Assembly: GCF_014200495.1 (NCBI RefSeq)
Contig: NZ_JACHBY010000009.1
Coordinates: forward strand, 1-64,000
DNA length: 64,000 nucleotides
From: Mucilaginibacter geliditolerans
Lineage (GTDB): Bacteria; Bacteroidota; Bacteroidia; Sphingobacteriales; Sphingobacteriaceae
Reading direction: 5' to 3'
Part shown: one piece after another, positions 1 to 64,000 of the stretch
How the letters are laid out: each line of letters opens with the position of its first letter
How positions within the stretch are numbered: position 1 is the stretch's first letter
Program-made: the position numbers and the translations under genes
The notes under the pieces: generated by a model
What the model was told of the DNA's origin: nothing
Seen by the model: the letters and a program-made list of their open reading frames with translations, nothing else
The model's database searches: none

Positions 1-110
1 AGGATTCCTGACTTGAAAACCTTGTAAATACCTCGCTTACATTCATTTGCTTTAAATATACAAAATATACCTGTCTTATGATGGGCTATTACTCTCAAGA
101 GGGGAATCCT
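1..110. repeat. imperfect inverted repeat downstream of the pyrophosphatase gene
   Basis: Positions 1-16 and 95-110 are imperfect inverted copies of each other (13 of 16 positions pair, with a perfect outer 8 bp AGGATTCC/GGAATCCT). The pair sits just downstream of the stop of the leftward pyrophosphatase gene. It could be a transcription-end structure or the remnant of an intergenic palindromic repeat. There is no T-run, so the terminator role is uncertain. Nothing coding is evident in 1-127. Confidence 0.35.
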
Positions 111-127
111 ATGCACAATGCCTAAGT

Positions 128-2365
128 TTAGATTTTATTAACCGGTTTCGTCACCGGAGCAATCATTGATTGCGTATGGATCTCTCTTTGTAATCTTGGG
201 CTACTGCTCACATCCTTTTGTAAGTGCGGGGCAATTACCAGTGATACTATCGACATTAATTTGATCAATATATTCATTGACGGGCCCGAGGTATCTTTGA
301 ACGGGTCACCAACAGTATCACCGGTTACAGATGCTTTATGCGGTTCTGATTTTTTGTAATACATTTCGCCGTTTATCTCCACGCCTTTTTCAAATGATTT
401 TTTAGCATTGTCCCATGCACCACCTGCATTGCTTTGGAAGATCCCCATCAACACGCCTGACACCGTAACACCTGCAAGTACGCCACCTAAAACTTCAGGG
501 CCAAATATAAAGCCTACAATTATTGGGGTGATCAAGGCGATCAGACCTGGAGCGACCATTTCGCGGATAGATGCTTTGGTTGATATGGCTACGCATTTTT
601 CATACTCAGGCTTAGCTTTGTATTCCATTATACCCGGTATCTCACGGAACTGGCGGCGAACTTCTTCCACCATCGCCATAGCCGCACGGCCTACTGCCGA
701 AATAGCTAATGCTGAGAATATGAATGGGATCATACCGCCTACAAATAGTCCGGCTAATACATCTGCTTTGTAAATATCAATGTGCTCAATACCTGCAACA
801 CCCACAAAGGCCGCAAATAAAGCCAGTGAGGTTAACGCTGCCGATGCGATGGCAAAACCCTTACCTGTGGCAGCTGTCGTGTTACCTACGGCGTCCAGGT
901 TATCAGTACGGTGCCTTACTTCTTCGGGCAGGCGACTCATTTCTGCAATACCACCCGCATTATCCGCAATCGGGCCAAAAGCATCGATAGATAACTGCAT
1001 GGCAGTAGTAGCCATCATACCTGCGGCTGCAATAGCCACGCCATACAAACCTGCAAAATGGTATGAACCATAAATACCAGATGCCAACACTAATATCGGT
1101 AACACAGTTGATTCCATACCCACCGCCAAACCGGCGATTATATTGGTAGCATGGCCGGTTGACGATTGCCTGATGATACCCAATACAGGGCGTTTACCCA
1201 TAGCGGTATAATATTCAGTGATCATGGACATTAATGTGCCTACAACCAGGCCGACTACTATTGCTCCAAAAACATCACCCCTGGTAAACTCAATTGAACC
1301 ACCCTTCAGCATTCCACCACCCAATTCATCTCTCTTCATGTGAAAAATATCCGCAGGCAGCATCCAGTTCACTAAAAAGAAGGTAGCAATCGCAGTTAAA
1401 ATAATAGAGGCCCAGTTACCAATGTTCAATGCTCTTTGTACACTATCAGTTTCCTTACTTATTTTAACGAACGCAGCACCTACGATAGAGAATATCAAAC
1501 CTAAACCGGCTATTACCATCGGCAATAAAACCGGGGCAATACCGCCAAAGCTATCATGCGATACGATCTCACGGCCCAACACCATGGTAGCAAGCATTGT
1601 GGCTACATACGATCCAAATAAATCGGCGCCCATACCTGCCACGTCTCCAACGTTGTCGCCAACGTTATCGGCAATGGTTGCAGGGTTACGAACATCATCC
1701 TCGGGGATGCCAGCTTCAACCTTACCAACTAAATCTGCCCCCACATCGGCAGCTTTGGTGTAAATACCACCGCCAACACGTGCAAATAACGCGATTGATT
1801 CAGCACCTAATGAAAATCCGGCTAAAACATCCAGCGCTTTCGCCATAGCATCGCCATTTACATCACCACCCGTATTTTTAACATAAATAGTATAGAATAC
1901 TATAAACAATGAACCCAAACCAATGATTGCCAAACCGGCAACACCCAGGCCCATAACTGTACCACCTGTAAACGATACTTTTAATGCCTGCGCCAAACTG
2001 GTACGGGCAGCCTGTGTAGTACGCACATTTGCCTTGGTAGCAATACGCATCCCTAAAAAGCCCGCGAATGCAGAAAGGAACGCACCAACAACAAATGAAA
2101 TAGCAATAACCGGGCTCGATGTTGCCACCGTAGTACCGGAGTATGCAAGCAGTAAGCCTGCTATAACCACAAAGTAGCTTAGTATTTTCCACTCGGCACG
2201 TAAAAAGGCCATTGCCCCATCTGCAATGTAACCTGCCAGTTGGGCCATATCCCCATCGCCGGCATCCTGCTTAACAACCCATGCAGCCTTGATAGCCATT
2301 ACGGCAATACCCACAAGCCCAAATACGGGGATCAGATAAATTAAATTAGTGTAAAAGAAGTCCAT
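128..2365 (-). CDS. hppA: membrane-bound ion-translocating inorganic pyrophosphatase (K+-dependent type)
   Basis: The 745-residue product is a polytopic membrane protein that couples hydrolysis of pyrophosphate to H+ and/or Na+ export. The family signature is intact at residues 222-250 (EDDVRNPATIADNVGDNVGD followed by VAGMGADLF). This acidic stretch binds Mg-PPi. After GNTT at 494-497 come A498 and G501. K+-independent enzymes carry Lys and Thr at these two positions, so this protein belongs to the K+-dependent subfamily; that subfamily includes Na+ pumps and Na+/H+ pumps as well as H+ pumps, and the sequence alone does not settle the ion. Length and the hydrophobic N-terminus fit the family, so the ATG at 2365 is taken as the start. 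It stands alone and is divergent from the permease gene. Confidence 0.95.
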   Translation of the reverse strand: MDFFYTNLIYLIPVFGLVGIAVMAIKAAWVVKQDAGDGDMAQLAGYIADGAMAFLRAEWKILSYFVVIAGLLLAYSGTTVATSSPVIAISFVVGAFLSAFAGFLGMRIATKANVRTTQAARTSLAQALKVSFTGGTVMGLGVAGLAIIGLGSLFIVFYTIYVKNTGGDVNGDAMAKALDVLAGFSLGAESIALFARVGGGIYTKAADVGADLVGKVEAGIPEDDVRNPATIADNVGDNVGDVAGMGADLFGSYVATMLATMVLGREIVSHDSFGGIAPVLLPMVIAGLGLIFSIVGAAFVKISKETDSVQRALNIGNWASIILTAIATFFLVNWMLPADIFHMKRDELGGGMLKGGSIEFTRGDVFGAIVVGLVVGTLMSMITEYYTAMGKRPVLGIIRQSSTGHATNIIAGLAVGMESTVLPILVLASGIYGSYHFAGLYGVAIAAAGMMATTAMQLSIDAFGPIADNAGGIAEMSRLPEEVRHRTDNLDAVGNTTAATGKGFAIASAALTSLALFAAFVGVAGIEHIDIYKADVLAGLFVGGMIPFIFSALAISAVGRAAMAMVEEVRRQFREIPGIMEYKAKPEYEKCVAISTKASIREMVAPGLIALITPIIVGFIFGPEVLGGVLAGVTVSGVLMGIFQSNAGGAWDNAKKSFEKGVEINGEMYYKKSEPHKASVTGDTVGDPFKDTSGPSMNILIKLMSIVSLVIAPHLQKDVSSSPRLQREIHTQSMIAPVTKPVNKI

Positions 2366-2488
2366 ATTAAATATTTAGTTTATAATTGGTTAGTAATCTC
2401 CAGCAGCAGCTTCGATTAATCGGTTGTGCAAATTAGCAAATTAATTTATTTACAATAGGGTGATAATTATAAAGTTTTTGAATAGTTT

Positions 2489-2503
2489 AGGGTTTTTAAC
2501 CCT
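2489..2503 (+). promoter_or_regulatory. small perfect hairpin just upstream of the permease start
   Basis: AGGGTT-TTT-AACCCT forms a perfect 6-bp stem with a 3-nt loop that ends 8 nt before the ATG at 2512. In this position it would lie in the 5' untranslated leader over the ribosome-binding region, or could be an operator. Function is inference only. Confidence 0.3.
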
Positions 2504-2511
2504 CACCATTC

Positions 2512-3975
2512 ATGAAAGATAACCCTGGTCAACCCAAACTAAAACATTCGCTCGGCCTGTTAGACGGTACAATGATCGTTGCAGGCTCCATGATCGGCTC
2601 AGGAATCTTTATTGTAAGTGCTGATATTATACGTAATGTTGGCTCATCAGGTTGGCTTATTGCAGTTTGGCTGCTCACCGGTTTTATGACACTAACCGCA
2701 GCCCTGAGCTATGGCGAGCTAAGCGCCATGTTCCCTAAAGCAGGCGGGCAATATGTTTACTTAAAGGAATCATACAATAAACTGATTGCCTTCTTATATG
2801 GATGGAGCCTTTTTGCGGTGATACAAACCGGCACTATCGCTGCCGTTGGGGTTGCATTCGCAAAATTCACAGCTTATTTAATACCCGCTGTTAGCGAGGA
2901 TAATATTCTCTACAAAATGCAGTGGGGTGGTGATACAGGCACTGCGCATCTATTTACCATCAGTGCAGCGCAAATAGTATCTATTCTATTAATCATCTTT
3001 TTAACATTCATCAATACCCGCGGCGTTAAAAGCGGTAAGATCATCCAAAATACCTTCACGCTAACCAAGCTGGCCAGTTTGTTCGGACTGATCATATTCG
3101 GGTTTATAATGCTTAAGGGCGATGTATGGCATGCCAACTGGACCAATGCCTGGCACCTGCAAAAGCTCAACACCGACGGCACTTTTGCCCAATACACCAC
3201 CGGAGCAGCTTTGGGTGCTATTGCTGCCGCGATGGTTGGTTCCATATTCAGCAGTGATGCCTGGAATAACGTAACCTTTATAGCCGGGGAAATGAGAAAT
3301 CCTAAACGGGATATCGCATTGAGCCTGTTCTTCGGTACGCTGATAGTTACTGTTATTTATGTATCTGCCAATATAGTTTACACGGCTGTTTTGCCTATGC
3401 ATGATATTGCCACCGCCGCTAAGGACAGGGTTGGCGTAGCGGCATCGCAAGCCATATTTGGCAATATTGGTACTATCATTATCGCGCTGATGATCATGAT
3501 CTCTACTTTTGGTTGTAACAACGGTTTGATTCTGGCTGGCGCGAGGGTATATTATACCATGGCAAAGGATGGCTTGTTCTTTAAAAAGACGGGCACACTA
3601 AATAAATTCGCTGTACCTGAATTTGGTTTATGGATCCAATGCCTTGTAGCATCTATATTGTGCTTAAGCGGTCGTTATGGTGATCTGTTGGATATGATAT
3701 CATTTGTAGTGGTGATATTTTATGTATTGACCATCATCGGCATCTATATCCTCCGCAAAAAACGTCCTGAGCATGAACGACCTTACAAAGCATTTGGCTA
3801 CCCGGTACTACCTGCCATTTATGTTATAATGGGATTAACCTTTTGTACGTTATTAATCATATACAAAAGCACTTATACAGTATGGGGATTAGGTATAGTT
3901 TTAATCGGAATTCCCATTTATTATTTTGCACAACGTAACGCAAAGCATGAGGATACGCCGCTTACTGACATTTAG
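2512..3975 (+). CDS. APC-superfamily amino acid permease
   Basis: A 487-residue integral membrane protein with about 12 hydrophobic segments. The N-terminal segment carries the APC hallmark GSMIGSGIFIVSADI in the first unwound helix (residues about 26-40), followed by the GQYVYLKESY region after TM2. Overall pattern resembles the LAT/amino-acid-transporter branch that takes up neutral amino acids by antiport or H+ symport; the substrate cannot be read from sequence. The start ATG at 2512 gives a short cytoplasmic N-terminus of about 15 residues, normal for the family. The 3' end overlaps the next gene (PBP4) by 29 nt, so the two are probably co-transcribed. Confidence 0.88.
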   Translation: MKDNPGQPKLKHSLGLLDGTMIVAGSMIGSGIFIVSADIIRNVGSSGWLIAVWLLTGFMTLTAALSYGELSAMFPKAGGQYVYLKESYNKLIAFLYGWSLFAVIQTGTIAAVGVAFAKFTAYLIPAVSEDNILYKMQWGGDTGTAHLFTISAAQIVSILLIIFLTFINTRGVKSGKIIQNTFTLTKLASLFGLIIFGFIMLKGDVWHANWTNAWHLQKLNTDGTFAQYTTGAALGAIAAAMVGSIFSSDAWNNVTFIAGEMRNPKRDIALSLFFGTLIVTVIYVSANIVYTAVLPMHDIATAAKDRVGVAASQAIFGNIGTIIIALMIMISTFGCNNGLILAGARVYYTMAKDGLFFKKTGTLNKFAVPEFGLWIQCLVASILCLSGRYGDLLDMISFVVVIFYVLTIIGIYILRKKRPEHERPYKAFGYPVLPAIYVIMGLTFCTLLIIYKSTYTVWGLGIVLIGIPIYYFAQRNAKHEDTPLTDI

Positions 3976-5356
3976 CCTGTTATTTATTGCGGGATATGCG
4001 CCTGCACAATCTATACAACAAAAGCTACAATCGGCTTTTAACAGGTTGCAGCTGGATAGCCAGTGCCGGTATGGATCAGTTTCCCTCACCGTGCTTGATG
4101 TTAAAACAGGCGAACAGGTTTTTGCCGTAAACCCGGATATGGGCATGGCACCAGCGTCCACCATGAAAACCATTACTACCATTACCGCTTTTAATGTTTT
4201 GGGCAAGGATTTCAAATACCAAACCCAATTTGGCTATAACGGCTCAATAAGCAATGGCACGCTGAATGGCGATATCATCATCAAAGGTGCAGGCGACCCA
4301 ACCCTGGGCAGCTGGCGTTATGAAAGCAGCAAAGAAAACCATATCCTCACTATTATGGTTGATGCATTGCAAAAAGCAGGCATTAAAAAGATAAACGGGC
4401 GAATTATTGGTGATGATTCTGTTTTCGGCACGCAATCTATCCCCGATGGATGGATATGGGAAGATGTTGGCAATTACTACGGAGCAGGCACATCGGGCCT
4501 TTGCTGGCGCGAGAACCAGTACGACATCAAACTGCATACCGGCGAATCCGGCACACCGGTAACCCTGTCGCGCGAAGTACCCGCCATGCCTTACCTCAAC
4601 TTTAAAAGCGAAGCTATTAACGCCCCTGCCCATACCGGCGATGATACCTATGCTTATTTACCAGTTAACAGCAATATGGTTTATGTAAGGGGTACTTATG
4701 CTGCCGATCAAACTAAGAAAAGCATTGCCGTTGCCCTGCCCGATCCTGCATATGATGCGGCATTTCGTTTGGCTGATACATTGAAACGTTTAGGATTTAT
4801 CATTACAGGTTCAGCTGAATCAGCATCAACCCTAACCGCAAAAGGGCAAGCATTACCGATAGCAACGCAAACTATTGCCACCATTCCGTCGCCTGAACTC
4901 AGCAAGATCATCTACTGGACCAACCAAAAGAGTATCAATCTTTACGCCGAACAACTGCTCAAAACTATTGCCTGGAAAGGTGGCAAACTGCCATCAACAG
5001 CCAATGGTGTTAGTACGCTGCAGGATTTCTGGAAACAACGTAGTATCGATACCAACTCCCTCAACGTTTTTGATGGCAGCGGCCTGTCGCCAGCCGATAG
5101 GGTTACTACCCATACCATGGCTACTATACTGCAATCAGCTACTAAAGAGGCCTGGTTTAGTGATTTCTTTGAGAGTTTGCCCATATACAACGATATGCAC
5201 ATGAAAAGCGGCAGCATTATCAACGTGCTCAACTACGCCGGTTACCAAACTCATAACGGCAGGCAACTATGTTTTTCTATTATGGTGAATAATTATAATG
5301 GCTCAACCAAGGCAATTAAGGAGAAGATCTTTAAGGTGTTGGATGAGTTGAAGTAA
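3947..5356 (+). CDS. dacB: D-alanyl-D-alanine carboxypeptidase/endopeptidase (PBP4 family, S13)
   Basis: A periplasmic serine peptidase that trims peptidoglycan stem peptides or cleaves cross-links. All three active-site motifs are present: S71-T-M-K74 (SxxK), SIN in the sequence TNQKSINLYAEQ (SxN), and KSG in HMKSGSIIN (KTG-type). An N-terminal signal peptide (MRIRRLLTFSLLFIAGYAPAQ) precedes the domain. An in-frame TTG at 3926 lies upstream, but the ATG at 3947 puts the positively charged n-region right at the N-terminus and is preferred, giving 469 residues. It overlaps the permease gene by 29 nt. The large insert between SxxK and SxN is typical of the PBP4 class C family. Confidence 0.93.
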   Translation: MRIRRLLTFSLLFIAGYAPAQSIQQKLQSAFNRLQLDSQCRYGSVSLTVLDVKTGEQVFAVNPDMGMAPASTMKTITTITAFNVLGKDFKYQTQFGYNGSISNGTLNGDIIIKGAGDPTLGSWRYESSKENHILTIMVDALQKAGIKKINGRIIGDDSVFGTQSIPDGWIWEDVGNYYGAGTSGLCWRENQYDIKLHTGESGTPVTLSREVPAMPYLNFKSEAINAPAHTGDDTYAYLPVNSNMVYVRGTYAADQTKKSIAVALPDPAYDAAFRLADTLKRLGFIITGSAESASTLTAKGQALPIATQTIATIPSPELSKIIYWTNQKSINLYAEQLLKTIAWKGGKLPSTANGVSTLQDFWKQRSIDTNSLNVFDGSGLSPADRVTTHTMATILQSATKEAWFSDFFESLPIYNDMHMKSGSIINVLNYAGYQTHNGRQLCFSIMVNNYNGSTKAIKEKIFKVLDELK

Positions 5357-5361
5357 TGGGC

Positions 5362-5412
5362 TGTGCCACGAAACAAGTGAAACAGATGGAACATCTGGCA
5401 CAATGTGGCACA
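5362..5412. repeat. composite palindrome (outer 8-bp arms with an inner hairpin)
   Basis: TGTGCCAC at 5362-5369 pairs perfectly with GTGGCACA at 5405-5412. Inside them CAGATG-GAA-CATCTG (5383-5397) forms a second perfect hairpin. It begins 6 nt after the PBP4 stop codon. It may act as a transcript end structure or be an intergenic palindromic repeat; there is no T-run. Confidence 0.5.
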
Positions 5413-5446
5413 CCTTAATAGTTAAATCAATTTATTTTAATGAAAG

Positions 5447-5540
5447 ACCGTCATGCTGAACTTGTTTCAGCATCCCAATTGCATGATCTACACTAAGCAA
5501 TTCGCTCGTCTTGTGGGATCCCGAAACAAGTTCGGGACTA
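5447..5540. repeat. Bacteroidota-type palindromic intergenic repeat (two hairpin arms)
   Basis: Two short hairpins form the ends: TGCTGAA-CTTGT-TTCAGCA (5454-5472) and TCCCGAA-ACAAG-TTCGGGA (5519-5537). The two ends are also inverted copies of each other over the shared GAACTTGTTTC core and the flanking CATCCCA/TGGGATC. From memory, units with the GAACTTGTTTC core are frequent between genes in Bacteroidota genomes; that statement was not checked here. No coding sequence overlaps except the 3' edge of the next leftward gene, whose stop is at 5546. Confidence 0.6.
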
Positions 5541-5545
5541 CTGAT

Positions 5546-5923
5546 CTACTTCAGAAACTTACTAATTAAAGGCTTAACCACCTCAAACCAAAGCGTAATA
5601 AGCGCCAGCAATAAAGCCGCAATTTTCGACCAATCTCCTAATGAAATTTGTGAAATGCGCTTAAATAATGGCGGCCTTTTAATATGCGGTGCTTTTCTTT
5701 TATCTGATCGTTTTATCAGGTTGTTTATCTCTAAATAAGAATAACCTTTGGTGGATAAATTTATACCGCTATCAACTATTATATAGCCATTGGCCAATAA
5801 TTCATCAATAACTACATTTACAGTAGCGGTGGTAGTTTTGGTATTCAGTTTGATAAACTCAACAGAAGTGCCGGGATGCTTAAAGATGTATAATAAATAC
5901 GTTCCGTAGTATTTTTCAAGCAT
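5546..5923 (-). CDS. small winged-helix-like protein with a C-terminal membrane anchor
   Basis: A 125-residue protein that I do not recognise as a named family. Residues 1-70 look like a winged-helix fold: a helix (LEKYYGTYLLYIFKHPG), a helix-turn-helix-like stretch with TATVNVVIDELLANGYI, and a wing ending in STKGYSYLEI. A basic linker (residues 71-90, KRSDKRKAPHIKRPP) follows, then one transmembrane segment (about 103-118, AALLLALITLWFEVV). The organisation would suit a membrane-tethered DNA-binding or sensing protein, but that is inference. It reads away from the palindromic repeat and has no obvious partner gene. Confidence 0.55.
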   Translation of the reverse strand: MLEKYYGTYLLYIFKHPGTSVEFIKLNTKTTTATVNVVIDELLANGYIIVDSGINLSTKGYSYLEINNLIKRSDKRKAPHIKRPPLFKRISQISLGDWSKIAALLLALITLWFEVVKPLISKFLK

Positions 5924-6114
5924 GGTTGATCCTTTTTAGCAGACATATTACACGCCGCTTGTTCAGCGCCAATGTTAATTAAAGATTAACGCAAAAAGTA
6001 TGCCTGTATGTTTTCATACCAATTAGTTAAATCACTTTTTTACAACCACTTAGTTATTGCCACGAACTATGATCACATTTATTTATTTTTAAATTTGACA
6101 TATAATTGTATTCC

Positions 6115-6865
6115 ATGCCCGATCATAATCAAATACTTTATGCTATTGAAGTGCATTCCGTTGAAGGCATCCGGTCGTATTTTGATCAGGGCGGTGATCC
6201 GAATGATATTTTGCCTGATGGTGTACCGCTTTTCACAACAATGGCAACCATGTATGCACGTACGCCACACTTTAAAGATTGTGTACAATGTTTTATAGAT
6301 GCCGGACTTGAATTTAGAGACCAGGCTCTTTTAGCTGTTTTTACTGATGACGGCCATAAGCTCGAACAAATTATCAGGCAGGATGCAGCAATTATTTTAA
6401 AGACCTATAATTTATTCAACAACACCTATACCCCGTTAACAGGCGCTACTTTGCTACATTTTTGCGCCGAGTACAACAGTGTTGCCTGCGCAAAAGTTTT
6501 GTTAAAACATAACGCCGATATAAAATGCAAAAGCCGCGTTGGATGAATATGGCTTTGGCGGGCACACACCTATTTTTCATACGGTTAATCAAAATAACAA
6601 TAATTCTGCTAAGGTACTTGACCTCTTGCTTGAAAATGGTGCCGACCTGTCGGTTACTGTTAAAGGATTGATATGGGGTAAGGGTTACGAATGGGAAACA
6701 TTTATCCCTGCGGTAAACCCTATAAGCTATGCCATAATGGGACTGTTACCGCAAATACACCGTAAAGAAGAAACAGTAGCAGAGATAGTCTCCTTATTAA
6801 TAAAACATGCTTACGGGATTAATTACAGGATGCCTAATATACCGAATGCTTACCTGGCAGATTAG
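6115..6865 (+). pseudogene. ankyrin-repeat protein gene split by a one-base frameshift
   Basis: Two overlapping frames together encode one ankyrin-repeat protein. The first frame starts at ATG 6115 (MPDHNQILYAIE) and ends in an ankyrin helix (AKVLLKHNADI), then runs to a stop at about 6543. The second frame continues from KAALDEYGFGGHTPIFHTV to 6865. Removing one A from the AAAA run at 6522-6525 would turn ADIKCKSRVG-stop into ADINAKAALDEYGFGGHTP, the expected repeat sequence. So the gene has a +1 change relative to an intact ancestor, or the base is a sequencing error, or expression uses frameshifting. The repeats suggest protein-protein binding. The intact product would be about 249 residues with three or four repeats and no signal peptide. 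Confidence 0.7.
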
Positions 6866-6884
6866 CATATCTTAATCTTTTACT

Positions 6885-6906
6885 TCCGCGAGTTTAGCAT
6901 AACAAA
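6885..6906. repeat. isolated partial copy of the 7415-7447 repeat arm
   Basis: The stretch CCGCGAGTTTAGCATAAC matches the left arm of the large palindrome at 7415-7447 (CCGCGAGTTTAGCGTAGCG) over 13 consecutive bases, then drifts. With the full element downstream, the small membrane-protein gene at 7001-7393 is bracketed by related sequence. Confidence 0.35.
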
Positions 6907-7000
6907 AAGTATATCTGTAATAACCAAAGTACCTGAAGCAGAATAATTTCCGGATATTGATTTATATAATTAATTTGCTTAACCTTTTATAACCTATATT

Positions 7001-7393
7001 ATGACAAGATATATCCACCCCAATGCTCCTATATCTTCAATCCTGCTTAGAGTTTCAGCAATATTAACAGTTGTAGATTATTTTTTTGTAAGCCATGAAG
7101 AATTACAATCCCAGGTTGGAAAACTAATTTTATCAATTATCATTTTAATCGGGAGTGCATACCTTATAAGGAATGGGTATAACTGGATCAGATGGGCATT
7201 ATCTGTGTTGTTCCTTCTCGGCATAATACAGGAGATCATGTATTTACCTGCAACATTCCATTCGGGTTTAATAACAACAGGATGCTTTGCAATTCTTCAG
7301 TCGGCAATACAAATTACTGCTGTTGCCTTGTTGTTTTTCCCATACAATATACCGGCTACCAAGGCAGATGAACCCAAGGAAATCACAGACTAA
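7001..7393 (+). CDS. small four-helix membrane protein, function unknown
   Basis: A 130-residue protein with four hydrophobic segments: about 15-28 (ISSILLRVSAILTVVDYFFV), 40-56 (LILSIIILIGSAYLI), 62-78 (WALSVLFLLGIIQEIMYL) and 85-110 (TGCFAILQSAIQITAVALLFF). The N- and C-termini are hydrophilic. It resembles the many small 'four-TM' proteins of unknown role in this group. No motif allows a functional call. It lies alone between a frameshifted ankyrin gene and a large palindromic repeat. Confidence 0.6.
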   Translation: MTRYIHPNAPISSILLRVSAILTVVDYFFVSHEELQSQVGKLILSIIILIGSAYLIRNGYNWIRWALSVLFLLGIIQEIMYLPATFHSGLITTGCFAILQSAIQITAVALLFFPYNIPATKADEPKEITD

Positions 7394-7414
7394 TATTTAA
7401 AGATCTGGCCGTTA

Positions 7415-7541
7415 GCTGCCGCGAGTTTAGCGTAGCGTAACTCGTGGCGCGCATTGTGCAAGCTTATTAGCTTGCTCTTCTAAAGCTACAAGCTTTAACC
7501 ATGCCCTACCACGGGTTACGCTACGCTAAACCCGCGGCAGC
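7415..7541. repeat. 127-bp composite palindrome with 33-bp arms and two internal hairpins
   Basis: The left arm 7415-7447 and the right arm 7509-7541 are inverted copies with 31 of 33 identical positions (one of the two differences can form a G-T pair). The 61-bp interior holds two further perfect hairpins: GCAAGCT-TATT-AGCTTGC (7458-7475) and TAAAGCT-ACA-AGCTTTA (7481-7497). Folded, it would be a cruciform or four-way junction. The right arm stops one base before the dnaE stop codon. It resembles a REP/BIME-type or miniature mobile repeat; no coding sequence is inside. Confidence 0.75.
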
Positions 7542-7542
7542 A

Positions 7543-10500
7543 TTAGTTCAACACTGGATGCACATTGGTGATATTAAAAATATCAGCCATCAGATCATCA
7601 CTCGGGTTAATTTTAAGGCTTTTTGAAAACACCTCTACCGATATTGCCTCTTCCCTGTCCTTTACCAAAAAACGCAGGGTACAATTCTTAACCGGGTATT
7701 TCTCAATATTATCATTAACCGCCTGCTGAATATTATTTACCAGCTTTTCATTTAATGAGTTCAGGTCGATGCATACCGTTAATGATTTGGTGAGCTTATC
7801 CCGCATTTCTGATAGCAGGGCCATAGTTTGTATTCGCAGGTCCCAGTTATCTTTTTGCCTGAATTTTTCTTCTATTATTCCCTTCAGATGCAGGAAATAA
7901 CCATCAACCAACAGATAACGGAACTTCACATAATCCTCACCAAACAGCGCAAATTCGTATGATTCCTTATAATCTTCCAGTACAAACGTACCAAATGGCT
8001 TACCTGTCTTGGTCATTTTATGCTGAACGTTACCCACTAAACCGCCTATACGTATCTCACCTCTGCGGCGTAGTTCTGCAAACGCGTTCATGATCTCCTC
8101 ACCGCCTTCACCGCTCCTTGCTTTTTGCATATTTTTCAAGTCGCTGATGTCGGTATTGCAAAAACGCTCCATCTCCACCTTGTAATTATCCAAAGGGTGA
8201 CCGGTAAGATAAATACCGATAACATCACGCTCATATTTTAGCTTTTCTATCAAAGGCCACTCGTCAGACTCAGGCATGCTTGGTTCCGGAATATAGGATG
8301 CCACCGAACCACCAAATAATGATGACTGGTTACTGCTTTGCGTATTCTGATAATCATTGGCATATTTTATCAGGCGTTCAACACCTGTTAAAAGGCCATT
8401 TTCTGTCTTGGCAAAAAATTGGGAACGGTTTAAACCCATGCCATCAAAAGCACCGCCATACACCAGGTTTTCGTATGATTTGCGATTTACGCTGCGCGTG
8501 TTTGAGCGCTGCGCGAAATCGTATATGGTTGTAAACGGGCCACGTTCGTTGCGCTCTTCAATAATACTTTCAACTGCCTTATCACCCACACCTTTAACCC
8601 CGGTTAAACCGAAACGTACCTCGCCTTTTTTATTTACAGCGAATGCCATATCCGATTCATTTATATCCGGACCTAAAACGGGCACACCCATCCTGCGGCA
8701 TTCATCCATAAAGAAAGAGATCTTCTCCATGTTGTTCTGGTTGTTCAATACCGCCGCCATATACTCAGCCGGGTAATGCGCCTTTAAGTATGCTGTTTGA
8801 TAAGCCACAAAAGCATAACAGGTAGAGTGCGATTTATTGAACGCGTACTGGGCAAATGCTTTCCAGTCGTTCCAAACTTTGGTAAGCTTATCTTTAGGGT
8901 GACCTTTCTCGGTAGCGCCCGTCATGAACTGGGCCTCCATTTTATTTAGTACCTCAATCTGCTTTTTACCCATCGCCTTACGCAAAACATCGGCATCGCC
9001 TTTACTAAAGCCTGCCAGTTTTTGCGATAAAAGCATCACCTGTTCCTGATAAACGGTAATACCGTAGGTTTCGCCAAGGTATTCCTCCATATCAGGTAAA
9101 TCAAACGCGATGGGCTCGTAACCGTGCTTACGTTTAATAAATAGCGGTATATACTCTATCGGGCCCGGACGGTACAGTGCGTTCATGGCTATCAAATCCT
9201 CAAACTTATCCGGCTTCAGGTCGCGCAGGTACATTTGCATGCCATCACTTTCAAACTGGAAAGTACCGTTGGTATCACCACGCTGGTAAAGTTCAAAGGT
9301 TTCCTTATCATCAAGCGGGATATAATCTATATCTATAACAACGCCATGGTTTTGTTTGATGAGCCGCAACGCATCCTTTATAATGGTAAGGGTTTTCAGA
9401 CCCAGAAAGTCCATCTTGATAACACCTGCGTCTTCAATCACACGGCCGTCATACTGGGTAACCAGCAGGTCGGAGTCCTTGGCTACAGCAACCGGAACAA
9501 TGTCTGTAAGGTCATAAGGCGCGATGATAATACCCGCCGCGTGTACACCTGTATTACGGATAGAACCTTCCAGTTTTGCAGCCTCCCTAAGCACGGTTCC
9601 ACGGATGTCTTTCGCCTCATAAATACTTTTTAATTCGGGTACCTGGTCTATCGCGCCCTGTAAGGTGATGCCTAAAGTATCAGGCACCAGTTTCTTCATT
9701 AAGTTCACTTCCGATAGCGGCATATCCAGCACACGGCCCACATCCTGTATACTGGTACGTGCAGCCATGGAACCATAGGTAATGATTTGCGCTACCTGGT
9801 TCTTGCCGTATTTATCAACCACATAATCAATAACTTTCTGTCTGCCTGCATCGTCAAAGTCCGTATCAATATCGGGCATCGACTTACGGTCAGGGTTCAG
9901 GAACCTCTCGAACAGGAGATTATATTTAAGCGGATCGATATTAGTGATACCGATACAATAGGCTACCACCGAGCCCGCCGCCGAACCACGGCCCGGACCA
10001 ATAAATACGCCCATATCGCGGCCCGCTTTAATGAAGTCGGCAACGATCAAAAAGTACCCGGCAAAACCCATGGTACGGATGGTGAACAGCTCAAAGTTGA
10101 TGCGTTCCTCAGCCTCCGGCGATATATCTATATAACGATCCTTAGCACCTAAAAAGGTAAGGTGTTTCAGATATTCCCACTGGTTCAGCGTATCTGAGTC
10201 GGGGGTCATATCGCTGTGGATCTTAAACTCAGGCGGGATAACGAAGTTGGGCAGCAGAATATCACGCTTCAGTTTCAGCGTTTCTACCTTGTCAACAATC
10301 TCGTTGGTATTATCTAATGATTCAGGCAGATCATTGAACAGCTTGCCCATTTCTGCCTGGGTCTTAAAATAAAACTGGTCGTTCGGAAAACCAAAGCGAT
10401 AGCCCTTGCCACCTTCCTCATCGGTAGCAATTGGGGTGCTCTGCATATCGCCGGTATTCACACACAGTAAAATATCATGCGCGTTGGAGTCCTGCTGATC

Positions 10501-11133
10501 CACATAGTGCGAATCATTAGAGCAGATCACCTTTACATTATACTTTTTAGCGTATTTAAGCAACACGTTGTTAACGGTAATCTGCTCGGGGATATCATGG
10601 CGTTGTAACTCTATATAATAATCTTCACCAAACAGATCAAGCCACCATTTAAATTCCTGCTCGGCTTCTTCCTCACTTTTACGCAAAATCGCCTGCGGTA
10701 CACTTGCGCCAATACAGCAGGTAGTGGCAATCAAGCCCTTATGATATTTTAATATCAGCTCCTTATCAACACGGGGCCATTTGCTGTAAAGGCCTTCCAT
10801 GTAACCTAATGAACACAGTTTAACCAGGTTTTTATATCCTTCGGGATTCTTAGCGAGCAATAACTGGTGGTGCCTTACATCCTTTTTCTCCTTGGTGAAC
10901 TGCTTTTTGTGACGATCCTCAACCACATACAGCTCACAGCCAACTATCGGTTTTACATTATGCTTACCAGCCTCGGCAACAAATTTAAACGCGCCGAACA
11001 TATTCCCGTGGTCGGTAATGGCCAGGGCTTTCATACCATCAGCAGCTGCCTTTTTATATAGTTTACCTATATCGGCAGCGCCATCAAGTAACGAAAATTG
11101 TGTATGTACGTGTAAATGCGAAAAATCCGGCAT
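7543..11133 (-). CDS. dnaE: DNA polymerase III alpha subunit
   Basis: The replicative polymerase catalytic subunit, 1196 residues. The N-terminal PHP domain begins at once with FSHLHVHTQFSLLDGAADI. The C-family polymerase core has GPGRGSAAGS and the catalytic aspartates in PDIDTDF (D421, D423), followed by YRPGPIEYIPLFIKRKHG of the fingers region. A helix-hairpin-helix region (GLTGVKGVGDKAVESI) and a C-terminal OB fold (IRIGGLVGNVQHKMTKTGKP) complete the DnaE1 order. A longer reading frame would add 14 residues from 11175. The ATG at 11133 is preferred because the family starts at this point and because a promoter-like element at 11164-11171 lies inside the extension. Confidence 0.96.
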   Translation of the reverse strand: MPDFSHLHVHTQFSLLDGAADIGKLYKKAAADGMKALAITDHGNMFGAFKFVAEAGKHNVKPIVGCELYVVEDRHKKQFTKEKKDVRHHQLLLAKNPEGYKNLVKLCSLGYMEGLYSKWPRVDKELILKYHKGLIATTCCIGASVPQAILRKSEEEAEQEFKWWLDLFGEDYYIELQRHDIPEQITVNNVLLKYAKKYNVKVICSNDSHYVDQQDSNAHDILLCVNTGDMQSTPIATDEEGGKGYRFGFPNDQFYFKTQAEMGKLFNDLPESLDNTNEIVDKVETLKLKRDILLPNFVIPPEFKIHSDMTPDSDTLNQWEYLKHLTFLGAKDRYIDISPEAEERINFELFTIRTMGFAGYFLIVADFIKAGRDMGVFIGPGRGSAAGSVVAYCIGITNIDPLKYNLLFERFLNPDRKSMPDIDTDFDDAGRQKVIDYVVDKYGKNQVAQIITYGSMAARTSIQDVGRVLDMPLSEVNLMKKLVPDTLGITLQGAIDQVPELKSIYEAKDIRGTVLREAAKLEGSIRNTGVHAAGIIIAPYDLTDIVPVAVAKDSDLLVTQYDGRVIEDAGVIKMDFLGLKTLTIIKDALRLIKQNHGVVIDIDYIPLDDKETFELYQRGDTNGTFQFESDGMQMYLRDLKPDKFEDLIAMNALYRPGPIEYIPLFIKRKHGYEPIAFDLPDMEEYLGETYGITVYQEQVMLLSQKLAGFSKGDADVLRKAMGKKQIEVLNKMEAQFMTGATEKGHPKDKLTKVWNDWKAFAQYAFNKSHSTCYAFVAYQTAYLKAHYPAEYMAAVLNNQNNMEKISFFMDECRRMGVPVLGPDINESDMAFAVNKKGEVRFGLTGVKGVGDKAVESIIEERNERGPFTTIYDFAQRSNTRSVNRKSYENLVYGGAFDGMGLNRSQFFAKTENGLLTGVERLIKYANDYQNTQSSNQSSLFGGSVASYIPEPSMPESDEWPLIEKLKYERDVIGIYLTGHPLDNYKVEMERFCNTDISDLKNMQKARSGEGGEEIMNAFAELRRRGEIRIGGLVGNVQHKMTKTGKPFGTFVLEDYKESYEFALFGEDYVKFRYLLVDGYFLHLKGIIEEKFRQKDNWDLRIQTMALLSEMRDKLTKSLTVCIDLNSLNEKLVNNIQQAVNDNIEKYPVKNCTLRFLVKDREEAISVEVFSKSLKINPSDDLMADIFNITNVHPVLN

Positions 11134-11163
11134 AGCAATCCCTGTAAATTTTTTGGAGAAATA

Positions 11164-11171
11164 CAAAGTTA
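11164..11171 (-). promoter_or_regulatory. putative Bacteroidota -7 promoter element for dnaE
   Basis: TAACTTTG on the minus strand matches the TAnnTTTG -7 consensus. It would place the transcript start about 24 nt upstream of the dnaE ATG at 11133. No clear -33 TTTG was found at the expected distance, so support is partial. Confidence 0.4.
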
Positions 11172-11371
11172 TCAAAAAACAACTTGTAGTGTATATGTGT
11201 TGATAATTCAGTTTTAGCCATACATGCCTTTACCCCACATGAATTATTAGAAAAAATATTCCCTTAATTAGGAGGGACTTTGAAAATCAGACTCATTAAT
11301 GGCTGTATTTTTAGCACATAATTTGCATATATTTAATAGCATCAATCTTTACCCTTGAAAATCACAGAAAT

Positions 11372-14300
11372 TTGGCACGAATTGGACGCATAGTTTTAAA
11401 AACCATTCTTTGGATAATTGCGAGTGTCCTCCTCCTGGTGCTGCTTGTCATTATTTTAATACAAGTTCCTGCTGTGCAAAATTTTGCCAAAAACAAAGCC
11501 GTTACCTTTTTAGAAAATAAAATCCACACAAAAGTTAAAATAGGCCATATCAGTTTAGGCTTACCAAAATTGATAGTGCTTGAAGATGTTTATTTTGAGG
11601 ATCAGCACCGCGATACCCTTATAGCCGGTGAAAAATTAAAGGTGGATATCAGCATGCTAAAACTGCTGCGCAATGAGGTTGAAGTAAATGAGATTAACCT
11701 GGAGGGCATAACCGCCAACATCAGCCGGAATAAGGACAGCGTTTTTAATTTCGATTACATTACCAAAGCTTTTGCCGGCGAACAAAAGAAAGAACCCAAG
11801 CCAACGGACACCACTTCCTCCATGAAGTTTTCTGTTGATAAGATCATTCTCGACCGGATAAAGATCAGCTATAACGATAAGATAACAGGTAACGATATAA
11901 GCTTTAACCTGGGACACTTTGATACTCGCATAAAAGACTTCGATATGGATAAAATGAAATTTACCATACCAAAGATCACGCTCTCGGGCTTTAACGCGCG
12001 CATTATCCAAACAGCTGTACCACCATCAAAAACGCCAATTGATACGGCTACCAAGCCGCTTAATATGACGCTTAACCTCGGCACTATTGATATATCAAAG
12101 ATTAATGTCATCTACCGTACCGATACCATGGCCGCCAATGTAAACCTGGGCAGTTTGGTAGTGGAAATGAACAAAATAGACCTGAAAAACCAGAATGTAG
12201 GCATAAAATCTATTAGCCTGAATGATACCAAGGCAGGCATCACCTTTGCACAACCGGAAGCAGCCAAAAAAGTGGTTGTTAAAGAGATAAAAAAAATAAA
12301 CACGATGGCCAAACCGGCAAACAGCACCAAAGGCTGGTCGGCATCACTGGATAAGATCACGTTTGTAAACGATAACATCAAGTTTGATAATAACGCGCAA
12401 AAGCCCATAGCCAAAGGACTGGATTTCGCCCACATGGATATCCGCAACCTGAATGCTGATGCGCAAAACATTGTTTACAATCCCGATACCATTTCAGGCA
12501 AAATAAACTCCTTTACATTCAGCGAAAAAAGCGGGCTGGCCATCAAAAAGTTCCATACCACGTTCTTTTACGGGCCAAAAAACTCTTACCTGAACGACCT
12601 GTATGTGGAAACCCCGCAATCTGTCATTCAAAAGCAGTTACAGGTTAGCTACCCTTCCATCGCATCATTGAGCACTAACCTCGGGGCTTTATATGTTAAT
12701 GCTAATTTAGATGGCAGTCGCTTAGGGTTAAAAGATGTTTTATTGCTGATGCCAACCATGGCAACTATGGATCCATTTAAACATTCACCAAACGCGGTGT
12801 TCAGGATAAACGGCCGGGTAATTGGCAAGGTGAATGACCTGCGCATACCTAACCTGGAAGTGCGCGGATTAAGCAATACCCATATACTGGCATCGGCAAC
12901 CATGCGTGGTTTGCCCGACGTAAATAAAGCTTACTTCGATCTCACTATAAAAGATTTCAATACCAGCAGCGCCGATATTAATAAACTGGTATCGCCCGGC
13001 ATGATACCTGCCAGTGTAAGCATCCCCCAAAACCTGAACCTGAAAGGCACCTTTAAAGGCGGTATAAAAACCTTTAACACCAAAATGACCCTGCGCTCCA
13101 GCTATGGCGCGGCTGACCTTACTGCCAACATGAAGAATGGCAACAACAAAAAAATTGCTGCCTATTCGGCCAATATAAAAGTAAACGACCTTGACGTTGG
13201 CGCGCTCAGTAAGCAACCGCAAATGGCGGGTAAAGTAACTCTTGCAGCAAATATTAAAGGCACAGGCCTCGATCCTAAAACAGCCAGCCTGCAGTTCAGC
13301 GGCGATGTGGTTTCGGCTTATGTTAAGGGTTACACCTACAAAAATTTAAAATTGAGTGGCACCTCGCACAATGGCAATTACACCGCAAAAATGCTGATGA
13401 AGGACCCAAACATCAGTTTCGATCTGGATGCTAAAGTCAATATGAACAAAAAATATCCATCAGTAAATGCTACTTTACTGGTGGATAGCATCAACCTTAA
13501 AAACCTGAATTTTACCAAGGATGAAATGCGTTTTCACGGTAAGATAGTAGCTGATGTACCCACTGCCGATCCTAATTATTTAAATGCCAATATTGAAGCT
13601 ACCGACCTGCTGATCGTAAATAAGGCCCAGCGCATAAAAGTAGACTCCGTAAACCTTATTTCTACCGCTAATGCCGATAGCAGCACGCTCAGATTTAAAA
13701 CGCAAATGTTGTATGCACATCTTAATGGCAAATACAAACTCCCTGAAATTGGTACTGCCCTGCAGGATGTAATTGATAAATATTACAATACTTCTGCAGC
13801 CAGCGGCAAAACAAAAGTTAAGTATTCGCCGGAGAATTTTGTGTTTGATATTCATGTTGCCAAAACCCCGCTGATGGTGCAGTTCCTGCCCGACCTAAAA
13901 GAGTTAACCCCTATACTTATTAACGGGCATTTTAACAGTGAAACCGGCGACCTGGCCCTGAATGGCGCATTAACAAAAATGGTATATGGCACCAATAATG
14001 TCAGCAATTTAAAAATAGCTATCAACACCGGTAACAATGCGCTCAATTACAGTTTTACTGTTGATGATATAAAGATGGGATCATCGTTTGATCTGCTGTA
14101 TACTGCCATCACGGGCAATGCACAAAACAACAAACTTAATATTGATGCGCAAATACATGACGCTGCCAAAAAACAACGGTTCCACCTTGCCGGGGTTTTG
14201 AGCGCGCTGCAAAACGAATACCAGTTCAGCTTTCTGCCAAATGGCCTGATGCTGGATTATGAACCATGGACAGTTGGTACAGATAACTTTATTGAATTTG

Positions 14301-16513
14301 GCGGCAAAGGCATACTGGCCAAAAATTTCAGTCTTAGTAATAATAACCAGGAGCTTAGCATAAACAGCGATACGCAGGAAATGAACGCGCCGCTTACAGT
14401 TAACTTCAAGAATTTCCATATTGAAACGCTCACACGCATAGCCCGGCAGGATTCATTACAGGTTGGCGGTGTAATTAATGGCGATGCCAAGATCAGTAAT
14501 TTTCAAACCTCACCCTTATTTACATCAGCCTTAAACATAAATGATTTTAATTTTAAGGGCGATACTGTAGGCAACATAGCTATTAAAGTAAATAACCAGG
14601 CTACCGATGCATACGCCGCCAATGTGAGTATCACCGGCAAAGGCAATCAAGTTGATCTGGATGGGGTTTATTACACCAAACCGGATAGCCGCTTTGATCT
14701 TAATCTGAATATTGTTTCGCTAAACATGAAGAGTATTGAAGCTTTCAGCTTTGGTAACCTGAGAAATACCAGCGGCAATATTACCGGTAAAATGAAAATA
14801 TCGGGCACCCCAACGGCCCCTATTGTAAGGGGCGATGTAACCTTTAACAAGGTTGGCTTTAACGTGGCCATGCTAAATTCGTACTTCAGTATGCCAAATG
14901 AAAGCATCACTTTTAACAATGATGGCATACTGTTCAATGATTTTACTTTGGTTGATTCAACCGGAAATAAGGCTGTTGTTACGGGTAATATCTACACAAA
15001 AACATATACCGATTTCTCTTTCGCGCTTAATATCAAAATGGACAACTTTAGGGCTGTTAACTCCACCCAGGCTGATAATAAACTGTTTTATGGTAAGCTA
15101 TACCTGAACAGTAATATTAAAATTGGCGGCAATATGGATAAGCCCATTGTTGATGCAACCATAACCGTTAACGATAAAACGGATATGACCTTTGTATTGC
15201 CTGAGGATGACCCCAGTATTGAAGACAGACAGGGAGTTGTGGAGGTTATAAATGAAAACGCGCCAAAGATGGATTCTATACTCATGGCGAAAGAGCTGGA
15301 TTCACTTAAAAAAACAGGGCTTAGAGGCCTGGATGTAAATGCCACCATCAATGTTAGTAAAGCTGCTAATTTTACTATAGTGATTGATGAGCGCAACGGT
15401 GATGTGGTACAAATAAAAGGCGAGGCTCATTTAAATGGCGGTATTGACCCAAGTGGTAAAATAAGCCTCACCGGTACCTATACTGTTGAACAGGGTTCAT
15501 ACAATCTTTCGTACGCTACTGTAAAACGCAAATTCCTGTTTAAAAGGGGAAGTACCATAACCTGGACAGGCGACCCTACCAGCGCTGATATTAATCTTAC
15601 GGCTATTTACGTGGCAAACGTGCCTCCTATTGACCTGGTGAGCCAGCAGTTGGGCGGCGACCAGACCACTACTACCATGTACAAGCAAAAGCTGCCGTTT
15701 AATGTCAACCTGAATTTAAAGAACCAATTACTAAAGCCTGATATCAGCTTTGATATTGTACTTCCTGATAGCAGCTACACTGTATCGCCGGATGTAATAC
15801 AAACCGTTAATACCAGGCTATCGCAAATACGCCAGGACCCTAATGAAATGAATAAACAGGTATTGGGCGTATTGGTACTTGGGCACTTTATTGGTGATAA
15901 TCCACTGCAAAGCCAGGGTGGCAACACAGGCATTAATGGCGCTATCCGCAACAGCGTAAGCAGTTTATTATCCGATCAGTTGAACAGACTGGCAGGTAAC
16001 CTGATAGGTGGTATCCAGCTAAGCTTTGATCTAACGTCGGGTGCTGATTATTCAACAGGTACGCAGCAAAACCGTACAGACCTTAATGTTGGTTTATCAA
16101 AACAATTTTTAAATGACCGCATTACAGTTACAGTAGGCAATAACTTTAACCTGGAGGGGCAAAACCAGCCGGGACAAAAAACTACCGATCTGGCAGGTAA
16201 CGTTCAAGTAAACTATAAAATCACACAAGATGGCCGGTATATGGTACGCGTGTACAGGCGTGATGAATTTATAGTTATTGAGGGGCAGGTAGTTGAAACA
16301 GGTGTGGGCTTTACCATAACCTACGAGTACAACCACTTTAAGGAACTATTCAGAAAAAAATCAAAACAGGATAAGGCATTAGAAAAAGATTATAAGGAAA
16401 AACAGAAAGAGCAGGATAAACAAAAGAAAGAGGCTGATAAAGCACATGACCAGCAAGTAGATAATACACAACCGGCAGACCAGCCCGCACAAACAAAACA
16501 AATATCCAACTAA
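11372..16513 (+). CDS. tamB: translocation/assembly module TamB-like protein
   Basis: A 1713-residue envelope-spanning protein of the TamB/AsmA-like superfamily. These proteins bridge the inner membrane and outer membrane and move lipids and/or help insert outer membrane proteins. A single N-terminal membrane anchor (about residues 12-33, LWIIASVLLLVLLVIILIQV) is followed by very long beta-rich, repetitive sequence and the C-terminal DUF490-type domain (GEAHLNGGIDPSGKISLTGT ... GSYNLSYATVKRKFLF). A Lys/Gln-rich tail ends the protein. The only start in frame before the anchor is TTG at 11372; no upstream ATG exists. The TamA-like gene begins 5 nt after its stop, so the two form an operon. Confidence 0.9.
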   Translation: MARIGRIVLKTILWIIASVLLLVLLVIILIQVPAVQNFAKNKAVTFLENKIHTKVKIGHISLGLPKLIVLEDVYFEDQHRDTLIAGEKLKVDISMLKLLRNEVEVNEINLEGITANISRNKDSVFNFDYITKAFAGEQKKEPKPTDTTSSMKFSVDKIILDRIKISYNDKITGNDISFNLGHFDTRIKDFDMDKMKFTIPKITLSGFNARIIQTAVPPSKTPIDTATKPLNMTLNLGTIDISKINVIYRTDTMAANVNLGSLVVEMNKIDLKNQNVGIKSISLNDTKAGITFAQPEAAKKVVVKEIKKINTMAKPANSTKGWSASLDKITFVNDNIKFDNNAQKPIAKGLDFAHMDIRNLNADAQNIVYNPDTISGKINSFTFSEKSGLAIKKFHTTFFYGPKNSYLNDLYVETPQSVIQKQLQVSYPSIASLSTNLGALYVNANLDGSRLGLKDVLLLMPTMATMDPFKHSPNAVFRINGRVIGKVNDLRIPNLEVRGLSNTHILASATMRGLPDVNKAYFDLTIKDFNTSSADINKLVSPGMIPASVSIPQNLNLKGTFKGGIKTFNTKMTLRSSYGAADLTANMKNGNNKKIAAYSANIKVNDLDVGALSKQPQMAGKVTLAANIKGTGLDPKTASLQFSGDVVSAYVKGYTYKNLKLSGTSHNGNYTAKMLMKDPNISFDLDAKVNMNKKYPSVNATLLVDSINLKNLNFTKDEMRFHGKIVADVPTADPNYLNANIEATDLLIVNKAQRIKVDSVNLISTANADSSTLRFKTQMLYAHLNGKYKLPEIGTALQDVIDKYYNTSAASGKTKVKYSPENFVFDIHVAKTPLMVQFLPDLKELTPILINGHFNSETGDLALNGALTKMVYGTNNVSNLKIAINTGNNALNYSFTVDDIKMGSSFDLLYTAITGNAQNNKLNIDAQIHDAAKKQRFHLAGVLSALQNEYQFSFLPNGLMLDYEPWTVGTDNFIEFGGKGILAKNFSLSNNNQELSINSDTQEMNAPLTVNFKNFHIETLTRIARQDSLQVGGVINGDAKISNFQTSPLFTSALNINDFNFKGDTVGNIAIKVNNQATDAYAANVSITGKGNQVDLDGVYYTKPDSRFDLNLNIVSLNMKSIEAFSFGNLRNTSGNITGKMKISGTPTAPIVRGDVTFNKVGFNVAMLNSYFSMPNESITFNNDGILFNDFTLVDSTGNKAVVTGNIYTKTYTDFSFALNIKMDNFRAVNSTQADNKLFYGKLYLNSNIKIGGNMDKPIVDATITVNDKTDMTFVLPEDDPSIEDRQGVVEVINENAPKMDSILMAKELDSLKKTGLRGLDVNATINVSKAANFTIVIDERNGDVVQIKGEAHLNGGIDPSGKISLTGTYTVEQGSYNLSYATVKRKFLFKRGSTITWTGDPTSADINLTAIYVANVPPIDLVSQQLGGDQTTTTMYKQKLPFNVNLNLKNQLLKPDISFDIVLPDSSYTVSPDVIQTVNTRLSQIRQDPNEMNKQVLGVLVLGHFIGDNPLQSQGGNTGINGAIRNSVSSLLSDQLNRLAGNLIGGIQLSFDLTSGADYSTGTQQNRTDLNVGLSKQFLNDRITVTVGNNFNLEGQNQPGQKTTDLAGNVQVNYKITQDGRYMVRVYRRDEFIVIEGQVVETGVGFTITYEYNHFKELFRKKSKQDKALEKDYKEKQKEQDKQKKEADKAHDQQVDNTQPADQPAQTKQISN

Positions 16514-16518
16514 CGCAT

Positions 16519-18825
16519 ATGGCTAAGTTTAAATACCTGTTTATTTTTTTATTTGCCGCCTTTATAAGCGCCTGCAGCACCACTAAATACCTGGCGCCCG
16601 GGCAAAAGCTATACGATGGCGGCGAGGTGAAAATTACAGATAAAGAAAACACCACCAAAGCTGAAGACAAGGCCTTAAGTACTGATTTGAACACCTTATT
16701 AAGGCCGCAGCCAAATTCAAAAATTTTAGGCTTACGCTTTAAACTTTGGGTATATGATAAAACCCAAACTAAAAAAGTAAGAGGCTTAAGGCATTATTTA
16801 CACACGCACATAGGCGAGCCACCTGTTTTGGTGAGCGCTGTTGACCTGGATAAGAACGGCAAAATATTGCAAAACAGGCTGCAAAATGAAAGTTATTTTC
16901 TGGCACAGATAAACGGCGATACAGTTAGCAAGAAAAAGTCACTGATATCAAAAGCCGTATATTCTATACAAACCGGGCCTGCTTATCATTACAATAAAAT
17001 TGTATTCCCCGGCGCTAAAGACAATGACCTTGATACCGCGGTTGCAGGCACAGCCAATCAGACCCTGTTAAAAGTTGGCGATAAATATAATCTTGATGTT
17101 ATTAAGGCTGAAAGGATACGGATTGATGCACGGCTAAAAGAAAGAGGATTCTTTTATTTTGCCCCCGAAGACCTGATCATGCGGTACGATAGTTCCACTG
17201 TAGGCGGCCACAAGGTTGATATGTTTGTAACCATTAAGCCCAGTACCCCAGATCAGGCCAGGTGGATCTATAAGATCAGGAATATTTATGTTTACTCCAG
17301 GTATTCGTTAAGAGATACTTCCGTTAATCCTGATTCAGCTACTCAATACAGGTGGTATCATGTGATCGACCGCAGAAAAACGGTACACCCCTATGTATTT
17401 AAAAACACCGTATTGCTGCACCCAGGAGATATTTATAATCGCACCGAACATACCAACAGCTTAAACCGTTTTATTGAACTGGGCCCGTTTAGCTATGTAA
17501 AAAACAGGTTTGACGATGTTACGCCCGATTCGCCTTTCCTGGATGTTAGCTATTACTTAACGCAGTACAAAAAGAAATCGCTCAGTGCTGAAATAATTGC
17601 CAGGCAAACATCTGCCAATTATGATGGTACACAGTTTAACCTGACTTTTAAAAATAAAAACACCTTTAAAGGAGCTGAATTACTTTCAGTTACCGCATTT
17701 GTCAGCACCGATAAGCAATTTGGCAGCTACCATAACGGGTATGATGTTTACCAGTTTGGTATCCAGCCATCCATATCGTGGCCGCGGTTTATAAGTCCGT
17801 TTAACTTTACTACAGATAACGCGTTTATCCCACGAACGGTATTAACAACGGGGTATACCTATATCGATCGTGAAAAACTTTATACCTTAAACTCATTTAA
17901 TGCCTCATGGGGATATCAGTGGAAGCCTAACCTGTATAAAACCAACGTATTTAATCCTATTGAAATAACCCTGGTTGATGCCGCCAATGTTACACAGCTT
18001 TATCTGGATAGTATCCATAAAACCCACAACCCTACCCTGGCACACGTAATAAATAACCAGTTTACTATTGGCCCCACTTATAGCTATACCTATGATAACA
18101 GTGGTGATAGTTTCAGAACCAATACTATGTATTACAATAGCAAGGTTAGCCTTTCAGGCAATTTATATGGCCTGATAACAGGTGCAGATACCCTAGCCGG
18201 AAAAGTACGTAAACTGTTTGGAGAAACATTCGATCAGTATGTAAAATTGGAGAATGAGATAAGGTTTTTTCATAAGCTTGGCCCTAACAGCAAGCTGGCT
18301 ACCCGGTTTATGGTTGATGTGGGCGTTCCTTATGGCAACTCAACTATATTGCCTTACACACAACAGTTTTTTATTGGCGGGCCAAATAGTTTACGCGGTT
18401 TCCAGGCACGGTCAATAGGTCCGGGATCCTATTATCCTCCATCAACGGTTACAGGCGCCAGTGAGTTTTTGCCTGATGAATCGGGAGATATAAAGATAGA
18501 GGCCAATATAGAATACCGGCCCAAGCTATTCAGTATAGTTGAAGGTGCGCTATTCTTTGATACCGGTAATATATGGAACCTAAGACCACATACAGGCTTG
18601 CCCTCCTCCGCCTTTGGTAAAAATTTTCTTTCTGAATTTGCCGGAGATGCCGGTTTTGGCCTTCGTTTTAACCTTACCGTACTTATATTACGTACCGATT
18701 TTGGCTTCCCGCTTTATGAGCCCTCTCAAAAAACATTTGGAGTTGTTGACGGTGTAAATTATGATGATGCCAAATGGCGCGGGGCAAATATGGTATTTAA
18801 CCTGGCAATTGGCTATCCGTTTTAA
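16519..18825 (+). CDS. tamA: BamA/TamA-family outer membrane protein with lipoprotein signal
   Basis: A 768-residue Omp85-superfamily protein that partners TamB. The N-terminus is a lipoprotein signal ending in FISAC with C19 as the lipidation site, unlike proteobacterial TamA. POTRA-like periplasmic domains occupy roughly residues 25-330, and the beta-barrel follows. The Omp85 signature near the C-terminal part is visible in QQFFIGGPNSLRGFQARSIG (a GxxSLRG-type motif). The C-terminus ends in Phe (NLAIGYPF), as expected for a barrel recognised by the BAM machinery. It lies 5 nt downstream of tamB and is probably translated from the same mRNA. Confidence 0.9.
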   Translation: MAKFKYLFIFLFAAFISACSTTKYLAPGQKLYDGGEVKITDKENTTKAEDKALSTDLNTLLRPQPNSKILGLRFKLWVYDKTQTKKVRGLRHYLHTHIGEPPVLVSAVDLDKNGKILQNRLQNESYFLAQINGDTVSKKKSLISKAVYSIQTGPAYHYNKIVFPGAKDNDLDTAVAGTANQTLLKVGDKYNLDVIKAERIRIDARLKERGFFYFAPEDLIMRYDSSTVGGHKVDMFVTIKPSTPDQARWIYKIRNIYVYSRYSLRDTSVNPDSATQYRWYHVIDRRKTVHPYVFKNTVLLHPGDIYNRTEHTNSLNRFIELGPFSYVKNRFDDVTPDSPFLDVSYYLTQYKKKSLSAEIIARQTSANYDGTQFNLTFKNKNTFKGAELLSVTAFVSTDKQFGSYHNGYDVYQFGIQPSISWPRFISPFNFTTDNAFIPRTVLTTGYTYIDREKLYTLNSFNASWGYQWKPNLYKTNVFNPIEITLVDAANVTQLYLDSIHKTHNPTLAHVINNQFTIGPTYSYTYDNSGDSFRTNTMYYNSKVSLSGNLYGLITGADTLAGKVRKLFGETFDQYVKLENEIRFFHKLGPNSKLATRFMVDVGVPYGNSTILPYTQQFFIGGPNSLRGFQARSIGPGSYYPPSTVTGASEFLPDESGDIKIEANIEYRPKLFSIVEGALFFDTGNIWNLRPHTGLPSSAFGKNFLSEFAGDAGFGLRFNLTVLILRTDFGFPLYEPSQKTFGVVDGVNYDDAKWRGANMVFNLAIGYPF

Positions 18826-18969
18826 TGGCTTGGGTTACTAAATAAACCGTATTTATCCGATTATTCAATAATTTACAATAATTGCTGATTTAGTTTTAAC
18901 TTTATTTACCTAACCAATTTATGCGCAATTGCACGTGCACTCAATCTTAAATAATTGATATTAAACTAA

Positions 18970-21615
18970 ATGGATCGTCCACAAAAAAGTAGAACGATTG
19001 TAATTATAAGCCTGTTTACAGCAGCTATAAGTATGATATGCATGCTTGGGTGGGTATTTCATATCCCGGCTATTCAGGGTGTAATACCCGGGTGCGACGA
19101 TATAAAGTTTAATACTGCCCTCTGCTTTATAATGTTTAGCTGTGCTTTGTTACTATCACAACACCCATTCATTAAATATAATACCATTTGGTTCTCTGCG
19201 CTATCACTGTTTGTTACATCAATCGGTATCATAACGTTAGCACAGTACATATTTCATTTCAATATAGGGCTCGATCAACTATTTGTAACTGACCCGGAAA
19301 TACCAACGCTTATTTATCCGTCGCCTGGGCGTATGGCTTTTAATTCTTCTCTTAATTTTTCATTGCTTGGTTTAGGCTTGCTGAGTTTAACTATTGATAA
19401 ACGCTCATTTAAAATAATAGCTCAATATATCTTTCATTTAGTTACTATCATTTCAATTATCGTATTAATAGGTTCTTTATATGGGGCATCTTTATTTTAT
19501 ACGCTATTGTATGTAACCTCCATGCCGGTACTTACTGCCATTGTGTTTCTTGTGTTATCAGTTGCGGCATCTCTTTTAAATCCGTCATTAGGTATTACCA
19601 AGCTATTTACAGGCAAACGCATCGGCAATCAAATGGCCCGAAGGCTTTTCACACTCATTATTTTAATGATCGTTGTATTTGGATCGTTAAAGGGCGATAC
19701 CATCCGCTCACAATTATTCTCATCCGTAAATGTTGGCTTATCCATATTGTCAGTTAGCTTTCTGTTAGTGAGTTTAGCCCTGGTATGGAACACTGCTATC
19801 TGGCTAAACAAAATTGATATCATGCGCACTGAAGCCGAAGCCGAGGTAAAACTAATGAATGCCGAACTGGAGAAAAGAGTGGAAGAGCGATCGGCAGAGA
19901 TCAAAAAAAGTGAGGAACAATATCATTCATTAATTGACCAGGCCTCAGATGCAATTTATGTGATAGACAATAACAGGAATTTCACCTATGTAAATGCCAG
20001 CATGTGCCAAATGACCGGCTATACAAAGGAAGAGCTCTTAAAACTAAATGTAACGGCTCTGCTTAACGCGGCTGAAATAGAAAACGCTCCACTGCCTCCA
20101 CTTACAAGCTATTTAGGGCAGACTGCCAGCGAAAGAAAATTTATCCGGAAAGATGGGGAAACTATTCTTATAGAAATAAATGTTAAGGTATTTCCTGATA
20201 ACCGTGTAATGGTTATTGCCCGTGATATTACCGCCCGCAAAAAAATTGAAGCTGAATTAAGGGATGCCGAACTAAGGTTCAGGACAATTGCCGATAAGTC
20301 AATGGTGGGTGTATACATTGTACAAAAGGGGAAGTTTACTTATGTAAACCCCAGGTTTGCCGAGATCTTTGGCTATCAGCCTGATGAATTAATGAATACA
20401 GTACCACTGGAAACAATTATTGCTGAAGAATATCGTGAGATTGCCATAGAAAATGTAAAACGCCGTATGCTGGGTGAAGTGGAAAGCGTGCACTATGAAA
20501 CCAGGGGCAGAAAAAAGGATGGTACCAGCAATTGGGTGGAGTTTTATGGTAGCAGGGCAATAATTGGAGGCGAGCCAACCATTATTGGCTCTATGATAGA
20601 TATTACAGAGCGTAAAAAAGCCGAAGAAGAATTAAGATCATCTGAACTGAAGTATAAATTACTTTTTGATAGTAACCCAATGCCTATGTGGATGATAGCT
20701 AAAGATGATCTTTCAATTATTGATGCTAACCAGGCTGCCATTAAGCATTACGGCTATACAAAAGATGAACTTTTGCAAATGAGCGTAAAATCAATGCGAC
20801 CTAAAGAAGATGAAGAAATTCAGTTGGAAGGTTATTTGAAAGAGATGGACTTGGATTCAGCACACAGGATTGTGAGGCATTTGAAAAAAGATGGATCGGT
20901 GATATATATACAACTGATATCGCATGATATTATATACGATGGCCGACCCGTACGGTTGTCCCTAACAAATAACATTACGGAACGGCTCAAGGCAGAAGAA
21001 TCCCTCCAAAAATCTGAAGCTAACCTGCAAACTATTTTAAAAACAACTGATACTGCCTATGCCTTATTCGACCAGGAGTTAAAGGTGCTTACATTTAACC
21101 ATAAAGCTGCCGAATTTGTTAAAGCACAGCTTAATAAAATTCCTGAAAAAGGTGATAATCTTACAGACTATTTCCCCGAAGATAAATTCCCCCGATTAAA
21201 TAAATTTGCACACGAGGCATTACAAGGGCATAATGTTAACTATGAGATAGATTACCCACAGCCTGATGGTTCGGTATTATGGTATTATGTAAGGCTTTTC
21301 CCTATAACTAACGACAATAAGGAGATATTAGGTATGCTGATGGGCCTGTATGACATAACCGAACGGAAAAACGCGGAACAGGACCTGAAAAGCGCATATG
21401 AGCGTATCCAAAATCATATTGACAGCATAAAGGATATGGCCTGGAAACAATCACACCTTATACGCAGTCCGCTGGCCAATTTAAAGGGGTTGACATATAT
21501 ATTAAAAACTGACAATTCGGATATAGCGGTACTTGAGCATATACAAACCGAGCTCGACAGGATGGATGCCATCATCATTCAAATGGCCGAGGAAGCATCA
21601 AACCATGATAATTAG
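18970..21615 (+). CDS. membrane PAS-repeat sensor with H-box but no ATPase domain
   Basis: An 881-residue signalling protein. The N-terminal third has about eight transmembrane segments (first about 10-30, last about 253-275). A short coiled coil follows (about 285-318), then four PAS/PAC modules (roughly 316-430, 435-555, 560-680, 690-800), each with the ITERK/ITARK linker typical of PAC ends. The C-terminus has a HisKA-like dimerisation stretch with the H-box-like sequence QSHLIRSPLANLKG, then ends about 50 residues later. No N, G1, F or G2 boxes of a HATPase domain follow, so it cannot autophosphorylate alone. It may be trans-phosphorylated or signal by dimerisation. The retropepsin-like gene follows after 10 nt. 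Confidence 0.85.
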   Translation: MDRPQKSRTIVIISLFTAAISMICMLGWVFHIPAIQGVIPGCDDIKFNTALCFIMFSCALLLSQHPFIKYNTIWFSALSLFVTSIGIITLAQYIFHFNIGLDQLFVTDPEIPTLIYPSPGRMAFNSSLNFSLLGLGLLSLTIDKRSFKIIAQYIFHLVTIISIIVLIGSLYGASLFYTLLYVTSMPVLTAIVFLVLSVAASLLNPSLGITKLFTGKRIGNQMARRLFTLIILMIVVFGSLKGDTIRSQLFSSVNVGLSILSVSFLLVSLALVWNTAIWLNKIDIMRTEAEAEVKLMNAELEKRVEERSAEIKKSEEQYHSLIDQASDAIYVIDNNRNFTYVNASMCQMTGYTKEELLKLNVTALLNAAEIENAPLPPLTSYLGQTASERKFIRKDGETILIEINVKVFPDNRVMVIARDITARKKIEAELRDAELRFRTIADKSMVGVYIVQKGKFTYVNPRFAEIFGYQPDELMNTVPLETIIAEEYREIAIENVKRRMLGEVESVHYETRGRKKDGTSNWVEFYGSRAIIGGEPTIIGSMIDITERKKAEEELRSSELKYKLLFDSNPMPMWMIAKDDLSIIDANQAAIKHYGYTKDELLQMSVKSMRPKEDEEIQLEGYLKEMDLDSAHRIVRHLKKDGSVIYIQLISHDIIYDGRPVRLSLTNNITERLKAEESLQKSEANLQTILKTTDTAYALFDQELKVLTFNHKAAEFVKAQLNKIPEKGDNLTDYFPEDKFPRLNKFAHEALQGHNVNYEIDYPQPDGSVLWYYVRLFPITNDNKEILGMLMGLYDITERKNAEQDLKSAYERIQNHIDSIKDMAWKQSHLIRSPLANLKGLTYILKTDNSDIAVLEHIQTELDRMDAIIIQMAEEASNHDN

Positions 21616-21625
21616 ATACTAAAGC

Positions 21626-22051
21626 ATGAAATTTTCTGTACCCTTACATATTATTGATCTGCATGAGGATGGCTTTCATCCCCTGCTGGATATAACCGTA
21701 TTTGGTAGGCTCTTTAAAGTGGTACTGGATACAGGTGCCTCAAAAACAGCGTTCGATAAGACTCTATTACTTAAAGCAAATGAAATTGCCCTGTTAAATG
21801 CCAGCGACAAACTTTCAACAGGCTTAGGCACAAATACGATGGAGTCATTTACCGCTACTATTTATGATATGCATATTGGCGACCTTAAAATACCCGGGTT
21901 TGATGTAGCCGTGCTCGACCTATCGGCCATAAACATAGCTTACGAACAAATGGGACACCCCGAGGTGTTGGGCGTAATAGGTGGCGATATATTAATGCAA
22001 TACAAGGCGGTGATTGATTATGGGAAACAGGTGGTAAAGTTTAAAACTTAA
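21626..22051 (+). CDS. retropepsin-like aspartic protease
   Basis: A 141-residue single-domain protein with the retroviral-type aspartyl protease motif VVLDTGASKT (D35-T36-G37), followed by the hydrophobic-hydrophobic-Gly stretch LGVIGGDILMQYKAVIDY characteristic of the second half of the fold. Bacterial members are expected to act as homodimers with one catalytic Asp per subunit. There is no signal peptide, so it should be cytosolic. It is placed 10 nt after the PAS sensor gene, suggesting one transcript, but a functional link is not established. Confidence 0.8.
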   Translation: MKFSVPLHIIDLHEDGFHPLLDITVFGRLFKVVLDTGASKTAFDKTLLLKANEIALLNASDKLSTGLGTNTMESFTATIYDMHIGDLKIPGFDVAVLDLSAINIAYEQMGHPEVLGVIGGDILMQYKAVIDYGKQVVKFKT

Positions 22052-22251
22052 TCCAGCGCATTAGGATTAACATCTACAAATCCTTTCAATTCCTGCTGGC
22101 ACAAACGCATACAGCTCATATCATAAATTAATACCAGGGCTAACTCAAAAGCCAATATTGCCGGATGAAAATGTGCCAAAGTAAACTTATAGTTATCGTT
22201 AAAAATTGTGGGCAATTGGGGCAGCCATAATAAGGTACACAAAAATATCAT
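22048..22251 (-). CDS. possible small protein of unknown function (convergent)
   Basis: A 67-residue reading frame with one hydrophobic region (about 1-12) and a second around LAFELALVLIYDM. It ends in an acidic tail. It converges on the protease gene and overlaps its stop by 4 nt. The amino acid composition looks protein-like, but I recognise no family and no promoter is convincing. It may be a real small gene, the remnant of a longer one, or chance. Confidence 0.25.
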   Translation of the reverse strand: MIFLCTLLWLPQLPTIFNDNYKFTLAHFHPAILAFELALVLIYDMSCMRLCQQELKGFVDVNPNALD

Positions 22252-22314
22252 TGGAAGATTTGCAAAGTGCCTTTAAGCATTGGGTTCGAGCTCATACCCA
22301 AATATAAATTTAAA

Positions 22315-22444
22315 AGCTTGCTTAGGCTGAAAGTTGCAAACTTTCAGCCTAAGCAAGCTTCAGTTATAAACTGAAGCCAGTAATTCATCCTCACTGGTTT
22401 CAGTTTGCAACTGAAACCTTGGATAATGACAGTTTATAACTGTC
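22315..22444. repeat. array of four consecutive perfect hairpins with a shared AGTT/AACT core
   Basis: Four palindromes follow each other: 22315-22359 (21-bp perfect stem, loop GCA), 22357-22377 (GCTTCAGTT-ATA-AACTGAAGC), 22396-22418 (GGTTTCAGTT-TGC-AACTGAAACC) and 22428-22444 (GACAGTT-TAT-AACTGTC). Each closes on AGTT, a 3-nt loop, then AACT, so they look like divergent members of one hairpin family. The array lies between the convergent ends of the 22048-22251 frame/protease region and gyrB. It is probably a REP-like repeat cluster, not a protein-coding region. Confidence 0.75.
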
Positions 22445-22454
22445 AATCTGAAAC

Positions 22455-22480
22455 AAAAAACCCCGCTTTACAGCAGGGCT
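22455..22480 (-). terminator. rho-independent terminator of gyrB
   Basis: On the minus strand CCCTGC-TGTAAA-GCGGGG forms a 6-bp GC-rich stem (one G-U pair), followed directly by six T residues. It is about 40 nt beyond the gyrB stop codon. Confidence 0.7.
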
Positions 22481-22517
22481 TATATAAATCATTCAACTCC
22501 CCTTTAGGGGTTGAGGG

Positions 22518-24482
<1,965 letters not shown>

Positions 24483-24498
24483 TTAAAACAATAACCTT

Positions 24499-24506
24499 CA
24501 AAAATA
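24499..24506 (-). promoter_or_regulatory. putative -7 promoter element for gyrB
   Basis: TATTTTTG on the minus strand fits TAnnTTTG and lies 22 nt upstream of the gyrB ATG, predicting a very short leader. No good -33 partner was seen. Confidence 0.35.
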
Positions 24507-24609
24507 CGAATTTTAACCCGAAATATTACCTAAATATTAAGCATTGTTGATAAATATGACCCAATATGTACATGCCTATAAAATACTTAGGAAACTTGTA
24601 CCGAAAGTT

Positions 24610-24617
24610 TATATTTG
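24610..24617 (+). promoter_or_regulatory. putative -7 promoter element for the OmpH-like lipoprotein gene
   Basis: TATATTTG matches TAnnTTTG exactly. It predicts a transcript start near 24624 and a leader of about 75 nt before the ATG at 24700. It argues against translation starting at the TTG at 24544. Confidence 0.45.
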
Positions 24618-24699
24618 TAAACTTTATAAACAAACAACCGGGATAAATAGGGACAGTTATCACCTGCTAAACCCATTAAACAAACGAAGAAAATATATA

Positions 24700-25305
24700 A
24701 TGAAAAAAGCTTCTATTATTACAAAATGCACTTTAGGCCTGTTAATTGCCGGAAGCATGACCGCATGTAATCAAAACAAAACTGCCGGCTCTACTACTGC
24801 TGCTACACCAGCCGCTGCATCTGCCGACAGCAAGGAAACTATTGTGTACATTAACTCTGATACGTTATCTGCTAAGTACAATTACGTTAAGGATATGGAC
24901 AAACGCCTTAGTGATAAAGGTAGTGCTGCAAAAAGTGACATCCAATCAAAAGGAGAAGCTTTTCAGCGCGAAGTTGCTGAGTATCAAAAATCAGCCGCTA
25001 CTTTGCCTGCTGATCAGCGCCAGACCACTGAGCAACGTTTACAACGCGAGCAACAACAATTACAGGGCTACCAGCAAAATGCTCAGGCTGAACTTCAGAA
25101 TGTTCAAACTGCTGAGATGACCAAACTATATGATAAAATTGCTGAATTCACTAAAGCATATGCAAAAGAAAAAGGCTACAAATTGGTGTTAACCTACTCA
25201 AAAAACAACACCAACATGCTATATGGCGATCCAAGTCTGGATATTACTGCTGATGTGGTAAAAAGACTGAATGACGCTTATGCTAAGGATAGCAGCAGCA
25301 AATAG
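24700..25305 (+). CDS. OmpH/Skp-family periplasmic chaperone-like lipoprotein
   Basis: A 201-residue secreted protein. The N-terminus is a lipoprotein signal with C23 at the end of MTAC. A short Ala/Thr-rich linker follows. The domain begins with IVYINSDTLSAKYNYVKDMD, the Skp/OmpH first strand, then a long Gln/Glu/Lys-rich coiled coil (about 65-160) and the closing strand YKLVLTYSKNN. Skp-like trimers hold unfolded outer membrane proteins in the periplasm. The longer in-frame extension back to 24544 has no signal-like character and includes the promoter-like element, so ATG 24700 is used. A rho-independent terminator follows. Confidence 0.88.
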   Translation: MKKASIITKCTLGLLIAGSMTACNQNKTAGSTTAATPAAASADSKETIVYINSDTLSAKYNYVKDMDKRLSDKGSAAKSDIQSKGEAFQREVAEYQKSAATLPADQRQTTEQRLQREQQQLQGYQQNAQAELQNVQTAEMTKLYDKIAEFTKAYAKEKGYKLVLTYSKNNTNMLYGDPSLDITADVVKRLNDAYAKDSSSK

Positions 25306-25343
25306 TATTTTTTAAGCTGAAAGGCATTTTTAAGCCGAAAGGT

Positions 25344-25380
25344 AAAAGCTGAAAGTTGATGAGACTTTCAGCTTTTTTGT
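25344..25380 (+). terminator. rho-independent terminator after the OmpH-like gene
   Basis: AAAAGCTGAAAGT (25344-25356) pairs perfectly with ACTTTCAGCTTTT (25364-25376) around a 7-nt loop. A T-run follows, so this is a strong terminator on the plus strand. Confidence 0.8.
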
Positions 25381-25403
25381 TTTATATATCTTGTATTTTA
25401 AAA

Positions 25404-25520
25404 TTCCCTCCCCTGGGAGGGGTGTGTTGGAATGCGTAGTGGCAGGGAGGGGTTTCTGCCATTTGCCCATCAAACATATCTCTTCATTAAACCCCTACCT
25501 CCCCTTCCCCAGGGAAGGAA
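25404..25520. repeat. C/G-rich composite palindromic intergenic repeat
   Basis: CCCTCCC-CT-GGGAGGG (25406-25421) is a tight hairpin. GGGGTTT at 25449-25455 pairs with AAACCCC at 25489-25495, and the outer TCCCTCCCCTGGGA-like and TTCCCCAGGGAA-like ends are imperfect inverted copies. The unit lies in the convergent gap between the OmpH-like gene and the TviB-type gene. From memory similar 'CCCCTCCC' units are common in Bacteroidota intergenic regions. Confidence 0.5.
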
Positions 25521-25564
25521 TCGCACGAGGCCTAGCTTTCTTTTACTCTAAACTTTAAACTCTA

Positions 25565-26875
25565 CTAAAGCCGTCCATCCACCTCACCTTTCGGCAACAT
25601 ACCTTTTACGTCATATATCACCTTATTCTCCTTACAAAGTTTCCCTAGGTCAAGGCTTTTAAATTCATCGTGTGCTACCGCAATGATGAGTGCGTCATAG
25701 CAATCTTTTTTATTTAACTCCTTTACCGATGTCCAGCCGTATTCATGATTCAAATCATGCGGATCGGCCAACGGGTCGAAAATAGTGATGTTGATATCAT
25801 ACTCCTTTAAAGTATTTACAATATCAATCACCTTGGTGTTACGCACATCAAGGCAGTTCTCCTTAAAAGTAACGCCCATTACCAGCACATCTGATCCTTT
25901 AACCTCAATGTCCTTTTTTATCATGAGTTTAACCACCTCATGTGCTACATATTCGCCCATGCCGTCATTCAGTCTGCGGCCAGCCAAAATGATCTCAGGG
26001 TGATAACCAACCTGCTGGGCTTTGCGCGCTAAATAGTAGGGGTCAACACCTATACAGTGGCCACCAACCAGTCCAGGTTTATATTTCAGGAAGTTCCATT
26101 TTGTGCCTGCAGCTTGCAGAACTTCATCAGTATCAATATTTAAACGATTGAATATTTTTGCAAGCTCATTAACGAAGGCGATGTTGATATCGCGCTGCGC
26201 ATTCTCAATAACTTTGGCAGCTTCTGCTACCTTTATGGATGTTGCCTTGTGCGTACCGGCGATAATAATAGTATTATAAAGCTGATCGACTATATCCGCA
26301 GCCTCAGGTGTTGAACCTGAGGTAACTTTCAAAACCTTGGTAAGCGTATGCTCCTTATCGCCGGGGTTAATACGTTCGGGTGAATACCCTGCGAAGAAAT
26401 CAACATTAAATTTCAATCCTGATACCTTTTCCAATATCGGCACACATTCCTCCTCGGTAGCGCCGGGGTATACGGTTGATTCATAGATAACGATATCACC
26501 CTTTTGTAAAACCTTACCTACGGTTTCGCTGGCCTTATACAGGTGCGTTAAATCCGGACGGTTAATTTTATCAACCGGAGTGGGTACGGTAACTATGTAG
26601 AAATTGCAGTCGCTGGTATCCTCTATCTTATCCGTAAAATGCAGACCATGAGCTGCACCATCTACCTTTACAACCTCTTTTAACAATGCGCCATCGGCTG
26701 ATAGCGTACGATCAAAACCGCTATTCAATTCGCTTATCCTGCGTTTGCCGGTATCAAAGCCAACAACCACATGTTTTTTGGCGAACTCAACCGCTAAGGG
26801 TAAACCAACATATCCCAGGCCTATTATAGCTATTTTTACCTTTCCTAAATCTTTTTGTGTATTGGTTGATGGCAT
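25565..26875 (-). CDS. tviB: nucleotide-sugar dehydrogenase, TviB type (UDP-HexNAc 6-dehydrogenase)
   Basis: A 436-residue member of the UDP-glucose/GDP-mannose dehydrogenase family. The N-terminal Rossmann domain has G19-L-G-Y-V-G24. The middle domain carries the catalytic Cys in [13 protein letters not shown] (C274). The C-terminal UDP-binding domain contains [15 protein letters not shown]. The stretch [21 protein letters not shown] is characteristic of the Vi-antigen TviB/WbpO subgroup, which oxidises UDP-GlcNAc or UDP-GalNAc to the uronic acid. It probably supplies an amino-uronic acid for surface polysaccharide. The substrate is inference. The S4-domain gene lies 44 nt upstream in the same direction. 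Confidence 0.88.
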
Positions 26876-26919
26876 ATCAGCGGTTCAAGTCGTGTGTAAA
26901 TATCCGTTTATTCTTACAA

Positions 26920-27339
26920 TTATTCTTTGTCTTCTGTTTTATCCTCAGTTGTGAAAAAATCATCTTTCAGGTCATCAATTTCACGCCTGTCTTTTTTAGT
27001 AGGCCTGCCGGTGCCCCTGTCGCGTTTTAACAAAGGCGCCTGGAACATGGATTTAAACGCCATGGTTTGTTCAACAGGCGTAATATCTTCATAAAAATAA
27101 ACCGCGGTTTTAGCATCAACCCTATTCTCCAGCAATCCGGTAACTTTTATCACCTTGCGTTCAATACCTTTTGAAACCTGGTAGATCTCACCAACCTTTA
27201 CTTCGTGCGATGGCTTGATGTTATTACCATCCAGCTTAACCCTGCCCGATTTACAGGCATCAGATGCCAGCGTACGTGTTTTAAAAGCCCGTATGGCCCA
27301 CAGGTATTTGTCAATTCTTAATTTCTCTTTTTCAGCCAT
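26920..27339 (-). CDS. S4-domain RNA-binding protein (Hsp15/HslR-like)
   Basis: A 139-residue protein. The S4 fold occupies residues about 7-70, beginning LRIDKYLWAIRAFKTRTLAS and including the RNA-binding turn SGRVKLDGNNIKPSHEVKVGE. A basic/acidic tail follows (KRDRGTGRPTKKDRREIDDL). Hsp15 rescues stalled 50S subunits carrying peptidyl-tRNA in E. coli; the same job here is by family only. It precedes the TviB-type gene in the same direction. The upstream gap is filled by rearranged palindromic repeats. Confidence 0.85.
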   Translation of the reverse strand: MAEKEKLRIDKYLWAIRAFKTRTLASDACKSGRVKLDGNNIKPSHEVKVGEIYQVSKGIERKVIKVTGLLENRVDAKTAVYFYEDITPVEQTMAFKSMFQAPLLKRDRGTGRPTKKDRREIDDLKDDFFTTEDKTEDKE

Positions 27340-27709
27340 GGTAGCCTTATTAATTTAATTCTTTTCCCACCCTCTTCCCGCGCAGCGAAGAGAGCGTCGA
27401 CACGCGTTAGCGTAGTCGGGGTGAGTTAACGGAGCGCGTTTATTTATTGGTAGTGAATGATTAATTAATTTCTAATCACTATTACATGGGCGTTACCTCC
27501 GGTCCGTGCTATTCGCTCATACTGCACAGGCCTTAAGCGCGGGGCCGGTATCCGCTACTATCACTAACGCAAACTTCTACACGCTCCGTTTGACTCACCC
27601 GGTCTTTGCTTTACTCGACCACCCTCTCTCCCGCAAGCGGTAAAGAGGATTATCTATTTATTCTTATTAAGTCTTGCACACTTCCTCCCCCTTCAGGGGG
27701 CCGGGGGGC
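27340..27709. repeat. gene-free region with two nested degenerate palindromic elements
   Basis: No gene is supported. An outer inverted pair is GGGGTGAGTTAACGGAGCGCGT at 27418-27439 against ACACGCTCCGTTTGACTCACCC-type sequence at 27579-27600. Inside it, 27488-27570 begins GGGCGTTA and ends TAACGC, with CCGGTCC near 27498-27504 facing GGGGCCGG near 27541-27548. The ends CACCCTCTTCCCGC (about 27369) and CCCTCTCTCCCGC are also related. It looks like one intergenic element inserted in, or nested within, another. A further C-rich stretch at 27684-27711 abuts the ubiD stop. Confidence 0.55.
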
Positions 27710-29548
27710 CTAAATAACCCCATACAAACTCCCGCCTTTCTCCCCCATCTTATCCACCAACTTCTCAACCGCTGCATCCTTTTCCAAAACCGGCGCATGG
27801 TGTGGTTTTATCCGCGCATCAATAATCAGCGGACCTTTGCAGCCCCAGTGCTTGTGCTCGGTAAAGCTGTGTACACCATACATATCGTGCGATGGGTTGC
27901 TGCGTGTAAACGTTACCCAAACAAAATTATCCAGATTTTGCGCGGTAAAGGCGGCATCATCGCAAAGCACCATTAATGGTAGACCATTAAGATCAGTATT
28001 TGCAAAATGATCATCCAATATACTTATCATCCCGCCGAGATCTTCGCTGTTGATGTGTTTCGGTATCTCTACCGCCAATACGCCCGGCATTACCATTTTA
28101 TAATTATTAAACGGTCGCGGCATGCTAAAGTTTGCGGGCATCTCTGTCCACAACTCCCTTTTGATATCGCCAGCCACAGTTACAGCCACTTTACTGCCGG
28201 AGTTTAACCCGCTGCCGCTATAATCCAGTGTATCGATGGTGGTTTTGGTGTAGAAGTGCAGATCTCTTGTAAGATCTATCCTTTGTAATATATGCTTTAG
28301 AAATCCGCCCATATCATTTACATCTAATGACGGATCATCTTCCTTAGCAGCTATAAACAGGAACTTAGCCAAACTTAGCTGACTTTTCCCCAGTATATGA
28401 TTGGCAATAGTTAATATTTCCTGTGGTTTACGCTCTTTTATATACGGCGTATAACGCTCGCTGCCGATGGCAAAAAGCAAGGGGTGTACACCCGCCGCAT
28501 CAACAGCATTTACAGCGTGGAGACCTGGTATTTCTTTTGGTATGGCAGAGCCGGTTATTTCGTGAATCAAAGCACCAAAGCTGGTATCCTCCTGAGGCGG
28601 CCTGCCCACCACCGTGAAACTCCATATGGCATCTTTACGGTGGTAAACATTATGAACCTTTAACAGCGGGAAAGGATGTTTCAGGCTATAATAACCCAAA
28701 TGATCCCCAAAAGGGCCCTCCAATTTATTCTCATGCGGCATTACTGTACCGGTGATCACAAAGTCCGCATCTGCCGAAATACAGAAGCCCTCGCTATCAT
28801 AAAAATATCTAAAGCGACGATTACCTAATGCCCCTGCGAAAGTCATTTCAGACAAACCTTCGGGCAACGGCATTACCGCTGCAACCGGGTGCGACGGCGG
28901 ACCGCCTACAAATATACTCACTTTTAAAGGTTGCCCTTTTGCGTTTGCCTTGGTTTGATGCACACCTATACCCCTGTGCAACTGGTAATGCAGGCCAATT
29001 TCCTTATCAGTTATATAATCATTGCCCGCCATTTGTATGCGGTACATACCCAGGTTGGCATTCATTATACCGGGCTTGTCGGCATCCTCGGTATATACCT
29101 GCGGCATGGTAACAAATGGGCCACCATCATCGGGCCAGTTTACTATTTGTGGTAATTCGCTAATGTGGGTTCGGCCAAAGTTTACCGGTACATTTTTGCC
29201 CGTTTTCATAGGCAAAGCCGACAAAGCCGTGAGCGCCACATTAGCATATTTAAAAGGGTGTTTTATGGCACGAATGGGGTCTGATTTCAGGTCGACCAGT
29301 GTTTTGATCTTATCCAGGGTATCCCTGAAAATAAAGCGGGAACGATCAAGCGTGCCGAACAGGTTTGACACTGCGGGGAATTTGCTGCCTTTTACATTTT
29401 CGAAAAGTATGGCCGGGCCCTGGTGCTCGAACACACGCAGGTGTATGGCCGCCATTTGCAGGTACGGGTCAACCTCTTCTTTAATGCGTATTAAACGACC
29501 GTTTTTTTCAAGATCGGCAACGCAGGCTTGTAAACTCGGGTAACCCAT
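27710..29548 (-). CDS. UbiD-family decarboxylase (menaquinone biosynthesis type)
   Basis: A 612-residue prenylated-FMN-dependent decarboxylase of the UbiD superfamily. The central domain shows the family hallmarks GPFGDHLGYYS and the active-site region EDTSFGALIHEITGSAIPKE. This length class in Bacteroidota is normally assigned to the futalosine-type menaquinone pathway (decarboxylation of a naphthoate) or to UbiD-like ring decarboxylation; the exact substrate is not visible. A UbiX partner is not in this window. The gene sits between surface-sugar genes but is probably unrelated to them. Start at ATG 29548 gives MGYPSLQACVADLEKNGRLI, a typical UbiD N-terminus. Confidence 0.88.
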   Translation of the reverse strand: MGYPSLQACVADLEKNGRLIRIKEEVDPYLQMAAIHLRVFEHQGPAILFENVKGSKFPAVSNLFGTLDRSRFIFRDTLDKIKTLVDLKSDPIRAIKHPFKYANVALTALSALPMKTGKNVPVNFGRTHISELPQIVNWPDDGGPFVTMPQVYTEDADKPGIMNANLGMYRIQMAGNDYITDKEIGLHYQLHRGIGVHQTKANAKGQPLKVSIFVGGPPSHPVAAVMPLPEGLSEMTFAGALGNRRFRYFYDSEGFCISADADFVITGTVMPHENKLEGPFGDHLGYYSLKHPFPLLKVHNVYHRKDAIWSFTVVGRPPQEDTSFGALIHEITGSAIPKEIPGLHAVNAVDAAGVHPLLFAIGSERYTPYIKERKPQEILTIANHILGKSQLSLAKFLFIAAKEDDPSLDVNDMGGFLKHILQRIDLTRDLHFYTKTTIDTLDYSGSGLNSGSKVAVTVAGDIKRELWTEMPANFSMPRPFNNYKMVMPGVLAVEIPKHINSEDLGGMISILDDHFANTDLNGLPLMVLCDDAAFTAQNLDNFVWVTFTRSNPSHDMYGVHSFTEHKHWGCKGPLIIDARIKPHHAPVLEKDAAVEKLVDKMGEKGGSLYGVI

Positions 29549-29560
29549 AGGCAGGTATCA

Positions 29561-29650
29561 AAATTAGTGAGCACGAATTTCACTAATTTTTTCGAATAGG
29601 ACGAATTAAAGCCCTAATTCGAATAATCCAATTCGTGAAATCAATGCAGC
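29561..29650. repeat. AT-rich palindromic intergenic repeat between rfbA and ubiD
   Basis: AAATTAGTGA (29561-29570) pairs perfectly with TCACTAATTT (29580-29589). A second hairpin, CGAATTA-AAGCCC-TAATTCG, is at 29602-29621. Related AATTCGTGAAAT sequence follows at about 29631. The unit is non-coding and probably one of the dispersed intergenic repeats of this genome. Confidence 0.5.
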
Positions 29651-29666
29651 TAATTCGTATTTATTG

Positions 29667-30530
29667 TTATACTACAGGCAGGTTTTTTAAGTATTTACCG
29701 TAACCACTTTTAACATACTTTTCGGCAAGTACCAGCAAAGCATCTCGGTCAATAAAACCCATACGATAGGCTACTTCTTCAATACAGCCAATTTTGGTAT
29801 CCTGGCGTTTCTCTATTACGCGTACAAATTCCGATGCATCACTTAATGAATCAAATGTACCCGTATCCAGCCATGCCATACCTCTATCCATTAGGCCCAC
29901 TTGCAGGGTTCCGTTTTCAAGGTAAACCTTGTTAACATCTGTTATCTCGTACTCACCACGTGGCGATGGGGCTATATTTTTAGCTATCTCAATTACTGAA
30001 TTATCATAAAAATATAAACCTGGCACGGCGTAGTTCGACTTTGGTGTTGTTGGTTTTTCTTCCAATGATAACGCTTTAAAATCTTTATCAAACTCAACCA
30101 CACCATAACGTTCAGGATCAGAAACCGGGTAAGCAAAAATAGCAGCCCCGTTTACATCATTAAAGCTCTGTATGAGCTTACTGAAACCTGATCCGTAGAA
30201 AATATTATCACCCAAAACCAGCGCAGCTTTATCATCACCAATAAAATCAGCACCTATAACAAATGCCTGGGCCAGGCCGTTTGGTTTTTCCTGCACCGCG
30301 AATTGAAAGTTACAACCCAATTCAGCGCCATCGCCCAACAGCCGTCTAAAACCGTCCTGATCTTCGGGAGTAGTAATAATAAGCACATCTTTTATACCCG
30401 CCAGCATCAGTACTGATAATGGATAATAGATCATTGGCTTATCATATATCGGCATTAATTGTTTGCTGATAGCTTTGGTAATGGGGTAAAGACGGGTTCC
30501 TGAACCACCTGCTAATATTATTCCTTTCAT
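29667..30530 (-). CDS. rfbA: glucose-1-phosphate thymidylyltransferase
   Basis: The first enzyme of dTDP-L-rhamnose synthesis, 287 residues, converting glucose-1-phosphate and dTTP to dTDP-glucose. The N-terminal nucleotide-binding motif is [20 protein letters not shown], followed by [25 protein letters not shown] and [19 protein letters not shown] also fit RmlA. It is the last gene of the leftward run rfbB-rfbC-rfbD-rfbA, separated from rfbD by a palindromic repeat of about 96 bp. Confidence 0.96.
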
Positions 30531-30556
30531 AGTTATGATTGTGTTTTTCTTCTAGA

Positions 30557-30652
30557 TTGTCATTTCGAACGAGGTACGAGGGGAAATCTTCTTCATCTTA
30601 TCCACGCGTTATTATAATGCAGAAGATTTCTCTCTATCGTTCGAAATGACAA
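30557..30652. repeat. palindromic intergenic repeat within the rfb operon
   Basis: The left arm (30557-30592) starts TTGTCATTTCGAACGA and ends GAAATCTTCT. The right arm (30621-30652) is its inverse, AGAAGATTTC...TCGTTCGAAATGACAA. Both arms pair over 16 and 10 bases with an unpaired stretch between. The unit fills the rfbD-rfbA gap and would form a large stem in the operon mRNA. From memory, units starting GTCATTTCGAACGA are common in Bacteroidota. Confidence 0.65.
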
Positions 30653-30659
30653 AGCTTTA

Positions 30660-31517
30660 TTATTGTTTAAGCCTTTGGATACAAATGGCGAGGCTATCTC
30701 TCCAATAAGGTATCTCTATATCAAACGTACGCTTGATCTTTGATTTATCCATAACCGAATAAGTTGGCCTGGTTGCTCTTGTTGGATATTCAAATGTACG
30801 TATAGGCAATACCTTTACATTGGTAGCCGACAGATCAAATATTCCTTTTGCAAAATCATACCATGAGGTTACGCCCTCATTACTATAATGGTAAAGGCCA
30901 TAATTTGTTTTACCTGATGCAATGATATCCAATATACATGCAGCCAGATCAATACCATAGGTTGGCGTGCCCACCTGGTCGGCAATTATTTTAAGCAAAT
31001 CACGATCGGCGCCCAGCTTAAGCATCGTTTTAACAAAGTTATTGCCAAACTCCGAATACAGCCAGCTTGTACGCAGTATAAAATGGGCATCCAGTATCCT
31101 GGTAATATCCTGCTCACCTTCCAGCTTGGTTAAGCCATAAACGCTGATCGGTTCTGCAATATCATCTTCAACACGCGGGTTGGGGTTATCACCTTTAAAA
31201 ACAAAGTCGGTAGAAACGTGCACTAAAACAGAACCGGCTTCTTTACAAGCCACAGCCAGATTTTCAGCTCCGGTTTTATTAATGCTTCTGGCAAGATCTA
31301 CATCATCCTCGGCTTTATCAACCGCGGTGTAGGCTGCACAGTTTATGGCATAAGTTGGTTTATATTTTTCGAATACAGTTTTAATTGCTGCAACGTTTAA
31401 AATATTGGCTTCGTCTTCGGGCAGAAAATGAATATCTGCTACTCCTTTTTCTTCTGCTACTTTTTTTAAGCAATGGCCTAATTGTCCTGAGGCTCCAAAT
31501 ACTACAATGTTTCCCAT
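30660..31517 (-). CDS. rfbD: dTDP-4-dehydrorhamnose reductase
   Basis: The last enzyme of dTDP-L-rhamnose synthesis, NAD(P)H-dependent, about 285 residues. The Rossmann motif is IVVFGASGQLGHCL at the very N-terminus. STDFVFKG and the SDR catalytic YGLTKLEGE (Tyr/Lys) are present. An in-frame TTG at 31535 would add six residues (MFINKL), but the ATG at 31517 (MGNIVVFGASGQLG) agrees with the family start. It is separated from rfbC by about 27 nt and is clearly in the same operon. Confidence 0.95.
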   Translation of the reverse strand: MGNIVVFGASGQLGHCLKKVAEEKGVADIHFLPEDEANILNVAAIKTVFEKYKPTYAINCAAYTAVDKAEDDVDLARSINKTGAENLAVACKEAGSVLVHVSTDFVFKGDNPNPRVEDDIAEPISVYGLTKLEGEQDITRILDAHFILRTSWLYSEFGNNFVKTMLKLGADRDLLKIIADQVGTPTYGIDLAACILDIIASGKTNYGLYHYSNEGVTSWYDFAKGIFDLSATNVKVLPIRTFEYPTRATRPTYSVMDKSKIKRTFDIEIPYWRDSLAICIQRLKQ

Positions 31518-31544
31518 TAATTTATTTATGAACAATGCTTACTA

Positions 31545-32099
31545 TTAAAAACCAAAATCACTTGCATCCTTTAAAAAAGGCAGCTCTTTATCTTTGTCTG
31601 AAACCAGCAGATCAGCAGCAGGTAATTGCCAGTCGATATTTATATCCGGATCGGCGAAATACAAACCACCCTCAGATGCTTTGTTGTAGTAATTATCGCA
31701 TTTATACTGGAATACCACTTCATCGCTCAACACCACAAAACCATGTGCAAAACCTTGTGGAATAAAAAACTGGCTATTATTAGTTTCAGATAATAATACC
31801 GAGTGATATTGCCCGTAGGTAGGGGATGCTTTTCTTAAGTCGACAGCTACATCCAGTACTTCGCCGCGGGTTACTCTTACCAGCTTTGACTGTGCATGTT
31901 CGCCCATTTGCAGGTGTAATCCGCGTAACACACCTTTTGTTGAGAAAGATTGATTATCCTGAACAAAATGTATTTCTTTACCAATGGCATCAAAAAATCT
32001 TTTTTCGTTAAATGATTCAAAAAAATAACCTCGTTCATCATTAAATATCCGAGGGTTTATCACGATACATCCTTCAAGATGTGTTTGTATTATATTCAT
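31545..32099 (-). CDS. rfbC: dTDP-4-dehydrorhamnose 3,5-epimerase
   Basis: A 184-residue cupin-fold epimerase of the dTDP-L-rhamnose pathway. Motifs: NPRIFNDERGYFFESFNEKRF near the N-terminus, GVLRGLHLQ (catalytic His region), RVTRGEVLDVAVDLR and FIPQGFAHGFVVLSD. The family-wide order and length are normal. It lies between rfbB (23 nt) and rfbD. Confidence 0.96.
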   Translation of the reverse strand: MNIIQTHLEGCIVINPRIFNDERGYFFESFNEKRFFDAIGKEIHFVQDNQSFSTKGVLRGLHLQMGEHAQSKLVRVTRGEVLDVAVDLRKASPTYGQYHSVLLSETNNSQFFIPQGFAHGFVVLSDEVVFQYKCDNYYNKASEGGLYFADPDINIDWQLPAADLLVSDKDKELPFLKDASDFGF

Positions 32100-32122
32100 T
32101 GGGTAGGTGTAATGCGCAAAAA

Positions 32123-33172
32123 TTAGTTCTCGTACTGTGTTTCGTAATAGTGAGCATACGCCCCACTTGTAATATTATTTAACCATGTTTTGTTTGATAA
32201 GAACCAATCAATAGTTGCTGAAAGTCCTTCTTCAAATGTAACTGATGGCGACCAGCCTAACTCTTTATTGATCTTGCTGGCATCAATCGCATAGCGCAAA
32301 TCATGACCCGGGCGGTCTTTTACATAAGTGATCAACTTAGCGCTGGTACCGGCTTCTCTTCCCAATTTTTCATCCATCTGCTTACAAAGCACATGTACCA
32401 GGTTAATATTCTGCCACTCGTTAAAGCCGCCAATATTGTAGGTATCTCCTTTTTTGCCTTCGTGGAATATCAAATCGATAGCGCGGGCGTGATCGATTAC
32501 ATATAGCCAGTCGCGGGTATATTTACCATCACCATAAACCGGCAAAGGTTTATTATGGATGATGTTATTGATCATTAAAGGGATCAGTTTTTCAGGAAAA
32601 TGGTTAGGGCCATAATTGTTTGAGCAGTTTGATACCACTACCTGTAAGCCATAGGTATCATAGTATGCACGCACAAAGTGATCTGAAGCTGCCTTGCTCG
32701 CACTGTACGGCGAGTGCGGATCATAACGGGTATCCTCGGTAAACAAGCCTTCAGCACCTAATGCACCATAAACCTCATCGGTTGATACATGGTAAAAAAG
32801 ATGGCTTTTATAATCATCTTTCCATTTGTTTTTGGCTATATCCAATAAGGTAACGGTACCTATTACGTTGGTATATACAAAATCCATCGGACTAAGTATT
32901 GACCTATCAACATGCGATTCTGCCGCCAGGTGAATAACATCAGTAACATTATATTGATCAAAAATAGCGCTGATGCGTTCACTATCCTTTATATCAGCTT
33001 TTTCAAAAACATAGTTTTGAGCATGCTCTATATCCTTCAAATTCTCCAGGTTGCCGGCGTAGGTAAGCGCGTCAACATTTATGATGCGATAATCAGGGTA
33101 TTGCGTTACAAAGCGGCGAACCACGTGTGAACCAATAAAGCCGGCGCCGCCGGTAATTAAGACTGTTTTCAT
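32123..33172 (-). CDS. rfbB: dTDP-glucose 4,6-dehydratase
   Basis: A 349-residue extended SDR that makes dTDP-4-keto-6-deoxyglucose. The NAD motif is TGGAGFIGSHV near the N-terminus. STDEVYG and YSASKAASDHFVRAY (catalytic Tyr and Lys) are present, with SNCSNNYGPNHFPEKLIP for substrate binding. As first gene of the leftward rfbBCDA set it is preceded by a 156-nt gap with a promoter-like TATATTTG and a hairpin. Confidence 0.96.
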   Translation of the reverse strand: MKTVLITGGAGFIGSHVVRRFVTQYPDYRIINVDALTYAGNLENLKDIEHAQNYVFEKADIKDSERISAIFDQYNVTDVIHLAAESHVDRSILSPMDFVYTNVIGTVTLLDIAKNKWKDDYKSHLFYHVSTDEVYGALGAEGLFTEDTRYDPHSPYSASKAASDHFVRAYYDTYGLQVVVSNCSNNYGPNHFPEKLIPLMINNIIHNKPLPVYGDGKYTRDWLYVIDHARAIDLIFHEGKKGDTYNIGGFNEWQNINLVHVLCKQMDEKLGREAGTSAKLITYVKDRPGHDLRYAIDASKINKELGWSPSVTFEEGLSATIDWFLSNKTWLNNITSGAYAHYYETQYEN

Positions 33173-33254
33173 GGGCTTTTAATTAATAATTTATAATTCA
33201 GCAATAAAAAGTATTGATCATTACAAATATCAAAACTAAACGTTATTTTAAAAT

Positions 33255-33262
33255 CAAATATA
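33255..33262 (-). promoter_or_regulatory. putative -7 promoter element for rfbBCDA
   Basis: TATATTTG on the minus strand matches TAnnTTTG. It predicts a transcript start near 33248 and a leader of about 75 nt for rfbB. A -33 TTTG is not evident. Confidence 0.4.
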
Positions 33263-33281
33263 ATATATTTTGTAACTATTA

Positions 33282-33317
33282 AGCATCATTTTATTAATAT
33301 AATGATGCTGTTTTTTT
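33282..33317 (+). terminator. hairpin plus T-run between fcl and rfbB, on the plus strand
   Basis: AGCATCATT (33282-33290) pairs perfectly with AATGATGCT (33301-33309), followed by GTTTTTTT. The T-run is on the plus strand, although both flanking genes read leftward. On the minus strand the same stem lies at the end of fcl and could still act as a weaker terminator. Confidence 0.5.
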
Positions 33318-33328
33318 GTACTTGTATT

Positions 33329-34273
33329 TTACCGTTCAGCCAGGTGATTATGGTTCTTTAAAAAATCCTGATAAGCCAGTTCAATTCCTTCAGGTAATGT
33401 TGTACTATACTTCCAGCCTTTGCTCAGCAATTTGCTAACATCCATTAGTTTTCTTGGTGTACCATCGGGCTTTGAGGTATCAAAGTTAATTTCCCCGGTA
33501 TAGCCTATCGTAGCTTTTACTAAGTATGCCAGGTCCTTTATAGACAGATCTTCACCCGTACCAATATTGATATGGCCGGCCTCATTATAATTCAGCATCA
33601 GGTAGTAACAAGCTTCGGCCAGGTCATCAGCAAATAAAAATTCACGCTTTGGCGAGCCTGTACCCCATATGGTGACTGCCGGCGCGCCATTCTCCTTTGC
33701 TTCATGAAAGCGGCGTATCATGGCCGGTAAAACATGTGAATTTTGCGGGTGATAATTATCATTGTAGCCATACAAATTTGTTGGCATTACTGATATGTAG
33801 TTACAGCCATATTGGGCACGATAAGCATCGCACATTTTTATACCTGCAATTTTAGCAATGGCATAAGGTTCATTGGTTTCTTCGAGCAAGCCGGTTAGTA
33901 AATACTCTTCTTTTAATGGCTGTGGCGCCATTTTAGGGTAGATACAACTTGAACCTAAAAACATCAGCTTTTTTACACCGTTCAGGTATGATTGATGAAT
34001 GATATTATTCTGTATCTGTAAATTATCATACAAAAATTCGGCGCGGTAGGTGTTATTGGCTATAATACCCCCAACTTTAGCTGCTGCTACAAAAACATAG
34101 TCGGGTTTTTCCTGCTCAAAAAAATCGGCCACTGCCTGTTGGTTACGCAAATCGAGCGTGTCTGACGTACGTGTAACAAAATTAGTAAAGCCTTCTTTTT
34201 CAAGTTTTCTATGGATGGCTGAACCAACCATGCCCCTATGACCGGCTATATATATCTTTGCTTCTTTTTCCAT
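33329..34273 (-). CDS. fcl: GDP-L-fucose synthase
   Basis: A 314-residue bifunctional 3,5-epimerase/4-reductase that turns GDP-4-keto-6-deoxymannose into GDP-L-fucose. Motifs: [16 protein letters not shown] (NADPH), [27 protein letters not shown] and the catalytic Y-x3-K in [11 protein letters not shown]. All are characteristic of Fcl/WcaG. It begins 5 nt after gmd and must be co-transcribed with it. Confidence 0.96.
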
Positions 34274-34278
34274 AAATA

Positions 34279-35397
34279 TTATTCAAACTGATTTCTGATA
34301 ACGTAGCCTGAGTCTTTTAACAGCTTTTCTTTTCTGAATAATTCCACATCGGCAGCAACCATCTCTTTTACCAATCCCTGCAGGTCATATTTAGGTTTCC
34401 AGCCTAATTTTGTTTTTGATTTTGTTGGATCGCCTATCAGCAGATCAACTTCAGTTGGGCGGAAATAAGCCTTATCAACAGCAACTACTTCTTTTCCTGC
34501 GGCTATCTGGAAATCAGGATTACTGCAACTTACAACGTACCCTCTTTCATCTGCACCTTCGCCTTTGAATTCAACTTCAATGCCCACTTCGGCAAATGAC
34601 ATTCTTACAAACTCACGCACACGGGTGGTTACACCTGTGGCTATAACATAATCCTCAGGGGTATCCTGCTGCAATATCAGGTACATGGCCTCTACATAAT
34701 CTTTAGCATGGCCCCAATCCCTTTGCGCATCAAGGTTACCCAGGAATAATTTATCCTGCAGGCCCATGGCTATTTTGGCAGTAGCCCTTGTGATTTTACG
34801 GGTTACAAAGGTTTCGCCGCGTAGTGGGCTCTCATGATTAAACAGGATACCATTGCATGCGTATATGCCGTAAGCCTCGCGGTAGTTTACCGTGATCCAG
34901 TATGCGTACATTTTTGCTACCGCATAAGGTGAGCGTGGGTAAAACGGGGTGGTTTCTGATTGCGGAACAGCTTGTACCAAGCCATATAATTCAGACGTTG
35001 ACGCCTGGTATATTTTTGTCTTTTTTTCAAGCCCTAATATGCGGATGGCTTCCAGCAAACGCAGAGTTCCAATACCATCGGCATTGGCAGTGTATTCGGG
35101 GGTGTCAAAACTTACCTTTACGTGCGACATTGCACCCAGGTTATATATTTCATCAGGCTGTACCTGCTGTATGATCCTTATCAGGTTGGTTGAATCTGAA
35201 AGATCGCCATAGTGCAGTGTCAGTTTAATATTCTTATCATGAGGATCCTGGTATAGATGGTCGATCCTATCTGTATTGAATAAAGAACTCCGGCGCTTTA
35301 TGCCATGAACTTCATACCCTTTTGATAGCAATAATTCTGTAAGATAGGCTCCGTCCTGCCCCGTTATTCCGGTTATTAAAGCAACTTTTTGCACCAT
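34279..35397 (-). CDS. gmd: GDP-mannose 4,6-dehydratase
   Basis: A 372-residue extended SDR that converts GDP-mannose to GDP-4-keto-6-deoxymannose. The NADP motif is [22 protein letters not shown] and [15 protein letters not shown] (catalytic Tyr/Lys) are present, and [17 protein letters not shown] is typical of Gmd. It is the first gene of the gmd-fcl pair; the divergent gap to cmk contains a TATATTTG element at 35508-35515. Confidence 0.96.
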
Positions 35398-35507
35398 AAA
35401 GAGTTTTTAAATAATATTATGCGGTATTATATATAATGCTGTGTTTAATGTAATTGCCATAGAAATAATTTATGCAATTATAAAACACTATCATCATGAT
35501 ATATCAG

Positions 35508-35515
35508 CAAATATA
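35508..35515 (-). promoter_or_regulatory. putative -7 promoter element for gmd-fcl
   Basis: TATATTTG on the minus strand matches TAnnTTTG and lies about 110 nt upstream of the gmd ATG in the divergent gmd/cmk gap. The -33 box is not obvious. Confidence 0.4.
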
Positions 35516-35570
35516 AGAATGTTAAGTAACAGGAAACGCCTAAAGTATTTTTTTGTATTTTAGTGGCTCT

Positions 35571-36254
35571 ATGAATACAAATATTGTTGTTGCAATTGAT
35601 GGCTACTCATCATGCGGAAAAAGCACTTTAGCTAAAGCATTAAGCAAAAAGCTCCATTTTATATATGTTGATAGCGGCGCAATGTACCGGGCCGTTGCTT
35701 TATACTTTTTACGCAATAGTGTAAACATGGATAGCCATGAGGAAATTGCACAGGCATTGAAAAACATTCATTTAAGCTTTCATTCACGTGATTATCAAAC
35801 ACATATTACGCTGAATGGTGAAGAGGTATCTGAAGAAATAAGGCAAATGCCGGTATCAGAAAAAGTAAGCACTGTGGCCGCCCTGCACGAGGTACGTGTT
35901 GAGATGGTTAAACAACAACAGCGTATGGGGAAATCAAGCAATATTGTAATGGACGGCCGCGATATTGGTACGGCTGTTTTTCCGCATGCCCAGGTTAAAA
36001 TATTTATGACTGCTGACCCTAAGATCAGGGCTGAAAGGCGTTTTAAAGAACTCGCTCCTAAAAACCCTGACCTAACGCTTGAAGAGGTATTTGAAAGTCT
36101 TGCTCATCGTGATTATCAGGATACTACACGCGCAGAAAGTCCTTTGGTACGTGCAGACGATGCCATAATACTGGATAATACAGAGCTTACACCCGACGAA
36201 CAGTTGCAATTTGTATTAGATAAAGTATTGCCTTTTGTAGAACAGGCCAAGTAA
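35571..36254 (+). CDS. cmk: cytidylate kinase
   Basis: A 227-residue (d)CMP kinase. The P-loop is AIDGYSSCGKSTLAKAL (Lys17, Ser18). YVDSGAMYRAV binds the CMP, and VMDGRDIGTAVFPHAQVKIF and the lid AHRDYQDTTRAESPL follow. A TTG at 35553 would add six residues, but the ATG at 35571 (MNTNIVVAIDGYSS) matches family length. It recycles CMP, which is also a by-product of CDP-sugar transfer, but the enzyme is a general housekeeping gene. Confidence 0.95.
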   Translation: MNTNIVVAIDGYSSCGKSTLAKALSKKLHFIYVDSGAMYRAVALYFLRNSVNMDSHEEIAQALKNIHLSFHSRDYQTHITLNGEEVSEEIRQMPVSEKVSTVAALHEVRVEMVKQQQRMGKSSNIVMDGRDIGTAVFPHAQVKIFMTADPKIRAERRFKELAPKNPDLTLEEVFESLAHRDYQDTTRAESPLVRADDAIILDNTELTPDEQLQFVLDKVLPFVEQAK

Positions 36255-36268
36255 TATATTGGCCTGTT
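36241..36268 (+). terminator. possible transcript-end hairpin at the cmk stop codon
   Basis: AACAGGCCAA (36241-36250) pairs perfectly with TTGGCCTGTT (36259-36268), with an 8-nt loop that contains the cmk stop. No T-run follows, so it may stabilise the 3' end and not terminate by itself. Confidence 0.4.
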
Positions 36269-36300
36269 ATGGTCAGGGAAGTCTGCTCTATATGTAATAA

Positions 36301-37188
36301 TTATTTAAAATAATGAGCAGGCACACCTTTTGAACCGGTTTTAACTGCAAAAACCCCTCCGCTTGAGGGATATAGTTCAAGTTCATCTTCAGTCATCTCG
36401 GCCCGGGCGGTTGTAATATATAGAATATCCAGGTCGCCCCCGCCAAATGCGCACGAGCTTACTTTTGGCGCCGGTACTGCAACTTTATGAATCATTTGGC
36501 CTGTTTGCGGGTTAAACCTGGCCACACAAAAACCATCCCATAAAGCAATCCACAGCATGCCTTCATTATCAATTGTCATGCCATCAGGGTATCCCTGCTC
36601 CTCAGGTATGGTAATGATCACCTTTTTATTAGTTATAGTGCCGGTTTGCCGGTCAAAATCATACTGCACCACTTGCCCTGTTGGCGTATCAATATAATAC
36701 ATTAAGGAGCCATCAGTATTCCAGGCAATCCCGTTTGAAATAGATACGCCGGTTATCTTTTCCTCCATCGTAAAATCCTCATTAATGCAATATAATTCAC
36801 TAACCTCTCTTACACCGCTCATTGAATGAGTGCCCACCCAAAAGCGGCCTTCGTGGTCACATTTACCATCATTAAACCGTTTATTATGCATCAGATGGAT
36901 GTCAGTATCTATTTTATAGGTTATGGCCCCGTCTGTAAGATCAATAGTAGCAATACCATCTTCCAGGGCTACTAATACATGCCCGGTTTCTAGTGGTACT
37001 ACTGTGCCAATTCTTTTTAATGTATTATAAGTTCTGTTTTGATTGGTTACAGGATCAAACACATTAAATAACCTGCCTTCAATATCAACCCAATAAAGTT
37101 TGCGCTCCATATGGTTCCATATGGCCCCTTCGCCAAGTTGGGCTTTTGCATCAAAAATCAGGTCTGCGGTTATTTGTTTGGTATCCAT
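36301..37188 (-). CDS. SMP-30/gluconolactonase-like sugar lactonase
   Basis: A 295-residue six-bladed beta-propeller of the SMP-30/LRE family. These metal-dependent enzymes hydrolyse sugar lactones such as gluconolactone or arabinolactone. Visible family features are LGEGAIWNHMERKLYWVDI (metal-binding Glu), HNKRFNDGKCDHEGRFWVGT, ISNGIAWNTDGSLMYYIDT and YPDGMTIDNEGMLWIALWDG. No signal peptide is seen, so it should be cytosolic. The substrate is not deducible. Confidence 0.88.
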   Translation of the reverse strand: MDTKQITADLIFDAKAQLGEGAIWNHMERKLYWVDIEGRLFNVFDPVTNQNRTYNTLKRIGTVVPLETGHVLVALEDGIATIDLTDGAITYKIDTDIHLMHNKRFNDGKCDHEGRFWVGTHSMSGVREVSELYCINEDFTMEEKITGVSISNGIAWNTDGSLMYYIDTPTGQVVQYDFDRQTGTITNKKVIITIPEEQGYPDGMTIDNEGMLWIALWDGFCVARFNPQTGQMIHKVAVPAPKVSSCAFGGGDLDILYITTARAEMTEDELELYPSSGGVFAVKTGSKGVPAHYFK

Positions 37189-37539
37189 TACGGTGATAAA
37201 ATTTAAATGCTAAATATATAAATCATAGTTTGGTTAAAAAACCACCTGACTTATTTCCTGAAAAAAATTAAATATTGATGTAGAAGAAATAATTTGAAAA
37301 ATTGTATCAAAAACTAAAAGCCCATTTTGAAAAGATACACAGCAACTCAAAATTTAATTATACAGCGGCCTGTATTGTATTTTAAGCTACTTAATAAGCA
37401 TGATTCAACAGGTGATCATCCTGAATAAATTTTTTATTTAAACTTTCATTACTTAATATTGTCTTACGTTGAACAATAAAACAATATTAAAAATTGTTTG
37501 TTTTTAACACAACAATAATTAAATAAATCCCCTATAATC
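37189..37539. other. AT-rich divergent intergenic region, no gene seen
   Basis: This 351-bp stretch separates the leftward lactonase gene and the rightward GH16 gene. It is strongly AT-rich and contains no open frame of note. It presumably holds both promoters, but I found no exact TAnnTTTG with a -33 partner. Near matches such as TAATTTG (around 37290) and TAGTTTG (around 37228) have one base too few in the spacer. Confidence 0.6.
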
Positions 37540-38400
37540 ATGACAAAATCATTTAATCAAATCCGGAAATTCTATCCCAAAAACCGGGCGAAAACTGGAG
37601 TAATTGTTTTTCTTCAACTTATTTGCTTTTTAATAATTGGTGCAAGTACGGCAAATGCACAAGTCCTGGCACGATCAGCAGTTTTGAGTAGTCGTTTAAA
37701 TGTCGATACTATTATTAGCAGTAATTCATTTAATAGTACCTCAACCTTTAATACTTACTGGCGTTATCTGTACCCATGGGGACCAGATCATAATGGTTCC
37801 GCCAGAATGTATAAAGAAAACGTTTCAATAAGTGGAGGCATTTTAAAACTAACTGCAAACAGAATAACTACTGACGAAGGTTCAAGTAAATCTACACCGT
37901 TTTTAAAAATCGATTACCATTCCGGAACTATATCTAACCGACAACCTATAGCTGTTACTGATAGCTTTCCTGAATATCAAATCAGTGGTTATTTTAAGGT
38001 ACCAATTGAAACCGGCGTATGGCCTGCATTTTGGCTTACCGCAGTAAAAAGCTGGCCTCCTGAAATTGATATACTGGAGTATATGGGAAGTAACATGTTA
38101 AGGCAAAACACTTTTACGCCCCCACATACTAGAACATCAAAATATTCAAATGTAGCCAGTGCCGAAAATACCTGGCACCAATATAAGGTTGTTTTGAAAA
38201 AATTGAACAATACGGATATTTCTGTTGAATATTATTTCGATGGGAAATTAACGCAGATACATAAAGGAGTAAATTACTTTAATAAACCAATGTGGTTAAT
38301 TATAAATTTACAGATGGAGGGTATGAGTGGTGGCCCCGGCCCACAAACCGTAAGCTATTATGCCAAAAATGTTCAAGTTATAAGATACAGAAGCTATTAA
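37540..38400 (+). CDS. secreted glycoside hydrolase family 16 protein
   Basis: A 286-residue secreted endo-glycanase. A basic N-region and hydrophobic core (VIVFLQLICFLIIGAS) end at a signal-peptidase-like ANA-Q site near residue 41. The catalytic motif is E175-I-D177-I-L-E180, the ExDxxE of GH16 with nucleophile, helper Asp and acid/base. It follows GVWPAFWLTAVKSWPPE, the usual stretch before the catalytic strand. GH16 covers laminarinases, agarases and exopolysaccharide-degrading enzymes, and the substrate here is unknown. It lies just beyond the end of the polysaccharide operon, tail to tail, and may trim or release that polymer; this is inference. Confidence 0.88.
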   Translation: MTKSFNQIRKFYPKNRAKTGVIVFLQLICFLIIGASTANAQVLARSAVLSSRLNVDTIISSNSFNSTSTFNTYWRYLYPWGPDHNGSARMYKENVSISGGILKLTANRITTDEGSSKSTPFLKIDYHSGTISNRQPIAVTDSFPEYQISGYFKVPIETGVWPAFWLTAVKSWPPEIDILEYMGSNMLRQNTFTPPHTRTSKYSNVASAENTWHQYKVVLKKLNNTDISVEYYFDGKLTQIHKGVNYFNKPMWLIINLQMEGMSGGPGPQTVSYYAKNVQVIRYRSY

Positions 38401-38419
38401 CCGGCAGATGTAATTACCT

Positions 38420-38462
38420 AGCAAAAGGGCTAATAAATTTATTAGCCCTTTTGCTGTTTTTT
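38420..38462. terminator. 36-bp perfect palindrome, bidirectional terminator
   Basis: AGCAAAAGGGCTAATAAA (38420-38437) is directly followed by its exact inverse (38438-38455), then GTTTTTT on the plus strand. It ends the GH16 transcript. Its right half also encodes the last residues and stop (38442-38444) of the leftward WecG-family gene, so it lies at the end of the long polysaccharide operon. Confidence 0.8.
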
Positions 38463-39158
38463 ACGCATATAAGAACCATATCGCATAAAAAACAATGGGT
38501 ATTTTATTAGGTATCGTTTAAACAATTGCGGCTCGCTATATATACGATAGACCCACCTGATATTGTACTTATCAAAAAAAGACGGGTAATACCCTACTTT
38601 CTGGGCTGACTGGTGCAGGTAGCCCCCGCAAGTATAGCCATAGCCATTCCAGCCTGATTTTTTTAGTGTTATTAAAAACTCTTCTTGTTTGGGTGTGCCC
38701 ATACCGCATATAACAACCGATATATCCTTATCCTTTAATATTTGCAGGGCTTCATCCATATCAGCAGCGCTATTAAAATAGCCATGCCTTACATAATTAA
38801 ATTTAACATCATAAGCCTCTCCCAGATTTTTAGCAGCTTGCTCTATTACCCCCTCTTTGGTTCCAATTAAACCAATGTTAAGTTTATTTTCCCGGGCAAA
38901 CTTAAAAACCAAAGGGGCAACCGAAGTATCATCAAAACTAAAGCGGTTAATATTTTTCTTGAGTGTTTTATTTATAACCTTAACAAGCCAAATACCATCA
39001 ACGTACCAATAATCTACCCCGTTGGCAATATCAACTGATTTTTTAAGCAGATCTATAGAATAAGGATTAACAAATGAAGTGATACCACGCTTGATGTTAA
39101 AATTTCCTAACTTACCAATAATGATATCCCAGCTTTGTTCAGCACGAACATGTTTCAT
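38442..39158 (-). CDS. WecG/TagA/CpsF-family glycosyltransferase
   Basis: A 238-residue GT26-type transferase that usually adds the second sugar to undecaprenyl-PP-linked HexNAc. Matching features are YWYVDGIWLVKVI (the Asp of the active site), NIGLIGTKEGVIEQAAKNL, and VVICGMGTPKQEEFL (GxPxQE). A C-terminal basic/hydrophobic tail (RYLIKYPLFFMRYG) fits a membrane-associated appendage. It is the last gene of the operon, 95 nt after the preceding gene. Confidence 0.88.
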   Translation of the reverse strand: MKHVRAEQSWDIIIGKLGNFNIKRGITSFVNPYSIDLLKKSVDIANGVDYWYVDGIWLVKVINKTLKKNINRFSFDDTSVAPLVFKFARENKLNIGLIGTKEGVIEQAAKNLGEAYDVKFNYVRHGYFNSAADMDEALQILKDKDISVVICGMGTPKQEEFLITLKKSGWNGYGYTCGGYLHQSAQKVGYYPSFFDKYNIRWVYRIYSEPQLFKRYLIKYPLFFMRYGSYMRKKQQKG

Positions 39159-39253
39159 AAATTATTAACAATATTACAAAATAAATTAGGTTATCTCCCG
39201 CAATTATATAAATCGGCTACACTTAATTAAAAAAATAATAATTTCATTATCTG

Positions 39254-40372
39254 TTATGCTGTTTCTATCACATCAGAAAAGTTTTCAGTAAACTTTTGCC
39301 ACGAGTTATTTTGGGCTATTTTAATCCTTTCCAAAGCATGTTCTGTATCACTTGATATTGTAAACAAATTAATTTGCTCCAATATTTCATCATAAGTATT
39401 ACCTGTTATTAACAGGTTTTCATACCTTAAAAAGTTGTACATTTTTGTTGCAACTATTGGAAGGCCTGTTGCGAAACATTCATAAAATTTAGCCGGTATT
39501 ATGCCGTTAGTGTAATCATTTACATTATATGGTAAAATGATGGCATCAAATTTATTGATTATTTCAGGCAGCTGATCAGATTTAACTACAGGTAATATCT
39601 CTATTAGGTTTGAAATATCAGTGCTTTTTACTCCCCCAACTATTGTTATTGTAATCCCCTTCTCTGCTAAAAAGTTCAGGAGATTTATATCAATTTTAAG
39701 CGGATCAACCTGCCCGTAATAAATTAACTTACGGAGTTCGGTACGGCTTTGTGGTTTAAAGAATCTGTTAAATAATTTAAAATCTACAGCGGGCTCAATT
39801 ATCTTTATTGTTTTTGATAACGCTGTATGCTTCTGCAGCAGAAATTCACAATCTACCACTACTGCATTTGCTTCTTTAATTAATTGGTTTTCTATCTGCA
39901 CCGTATCGGCAGGCATCTCTTTAAACGCTTCAAAGTTTGATACGCAATCATATATCACCTTTGAAGGTTTTAAAAAATCAATCAATTGAAGATTTGTAGA
40001 CGTTGGAGCGTATATGATAAGTATACATTCATCATTTTTAAAATACGATGATATTTTTGAAGCAAGTTTTTTTACAAAGAACAGCTTGTTAAAAAGTCTG
40101 TTTATTTTAAATGTTGAAGGCAATACAAACGGACTAACAACATTAACGGCAGAGTCGGAATGAGGGGTTTGAGTTTTAACAGATTTTAGCAATCGGGAGA
40201 AAATCCGTGGTATATCAGCAAATTGTGGATTTCGCTTTGCCGCGCTCTCAACAAAAATTACATTATACCCAAAATCAACTAAATTTTCCGCCAAATTTTG
40301 ATGCCTTTGCTTCAGAAATAACCATTCAATATTTGCTAGTATTACTATATCTTTCTTTTTCATGCCTGGCAT
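39254..40372 (-). CDS. GT4-type glycosyltransferase
   Basis: A 372-residue GT-B-fold protein. The N-terminal domain has IEWLFLKQRHQNLAENLVDFGYNVIFVE, as in TuaH-like enzymes. The C-terminal domain has YYGQVDPLKIDINLL and the nucleotide-sugar site DAIILPYNVNDYTNGIIPAK followed by FYECFATGLPIVAT, the GT4 E-x7-E-like region. The donor and acceptor are unknown. ATG 40372 is one base after the previous gene; a second in-frame ATG at 40363 (MKKKDIVIL) is an equally plausible start. Confidence 0.8.
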   Translation of the reverse strand: MPGMKKKDIVILANIEWLFLKQRHQNLAENLVDFGYNVIFVESAAKRNPQFADIPRIFSRLLKSVKTQTPHSDSAVNVVSPFVLPSTFKINRLFNKLFFVKKLASKISSYFKNDECILIIYAPTSTNLQLIDFLKPSKVIYDCVSNFEAFKEMPADTVQIENQLIKEANAVVVDCEFLLQKHTALSKTIKIIEPAVDFKLFNRFFKPQSRTELRKLIYYGQVDPLKIDINLLNFLAEKGITITIVGGVKSTDISNLIEILPVVKSDQLPEIINKFDAIILPYNVNDYTNGIIPAKFYECFATGLPIVATKMYNFLRYENLLITGNTYDEILEQINLFTISSDTEHALERIKIAQNNSWQKFTENFSDVIETA

Positions 40373-40373
40373 A

Positions 40374-41657
40374 TTACATTTTTTGCCTTAACAAAATACG
40401 TTTAAGTCTTTTTAATTTACTTATGAATAACATGTAAAAGGTTGGCTTAACAATAATTGGGTAATAGGTAGCATCGCCAATTAATTCATTAATATAATCG
40501 GATGCTTTGCCACTCCTGGTTACCCCTAAATGCCTTGAAAGGTATGTTTTAATAGAATTATTCAGCTCATCCTGTACAAAATGACTACTTAGGCTAGATA
40601 GGGCTTTCAACAAGTCATCCTTAGTTGTAGCATAAAATAAACACTTATTATCGGGCTCAAAATCATAAAACAGTTTTTCACCATGTGGGTTGTAATAAAT
40701 TACAGGGCGGCCAAGGCACAATGCCTCATGTATAAGCGAACTAAACCTTGTTATTAATATGGTGGATTGTTTTAATGAGTCATGAACTGTTGACGCGTTT
40801 GTTTTGATCAGGTTAAATTTCGAGAAATCGCCACGGTCACGCGGATGCTGGCAAATTGCATAGTCGATATTTAGTTCGGCGCATGATGATACAATATCAC
40901 CCACCCAGTTATCGCGGGCATCTTCATGAATGCCATAAGTGAAATTAACATTTACAAATACGCTTAACTTTTCAGGTATAGGAAATGGCTTCAGCTCCTC
41001 ATATCTTGGGTTACCGATAACAGCGCAAACTTTACCATTTAACGGAACATTTTTTAATGTAACCACACCCTGATAAATAGGCAGGCAGCAATAAAGCATC
41101 CTTTTGTCCCTTTTGTTAAAATCAATTACAGATTCCTGTATACAGATTGTATTGATATCATTCTTCATGAAATCAAGGTTTACTCTTTGCTCCAATGGGC
41201 CCCAATCGTTTCCACAAACAAGCAGATTGTAATTAGTTACATCAGGAATACTAAGCTCAAAATCTTTCGTAACCAATCCGATCTTTTCACCAGCTCCTTT
41301 TGCGTTTTCGCCTTTGCGGCTATATAGATCCCATGGTAAGGTTTGTTTCTTTAATAAATTTTGAAACAAGAAGATGTGGGTATCATTAGAAACAAAAAAA
41401 CATACTTTCCTATCAGTAACTGTAACTGCTTTTGCTGCAAAAGTTTCATACGGAAATTGGGATAGAAAACTGGGATGATCAGTATTAAATGATTCCACAA
41501 GATCCTCTTCGATATAAATTTTGCTTATACTTATAATTGAGGCCAAATCTGTATAAGAATTAAGACCGGGACTATACCAAAGCCCGCAGGAGTTATCATT
41601 ATGTTTAAGCAGGGTTAAAACATAATCAACGTTATTCTTAAAAAATACTACAATCAT
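40374..41657 (-). CDS. uncharacterised GT-B-like protein in the polysaccharide operon
   Basis: A 427-residue protein that I cannot assign confidently. The C-terminal half resembles GT-B transferases of the capsule or CDP-glycerol-glycerophosphotransferase type: IDYAICQHPRDRGDFSKF, then TILITRFSSLIHEALCLGRP followed by VIYYNPHGEKLFYDFE. The N-terminal half is not like a common donor-binding domain (CFFVSNDTHIFLFQNLL). No signal peptide or membrane span is obvious. Position in the operon, immediately before a GT4 gene, suggests a transferase for polysaccharide assembly or modification. Function remains open. Confidence 0.65.
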   Translation of the reverse strand: MIVVFFKNNVDYVLTLLKHNDNSCGLWYSPGLNSYTDLASIISISKIYIEEDLVESFNTDHPSFLSQFPYETFAAKAVTVTDRKVCFFVSNDTHIFLFQNLLKKQTLPWDLYSRKGENAKGAGEKIGLVTKDFELSIPDVTNYNLLVCGNDWGPLEQRVNLDFMKNDINTICIQESVIDFNKRDKRMLYCCLPIYQGVVTLKNVPLNGKVCAVIGNPRYEELKPFPIPEKLSVFVNVNFTYGIHEDARDNWVGDIVSSCAELNIDYAICQHPRDRGDFSKFNLIKTNASTVHDSLKQSTILITRFSSLIHEALCLGRPVIYYNPHGEKLFYDFEPDNKCLFYATTKDDLLKALSSLSSHFVQDELNNSIKTYLSRHLGVTRSGKASDYINELIGDATYYPIIVKPTFYMLFISKLKRLKRILLRQKM

Positions 41658-41717
41658 TAATGAAATTATTTAAGCAAAATTTTAAAATGAGCACCTCTAT
41701 AATCAAGGCAACAATCC

Positions 41718-42209
41718 TTAACTCTTATTTATAATCCTGGCAGGATTACCAACTGCAACACTATTTGAAGGGATATCCTTTACGACAATCGAACCCGCCC
41801 CTATCACTACATTATCGCCTATATTTAAATCACCTAAAATGCAAACACCAGCACCAATATTAACATTGTTACCAATAACAGGGCATTTACTATCAGCACC
41901 TTTGTTACCAATTGTTAGGCTGTGCCTTAATACACAATCATTTCCAATCCTTACCGCGGGATTCAGTACAATAGCGTAACCATGCCATATTTGTGTGCCT
42001 GAACCTAAAACAGCCCCAAATGTGAGTTCAACACCTAATAACCATTCTACAAAAAATATGTAGAGGATTAAATACCAAAAAAAGAACAATAAAAGAATTG
42101 GAGTAAACCTGATACGTATCGCTAATCTGTACAACAGCAAAATGGTTCTGCCTTTTGGATTGCCTTTATTTGCGCTCCAATCCTGTAATATTGAGAAATT
42201 TCTTTTCAC
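41718..42209 (-). CDS. hexapeptide-repeat acetyltransferase (serine acetyltransferase-like)
   Basis: A 163-residue left-handed beta-helix acyltransferase. An N-terminal hydrophobic stretch ([20 protein letters not shown], about 39-58) is followed by hexapeptide repeats with the catalytic-type His in [17 protein letters not shown] and [14 protein letters not shown]. The C-terminal coil ends [14 protein letters not shown]. In this setting it is more likely to O-acetylate a sugar in the polysaccharide than to make O-acetylserine; the membrane stretch supports that. It is located between the polymerase gene and the GT-B-like gene. Confidence 0.82.
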
Positions 42210-42230
42210 TTTATATTAAATATTATATGA

Positions 42231-43481
42231 TTAGCCCGTTATATTAAAAGTCTTTTTAGCCTGAATTGGAAATGGATATACATCTACCTTGGGCTTAACA
42301 ATTTTTACTTCTTTACTCTTCGCTGCCACATAATATAAGAATCCTACAAAAACTACGGTTCCTAAAAAGTTAGTTACCAGGTTATCAAAAAACATAAATG
42401 AATACCGCAGCAGATAAACCAGGGCAATCAAATACCCTTTATTTTTAGATTTCTTAGCGAAAAATACACCTAATGAAATATCGGCTATTAAAAATAGGCA
42501 TAATCCTACTACGCCTAAATCGTAAGCAATTTTTAAAAAGTCATTATGCACTTCGAAAAATTGATCATAGTAGTGAGGCGAAACATTGATGTATGAGCCA
42601 ATGCCTTTTCCGAATAAAATTACATCCCTGCTATTTAAATCTTTTAAATAATAGCTCCAGTTCTGCAATCGCCATTTAAGGGAATCCAAGCTCATGTCCC
42701 CAAATCCGGAAGAACCACCAATCTTCACCTTATCATTCCAGTCAGTTTTATCGGCTAACGCAATTAATGCGGCATATATAACATAAAGACAATAAGCAGA
42801 AGCTGCAACGATTAAATTTTTAATAGATTTAGCCTTAACCCTGTCTACTGCAAAAACAGCAATTACAATTATTATTGATGCGATTAAAGAGGTTCTGCCA
42901 CCCAAAACAATCATCAGTATAAATAAAAGGCCTATGATATGAAGTTTAAGTTTTTCAATATTTAGTAATATTAAAAAACTTAAAAATAAGTTAGCAGAAT
43001 TAGCATGCCCAAAAACACTTCCGGTTGTGCTTTTATCACCCAAACCGGCATAAGCTAATGGAACTTGTATACAAAGTACAAAGAAAAATATTTTCAGAAA
43101 CTGACCAAATTGTTGTTTAAAAAATGCAAAAGATAATTGATCAAGCCTTGTAGCATAATAACACGCTATAATATAATAGAAAAAATAGCTGAACAAGTCG
43201 CTAAATCCCTTTAGGCTAAACCCATTTAAATAAATGCTAAAAGCCGCATATCCAAACAAAATCCAATATAGAAACAGCCCTTTCGGAAAAAGGCTTGAAG
43301 CTTTACTTTTTTGTAACTGGAGTACAACTATTACAAGTATGAATGCACTGATAACATTTAATACAGTATTTGGAAATAATCTATATGTAAATAATAATTG
43401 GCAAAAGCATCTGATAAGAATCATTTTAAAAATGAATTTATCAAACCTATACTTTTTTGAATTTATACTCAGTTCGCTCAT
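42231..43481 (-). CDS. Wzy-like O-antigen polymerase/ligase family protein
   Basis: A 416-residue integral membrane protein with about ten to twelve hydrophobic segments and a large periplasmic loop around residues 255-310 (ADKTDWNDKVKIGGSSGFGD ... ISPHYYDQFFEVHNDFLKIAYDLG). The EVHNDFLKIAYDLGVVGL stretch is typical of the O-antigen ligase/Wzy family (Wzy_C). In this Wzx/Wzy-style operon it most likely polymerises repeat units. Start at ATG 43481. Confidence 0.85.
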   Translation of the reverse strand: MSELSINSKKYRFDKFIFKMILIRCFCQLLFTYRLFPNTVLNVISAFILVIVVLQLQKSKASSLFPKGLFLYWILFGYAAFSIYLNGFSLKGFSDLFSYFFYYIIACYYATRLDQLSFAFFKQQFGQFLKIFFFVLCIQVPLAYAGLGDKSTTGSVFGHANSANLFLSFLILLNIEKLKLHIIGLLFILMIVLGGRTSLIASIIIVIAVFAVDRVKAKSIKNLIVAASAYCLYVIYAALIALADKTDWNDKVKIGGSSGFGDMSLDSLKWRLQNWSYYLKDLNSRDVILFGKGIGSYINVSPHYYDQFFEVHNDFLKIAYDLGVVGLCLFLIADISLGVFFAKKSKNKGYLIALVYLLRYSFMFFDNLVTNFLGTVVFVGFLYYVAAKSKEVKIVKPKVDVYPFPIQAKKTFNITG

Positions 43482-43600
43482 TTGGGATTATATTTCTATA
43501 TATTAACTTCTCTTAATAAATAAAGCATCAAGAAGTAAGGATATATATTTAAAAAGATTTATTTTATTGATTTTATTATACCTGTTAATATATATTATAA

Positions 43601-44341
43601 TTAATCTAAATCCTTGAGTACATTACTTATACCGCCATCTATGTTTAGATTGGCACCGTTTATAAAGCCTAATTTATCTTCGGCTAATAACAGGGCTAAT
43701 TGCGAAACTTCCTGTGGCTTACCAATACGCTGACTTGGATGCAGTTCGTTTAACATGCGTACTTTGGCTTCATCATTATTAAAACCATCACGCAGCATTT
43801 GTGTATCTATAGCGGCCGGGCTTATTGAATTTACTCTTACCCTGCCCTGCAAATCAACAGAAAGAGCTTTAGTTAATCCTACTAATGCACTCTTTGAGGT
43901 TGCATAAGCTAAAAACTTCTTTTTTGTTAACTGATGATGTATACTGGCAATATTAATTATTGAACCATGAGAGCTTTCCAATCTATCAAGAAAAAGCTGG
44001 CTCAGCATTAAAGGGCCGGTTAAATTAACATTCAACGTTTGATTCCAGTCGTCAATTTTAACTTCAGACAAGCTGCTCAATATCTGTACCGCTGCATTAT
44101 TTATTAAAAGGAATAGCTCCGGTATCTCTTTATTTAAGATATCTTCCATGTGAACCTTATAAGCAGGCTCAGCACAATACTTGTGAAGATCAAACCGGAT
44201 AAACTTTTCACAATATGGTGAAGGCTGATCTACCAGATCAAGCCCCACCACGCGGTAATTACTTTCATTGAATGTGCGTGCCAACTGGCTGCCAATGCCG
44301 CCAAGTACGCCTGTTATTAATACCGTTTTTCTGTTATCCAT
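43601..44341 (-). CDS. short-chain dehydrogenase/reductase
   Basis: A 246-residue classical SDR. The cofactor motif is TGVLGGIGSQLARTF, NNAAV follows, and the catalytic residues are Ser in INIASIHH and Tyr-x3-Lys in YATSKSALVGL. The C-terminal part ends with DGGISNVLKDLD, typical of beta-ketoacyl-reductase-like SDRs. It is 5 nt downstream of the 2-hydroxyacid dehydrogenase gene and part of a three-gene module with a cytidylyltransferase. Probably it reduces or oxidises a sugar-acid intermediate; the substrate is unknown. Confidence 0.85.
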   Translation of the reverse strand: MDNRKTVLITGVLGGIGSQLARTFNESNYRVVGLDLVDQPSPYCEKFIRFDLHKYCAEPAYKVHMEDILNKEIPELFLLINNAAVQILSSLSEVKIDDWNQTLNVNLTGPLMLSQLFLDRLESSHGSIINIASIHHQLTKKKFLAYATSKSALVGLTKALSVDLQGRVRVNSISPAAIDTQMLRDGFNNDEAKVRMLNELHPSQRIGKPQEVSQLALLLAEDKLGFINGANLNIDGGISNVLKDLD

Positions 44342-44346
44342 TCAAA

Positions 44347-45282
44347 TTATTTAATTTCAAGAAAGCCAAATAATAAATCAATTGCTTTTAAACTTGCACG
44401 TATTACTGCTTCCCTGGTATTTGAGCCATTGTGGGTTCCCAGAATACATTGCTCAAAACTACGTAAAGGACTGTCTATAGGCAGAGGTTCTGTTTCAAAA
44501 ACATCCAAACCTGCAGACCGCACTTTGCCCGACGTTAATGCTGCTGTTAAAGCAGTTTCATCAATTAAGCCGCCGCGCGATACATTTATTACTATTACGC
44601 CATCCTTCATCTTAGCGATGCTCTCAGCATTTATTAAATGAAAGTTTGATGGTGTTAATGCGCAGGTAAGTAAAACAAAGTCTGCCTGTTCCAGCTTGTC
44701 AGGGAAAGCTAATATTTCGTCAACATTAGCTTCAGCGGCTGTTAGTTTCGTAAACGGATCGTAAGCATTTACTTTTACGCCAAATGCTTTAAGCCTGCGT
44801 GCAGTAGCTAAACCTATATCACCTATACCTATAAGGGCTACAGTTTTCCCATCAAGAGACATACCCGCCGGTTTTATCCAATTACCAGCACGCACTTCCC
44901 TGTCAACACGATAGCTTTCACGGGCCAAGCCGGTAAAATATGCCAGCGCCATATCGGCAACTTCGTTACCAAACATGCGTGGTGTGTTTGAAATAGGTAT
45001 GCCTAATTTTTCGCATGCCTTAAAGTCAACATTATCAACTCCAACGCCCCATTTTACCGCTACTCTTAGCTTGCCGTTTTTACCCGCAGTAAAAACTTTT
45101 TCCGTTGCGGGGTCATCACCTATAATCCAGGCGTCTACTGTGGGTACAATTTCAATAAGTTCTTCTTCAGAGAGTATTTGTACAACGTTTGGAGTTACCA
45201 GTTCAATACCCTTTTCATCAAAAATATATCTTAGCTGATCAATAGCCCTTAACATTGGCGGGCATGTTATTAAAACTTTCAT
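44347..45282 (-). CDS. D-isomer-specific 2-hydroxyacid dehydrogenase (phosphoglycerate dehydrogenase-like)
   Basis: A 311-residue NAD-dependent oxidoreductase that interconverts 2-hydroxyacids and 2-ketoacids. The Rossmann motif is VALIGIGDIGLATARRL with the NAD-selecting Asp in NAYDP. VINVSRGGLIDETAL and the catalytic His region LGTHNGSNTREAV are present, along with RVAVKWGVGVDNVDFKACE near the N-terminus. There is no C-terminal ACT domain, so this is not a complete SerA. It lies 2 nt from the cytidylyltransferase gene and 5 nt from the SDR gene, so the three enzymes probably act in one short pathway. Confidence 0.88.
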   Translation of the reverse strand: MKVLITCPPMLRAIDQLRYIFDEKGIELVTPNVVQILSEEELIEIVPTVDAWIIGDDPATEKVFTAGKNGKLRVAVKWGVGVDNVDFKACEKLGIPISNTPRMFGNEVADMALAYFTGLARESYRVDREVRAGNWIKPAGMSLDGKTVALIGIGDIGLATARRLKAFGVKVNAYDPFTKLTAAEANVDEILAFPDKLEQADFVLLTCALTPSNFHLINAESIAKMKDGVIVINVSRGGLIDETALTAALTSGKVRSAGLDVFETEPLPIDSPLRSFEQCILGTHNGSNTREAVIRASLKAIDLLFGFLEIK

Positions 45283-45284
45283 GC

Positions 45285-45962
45285 TTATAATTTATGTATT
45301 TGTTTGTATAGCAGTTCTGCCATAATAAAGTTCAATTCCACATCAATGTCCTGTGCTTCCTGCTCAGCCATCTCATACAAAAAAGGCCTGTCACCAATAC
45401 GATTGTGTTTTCTTTCGAGTATAGCTTTTGTAAAGATGTACATGCAGGAATTTTCCTCAAAAACAGGCGGAAGATCCTGGGTACGCAACAAAATATTAGG
45501 ATTATGATTAAGGGGCCTTGCCAAACCATCCCAATACCTTACTTGCTTGCGTGTAACCGAAAACAAAGAATCGTACATTGGATATACTTCAAAAAATTTC
45601 TTTATACCTGCTTCTATTGTAGCCGATGAAAGTATTGGATTTGTACTATGTGTTTGTAAATAAAATTCTGACGGCACCTGGTTTATTGTATTCATTAATA
45701 CATCATTCATCGGTATACCGCCATCACGCAAATGTTCAGGCCTTTCTAACACCAATACATCCGGAAAGTATTTATTGCTTTGCTCAATAACAATAGGGCT
45801 ATCGGTATCAATAACTACCTTATCAATTAATGAGCAGTCAAGCAAAGAGCTTACTATGTGATGAAATAATGGTTTTCCGGCAAAGTCGCGGTAATTTTTC
45901 CCAGGCACTCTCTCGCTGGAATGGCGCATTGGTACAATTGCGGTTAATTTATAAGCAGACAT
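45285..45962 (-). CDS. acylneuraminate cytidylyltransferase-family protein
   Basis: A 225-residue nucleotidyltransferase of the CMP-NeuAc/CMP-Kdo synthetase fold. The N-terminal CTP-binding motif is AIVPMRHSSERVPGKNYRDF, followed by GKPLFHHIVSSLL. QTHSTNPILS also fits the family. Members transfer CMP to a 2-ketoacid sugar or to related acids. No NeuB-type synthase or other sialic acid gene is in the window, so the activated molecule is unlikely to be assigned as sialic acid. It is the first gene of the tightly packed three-gene module (2-nt gap to the dehydrogenase). Confidence 0.85.
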   Translation of the reverse strand: MSAYKLTAIVPMRHSSERVPGKNYRDFAGKPLFHHIVSSLLDCSLIDKVVIDTDSPIVIEQSNKYFPDVLVLERPEHLRDGGIPMNDVLMNTINQVPSEFYLQTHSTNPILSSATIEAGIKKFFEVYPMYDSLFSVTRKQVRYWDGLARPLNHNPNILLRTQDLPPVFEENSCMYIFTKAILERKHNRIGDRPFLYEMAEQEAQDIDVELNFIMAELLYKQIHKL

Positions 45963-45993
45963 TTTTTTATTATTTATTACGTTAATTTCCTGA

Positions 45994-46956
45994 TCAGGAG
46001 GAGTAAATTATTTTTTCTCCTAATTCATTACTTGTATTTTGCTCTTTCTTTTTAAATAGCTTGTCTTTAAAGTCATTAGGGTAATAGAATCTCATTCTAA
46101 GGGTTTCATCCGGCTGAAACTTTTGGCGATAACCCTGGTAAGTGCCCCAAAACTGAAGTACTCTGAATGCGACTATTGAATTTAACTCTTTAAAAAACTT
46201 ACCATCATGCAAAGCATGGATAGAATCAGCCCAAACATTCCCTACTGATAACCTTATAAAGCTAAAAAAGGTAAACCTTTCATTAGGATAGATGTTTTTT
46301 AAGGCAATTGCCTCACGTCTGTACCGGTTCCTGATCCTTGATACAGATTCCTCATGTACGTGTACAATTGTGGCAGATGATTCGTATGCAACTGAATAAC
46401 CTTTTTTCATAATCCGCGTAGCCCAATCTAAATCTTCAAGGCCTGTTAATTGTTCGTCATAAGGCTGTTCCTCCCACAGTGATTTCCTGATAACCGCATT
46501 GGCATTATTGCAAAAAGGGATCCTTTGATCATAATTAGAAACCGAAGGAAACCATTTTTTAAATAATTGTTCTTCTGAATATTTAGTAATTTCATTACCA
46601 ACCTGCCTGCCGTAAACCAATGCTACCCTTTCCTTTTCAAAAGGCGCTATCATTTTCTCAACCCAATCAGTGTACAACGGATAAACGTGTGCACTGGCAA
46701 AAAGCAAATATTTGCCGCTTGCAGCCTGGCAACCTATATTTAAAGCTCTGCCGAAAGAAAAGTCCTCAGGTTTGATGTTTACTACTTTCACTCCGGCATT
46801 ACGTGCAATTTCAGCTGTTAAATCTGTTGAACCAGAATCTACCAATATTAATTCTAATTGGGAATACAGCGTTTGTTTACATATACCTTCAAGTAATCTA
46901 CCAATATGCTTTTCTTCATTAAATGACCGGATGATTATGCTGCATTTAGGTATCAT
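45994..46956 (-). CDS. family 2 glycosyltransferase
   Basis: A 320-residue GT-A transferase. It starts with the GT2 nucleotide-binding strand CSIIIRSFNEEKHIGRLLEG and LELILVDSGSTDLTAEIAR, followed by GRALNIGCQAASGKYLLFAS (in place of the DxD). The acceptor region has FCNNANAVIRKSLWEEQPYD and GLEDLDWATRIMKKGY (ED motif, general base). A C-terminal extension with HALHDGKFFKE completes it. It presumably adds one sugar of the repeat unit on the cytoplasmic face. Confidence 0.88.
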   Translation of the reverse strand: MIPKCSIIIRSFNEEKHIGRLLEGICKQTLYSQLELILVDSGSTDLTAEIARNAGVKVVNIKPEDFSFGRALNIGCQAASGKYLLFASAHVYPLYTDWVEKMIAPFEKERVALVYGRQVGNEITKYSEEQLFKKWFPSVSNYDQRIPFCNNANAVIRKSLWEEQPYDEQLTGLEDLDWATRIMKKGYSVAYESSATIVHVHEESVSRIRNRYRREAIALKNIYPNERFTFFSFIRLSVGNVWADSIHALHDGKFFKELNSIVAFRVLQFWGTYQGYRQKFQPDETLRMRFYYPNDFKDKLFKKKEQNTSNELGEKIIYSS

Positions 46957-47009
46957 AAATTAATATTCAAAATAATTGTTCCTTTGCCAATTAAACTTTT
47001 ATTTAACTA

Positions 47010-48113
47010 TTATTGTTCATCTAAAGCTTCCTTTAACACTTCCAGATATTTGGAGCCGTTTTTCCAATCAGGTTCCATATAATTTCCTTCAGCCCACTCA
47101 TTCCATGATTTTATAAAAATAAAATTGCTATCATCTGGCTTGTGAGAAACTCTATTCAAGACTTCTTTAACATGCTGTTTAAACAATTCGGGGGTAGAAT
47201 CTTTCAATATCACTGCTTTTTTTCCTAATCTAGGAGTAGTATCCCATCCCGGCACAATACAAGGGTATTCATTGTGCTGATACTCGCCAGGTTTTAAAAA
47301 AGTTTTTATTGCGTCTTTGTAATTATAAACTTTTAAACCTGGAGCAATTTTTTTTATCTTGTGATATATAAATCGTAAATACTTATTAGTAATTAAATCT
47401 GTATCCCCATACTCAATTTCTCTGTGCCGGGGGAAAGCCAATCCATCTAAACCATATTTCTCACGATCAGCAGGCTTTACATTTTCTCCAATAAAATGGA
47501 TTCCATCAAAACCTTCTTTAATAGCTAAGTTACGCCAAAAATCTAATACTTTTTTACAGTCGGGTATATCCTGGGCTTTATAAATATACAACAAAGGCTT
47601 ATTGCCAAGTTTTATATACCTTTTATCTTTAAAAGCTTTAAGTAAATAATCAAAATGTTCCTGGTGATCTTTTAAATCGCCATATGTTTGTTCTATTAGG
47701 GTTTGATTCTTGGCACCGAAGAAAACACCTTTCCATGAATGATTAGCCCAGCCCAAACAAAATGGGAAGTCGGGCTTTCCTGATTCTAAAACCTCATTAA
47801 AGGGACGTTCAAGCAATCTTTTTCCATTGCCTAACCAATAATGCCAATAGCAAAATCCCTCAACGCCATATTTCGCGGCTATTTCAGCCTGTGCAATTCT
47901 GGATTCTTCCAGACGAAGATCATAAAACCCTAATTCGCCTGGTATTTTAGGCTGTTCATGCCCTTTAAATAAAGGTTTAGCATTGGCAACAGAAACCCAT
48001 TCAGTAAACCCCTTACCCCACCACTCATCATTTTCCTGAATAGGATGATATTGAGGCAAATAATAGGCTATTATCCTTGGTTTTGGGGTTGATGATGTCG
48101 ATGTCTTTACCAT
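47010..48113 (-). CDS. WbsX-like (GH99-related) polysaccharide biosynthesis protein
   Basis: A 367-residue protein of the WbsX/glycosyltransferase-family found in O-antigen clusters, related to the GH99 endo-mannosidase fold. The diagnostic N-terminal sequence is IIAYYLPQYHPIQENDEWWG followed by KGFTEWVSVANAKPLF. GFCYWHYWLGNGKRLLERPF and FIKSWNEWAEGNYMEPD are also characteristic. No signal peptide is present. The family is often annotated as a glycosyltransferase, but its true activity (transferase or hydrolase) is poorly established. It lies between acyltransferase and GT2 genes in the operon. Confidence 0.85.
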   Translation of the reverse strand: MVKTSTSSTPKPRIIAYYLPQYHPIQENDEWWGKGFTEWVSVANAKPLFKGHEQPKIPGELGFYDLRLEESRIAQAEIAAKYGVEGFCYWHYWLGNGKRLLERPFNEVLESGKPDFPFCLGWANHSWKGVFFGAKNQTLIEQTYGDLKDHQEHFDYLLKAFKDKRYIKLGNKPLLYIYKAQDIPDCKKVLDFWRNLAIKEGFDGIHFIGENVKPADREKYGLDGLAFPRHREIEYGDTDLITNKYLRFIYHKIKKIAPGLKVYNYKDAIKTFLKPGEYQHNEYPCIVPGWDTTPRLGKKAVILKDSTPELFKQHVKEVLNRVSHKPDDSNFIFIKSWNEWAEGNYMEPDWKNGSKYLEVLKEALDEQ

Positions 48114-48210
48114 TCGTAACTATTTTATTTTTTTGACCAACATTGGTATAATAAACAAATACTGATATTATTTAACTATGTCGTTATCGTTTAATGGCTT
48201 TTTGCCATTT

Positions 48211-48861
48211 TTATTTTAAACCTATCTGCTTTATAATTACTGCAGGCACTCCTCCTGCAATACAATTTGCCGGCACATCCTTTGTGACCAATGCGTTAGC
48301 CCCAATTATTGAATTTTTTCCAATTTTTACATCAGGTAATATTGTAACCTTATCACCTATCCAAACGTTATCCTCAATAATAACACCTCCTTTGGAATAC
48401 AAAGGCCTATCAGCCGGCGGCAAAGAAAATGATTCAGCATTGATTTCGCCATGCGCATTGTCTGTTATGGTTACTTTCTTGCCCATCAGCACATTATTTC
48501 CTATTTTGATATTATGAATGGCTGTAATATGGCAATCATCACCAATTGAGGTGTTGCTACCAATAGATATTTCAGGCTCATAATTATACCCTTTATAAGT
48601 ATCCCATGCGGTTAAAGCCGCGCCTTTGCCAATGCTTACACCACTATCAATTGTAATATATTTACCTCCAAGCAGATTTATCGGGTAATGAATTACGATG
48701 CCTTTACCAAAAGTTTTAAATTCTGATGCTATCCAAAGTGAATGTAGTTTTGTTTTAAATGACCTCCATTTATTTGCAGTTGAATAAGAAAAAAAAACAG
48801 CAACCAGCTTACACAAATTAGAAAGCATTGCTAGTAATATATTTTTGAATCTTTTTTTCAT
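48211..48861 (-). CDS. hexapeptide-repeat O-acetyltransferase
   Basis: A 216-residue left-handed beta-helix acyltransferase. Repeats run from ITIDSGVSIGKGAALTAW to NSIIGANALVTKDVPANCIAGGVPAVIIK. A catalytic-type His is in DDCHITAIHNIKIGNNV and another loop insert has ADRPLYSKGGV, as in maltose/galactoside O-acetyltransferases. An N-terminal hydrophobic patch may associate with the membrane. It probably acetylates a sugar of the repeat unit. Confidence 0.84.
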   Translation of the reverse strand: MKKRFKNILLAMLSNLCKLVAVFFSYSTANKWRSFKTKLHSLWIASEFKTFGKGIVIHYPINLLGGKYITIDSGVSIGKGAALTAWDTYKGYNYEPEISIGSNTSIGDDCHITAIHNIKIGNNVLMGKKVTITDNAHGEINAESFSLPPADRPLYSKGGVIIEDNVWIGDKVTILPDVKIGKNSIIGANALVTKDVPANCIAGGVPAVIIKQIGLK

Positions 48862-48885
48862 ATTCCTACACGCTATTATTAATAT

Positions 48886-49845
48886 TTATACTGTATTAGT
48901 ATTAATAATAGATTTTAAAAATGCTTTGGAAGAAAATAAAATGAATTTAATTAAAAAGGTAAATTCAAATTCAAGATATGTTAAAGCAGAAAATTCGTTT
49001 TTTACTACTTTCTTATAGTCGGATATGTCAAAAGTAAAATTAGATGCTTTCTTATTAGCATCATTACTAATAGTAACTATCCATGGCAAAACAAATTTAA
49101 AAAGCATTATTCTTTTTTCTTCTCTAAAAGCTTTAAGCTCCTCTCTGCTAACTAAGTATTTACGGAGGATCTTAAAGTAATTTGTTAGAAAAACCTTAGG
49201 CAAATTATATCCTCCTTTTTTAGCAGGAACAATTGATTGGTAAAATTTATCCGGGATAACTAAAAATTCGCACCCTCTTTTTAACAATCGCATTAATACA
49301 TCTACCTGTACAAGCTGTAATGAATATTCCTGTGAAAAGTTATCTATTTTTTGAAAAGATTCCCTTGATATGCAAAATCCACCTATCCAGGTACATGAAT
49401 AAGATACTGTAGCAATAAATGAAGAAGCATTTTTACAGACAATTGGTTCTTTATAAACGGGCATTGTTCCGTTTAATAAAAATGGAATTAAGTTATTTTC
49501 GTAGCAATGCTTTATATCTTGCAATAAAGGAGCTAACGAACCTTTATTTAAAACCAGTGTGTCATTATTTAACTTGAGTATTGCCCCTGAGCCCATGCTC
49601 AGTACTTTTTCAAAATTGCCGTCTACTATGTTTTCAGTATTCCTGTTATATTTAATTTTTGTTGGGTATCTATTTACATACTCAAGGGCTACTGATTCAG
49701 TATTATCTGTTGAACAATTATCTGATATTACAATTTCTATTTCATCTGTTTCAATAAATTCAGGCTCATTAACAAAGCTCTCCAAAACATCCTGTAAATA
49801 GTTGCTTCGGTTATATGTGGGAATGCAAATTGATAAGTAAATCAT
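48886..49845 (-). CDS. family 2 glycosyltransferase
   Basis: A 319-residue GT-A transferase. The start YLSICIPTYNRSNYLQDVLE is the classical GT2 opening, then IEIVISDNCSTDNTESVALE and LKLNNDTLVL in the DxD position (here NND). The N-terminal domain looks complete. The C-terminal part has SREELKAFREEKRIMLFKF and two hydrophobic stretches. It should transfer a sugar onto the lipid-linked oligosaccharide; the donor is unknown. Confidence 0.85.
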   Translation of the reverse strand: MIYLSICIPTYNRSNYLQDVLESFVNEPEFIETDEIEIVISDNCSTDNTESVALEYVNRYPTKIKYNRNTENIVDGNFEKVLSMGSGAILKLNNDTLVLNKGSLAPLLQDIKHCYENNLIPFLLNGTMPVYKEPIVCKNASSFIATVSYSCTWIGGFCISRESFQKIDNFSQEYSLQLVQVDVLMRLLKRGCEFLVIPDKFYQSIVPAKKGGYNLPKVFLTNYFKILRKYLVSREELKAFREEKRIMLFKFVLPWIVTISNDANKKASNFTFDISDYKKVVKNEFSALTYLEFEFTFLIKFILFSSKAFLKSIINTNTV

Positions 49846-49878
49846 AATTTAATTTATATAGGTGTATTAAATTATTTA

Positions 49879-51246
49879 TTAAGTATGCCATTCTTTTCTT
49901 TTCTTAATAAAGACCCATATTGTAGCGGGTAAAGCCCAAAGTACGCATGTTAAAAATCCAAGGAAAAGATATTGTGGAGGCAAATATTTTGTGATAAGTA
50001 AAGTTGTCCCTCCTATATATACAGCTGAAAATACGGATAGCAAAACCATAGGCTCTTGTTTATGGGCTCTAAGGTATACAGCAAGCGAATTAATTATTAA
50101 TTGGATTATCCACGCTGCAAGAAGAATACTGATAGGTAATATGCCTAAAAACCTGTGAAGAAATTTTAAAGAGTCAGAATAAAAATATAGTGCCGACAAA
50201 ATAATTATAGCTCCGACTGCAAATGTACCAACAGCAAGTATCATACTTTTTAATAATAGCCTATCCATTGCAGCCCAATTTTTTAGTGAAACAAACATAT
50301 TTAATTTAGGATTGGCTACATAAATCCAGACATTGGATATGGAAAAAACGGCTGTTGCCAAAGCTATACTTATACCCACTTTACCAGCCTCAACCGGCCC
50401 ATGAAACTGGAACATTAAAGGCGTATAAATTTGAAAAATAAAATATCCGCTGCTCCAGCTAATAGCATAACGCCAAATCAAATTTAAAAAATCTGTTTTC
50501 CAGTTAACTATATATCCTTTGCTTTCTGTAACCATTTGCGCTATAAGTTTTCCAAAGCGAAAATATAGCATACCAATATTTATGGCAGCTGCAATAAAGG
50601 CAGCAAGCGCAAGTGAGTACAGATTAAAACCAAAATAAAGAAATGTTAATGTGGCTATCGTTGAAGCTATGGCACTAACAAATTTATTTTTTTCAATCGC
50701 GGCTATCTGACTACATCCTTCAAAAAAAGACAGAACAGATTGTGTAGTAAAACTTAATCCCGATGATAAAACATACACACACCAGGGAAAGGGCCAATCA
50801 ACATTGCCCCCTTTTCCCCTAAACATTAAAAAGCCTACAGAGAGAATAACAGGGAAACCTACGGCACCTACTGATACAGACCATTTAAAAACAAAGCGCA
50901 ATAATGATCCGATTCGTTTAATATCATTTATCTCTCCTTCAAATAATCCGGTTTCAGGATTAAAAGTAAGGCGTGCATATTCATGGGCTGCAAACTGGGT
51001 AACTATAGTGGTAAAACCCAGATCGGCAAATACAGTTAGTGCCGCCAAACTAATAAACGTATACCAAAAGCCTTGTACTTGTGATGTAAGAAATGTTGGT
51101 ATAAATACTAATGTTACAGGCCCCGAAATAATGCGCCATAAACTATTAACCAAAGTAAACATTACGTCTTTAGTAACGCTTGCTTTTATTGATTTTGAAA
51201 TCTTGTTAATATTAAGTGATCTGGATGACGACGAGGTTGATGACAT
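49879..51246 (-). CDS. Wzx-like polysaccharide flippase
   Basis: A 455-residue membrane protein of the MOP/polysaccharide transporter superfamily with about 12 transmembrane segments. The first is VNSLWRIISGPVTLVFIPTF (about 32-52), then GFWYTFISLAALTVFADLGF. It would move completed undecaprenyl-linked repeat units across the inner membrane. A Ser-rich, non-conserved N-terminus (MSSTSSSSRS) precedes. It lies between rfbH and GT2 genes in the operon, and together with the Wzy-, Wzc- and Wza-like genes it defines a Wzx/Wzy-dependent pathway. Confidence 0.85.
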   Translation of the reverse strand: MSSTSSSSRSLNINKISKSIKASVTKDVMFTLVNSLWRIISGPVTLVFIPTFLTSQVQGFWYTFISLAALTVFADLGFTTIVTQFAAHEYARLTFNPETGLFEGEINDIKRIGSLLRFVFKWSVSVGAVGFPVILSVGFLMFRGKGGNVDWPFPWCVYVLSSGLSFTTQSVLSFFEGCSQIAAIEKNKFVSAIASTIATLTFLYFGFNLYSLALAAFIAAAINIGMLYFRFGKLIAQMVTESKGYIVNWKTDFLNLIWRYAISWSSGYFIFQIYTPLMFQFHGPVEAGKVGISIALATAVFSISNVWIYVANPKLNMFVSLKNWAAMDRLLLKSMILAVGTFAVGAIIILSALYFYSDSLKFLHRFLGILPISILLAAWIIQLIINSLAVYLRAHKQEPMVLLSVFSAVYIGGTTLLITKYLPPQYLFLGFLTCVLWALPATIWVFIKKRKEWHT

Positions 51247-51327
51247 TTATATTTTATAAACAAATTTTATTTACTACAACTATATTGAAATACTTGCTAC
51301 GGTAATTCAACTACTATCTTTCACTAA

Positions 51328-52632
51328 TTAACTTATATAAGCTTTTATTACATCAACAAAATAATCATAATGGGTTTCATTAAGGCCCGGCCAAACTCCC
51401 AGCCAAAATGATCTGTTCATAATTATATCTGTATTGGTAAGCTCACCAGATACCCTATGGTTTATATTTTCATAAGCTGGCTGGCGTAATAAATTGCCAC
51501 CGAATAACAATCTTGTGCCTATTTTTTTCTCTTCCAGGTGCTGTACCAGCATATGACGGTCGGCAGCATCACCCTCACGTAATGTAAGTAAGAAGCCAAA
51601 CCATGAAGGGTCAGACTCTGGCGTAGCCTCAGGCAATATGAAAATATCTTCGAACTGTTTCATACGTTCATGAAGCGCTTTAAAGTTCTCTCTCCTCCTG
51701 TTTACAAAATGATCAAGTTTTTTCAGTTGTGATACACCAAATGCGGCCTGCATATCAGTAACTTTAAGGTTAAAGCCAATATGGGAGTAAGTGTATTTAT
51801 GATCATATCCAAAAGGGAGTGAGCCTAATTGCTGAGAAAAACGGCAGCCGCATGTATTGTCTTTACCTGGTTCGCAATAGCAGTCCCTTCCCCAATCACG
51901 AAAACTTTCAGCCACTTTAGCCAGTACAGGGTTATTTATTAATACAGCTCCGCCTTCGCCCATGGTAATATGATGCGCCGGATAAAATGAGAAAGTAGCG
52001 ATATCGCCAAAAGTGCCTGTTTTTTTACCGCGATAAGTTGCACCTAGTGAATCGCAATCATCTTCAACAACCCATAAGTTGTATTTTTTGGCAACACGCA
52101 TTACTTCATCCAAATTAAATGGATTACCCAATGAGTGCGCTATCATTATAGCTTTTGTTTTTGGTGAAACAGCGGCTTCAATTAAATCTGCCTGAACATT
52201 ATGCGTAGCAATATCAACATCTATGAATACCGGTATTGCACCAAACTGAATCATTGGGTTTACCGTAGTTGGGAAACCTGCTGCAACGGTAATTACTTCG
52301 TCACCTGGCTTTATTGCTCTTTCACCCAATTTAGGTGATGTAAGCGCATAAAATGCTACCAGGTTAGCCGATGATCCGGAGTTTACTAAAAGCGCTTTAG
52401 GGGCTTTAAAATACTCGGCGAAAGATTTTTCAAAATCATTTGAAAAACGACCGGCAGTTAACCATCCGTCAAGAGCTGCGTCTACACCCAGCAAAATATC
52501 TTCTTCATCCAGTACTTTACCTGTAACAGGTATATAATTTTGCCCTGCTATGATAGGACGGTTTATATTAGGCTGCAATGCCTGGGTTAAATGACCCTTA
52601 AGTTCACTATTGATATTTTTAAAATCTTTCAT
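51328..52632 (-). CDS. rfbH: CDP-4-dehydro-6-deoxyglucose 3-dehydratase (E1)
   Basis: A 434-residue PMP- and [2Fe-2S]-dependent enzyme of the DegT/DnrJ/EryC1 fold that removes the C3 hydroxyl of CDP-4-keto-6-deoxyglucose. The Lys of ordinary aminotransferases is replaced by His in [15 protein letters not shown] (H220), the E1 hallmark. The iron-sulfur cysteines are C193 (EDDCDSLG) and C251, C253 and C261 ([14 protein letters not shown]), at the same positions reported for the Yersinia enzyme. [14 protein letters not shown] binds the cofactor. It needs an electron-donating reductase; the flavin/[2Fe-2S] gene at 60395 is the candidate. It lies 26 nt after the SDR gene. Confidence 0.95.
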
Positions 52633-52658
52633 CTGCTATAAGCGGTTTTCTTTAATTA

Positions 52659-53714
52659 TTAATCTGTTGTTTTATACCAGTCGATGGTTTTTTTAAGTGC
52701 AGTGTCAAAGTCAAACACCTGTTTTACTTTCAACTCTGATTTTATCAGGTCGATATCCGGTACCGAAACAGATGGATGAGAGGGGTATTGTTTAGAATAC
52801 CTAATCAGGATCTCAATTTTTTGTGTAAAGTTCGAAGTAACCTTTGATGCCAAGGTTTTTAACGAAATAGGCTGTTCGCCGCCAATGTTATACGTTTCAC
52901 CACTTTTGCTATTTGCTAAAATTTTCAGCAGCCAAAAAGCCATATCGCTACCATATAAATAACTTCTAACAGTTTCTTCGTTACCCAATATTCTTATCGG
53001 GCCACCTAATATGCCATCGCGTATAAAGTTGTTGATGGCCCATGGTTTTTCTAAACCTTGGTATGGTCCGATAAAAGCAAAGGGCCTAACTATTACAATA
53101 GGTAGTTTTTGTTGATTACGGAATATCGCACAAACTGTTTCGGCCAACCGTTTGCCTTCGCTATATGCAGAGTTAACTGTATTGCAATCCAGGGCTCCTA
53201 TCTGAGTTTCTTTTATCTTATCAGGATGGCCAGCCAATTGCCCATAAACGCTATTTGAACTAATATGAACAACCTTATTCAGGTTATTTAAACGCAGGCA
53301 TGCATCAAGCACAGCGTGAGTTCCTCTGTATATTGTATCAATTGTTTTTAACGGATTAGTGGTATGCTTACGGTTATCCGGAGATCCGGCGGCATGTATC
53401 ACATAACTAATATCATCAGGAAAATTACTTACATTTCTAACGTCCTGTTCAAGTAATGTAATAAAAGATAGTTTGGCCAAATGCGGAACTTCTTCTTTAT
53501 ATTCCTGTACGTTGCGTGCTAAAATGTATAATTTGATGTTAAAACCATGTTCATGATTTAACAATGAAACGGCTTCCGCAATCCATTTACCAACAAAACC
53601 GGTACCACCTGTTACTAGTATGGATTGATCACGTAAAACACTCAATGCCTGTTTATAATCGGATAACGATTTCTGACAATCAGCCTTCAATAGGTTTATT
53701 AACTCTTGTTTCAT
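52659..53714 (-). CDS. NAD-dependent epimerase/dehydratase-type SDR (CDP-sugar reductase candidate)
   Basis: A 351-residue extended SDR with about 30 residues before the Rossmann motif ILVTGGTGFVGKWIAE. Catalytic Tyr-x3-Lys is in NSAYSEGKRLAETVC, preceded by SSNSVYG. The C-terminal domain has RPFAFIGPYQGLEKPWAINN and ETYNIGGEQPISLKTLA. It overlaps the aldolase gene by 4 nt (ATGA-type coupling). In the yersiniose-type pathway a last reduction of the keto branch or ring is needed, so a reductase or epimerase on a CDP-3,6-dideoxysugar is the best guess. A similar protein is encoded at 57455. Confidence 0.82.
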   Translation of the reverse strand: MKQELINLLKADCQKSLSDYKQALSVLRDQSILVTGGTGFVGKWIAEAVSLLNHEHGFNIKLYILARNVQEYKEEVPHLAKLSFITLLEQDVRNVSNFPDDISYVIHAAGSPDNRKHTTNPLKTIDTIYRGTHAVLDACLRLNNLNKVVHISSNSVYGQLAGHPDKIKETQIGALDCNTVNSAYSEGKRLAETVCAIFRNQQKLPIVIVRPFAFIGPYQGLEKPWAINNFIRDGILGGPIRILGNEETVRSYLYGSDMAFWLLKILANSKSGETYNIGGEQPISLKTLASKVTSNFTQKIEILIRYSKQYPSHPSVSVPDIDLIKSELKVKQVFDFDTALKKTIDWYKTTD

Positions 53715-54721
53715 TTCTTTTTGCGTTTTACCAGATCCAAAACTACTTCAATGATCAAATCTTCCTGACCAGCTACTACTTTACGGCGACCTAATTCAAA
53801 ATAAACATCGCGTTGATCAACCTTGTATTCGTTGGATATTCGCGTAACGTGTTTTGAAAATCCGGAGAATACGCCAGCCAAACCGCTCACTATACTTTCT
53901 GATTTGATGATAGGCACCAATGGCATAATTTCTCTTTCGGCGATATCGGCAGCATCTAATATTTTGTACAGATCAATTCCGGTAGTGTAACCCATTTTAG
54001 CTAAAACGGCTATCAATACTTCTAATTGAGCATTGCCAGCACCAGCGCCAAACCCACGTGCGGTACCATCTAACATAGTAGCTCCCGCTTCAACAGCGGC
54101 AATAGAATTGGCAATGCCTAAACCAAGGTTATTGTGTCCATGAAAACCAATTGGAATAGACAAACCTTCTACCAATGCTGAAATACGTTCCGTTACGTCG
54201 CTTGGAAGGTAGGCCCCCGCTGAATCCATAATAATAATGCCTTCGGCACCGTAGAGTTCCATTTTTTGGGCTTCTTCAACCAACAAGTCGGCTGATGCCA
54301 TGTGGCTCATCATTAAAACTCCATAGGTTTCTTTGCCTTTTTCTCGGGAGTAACCTAAATGGCGCTGGGTGATATCGGCTTCGGTACAATGTGATGCTAC
54401 ACGTATTACATCTACTCCAATTTCAATGGCTCTTTTTAGGTCGCGATTTATGGTGGCAAAACCAGGTATTACATGAATACCCAACTTGCTTGTATGTAAA
54501 TGCGCCTTAGCTGTTTCAAGTAATACCACATCGGTTTCTTTACTTTCGCCAACCTGTAATGATGATGCACCTAAGCCATTACCGTGGCCAACTTCTACAA
54601 TAGGTACTGCTGCCTTATCTGCGGCCTCGCAATATGTGGCTATTTGCTTGGCTGATAGTTGATGAGCTACCGCATGATTTCCATCCCTGAGTGTTGGATC
54701 GCTTATTAAAATGGATTTCAT
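53711..54721 (-). CDS. 4-hydroxy-2-oxovalerate aldolase-like (DmpG/BphI family)
   Basis: A 336-residue metal-dependent pyruvate aldolase. Active-site residues by family: R12 and D13 in DPTLRDGNH, H16, and metal ligands H194 and H196 in GFHGHNNLG. THCTEAD-like ASHCTEADIT and LDGTARGFGAGAGNAQLEVL also fit. The Tyr that in DmpG/BphI sits in AGVYSSF is Phe here (F285, AGVFSGF). The substrate-pocket segment is HVIPGFAT instead of the usual LLLPGIGT. These point to altered aldehyde or stereochemical preference. It overlaps its dehydrogenase partner by 1 nt and the SDR by 4 nt. In a CDP-sugar operon it probably works in synthesis, not aromatic breakdown. Confidence 0.88.
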   Translation of the reverse strand: MKSILISDPTLRDGNHAVAHQLSAKQIATYCEAADKAAVPIVEVGHGNGLGASSLQVGESKETDVVLLETAKAHLHTSKLGIHVIPGFATINRDLKRAIEIGVDVIRVASHCTEADITQRHLGYSREKGKETYGVLMMSHMASADLLVEEAQKMELYGAEGIIIMDSAGAYLPSDVTERISALVEGLSIPIGFHGHNNLGLGIANSIAAVEAGATMLDGTARGFGAGAGNAQLEVLIAVLAKMGYTTGIDLYKILDAADIAEREIMPLVPIIKSESIVSGLAGVFSGFSKHVTRISNEYKVDQRDVYFELGRRKVVAGQEDLIIEVVLDLVKRKKK

Positions 54722-55617
54722 TAATTTAAATTCAGGTTAACTGGGTTTGTGATAATTCTCTTTTTTGCATATTCTTCTGCAACAGCAATTGCAGCACAAT
54801 TTATAATATCAAGGTTACCTGCGTATTTGGGCAGATAATCACCCAATCCTTGTGCCTTAACCATTACCACTATTCTATTATTTTCAAAAATAGGGGCAAC
54901 TAATAGCTGATAACCAGGTACATAAGTATTAATTTTTTCAACCATGCGATTTACTGCCTCGGTTAAACCTTTGATATTGGGTTCTTTAACCTTTGCAAAT
55001 ATGGTGGTTTGCATATCTATGCATGGATTGGCTGGGTTCAAATTTAATATGGCCTTTGTTTTTTTAGCGTTTGAGAAAATCCTTACGCCTTCTTCTGTAG
55101 TTTCAATATACTCATCTAAGTTTAAACGTGTAGCCGGGCCCGCGCTTCGTGATGATATGGATGATACCACTTCGATATATTCTACTTCGGCATGAGTTTG
55201 ACCAATCAAATAAGCGATTGGTATAGATGCTTGCCCGCCACAAGTTACCATGTTCACATTTTGCTGTTCTATGGAATCGGCAAGATTAACCGCCGGAATA
55301 CATAAACCGCCTAATTTAGCAGGCGTCATGTCTACAACTATTTTGCCTAATTTTTTCAGGATGTCCCAATGGTATTTAGCATCTTTTGCTGATGTGGCAT
55401 CAAAAACCAGGTCGCAGCAATCCGGATCCTTTACAATCGCATTGATACTCTGATCGGATACCTTAACACCCAAACTAATAGCTTTTGCCATACCCGGCGA
55501 AGCCAGGTTACGACCTATAAACAGCACGCATTCTAAATATTCAGATCGCTGGATCTTAATAAGCAGGTCGGTTCCTATATTTCCGCTTCCTAATATGGCT
55601 ACTTTTAATTTGCTCAT
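54721..55617 (-). CDS. acylating acetaldehyde dehydrogenase (DmpF family)
   Basis: A 298-residue NAD- and CoA-dependent dehydrogenase interconverting acetaldehyde and acetyl-CoA. The NAD motif is ILGSGNIGTDLL (G10, G12, G15). The catalytic Cys is C126 in NMVTCGGQASIP, as in DmpF/BphJ. Further family sequence is VVDMTPAKLG and SSRSAGPATRLNLDEY. An ATG at 55623 would add MI; ATG 55617 agrees better with the family. DmpF forms a channelling complex with DmpG, and the next gene, overlapping by 1 nt, is that aldolase. In this operon the reverse direction (acetyl-CoA to acetaldehyde) is a reasonable inference. Confidence 0.9.
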   Translation of the reverse strand: MSKLKVAILGSGNIGTDLLIKIQRSEYLECVLFIGRNLASPGMAKAISLGVKVSDQSINAIVKDPDCCDLVFDATSAKDAKYHWDILKKLGKIVVDMTPAKLGGLCIPAVNLADSIEQQNVNMVTCGGQASIPIAYLIGQTHAEVEYIEVVSSISSRSAGPATRLNLDEYIETTEEGVRIFSNAKKTKAILNLNPANPCIDMQTTIFAKVKEPNIKGLTEAVNRMVEKINTYVPGYQLLVAPIFENNRIVVMVKAQGLGDYLPKYAGNLDIINCAAIAVAEEYAKKRIITNPVNLNLN

Positions 55618-55632
55618 AATCATACCTTTTAA

Positions 55633-57444
55633 CTACACCTCTATTACTTTTGACTTTTCATGTAAACCGCCAATCATGTTTTCGCTTAATTCTTCTCGTG
55701 ATAAAAACGGAGAAAGATCTTCTAATGGCGGCGAAATTAAACTACCATCTTTTTGTATGGCCAACGCTAGTTTTGGCACAAATAATTGTTGCGGGTGCAT
55801 AAACACTTCACAAATAACCGGTCCTTCAAATGCCTGAACTTGTGGTATTACATTATCAAAATCATCCCAGGTACGTATTTGAAAGCTTTTAATATCAAAG
55901 GCTTTGGCAAGAGCGGTAAAATCCGGACAGGTTACTCCCGATGCCTCATCTACGCCGGCGCGCCTGCCCTTAAATAATGCATTTTGTGTATGCTTTATCA
56001 TTAAATAACCATCGTTATTAAAAATAAAAAGCTTAATTGGCAACTGGTGGTGAACCATGGTTTGTAACTCCTGCAGGTTCATCATCATACCGCCATCACA
56101 ATTCAGGCACATTACTTCGCCTTTGTTTCTGGCAAATGATGCACCTAACGCAGCTGGTAAACCGTAGCCCATTTCGCCTAAACCTGTTGATGTTAACAAC
56201 CGTTGGCCTTTATGCAACTTTAAAGCCTGGTGGCCGCTAAGCAAAGCCGTACCCATATCGGTAACTATTATCTGGTCGGCTTTTAAATGATTATTCAACT
56301 TATCCATAAAGGCATAAGAATTTATAAAACCATCAGTATCTGGGTGGTCGCTATCATTGGCCCATGGATATTTTTCGCGATACTCATCACATTTTGCAAC
56401 CCAGGCAGCAATTGGCTTACTATCAAATCTCTCCTTTAGCAAAATTTCTAAAAAGTCTTTTGCATCGGCATGTATAGAATGCTTAACTCTTGATGGATAT
56501 TTTTCCAACTCATCAGCGTCAATATCAACCACAGCAATTTCGGCATCGCGGGCAAACTCGGTAATATCGTAACCTACTTGAGGTATCGCTAATCGTGTAC
56601 CTATACAAAGCAAATAGTCGCAATTTTGCAATACAAAATTTGCACACCGTTGCCCGTATGTGCCGGCACGGCCGTATACCAATGGATGATAGGAATCAAC
56701 CATATCAATGCCAGCCCAGGTAACCAGTGCCGGTATACCAAATTCATTCATTAGTTTTTCAGCCAGATCAGTAGCGCCTGCCAACCTGATACCATGCCCA
56801 AGCCAAAGCAATGGCCTTTTTGCATTTTTCAGATCAGATATTACATCTTTTATAACACTTGTTAAGTGACTGTCTTTTGTTTTATTCGTTTCAGGATAAG
56901 TAAATGCTTTTAACTGACTTTCATCAACTATTGTTGATTGAATATTCATTGGTATATCCAACCAACACGGGCCGGGCCTGCCTTCGCCAGCTATGTAATA
57001 GGCCTTATCCAATTCAAGTTTTGTTTCGAGCGCGTCTGTTACCTGCTTGGCATACTTGGTCACTTTTGATACCATACCCGAACTATCATAACCTTGCACC
57101 CCCCACATACGGAGGTTTTTATGGGTATCAACATATTTTGAATGTTCGTTACCCGCTATTATCAAACACGGGATAGAATCGGCCCAGGCGCTTACAACAC
57201 CTGTAACACCGTTGGTAGAGCCTGCACCAGTTGTTAACAGGGCTGCACTTATTTTACCGTTAATACGATAATAAGTTTGAACTGCCATACATGCAGCTTG
57301 CTCATGGTGAACGCAAACTATCTGGGTATACCCTTTTTTGTATATTGAATCGAATATATGGGCATTACCAGCACCAATAATTCCAAATACTTGTTGTATC
57401 CCTTTTTCCTCTAAAAAATCCGCAATCAGATCACTTATTTTCAT
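55633..57444 (-). CDS. thiamine-diphosphate-dependent C-C ligase (YerE/acetolactate-synthase-like)
   Basis: A 603-residue ThDP enzyme. The PYR domain has the catalytic Glu E48 in VCVHHEQAACMAVQ. The central domain follows, and the PP domain has LNCDGGMMMNLQELQT and IFNNDGYLMIKHT, the ThDP/Mg2+ motif. GLGEMGYGLPAALGASFARN is typical. YerE of Yersinia, a homologous enzyme, transfers the acyl anion from pyruvate to C4 of CDP-4-keto-3,6-dideoxyglucose. Gene context (rfbF, rfbG, rfbH, E3-type reductase) supports the same role here. The 2-ketoacid donor may be pyruvate or the aldol product of the neighbouring DmpG-like enzyme. Confidence 0.9.
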   Translation of the reverse strand: MKISDLIADFLEEKGIQQVFGIIGAGNAHIFDSIYKKGYTQIVCVHHEQAACMAVQTYYRINGKISAALLTTGAGSTNGVTGVVSAWADSIPCLIIAGNEHSKYVDTHKNLRMWGVQGYDSSGMVSKVTKYAKQVTDALETKLELDKAYYIAGEGRPGPCWLDIPMNIQSTIVDESQLKAFTYPETNKTKDSHLTSVIKDVISDLKNAKRPLLWLGHGIRLAGATDLAEKLMNEFGIPALVTWAGIDMVDSYHPLVYGRAGTYGQRCANFVLQNCDYLLCIGTRLAIPQVGYDITEFARDAEIAVVDIDADELEKYPSRVKHSIHADAKDFLEILLKERFDSKPIAAWVAKCDEYREKYPWANDSDHPDTDGFINSYAFMDKLNNHLKADQIIVTDMGTALLSGHQALKLHKGQRLLTSTGLGEMGYGLPAALGASFARNKGEVMCLNCDGGMMMNLQELQTMVHHQLPIKLFIFNNDGYLMIKHTQNALFKGRRAGVDEASGVTCPDFTALAKAFDIKSFQIRTWDDFDNVIPQVQAFEGPVICEVFMHPQQLFVPKLALAIQKDGSLISPPLEDLSPFLSREELSENMIGGLHEKSKVIEV

Positions 57445-57454
57445 TTAACGTTTT

Positions 57455-58501
57455 CTATTTTAGGTAACTATCTATTGTTCTTTTAAAGCCAGTAGATATG
57501 CTGGTTTCCGGATTCCATCCTAATGCCAACAATTTATCTACGTTAGGTGTATTACGCAATAATGGGCTTTTTAAATATTGTACACCGTCATTAACCGGTG
57601 CTTTTATTACTTTTAAATCCTGGGTACTAATTGATGTTAGCGTTTCGGCAAGCTCAAGTATGGTATATTCTTGGTCCGGATTGCCTACATTATAGGCTTC
57701 ACCTGGCTTGCCTTTAAGCAGTACCATAAAAAAACCAATAGTTGCGTCCGCAAGGTAGCAAAACGCGCGGCTTGCAGAGCCATCGCTTTTCATTTCAATA
57801 TCACGGCCGTTAACAATATCAGCAACAAAATCGGCATACACCCGCCCATCATTCAACTGCATACCAGGTCCATATGTATGAAAAGGTCTCACCACATTAA
57901 TATTGATATTATATTGCGTGTAATAACTCACGCAAATATTTTCCCCCATTCTTTTACTTTCGCCGTAACACGCTCGTACTTTCATAGGGTCAATATATCC
58001 GTAGTAATCTTCTTTTACTGGATTAAAAGCCTCATCAACCTGCCCATAAACCTCACCCGAACTAAAGAAAAGAAAGGATGTAAGGTGTTTTTGCCTGGCA
58101 AAGTTTAGCAAGTTAATTGTTCCAAGAACATTTGCGCTTAAAGTGCCCACAGGATCGATTCCATAATATTTAGGGCTCGCCTGGCTTGCCGCATGAACTA
58201 TGTAATCAACATCTGATTTTAGTGTGATAATATCACATACATCTTGCTCAATAATAAGCAAGTTATTGTCGTGAAGGTAATCTTTAAATTTTTCGTTCGC
58301 ATTATTTCTATTTCTCACAAGCGCTATAACTTTCACATTGAAGCCAGGTATTTGTTGGTTCAAAAAAAGCAATGTGTAAACCATGTAAGCCGGTAAAAAT
58401 CCGTTTGCGCCAGTTATTAAAACTGTTTTATTAGCAAGCTTATCCCAACCAATATCTGTTGAAATAATTTTCAATAAATCACCTTTTATAATCTCATTCA
58501 T
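57455..58501 (-). CDS. NAD-dependent epimerase/dehydratase-type SDR, CDP-sugar module
   Basis: A 348-residue extended SDR. The Rossmann motif is VLITGANGFLPAYMVY, with a 26-residue N-terminal extension like the related gene at 52659. SSGEVYG and the catalytic Tyr-x3-Lys in RACYGESKRMGENIC are present. FHTYGPGMQLNDGRVYADFV resembles the substrate region of sugar-nucleotide decarboxylases/epimerases. It sits between the ThDP enzyme (10 nt) and rfbG (7 nt). A role as epimerase or reductase on the CDP-branched sugar fits context; the reaction is not established. Confidence 0.82.
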   Translation of the reverse strand: MNEIIKGDLLKIISTDIGWDKLANKTVLITGANGFLPAYMVYTLLFLNQQIPGFNVKVIALVRNRNNANEKFKDYLHDNNLLIIEQDVCDIITLKSDVDYIVHAASQASPKYYGIDPVGTLSANVLGTINLLNFARQKHLTSFLFFSSGEVYGQVDEAFNPVKEDYYGYIDPMKVRACYGESKRMGENICVSYYTQYNININVVRPFHTYGPGMQLNDGRVYADFVADIVNGRDIEMKSDGSASRAFCYLADATIGFFMVLLKGKPGEAYNVGNPDQEYTILELAETLTSISTQDLKVIKAPVNDGVQYLKSPLLRNTPNVDKLLALGWNPETSISTGFKRTIDSYLK

Positions 58502-58508
58502 GACGACT

Positions 58509-59606
58509 TTACTCTAATCCGACTGATTTGTTGGTTAAAAAGTTCAATATCTGTTTTTGCGTAAATGCGGCTATGTTATCTTTATCAGTAAAATAGCTAT
58601 TGTACCAGGTAACTGTATAATCCAAAGCCGTATCGGCATTAAATTGGGGTTTCCATCCTATTTCAACCAGTGCTTTGCTAATGTCAAGCTTTAATAAACC
58701 GGCTTCGTGCGGCTGATTTGGATTTTGTTTAACAAAATATGACCCATTACCCCAGTATTTTACAGCCAACTCAACCATTTGTTTTACAGGTAAAGCATCA
58801 TTAAAATTTGGCCCAAAATTAAATGCTGTACTATATTTTTCAGGATTGCCCAGCAGTTTTGTTCCTAATAATAAATAACCAAGCAACGGTTCCAGCACAT
58901 GTTGCCATGGCCTAACTGCGTCTGGATTTCTTATCTCTACCTGTTCACCTTTTGATAAGGCCATTATTATATCTGGTATAAGTCTATCCTTGGCCCAATC
59001 ACCGCCACCTATTACATTACCCGCGCGGGCAACAGCTATTGCTTTTTGATGTATGCTGTATTTATTGATGTTAAAAAACGAATTGCGATACGAATCGATC
59101 ACCAGTTCGGTACATGCTTTACTAGCGCTATATGGGTCATAACCACCTAAACGGTCATTTTCACGATAAGGGTAAACCCACTCATTGTTATGATATACCT
59201 TATCAGTGGTTATCATTACCGCATAGCAGGGTTTGGTTAACTGACGCATACCTTCCAAAACATTGGCCGTACCTATTGCATTTATTTCAAATGTATCTAC
59301 AGGTATATCATATGATAATCGAACCAGAGGTTGCGCCGCCAGGTGAAATATAAAATCGGGCTGAAAATCGGTTATTGCTTTACTCAAGGTTTGCCTGTCC
59401 CTCAAATCGGCTATTACCGAGCTGCATAGCTTATCGCCATTTAAAAGGTGATAAAGGTCAAAATCATTCTCAGGAGTCAAAGCATAACCCTTAACTTCAG
59501 CGCCGAGCATTGAAAATATTTTCAATAACCATGACCCTTTAAAACCCGTATGCCCAGTTAAAAAGATCTTTTTTCCTTTATATGTAGTTTTCAGTTTTTC
59601 GAACAT
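58509..59606 (-). CDS. rfbG: CDP-glucose 4,6-dehydratase
   Basis: A 365-residue extended SDR making CDP-4-keto-6-deoxyglucose. The NAD motif is FLTGHTGFKGSWLLKI. TTDKVYHNNEWVYPYRENDR and GGYDPYSASKACTELVI (catalytic Tyr/Lys) are diagnostic of RfbG. RAGNVIGGGDWAKDRLIPDI is also typical. The first ATG (59624) lies 18 nt earlier and overlaps the rfbF stop; the ATG at 59606 directly follows that stop and fits the family N-terminus. Either start is possible. Confidence 0.95.
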   Translation of the reverse strand: MFEKLKTTYKGKKIFLTGHTGFKGSWLLKIFSMLGAEVKGYALTPENDFDLYHLLNGDKLCSSVIADLRDRQTLSKAITDFQPDFIFHLAAQPLVRLSYDIPVDTFEINAIGTANVLEGMRQLTKPCYAVMITTDKVYHNNEWVYPYRENDRLGGYDPYSASKACTELVIDSYRNSFFNINKYSIHQKAIAVARAGNVIGGGDWAKDRLIPDIIMALSKGEQVEIRNPDAVRPWQHVLEPLLGYLLLGTKLLGNPEKYSTAFNFGPNFNDALPVKQMVELAVKYWGNGSYFVKQNPNQPHEAGLLKLDISKALVEIGWKPQFNADTALDYTVTWYNSYFTDKDNIAAFTQKQILNFLTNKSVGLE

Positions 59607-59608
59607 AT

Positions 59609-60382
59609 TTACCAAATTTTCCATAATGCCTGATCACTATTCCACATTTCATTTAAATCATGCTTGTCCTTTAGGGTATCCATTGGTCTCCAAAATCCGT
59701 CATGCTTAAAAGCTTTCATCTGCCCGGCTTCAGCAATTTTTTCCATCGGTTCTTTTTCCCATACGGTACTGTCTCCTTGTTTTATAAAATCAAATACCTC
59801 TGGTTGACAAACCATATAACCACCATTTATCCATGAGCCATCACCCTTAGGCTTTTCCAAAAAAGAGCGAACTTCGTTTTCGGGAGACAATTCCAAAGCA
59901 CCGAACCTACCCGATGGCTGTACCGATGTTACTGTGAAAAGTTTACCATGCTCTTTATGATATTCTGCAAGTCTCTTTATATCAATGTTTCCTACACCAT
60001 CACCATAGGTTAACAGAAAAGGCTCGTTGCCAATATAAGGCTGAACACGTTTTATCCTGCCACCTGTCATTGAATCATTACCTGTGTCAACAAGAGTTAT
60101 AGTCCATGGTTCTGCCTGGCTATCATGTACTTTTATTGAATTATCTTTTAAATCAATGGTAACATCTGATTTATGTAAAAAATAATTGGCGAAATACTCC
60201 TTTATCAAATATCCTTTGTATCCCAGGCAAATAACAAAATCATTAAAGCCATGAGAAGAATATATTTTCATTATATGCCATAATATTGGCATACCACCTA
60301 TTTCAACCATAGGTTTGGGCTTTAATACTGTTTCTTCAGATAACCTTGTACCTAATCCCCCGGCTAATAATACTACTTTCAT
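59609..60382 (-). CDS. rfbF: glucose-1-phosphate cytidylyltransferase
   Basis: A 257-residue enzyme that makes CDP-glucose from CTP and glucose-1-phosphate, the entry to all CDP-3,6-dideoxysugars. The nucleotide motif is LAGGLGTRLSEETVLKPKPM followed by VEIGGMPILWHIMK. LTYGDGVGNIDI, EKPKGDGSWINGGYMV and FWRPMDTLKDKHDL are specific to RfbF. It lies 12 nt after the reductase gene and directly before rfbG. Confidence 0.97.
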   Translation of the reverse strand: MKVVLLAGGLGTRLSEETVLKPKPMVEIGGMPILWHIMKIYSSHGFNDFVICLGYKGYLIKEYFANYFLHKSDVTIDLKDNSIKVHDSQAEPWTITLVDTGNDSMTGGRIKRVQPYIGNEPFLLTYGDGVGNIDIKRLAEYHKEHGKLFTVTSVQPSGRFGALELSPENEVRSFLEKPKGDGSWINGGYMVCQPEVFDFIKQGDSTVWEKEPMEKIAEAGQMKAFKHDGFWRPMDTLKDKHDLNEMWNSDQALWKIW

Positions 60383-60394
60383 TTTTATAGATTT

Positions 60395-61438
60395 TTATAC
60401 TTTAAAACTAATGTTATCAGACAATGGGTAAGTACAGCATAGCAAATATTCATTTTCCAAAAGTTCTTCGGATAAATTTGCAGTACTTACCATTTTTACG
60501 TCACCCGTTTGCAGAGTTGCTTTACATATGGAGCAACTACCAGTTTGACACGAATAAGAGAGTTCTATGCCTGCATCAAGGCCTGCTTCAAGAATACTCC
60601 TTCCCTTTACAACTTCAACTATTTGTGGTAGTTGATCTTTAATGATTTCAACCGACCGGGTAATAACATTTTCAAAATCCTTACTGTCTTTTACAACTTC
60701 AAAGTCCTCTGAAAAGATATTAGCTTCACTAATTCCATATTTATTTAAGGCTCCTTTTACTGATTCTTTTAAGCCCAAAGGGCCGCATATATAATGCAAG
60801 GAATCACTAGATTTGTCGTTTTCTTTCAAAACTGAAAGAACTTTTGAAGGAGATATTCTCCCTTCAACATGATGCGGATGAGCATTACTTATACTTGCTT
60901 TTGACAAAAAGTGCCATACAGTAAAATTACTGTGTTCCTGGTTAAGCAATTTAATCTGATCCACAAATAAGGTATTTTCAAAATCACGGTTACCGTATAC
61001 TAAAGTGACTTCGTTTTTACGATTTTTTAGTAAAAATTTAGCAATTGATATAAGAGGTGTTATACCACTGCCCGCTCCCCAAAGAACGATAGGTGTACTG
61101 TCGTCAAGTTTAGTCAACTCAACCACAAAATGCCCCATCGGCGGCATTACTTCAACCAGGTCGTCAACTTTTAAGTTATCAATAATATGATTTGATACAA
61201 TACCTGAAAGAACACGTTTTACTGTTACATTTAAAGTAGCATCAACTCCCGGGGCTGACGAAAAAGAGTATGGCCTTATATATCTCCGCCCGTTTATTCT
61301 AAATATTAAAGTTAAATACTGCCCTGGCTGATAAATCACCTTTTTCAAGCCCGGCTGTTTAAAACAAATAGTTACTGCATCTGTCGTTTCTTGCCGAACA
61401 TCAGCCACTTTAAGCATGTATGTAATTAAATTCGACAT
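60395..61438 (-). CDS. flavin/[2Fe-2S] reductase, candidate E3 partner of RfbH
   Basis: A 347-residue ferredoxin-NAD(P)H reductase-type protein. The FAD domain has RRYIRPYSFSSAPG near residue 55. The NAD domain has VLWGAGSGITPLISIAKFLL. A C-terminal plant-type [2Fe-2S] domain carries SCQTGSCSICKATL and a last Cys in EYLLCCTYP. Known E3 enzymes (AscD/DdhD) have the ferredoxin domain first; here it is last, as in PaaE-type reductases. Gene context next to rfbF/rfbG and with rfbH argues that it supplies electrons for C3 deoxygenation. It could alternatively serve an unknown oxygenase. Confidence 0.85.
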   Translation of the reverse strand: MSNLITYMLKVADVRQETTDAVTICFKQPGLKKVIYQPGQYLTLIFRINGRRYIRPYSFSSAPGVDATLNVTVKRVLSGIVSNHIIDNLKVDDLVEVMPPMGHFVVELTKLDDSTPIVLWGAGSGITPLISIAKFLLKNRKNEVTLVYGNRDFENTLFVDQIKLLNQEHSNFTVWHFLSKASISNAHPHHVEGRISPSKVLSVLKENDKSSDSLHYICGPLGLKESVKGALNKYGISEANIFSEDFEVVKDSKDFENVITRSVEIIKDQLPQIVEVVKGRSILEAGLDAGIELSYSCQTGSCSICKATLQTGDVKMVSTANLSEELLENEYLLCCTYPLSDNISFKV

Positions 61439-61465
61439 AATACGAGCATTATAAGATTCAACAAT

Positions 61466-63856
61466 TTATCTTTTTAACAATTTTGATAGTAAGCTTTTCT
61501 TTTTAGCGGGCTCAGCATATCCGCCATAGCCATAACCATAACCGTAACCATAACCGTATCCATAACCGTATCCGTAATAGCCTTTTTGCTGTGCTTTAAT
61601 ATCGTTTACAATTAAATAGGTTCTTTTCAATTTCTCTTCATATACCAGCTTGTTCAATATGTCCAGCTGTGCTTTGAAAGTATAGTTTTGGCGAACTACA
61701 TAAAGTGAGAGATTTACGAATTTCTCTAATATTAATGCATCTGCCACCAATCCTACAGGTGAACTGTCAATAATTATGAAATCGAATTTCTTTTTTAAAG
61801 CCTCAATTAATATTTCCAGTTTCTCACTCAATAATATTTCAGACGGGTTTGGCGGAATAGTACCAGCGCTTATTAAAAAGCAATTTTCACTAAAAAACAG
61901 TGGTTTAATATAAGGTTCTATATCATTGCTCTCAGATACAATGTAATTTGAAAACCCATTTACATTTTCGATACCTAAGTTTAAAGACAATTTTGGTTTT
62001 CGAAGATCCAGCTCTAAAAAGACAACCTTTTTACCTGTTAATGCCAGGGTACTGCCTAAATTCAGGGATATAAATGTTTTACCCTCGCCACTCATGCTCG
62101 ACGTAAACATTATAACCTGTGGTTCATTCTGCTTTATTAAATACTGCAAATTGGTACGCAGCGCTCTAAATTGTTCAGAGATCAGTGTTCGTGAATTTTC
62201 TACAACAACTAAACTGGTATTTTCAGCATTGTTTCCAATCTCGGCAACTATAGGTATCCTGGTATTTTTTTCAATATCTTGTTTTGAAATTATTTTAAGG
62301 TTTAAACTATCTCTAAAAAACAAGAAACCAAAAGGGAACAGCATTCCGACTACTACACCCAAAGCATAAATTAAATTTTTCTTTGGTTTATACGCTTCTG
62401 CATCACTTTTCGCATCATCAATAATCCTTGCGCTTGAAATAGTAGATGTTTTAGAGATCATTGTCTCTTCTCTTTTTTGCAAAAGGAATAAATATAATTC
62501 CTGCTTCAAGTTTTGTTGTCTCGAGTAGTCTAAGAATAAGCGCTCTTTTTCGGGTACTCCTTTAATTTGATTATTAAGCAAACTACTTCTGTCTTGAAGT
62601 CCACTTTTAGCAATTTGCAATCCTTTTTTATAAGCTTCAAAGCTTTTAAAAAGGCTAACCTTTACAGTTTCAATCTGATCATCGAGGCTTTTAACAACAG
62701 GATTGTCCTCTTTATAAGATAGGTTTAATTTACTCCTATCCATAAGCAACTCATTATATTTGCCAATTGCATCCGCAAACACCGGATCCTGATCCGTAAG
62801 TGAACTTGGTATAATTGTTTTATTTGCGGGATCTTTTATATATCTCTCAAGATCATCTATTACTGAGAGCTGAATTTCCTGCGTATTTAATTGATTATAA
62901 TAATCACTGGCGCTGGTAACCAAAGCTTTCGATTGTTCATCAGCGTCCGCTATATTATTTTCACGTTTAAATCCGGAGAAATTCTTTTCTACATCTGATA
63001 ATTCTCTTTGAACAATTACCAGGCGCCTGTTAATAAACGCAACCGTACTATCTGCTGTTTCAACTTTATACTCGAGGTTAGCTTTTAAATAATTATCCAT
63101 TAACGATTCTAAAATAACTTCGCCCTTTTTTGAAACGGGATATTTTAAAATAATATCTATACTGGTACTTTGCTTATCTGACAATTCCACATCCAAATTC
63201 TTGGATAATTCTTCTACTTTACTATCAACAGATTGCATTAAAAGCCTGAATTTACCTGTAGGGTTTTCGCCAAATGCCTTCTGCGAAAATTGCAAATCAT
63301 ATTCCTTCAATTTAATTGTATTGCCGTATTTTATAGTAGTATCAACATTGAAATCACTATTTTCTATATGGATCTGACCATTTTTTGCTATTTCGATATT
63401 ATAAACAGTAGCAGTTACTGAATCTGTTTTGAAGTTTGCGCTAACATTAAAAGGAGCATCGTTAAACAATTCGTCCTTTCTCAATCTTCCTTTCCTGTAT
63501 AAGGTGATATTCAGGTTCATTTGCCTTACAACTTTCTCCATTAAAGATCTGGAGTTTAATATATCAATCTCATTTTGAGCGTTACTTGGCAAATCAAATA
63601 AACTGGAAAAATCAGAAGATTGACTACTACTAAGCCCTCCACCAAGGCTTTTTTTATCATCTTCAATTAATAATTTACTGTTTATTTTATATTCGGGAGT
63701 TGCATATTTTATATATAGTACAGCGGCAAACAAGCAAATTATAATACTTATTATAAATAAATACCAACTGGAAATAATTTTACTTAATAGCTCTTTATAA
63801 TCAAAGCCTTCTTCATCCGCAAAATTCAAATTACTGTTGTGATCCTGGTTATTCAT
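61466..63856 (-). CDS. Wzc-type polysaccharide co-polymerase and tyrosine autokinase
   Basis: A 796-residue inner-membrane protein controlling polymer length and export. The Wzz/PCP domain begins after the first membrane span (about 31-52); coiled-coil sequence spans about 260-460; a second span is near 480-505. The BY-kinase has Walker A SGEGKT (K593), Walker A' VFLELDLRKPKL and Walker B FDFIIIDSSPVGLV. The tail is a GY repeat with 11 tyrosines in about 22 residues (YYGYGYGYGY...GGY), the autophosphorylation cluster, then a basic end (KKKSLLSKLLKR). It follows the wza-like gene by 10 nt. Confidence 0.94.
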   Translation of the reverse strand: MNNQDHNSNLNFADEEGFDYKELLSKIISSWYLFIISIIICLFAAVLYIKYATPEYKINSKLLIEDDKKSLGGGLSSSQSSDFSSLFDLPSNAQNEIDILNSRSLMEKVVRQMNLNITLYRKGRLRKDELFNDAPFNVSANFKTDSVTATVYNIEIAKNGQIHIENSDFNVDTTIKYGNTIKLKEYDLQFSQKAFGENPTGKFRLLMQSVDSKVEELSKNLDVELSDKQSTSIDIILKYPVSKKGEVILESLMDNYLKANLEYKVETADSTVAFINRRLVIVQRELSDVEKNFSGFKRENNIADADEQSKALVTSASDYYNQLNTQEIQLSVIDDLERYIKDPANKTIIPSSLTDQDPVFADAIGKYNELLMDRSKLNLSYKEDNPVVKSLDDQIETVKVSLFKSFEAYKKGLQIAKSGLQDRSSLLNNQIKGVPEKERLFLDYSRQQNLKQELYLFLLQKREETMISKTSTISSARIIDDAKSDAEAYKPKKNLIYALGVVVGMLFPFGFLFFRDSLNLKIISKQDIEKNTRIPIVAEIGNNAENTSLVVVENSRTLISEQFRALRTNLQYLIKQNEPQVIMFTSSMSGEGKTFISLNLGSTLALTGKKVVFLELDLRKPKLSLNLGIENVNGFSNYIVSESNDIEPYIKPLFFSENCFLISAGTIPPNPSEILLSEKLEILIEALKKKFDFIIIDSSPVGLVADALILEKFVNLSLYVVRQNYTFKAQLDILNKLVYEEKLKRTYLIVNDIKAQQKGYYGYGYGYGYGYGYGYGYGGYAEPAKKKSLLSKLLKR
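61519..61585. repeat. six-base-type tandem repeat encoding the Gly-Tyr tail
   Basis: On the minus strand the codons alternate GGN and TAY (for example GGT TAT GGA TAC GGT TAT). The DNA is therefore a degenerate hexanucleotide tandem array of about 10 units inside the wzc-like gene. Such arrays can gain or lose units in frame. Confidence 0.65.
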
Positions 63857-63866
63857 TAAATTCTGA

Positions 63867-64000
63867 CTATTTAAAATTGATTCTGCTTATTATTACAATT
63901 ATAACTGTTATGACTGAGCTTAAAATAGCGTAAGTTCTTGCTTGCGCTATATCATTAGCTGCAACTTTCCCCTTTGTTGGTTCTACATATATATAATCAT
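63867..64000 (-). CDS. 3' end of a Wza-like polysaccharide export gene (partial)
   Basis: The minus-strand frame from 64000 to the TAG at 63867-63869 encodes about 43 residues. It reads DYIYVEPTKGKVAANDIAQA followed by RTYAILSSVITVIIVIISRI and NFK. This is the usual C-terminus of Bacteroidota polysaccharide export (Wza/SLBB) proteins, with a terminal hydrophobic helix that crosses the outer membrane. The rest lies beyond the window. It should be the gene just upstream of the wzc-like gene in the same operon (10-nt gap). Confidence 0.85.
   Translation of the reverse strand, partial: DYIYVEPTKGKVAANDIAQARTYAILSSVITVIIVIISRINFK

Follow-up and report, generated by a model that had tools for sequence, protein, structure and literature searches.

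Gene content of the locus

The window, by which we mean the whole 64,000-nucleotide stretch of Mucilaginibacter geliditolerans DNA analysed here, carries nine intact ORFs on the minus strand at 51328..61438. In the order of transcription, these encode an E3-like reductase, RfbF, RfbG, SDR1, a ThDP ligase, DmpF, DmpG, SDR2 and RfbH, separated by 12, -16, 7, 10, 9, -1, -4 and 26 nt (negative values denote overlaps). The gene content and the tight spacing of the original prediction are thus borne out, no gap being longer than 26 nt.

60395..61438, minus strand: E3-type reductase (FAD/NAD/2Fe-2S), first of the nine genes; Pfam FAD_binding_6, NAD_binding_1 and Fer2
59609..60382, minus strand: RfbF, glucose-1-phosphate cytidylyltransferase; TIGR02623, 420 bits (cut-off 300)
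58509..59624, minus strand: RfbG, CDP-glucose 4,6-dehydratase; TIGR02622, 475 bits (cut-off 278)
57455..58501, minus strand: SDR1, extended SDR; Pfam Epimerase
55633..57444, minus strand: ThDP-dependent C-C ligase of the CDG type, a JanthE relative; all three TPP_enzyme Pfam domains, best PDB match 8rph
54721..55623, minus strand: DmpF-like acetaldehyde dehydrogenase (acylating); TIGR03215, 383 bits (cut-off 282)
53711..54721, minus strand: DmpG-like 4-hydroxy-2-oxovalerate aldolase; TIGR03217, 395 bits (cut-off 286), and DmpG_comm
52659..53714, minus strand: SDR2, extended SDR, linked to DmpG; Pfam Epimerase
51328..52632, minus strand: RfbH, CDP-4-keto-6-deoxyglucose 3-dehydrase (E1); NF011936, 705 bits (cut-off 423)

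The set for a CDP-3,6-dideoxyhexose pathway is complete: RfbF, RfbG and RfbH are equivalog matches, and the E3-type reductase, recognized by its Pfam domains only, probably has an AscD/RfbI-like role. RfbH is the sole match in its genome at E <= 1e-20. The genes surrounding the cluster form a predicted surface polysaccharide locus.

The ThDP ligase and JanthE

The ligase displays three TPP_enzyme domains, the Glu of HHEQ expected of ThDP ligases, and a rare CDG motif of the JanthE type, with Cys at the first motif position. Ranking of PDB entries places JanthE (8rph) as the closest solved relative, followed by acetolactate synthases; 377 of 599 aligned residues (63%) are identical to JanthE. 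The original description of this protein as 'YerE-like' is loose as a label, given the proximity to JanthE. By a residue mapping made in this analysis, in which the published numbering is offset by one from the PDB sequence, the equivalents of JanthE V121, Y268, P293, Y297, H494, F564 and K567 are kept in the window's ligase, and S498 is replaced by Ala.

According to the available part of a 2025 report, the physiological substrate of JanthE was not identified, and the enzyme accepts 4-hydroxy-2-oxovalerate together with benzaldehyde (PMC12188165). The same text describes pyruvate as also being accepted in vitro (PMC12188165), which makes a two-carbon branch compatible with the ligase sequence.

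Co-occurrence of the ligase with DmpF and DmpG

We assembled 80 ligase loci with six search peptides, including NCDGGMMM, a set that is consequently biased to the CDG motif; accordingly, 78 of the 80 show CDG, a count that carries no information on the distribution of the motif; L058 has GDG, and L023 falls outside the motif pattern. In this CDG-biased set, DmpF is found in 74 and DmpG in 73 of the 80 loci, DmpF being present in 72 of the 73 with DmpG, and the association of the ligase with DmpFG spans 12 phylum labels. The three ligases nearest JanthE (99, 96 and 92% identical) all have DmpFG in their loci; the setting of JanthE is judged here from relatives up to 98.7% identical.

Because of the motif bias, genome scans were run with the whole protein. 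Among 395 Bacteroidota genomes, DmpG is found in five at E <= 1e-60; the two high-identity ligases are both accompanied by DmpG, and the nine remote ligases (38-41%) are in genomes with no DmpG at that threshold. Among 369 Gammaproteobacteria, a CDG ligase is present in three genomes, and the same three, with no others, have the high-identity type of DmpG; two remote GDG ligases are found without DmpG, and 24 other places with distant DmpGs are found without the ligase. The plasmid records yielded no ligase at E <= 1e-80. As the high-identity DmpG occurs once in the 6.5 Mb genome (at E <= 0.001 there is just one further match, 28% identical), is found in only five of the 395 Bacteroidota genomes, and yet, in 73 of the 80 loci, shares a stretch with the ligase, the gene association is far beyond chance.

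The exceptions fall into several kinds. DmpG is absent from seven of the 80 ligase loci, of which L045, L047 and L063 lie on short contigs or run up to the end of one; the other four (L031, L058, L069, L071) are not cut in this way, and three of them have CDG. In L031, one of these, the ligase (CDG, with 75% identity to JanthE) stands beside RfbFGH, without DmpFG. In the scan of the genus, three of nine ligase genomes gave no DmpG match: in G523 the contig ends there, and G500 and G430 have other cassettes. In L126, from the same genus and with the same CDP-sugar chassis, an HpcH/HpaI-family aldolase replaces DmpFG, and the ligase is of the GDG type. This pattern shows a modular logic, with one CDP-sugar chassis and exchangeable donor cassettes (DmpFG, HpcH/HpaI aldolase, NeuB-type).

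Relatives with DmpFG but no CDP-sugar genes were named as a finding that would refute the original prediction, and such cases are found in part. One of the seven DmpG genomes of the genus scan (G496, locus L128) has a DmpFG pair with the pocket signature described below, on a 12.9 kb contig that lacks both the ligase and RfbFGH, and RfbF/G/H are absent from the stretch examined in 11 of the 80 ligase loci, all having DmpG. Whole-genome search for seven of those 11 recovered an RfbH match at 53-61% in five, one of them a partial frame; L026 gave a match of 33% only, and in L068 nothing reached E <= 1e-60. These two may therefore use another acceptor.

A DmpG lineage with an altered pocket

Both DmpF and DmpG score above their family cut-offs, and retain the dehydrogenase Cys, the catalytic and metal residues and the DmpG_comm domain expected of DmpFG/BphIJ. 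The cysteine of the DmpF TCGG motif (residue 128) is C in 73 of 75 rows and a gap in the other two; the equivalents of 1nvm Arg17, Asp18, His21, His200 and His202, the catalytic and metal residues of DmpG, are retained in all 73 cluster DmpG sequences. The differences lie in the pocket. At the positions of 1nvm Leu88 and Tyr291, the window's DmpG has His and Phe, a signature seen in 80/80 cluster-type DmpG rows (about 75 distinct), whereas Leu or Ile and Tyr occupy these positions in 46/46 distant, catabolic-like DmpGs and in CF600 DmpG. It is this split between cluster and catabolic-like DmpGs that is new here. The cluster DmpGs also form a lineage apart from the catabolic ones in the tree (SH-aLRT 100). 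The signature is no proof of a sugar role, as L113/L128 carries it without the ligase; three plasmid-borne DmpGs, in other contexts that look biosynthetic, show Phe/Phe (L114, L115) or His/Cys (L116) instead.

In the available text of a study on BphI, the L87N/Y290F and L87W/Y290F variants use (4R) only, a specificity that came from the joint change of these two positions (PMC3962088). By analogy, the predicted product of the window's DmpG is the (4R) acid and not the BphI-type (4S) acid, an analogy that includes our own mapping of the BphI positions onto the cluster DmpGs and a His which does not feature among the changes (no L87H) in that portion of the study (PMC3962088).

Proposed pathway and alternatives

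We consider it probable that the nine genes constitute a self-contained pathway to a CDP-activated, erwiniose-type 4-C-branched ten-carbon sugar for the surrounding surface polysaccharide, with the product of DmpG predicted to be (4R). RfbF, RfbG, RfbH and the E3-like reductase would yield CDP-4-keto-3,6-dideoxy-D-glucose. In parallel, DmpF would convert acetyl-CoA to acetaldehyde, which DmpG would condense with pyruvate to 4-hydroxy-2-oxopentanoate. The CDG-type ligase would then decarboxylate this acid and attach the resulting 3-hydroxybutanoyl carbanion at C4, where the ketone would become a tertiary alcohol bearing a four-carbon branch; the new ketone of this branch would be reduced by an SDR. 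SDR2, which adjoins DmpG in 68/68 loci with both and shows the Y of YxxxK in 69 and the K in 67 of 70 rows, is the favoured candidate for this ketoreductase. SDR1, with YxxxK retained in 28/28 rows, is a possible one; it stays put when the ligase cassette is exchanged, the copies in L126 and L127 being 64% and 59% identical. The originally predicted sequence from DmpF through DmpG to a four-carbon transfer onto C4 is the best-supported reading in light of the co-occurrence, the whole-genome scans and the aldolase replacement in L126. The product was, however, also predicted to be a new C10 branched sugar, a claim we reject: erwiniose, with the same skeleton, is already known from the portions available of two reports (PMC8657720, PMC12247030).

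A simpler scheme, raised with the original prediction, is that the ligase takes only an acetyl unit from pyruvate and places it on C4 to give a yersiniose-like sugar, with DmpFG doing no more than supplying or recycling acetaldehyde or pyruvate. The in vitro use of pyruvate by JanthE (PMC12188165, as available), the presence of genes for YerE's acceptor sugar, and the DmpFG-free L031 are all consistent with it. Nevertheless, no aldolase is required to supply pyruvate, and DmpG tracks the high-identity CDG ligases in both the Bacteroidota and the Gammaproteobacteria scans while being absent from the genomes of the nine remote Bacteroidota ligases. The presence of a different aldolase family in the same slot of L126 and the separate lineage and altered acceptor pocket of the cluster DmpGs also argue against this scheme, which we regard as unlikely.

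Pyruvate might instead be joined by DmpG to another aldehyde, so that the sugar would have eleven or more carbons; this could be propanal derived from propionyl-CoA, or a hydroxyaldehyde of the kind used in caryophyllose. DmpF may presumably also reduce propionyl-CoA, as its relatives do, and this would lead to an eleven-carbon sugar; further, the pocket residue equivalent to 1nvm Leu88 is altered throughout the cluster-type rows. ErwE, too, takes 4-hydroxy-2-oxohexanoate in the accessible part of its description (PMC12247030). Yet the near-constant retention of the DmpF partner points to a short acyl-CoA-derived aldehyde, and a longer branch is quite unlikely in our estimation. A catabolic or anaplerotic function, with DmpFG lying in a polysaccharide locus by chance, would agree with the naming of these families after meta-cleavage catabolism but is very improbable: none of the nine genes is a hydratase or ring-cleavage partner, the Leu/Tyr pocket is missing, the DmpG belongs to a different lineage, and the pair, which sits between the ligase and RfbH, is found with the ligase again and again across the 12 phylum labels.

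Implications and comparison with known systems

The ten-carbon route thus predicts a specific donor for a set of ThDP ligases, among them JanthE, which has been studied as a biocatalyst with its native substrate not known. The literature searched, so far as available, yielded no statement linking DmpFG to such ligases, though one may already be in print. We give about even chances to the broader proposal that the DmpG lineage under the 12 phylum labels makes (4R)-4-hydroxy-2-oxopentanoate and feeds CDG-type ligases including JanthE, the (4R) centre ending up as the D (R) centre at C7 in an erwiniose-type sugar of D-gulo configuration. If true, this lineage would be a case of naturally inverted stereoselectivity, with a pocket like those of the engineered BphI double variants, and the native donor of JanthE would be identified; the predicted (4R) aldolases would also be useful. 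More generally, the findings point to the possible presence of ten-carbon branched sugars in many Bacteroidota, Pseudomonadota and Verrucomicrobiota.

Relative to the DmpFG/BphIJ pairs of meta-cleavage catabolism, the families and core residues are common, whereas the His and Phe at the Leu88 and Tyr291 positions and the biosynthetic setting differ; the DmpG active site looks mirror-inverted. JanthE, from Janthinobacterium sp. HH01, resembles the window's ligase in its CDG motif and overall identity. The yersiniose system shares the acceptor sugar and reaction type predicted here, but the donors of Yersinia pseudotuberculosis YerE, given as limited to pyruvate and 2-oxobutyrate in the text available (PMC12247030), need no aldolase, unlike the cluster in the window, which has one. 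The route itself is known in outline from erwiniose, a ten-carbon branched sugar (PMC8657720, in part) of Pectobacterium atrosepticum. The available sections on its ligase, ErwE, describe CDP-4-keto-3,6-dideoxyglucose and a hydroxy-alpha-keto acid as the substrates, with donors such as 4-hydroxy-2-oxobutanoate, -pentanoate or -hexanoate preferred and pyruvate unused, as measured in vitro, where an analogue stood in for the sugar acceptor (PMC12247030). The likeness drawn here is one of reported reaction: the same coupling is predicted here, with a ten-carbon 4-C-branched product, and genes for both erwiniose-type substrates, the 4-hydroxy-2-oxo acid and CDP-4-keto-3,6-dideoxyglucose, are present in the cluster.

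Organisation and setting of the cluster

The minus strand between 61438 and 51328 carries nine intact ORFs arranged head to tail; in order of transcription, their intergenic distances are 12, -16, 7, 10, 9, -1, -4 and 26 nt. Pfam and NCBIfam matches identify them, in the same order, as an E3-type reductase (E3), RfbF, RfbG, an extended SDR (SDR1), a ThDP enzyme, DmpF (acylating acetaldehyde dehydrogenase), DmpG (4-hydroxy-2-oxovalerate aldolase with its communication domain), a second extended SDR (SDR2) and RfbH, bearing out the original description of these genes, with gaps of at most about 30 nt or overlaps. RfbF, RfbG, RfbH, DmpF and DmpG pass curated NCBIfam cut-offs; of the 25 cut-offs examined among 53 families matched, the ThDP protein reaches none. 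Its best solved relative is 8rph (E 2e-259), which is JanthE (PMC12188165), followed by an acetolactate synthase (E 3e-78). The genome encodes one DmpG of this kind, one RfbH (E <= 1e-20) and one close ThDP ligase (next best match 30%).

Features around the cluster:
61466-63856: chain-length/tyrosine-kinase protein
42231-43481: O-antigen ligase/polymerase-like protein
43601-45962: CTP_transf_3 cytidylyltransferase, D-2-hydroxyacid dehydrogenase and short SDR, consecutive; possibly a second module, for a CMP/CDP-activated sugar acid

Since these polysaccharide-type genes, along with glycosyltransferases, two hexapeptide-repeat proteins, a WecG-type transferase and further sugar-nucleotide genes, surround the nine, the product of the cluster is most likely destined for a surface polysaccharide.

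Linkage of the aldolase and the ligase

Of 93 loci that carry a ligase relative, the best 80 were screened for the nine window proteins at fixed score thresholds. Their stretches end at contig ends or at 10 kb, so that member counts are lower bounds, and the sample is biased to ligases with the CDG motif (the JanthE type, as against the GDG variant) because a CDG peptide served as a search word. Within these 80, DmpF is present in at least 74, DmpG in 73, SDR2 in 69, RfbH in 66, RfbF in 62, RfbG in 59, SDR1 in 27 and E3 in 14. DmpG and SDR2 are adjacent on the same strand in all 68 of these loci having both, as are DmpF and DmpG in 67 of 72. DmpF or DmpG occurs in 75 loci, many of them metagenome bins, which carry 12 phylum labels. 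DmpFG accompanies each of the three ligases closest to JanthE among the 87 in the set (98.7, 96.0 and 91.9%; Oxalobacteraceae). It is missing from the locus of one ligase at 75% to JanthE (L031). Two CDG ligases (L069 and L071, 51-53%) likewise have no DmpFG in the stretches examined, and L069 carries transketolase-like halves.

Genomes were also scanned with the whole proteins. Of 395 from Bacteroidota, five have DmpG (E <= 1e-60) and 11 have the ligase (E <= 1e-120); both are found at high identity, with adjacent genes, in two, the window's own and G316. The genomes of the other nine ligases (38-41%) have no DmpG at E <= 1e-60, and those of the other three DmpGs (44-49%) no ligase at E <= 1e-120. 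Five of these nine ligases were viewed in wider context: all are GDG; within the stretch, four have RfbH and four have RfbF plus RfbG. In 369 Gammaproteobacteria (ligase in five genomes, DmpG in 26, at 27 places), the three CDG ligases (63-64%) fall in exactly the three genomes with DmpG at 64-66%, at the same loci; the two GDG ligases (39-41%) and the other 24 DmpG places have no genome in common.

Several loci depart from the standard composition. Two gamma loci from genomes of ~1.5 Mb (L192:7630-16892 and L193:7532-16912) combine CDG ligase, DmpFG, RfbF and RfbG with an RfbH-like protein only 34-36% identical to that of the window, so that the acceptor may differ there; this protein may be a genuine aminotransferase or a dehydrase of another kind. 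Two Flavipsychrobacter loci (L026 and L076) have DmpF-DmpG-SDR2-ligase without RfbFGH in the stretch examined. The best RfbH-like match in the L026 genome reaches only 33%, so the acceptor there may be something other than a 3-deoxy sugar. Six loci (L005, L008, L017, L021, L048 and L074) share an extra gene of one sequence group within the cassette. Judged by eye, its product resembles an FkbM-type methyltransferase, so methylation of some of the branched sugars is possible.

Exchange of the donor cassette within the genus

The DmpG of one genus member (G499, L108) sits at tree distance 0 from that of a Mucilaginibacter record (L003), which makes it very likely that the window comes from Mucilaginibacter. 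Of 149 genomes of the genus, nine have the ligase, seven DmpG and six both. In one exception (G523) the contig stops inside DmpG; another (G496) has DmpFG and no ligase; two (G500 and G430) have the ligase with other cassettes. These last two genomes (loci L126 and L127) keep E3-RfbF-RfbG-SDR1 and RfbH and lack DmpFG. L126 (2111-13734) has a GDG ligase (49%), then, in order, an HpcH/HpaI-family protein, a nucleotidyltransferase-like protein (36% to RfbF), a DJ-1/PfpI protein, one protein without a family, and Ldh_2 and HAD proteins. Pyruvate aldolases are numerous among HpcH/HpaI members, so here DmpG seems to have given way to an unrelated enzyme of that activity. We regard this replacement as the strongest single argument that an aldol product feeds the ligase; the L126 product is probably a different branched sugar. 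L127 (5756-15266) combines a DHQ-synthase-like protein, a GDG ligase (38%) and a NeuB-family protein, perhaps for a carbocyclic or long-branched sugar.

The new ketone could be reduced by either SDR. SDR1 is retained in L126 and L127, but is above threshold in only 27 of the 80 ligase loci (a lower bound), several others having a different SDR in its slot. SDR2 is present in 68 of the 73 loci with DmpG versus one of the seven without (among the best 80 of 93). For a step specific to the branch we favour SDR2.

A distinct aldolase pocket

Leu88 and Tyr291 of 1nvm (DmpG of Pseudomonas CF600) were matched, in our own mapping by the tyrosine offset, to Leu87 and Tyr290 of BphI. BphI forms and accepts the (4S) acid alone; stereocontrol is lost in Y290F or Y290S, and the double variants L87N/Y290F and L87W/Y290F are restricted to using the (4R) acid (PMC3962088). 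His/Phe occupies these positions in all 80 rows compared (the window, 73 ligase-locus and six same-genus DmpGs), of which about 75 are distinct, five of the six genus rows duplicating a named locus (tree distance 0). One of the distinct rows, the G496 aldolase (L113), has no ligase beside it. Among 23 distant DmpGs (<50% identity, including 1nvm) 22 are Leu/Tyr and one Ile/Tyr, as are 23 and one of the 24 gamma places; L160 is Leu/Tyr as well. In the L069 genome, the sole DmpG at E <= 1e-40 (a 42% copy on another, longer contig) is Leu/Tyr. We call the distant forms catabolic-like because 15 of the 19 plasmid records among them adjoin annotated hydratase, fumarylacetoacetate-hydrolase-family or ring-cleavage genes; L119 lacks such neighbours, and L140, L146 and L147 are unannotated there. 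Catalytic and metal residues are unchanged. In a 96-row tree, built by a quick method from the rows that preceded the gamma set and ten later plasmid sequences, the 13 catabolic-like DmpGs are separated from all others by a branch with SH-aLRT 100.

Three DmpGs from other plasmid settings (L114, L115 and L116; 54-59% identity; Phe/Phe, Phe/Phe and His/Cys) group on the ligase-linked side. In the first two, from Streptomyces plasmids (L114:11060-14361 and L115:11084-14221), DmpFG is followed by KAS III and an acyl carrier protein. In L116:10739-15263 and the G496 locus (L128:4988-9795) DmpFG lies beside an aminotransferase, and the stretch examined contains no ThDP ligase; these loci could make 4-hydroxynorvaline via 4-hydroxy-2-oxopentanoate and transamination.

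Comparison with JanthE, ErwE and BphI

Of 599 aligned residues, 377 are identical between the window ligase and JanthE, its closest characterised relative. JanthE takes 4-hydroxy-2-oxovalerate with benzaldehyde, and its report describes its physiological substrates as not yet identified (PMC12188165). According to a 2025 review, Pectobacterium atrosepticum ErwE forms erwiniose from a hydroxy-functionalised alpha-keto acid and CDP-4-keto-3,6-dideoxyglucose, the coupling having been shown in vitro with an acceptor analogue; pyruvate is not used, and preferred donors are, for example, 4-hydroxy-2-oxobutanoate, -pentanoate or -hexanoate (PMC12247030). The original prediction of a new C10 branched sugar thus loses its novelty, erwiniose being described as a branched sugar of ten carbons (PMC8657720) and the ErwE route as its source (PMC12247030). 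Its main mechanism, a hydroxy acid made by DmpF and DmpG and passed to the ThDP ligase, is well supported by comparison. 4-Hydroxy-2-oxopentanoate would lose CO2, leaving four carbons to join the six-carbon hexose, and the resulting C10 sugar would therefore be of the erwiniose type.

Two predictions keep their interest, namely the native donor of the CDG ligases and a (4R) aldolase lineage. Erwiniose is 3,6,8-trideoxy-4-C-[(R)-1-hydroxyethyl]-D-gulo-octose. As D at octose C7 is R, with priorities matching those at C4 of 4-hydroxy-2-oxopentanoate, a D-gulo product would need the (4R) acid. We infer that the His/Phe signature and the configuration of erwiniose agree with each other, and that both differ from BphI.
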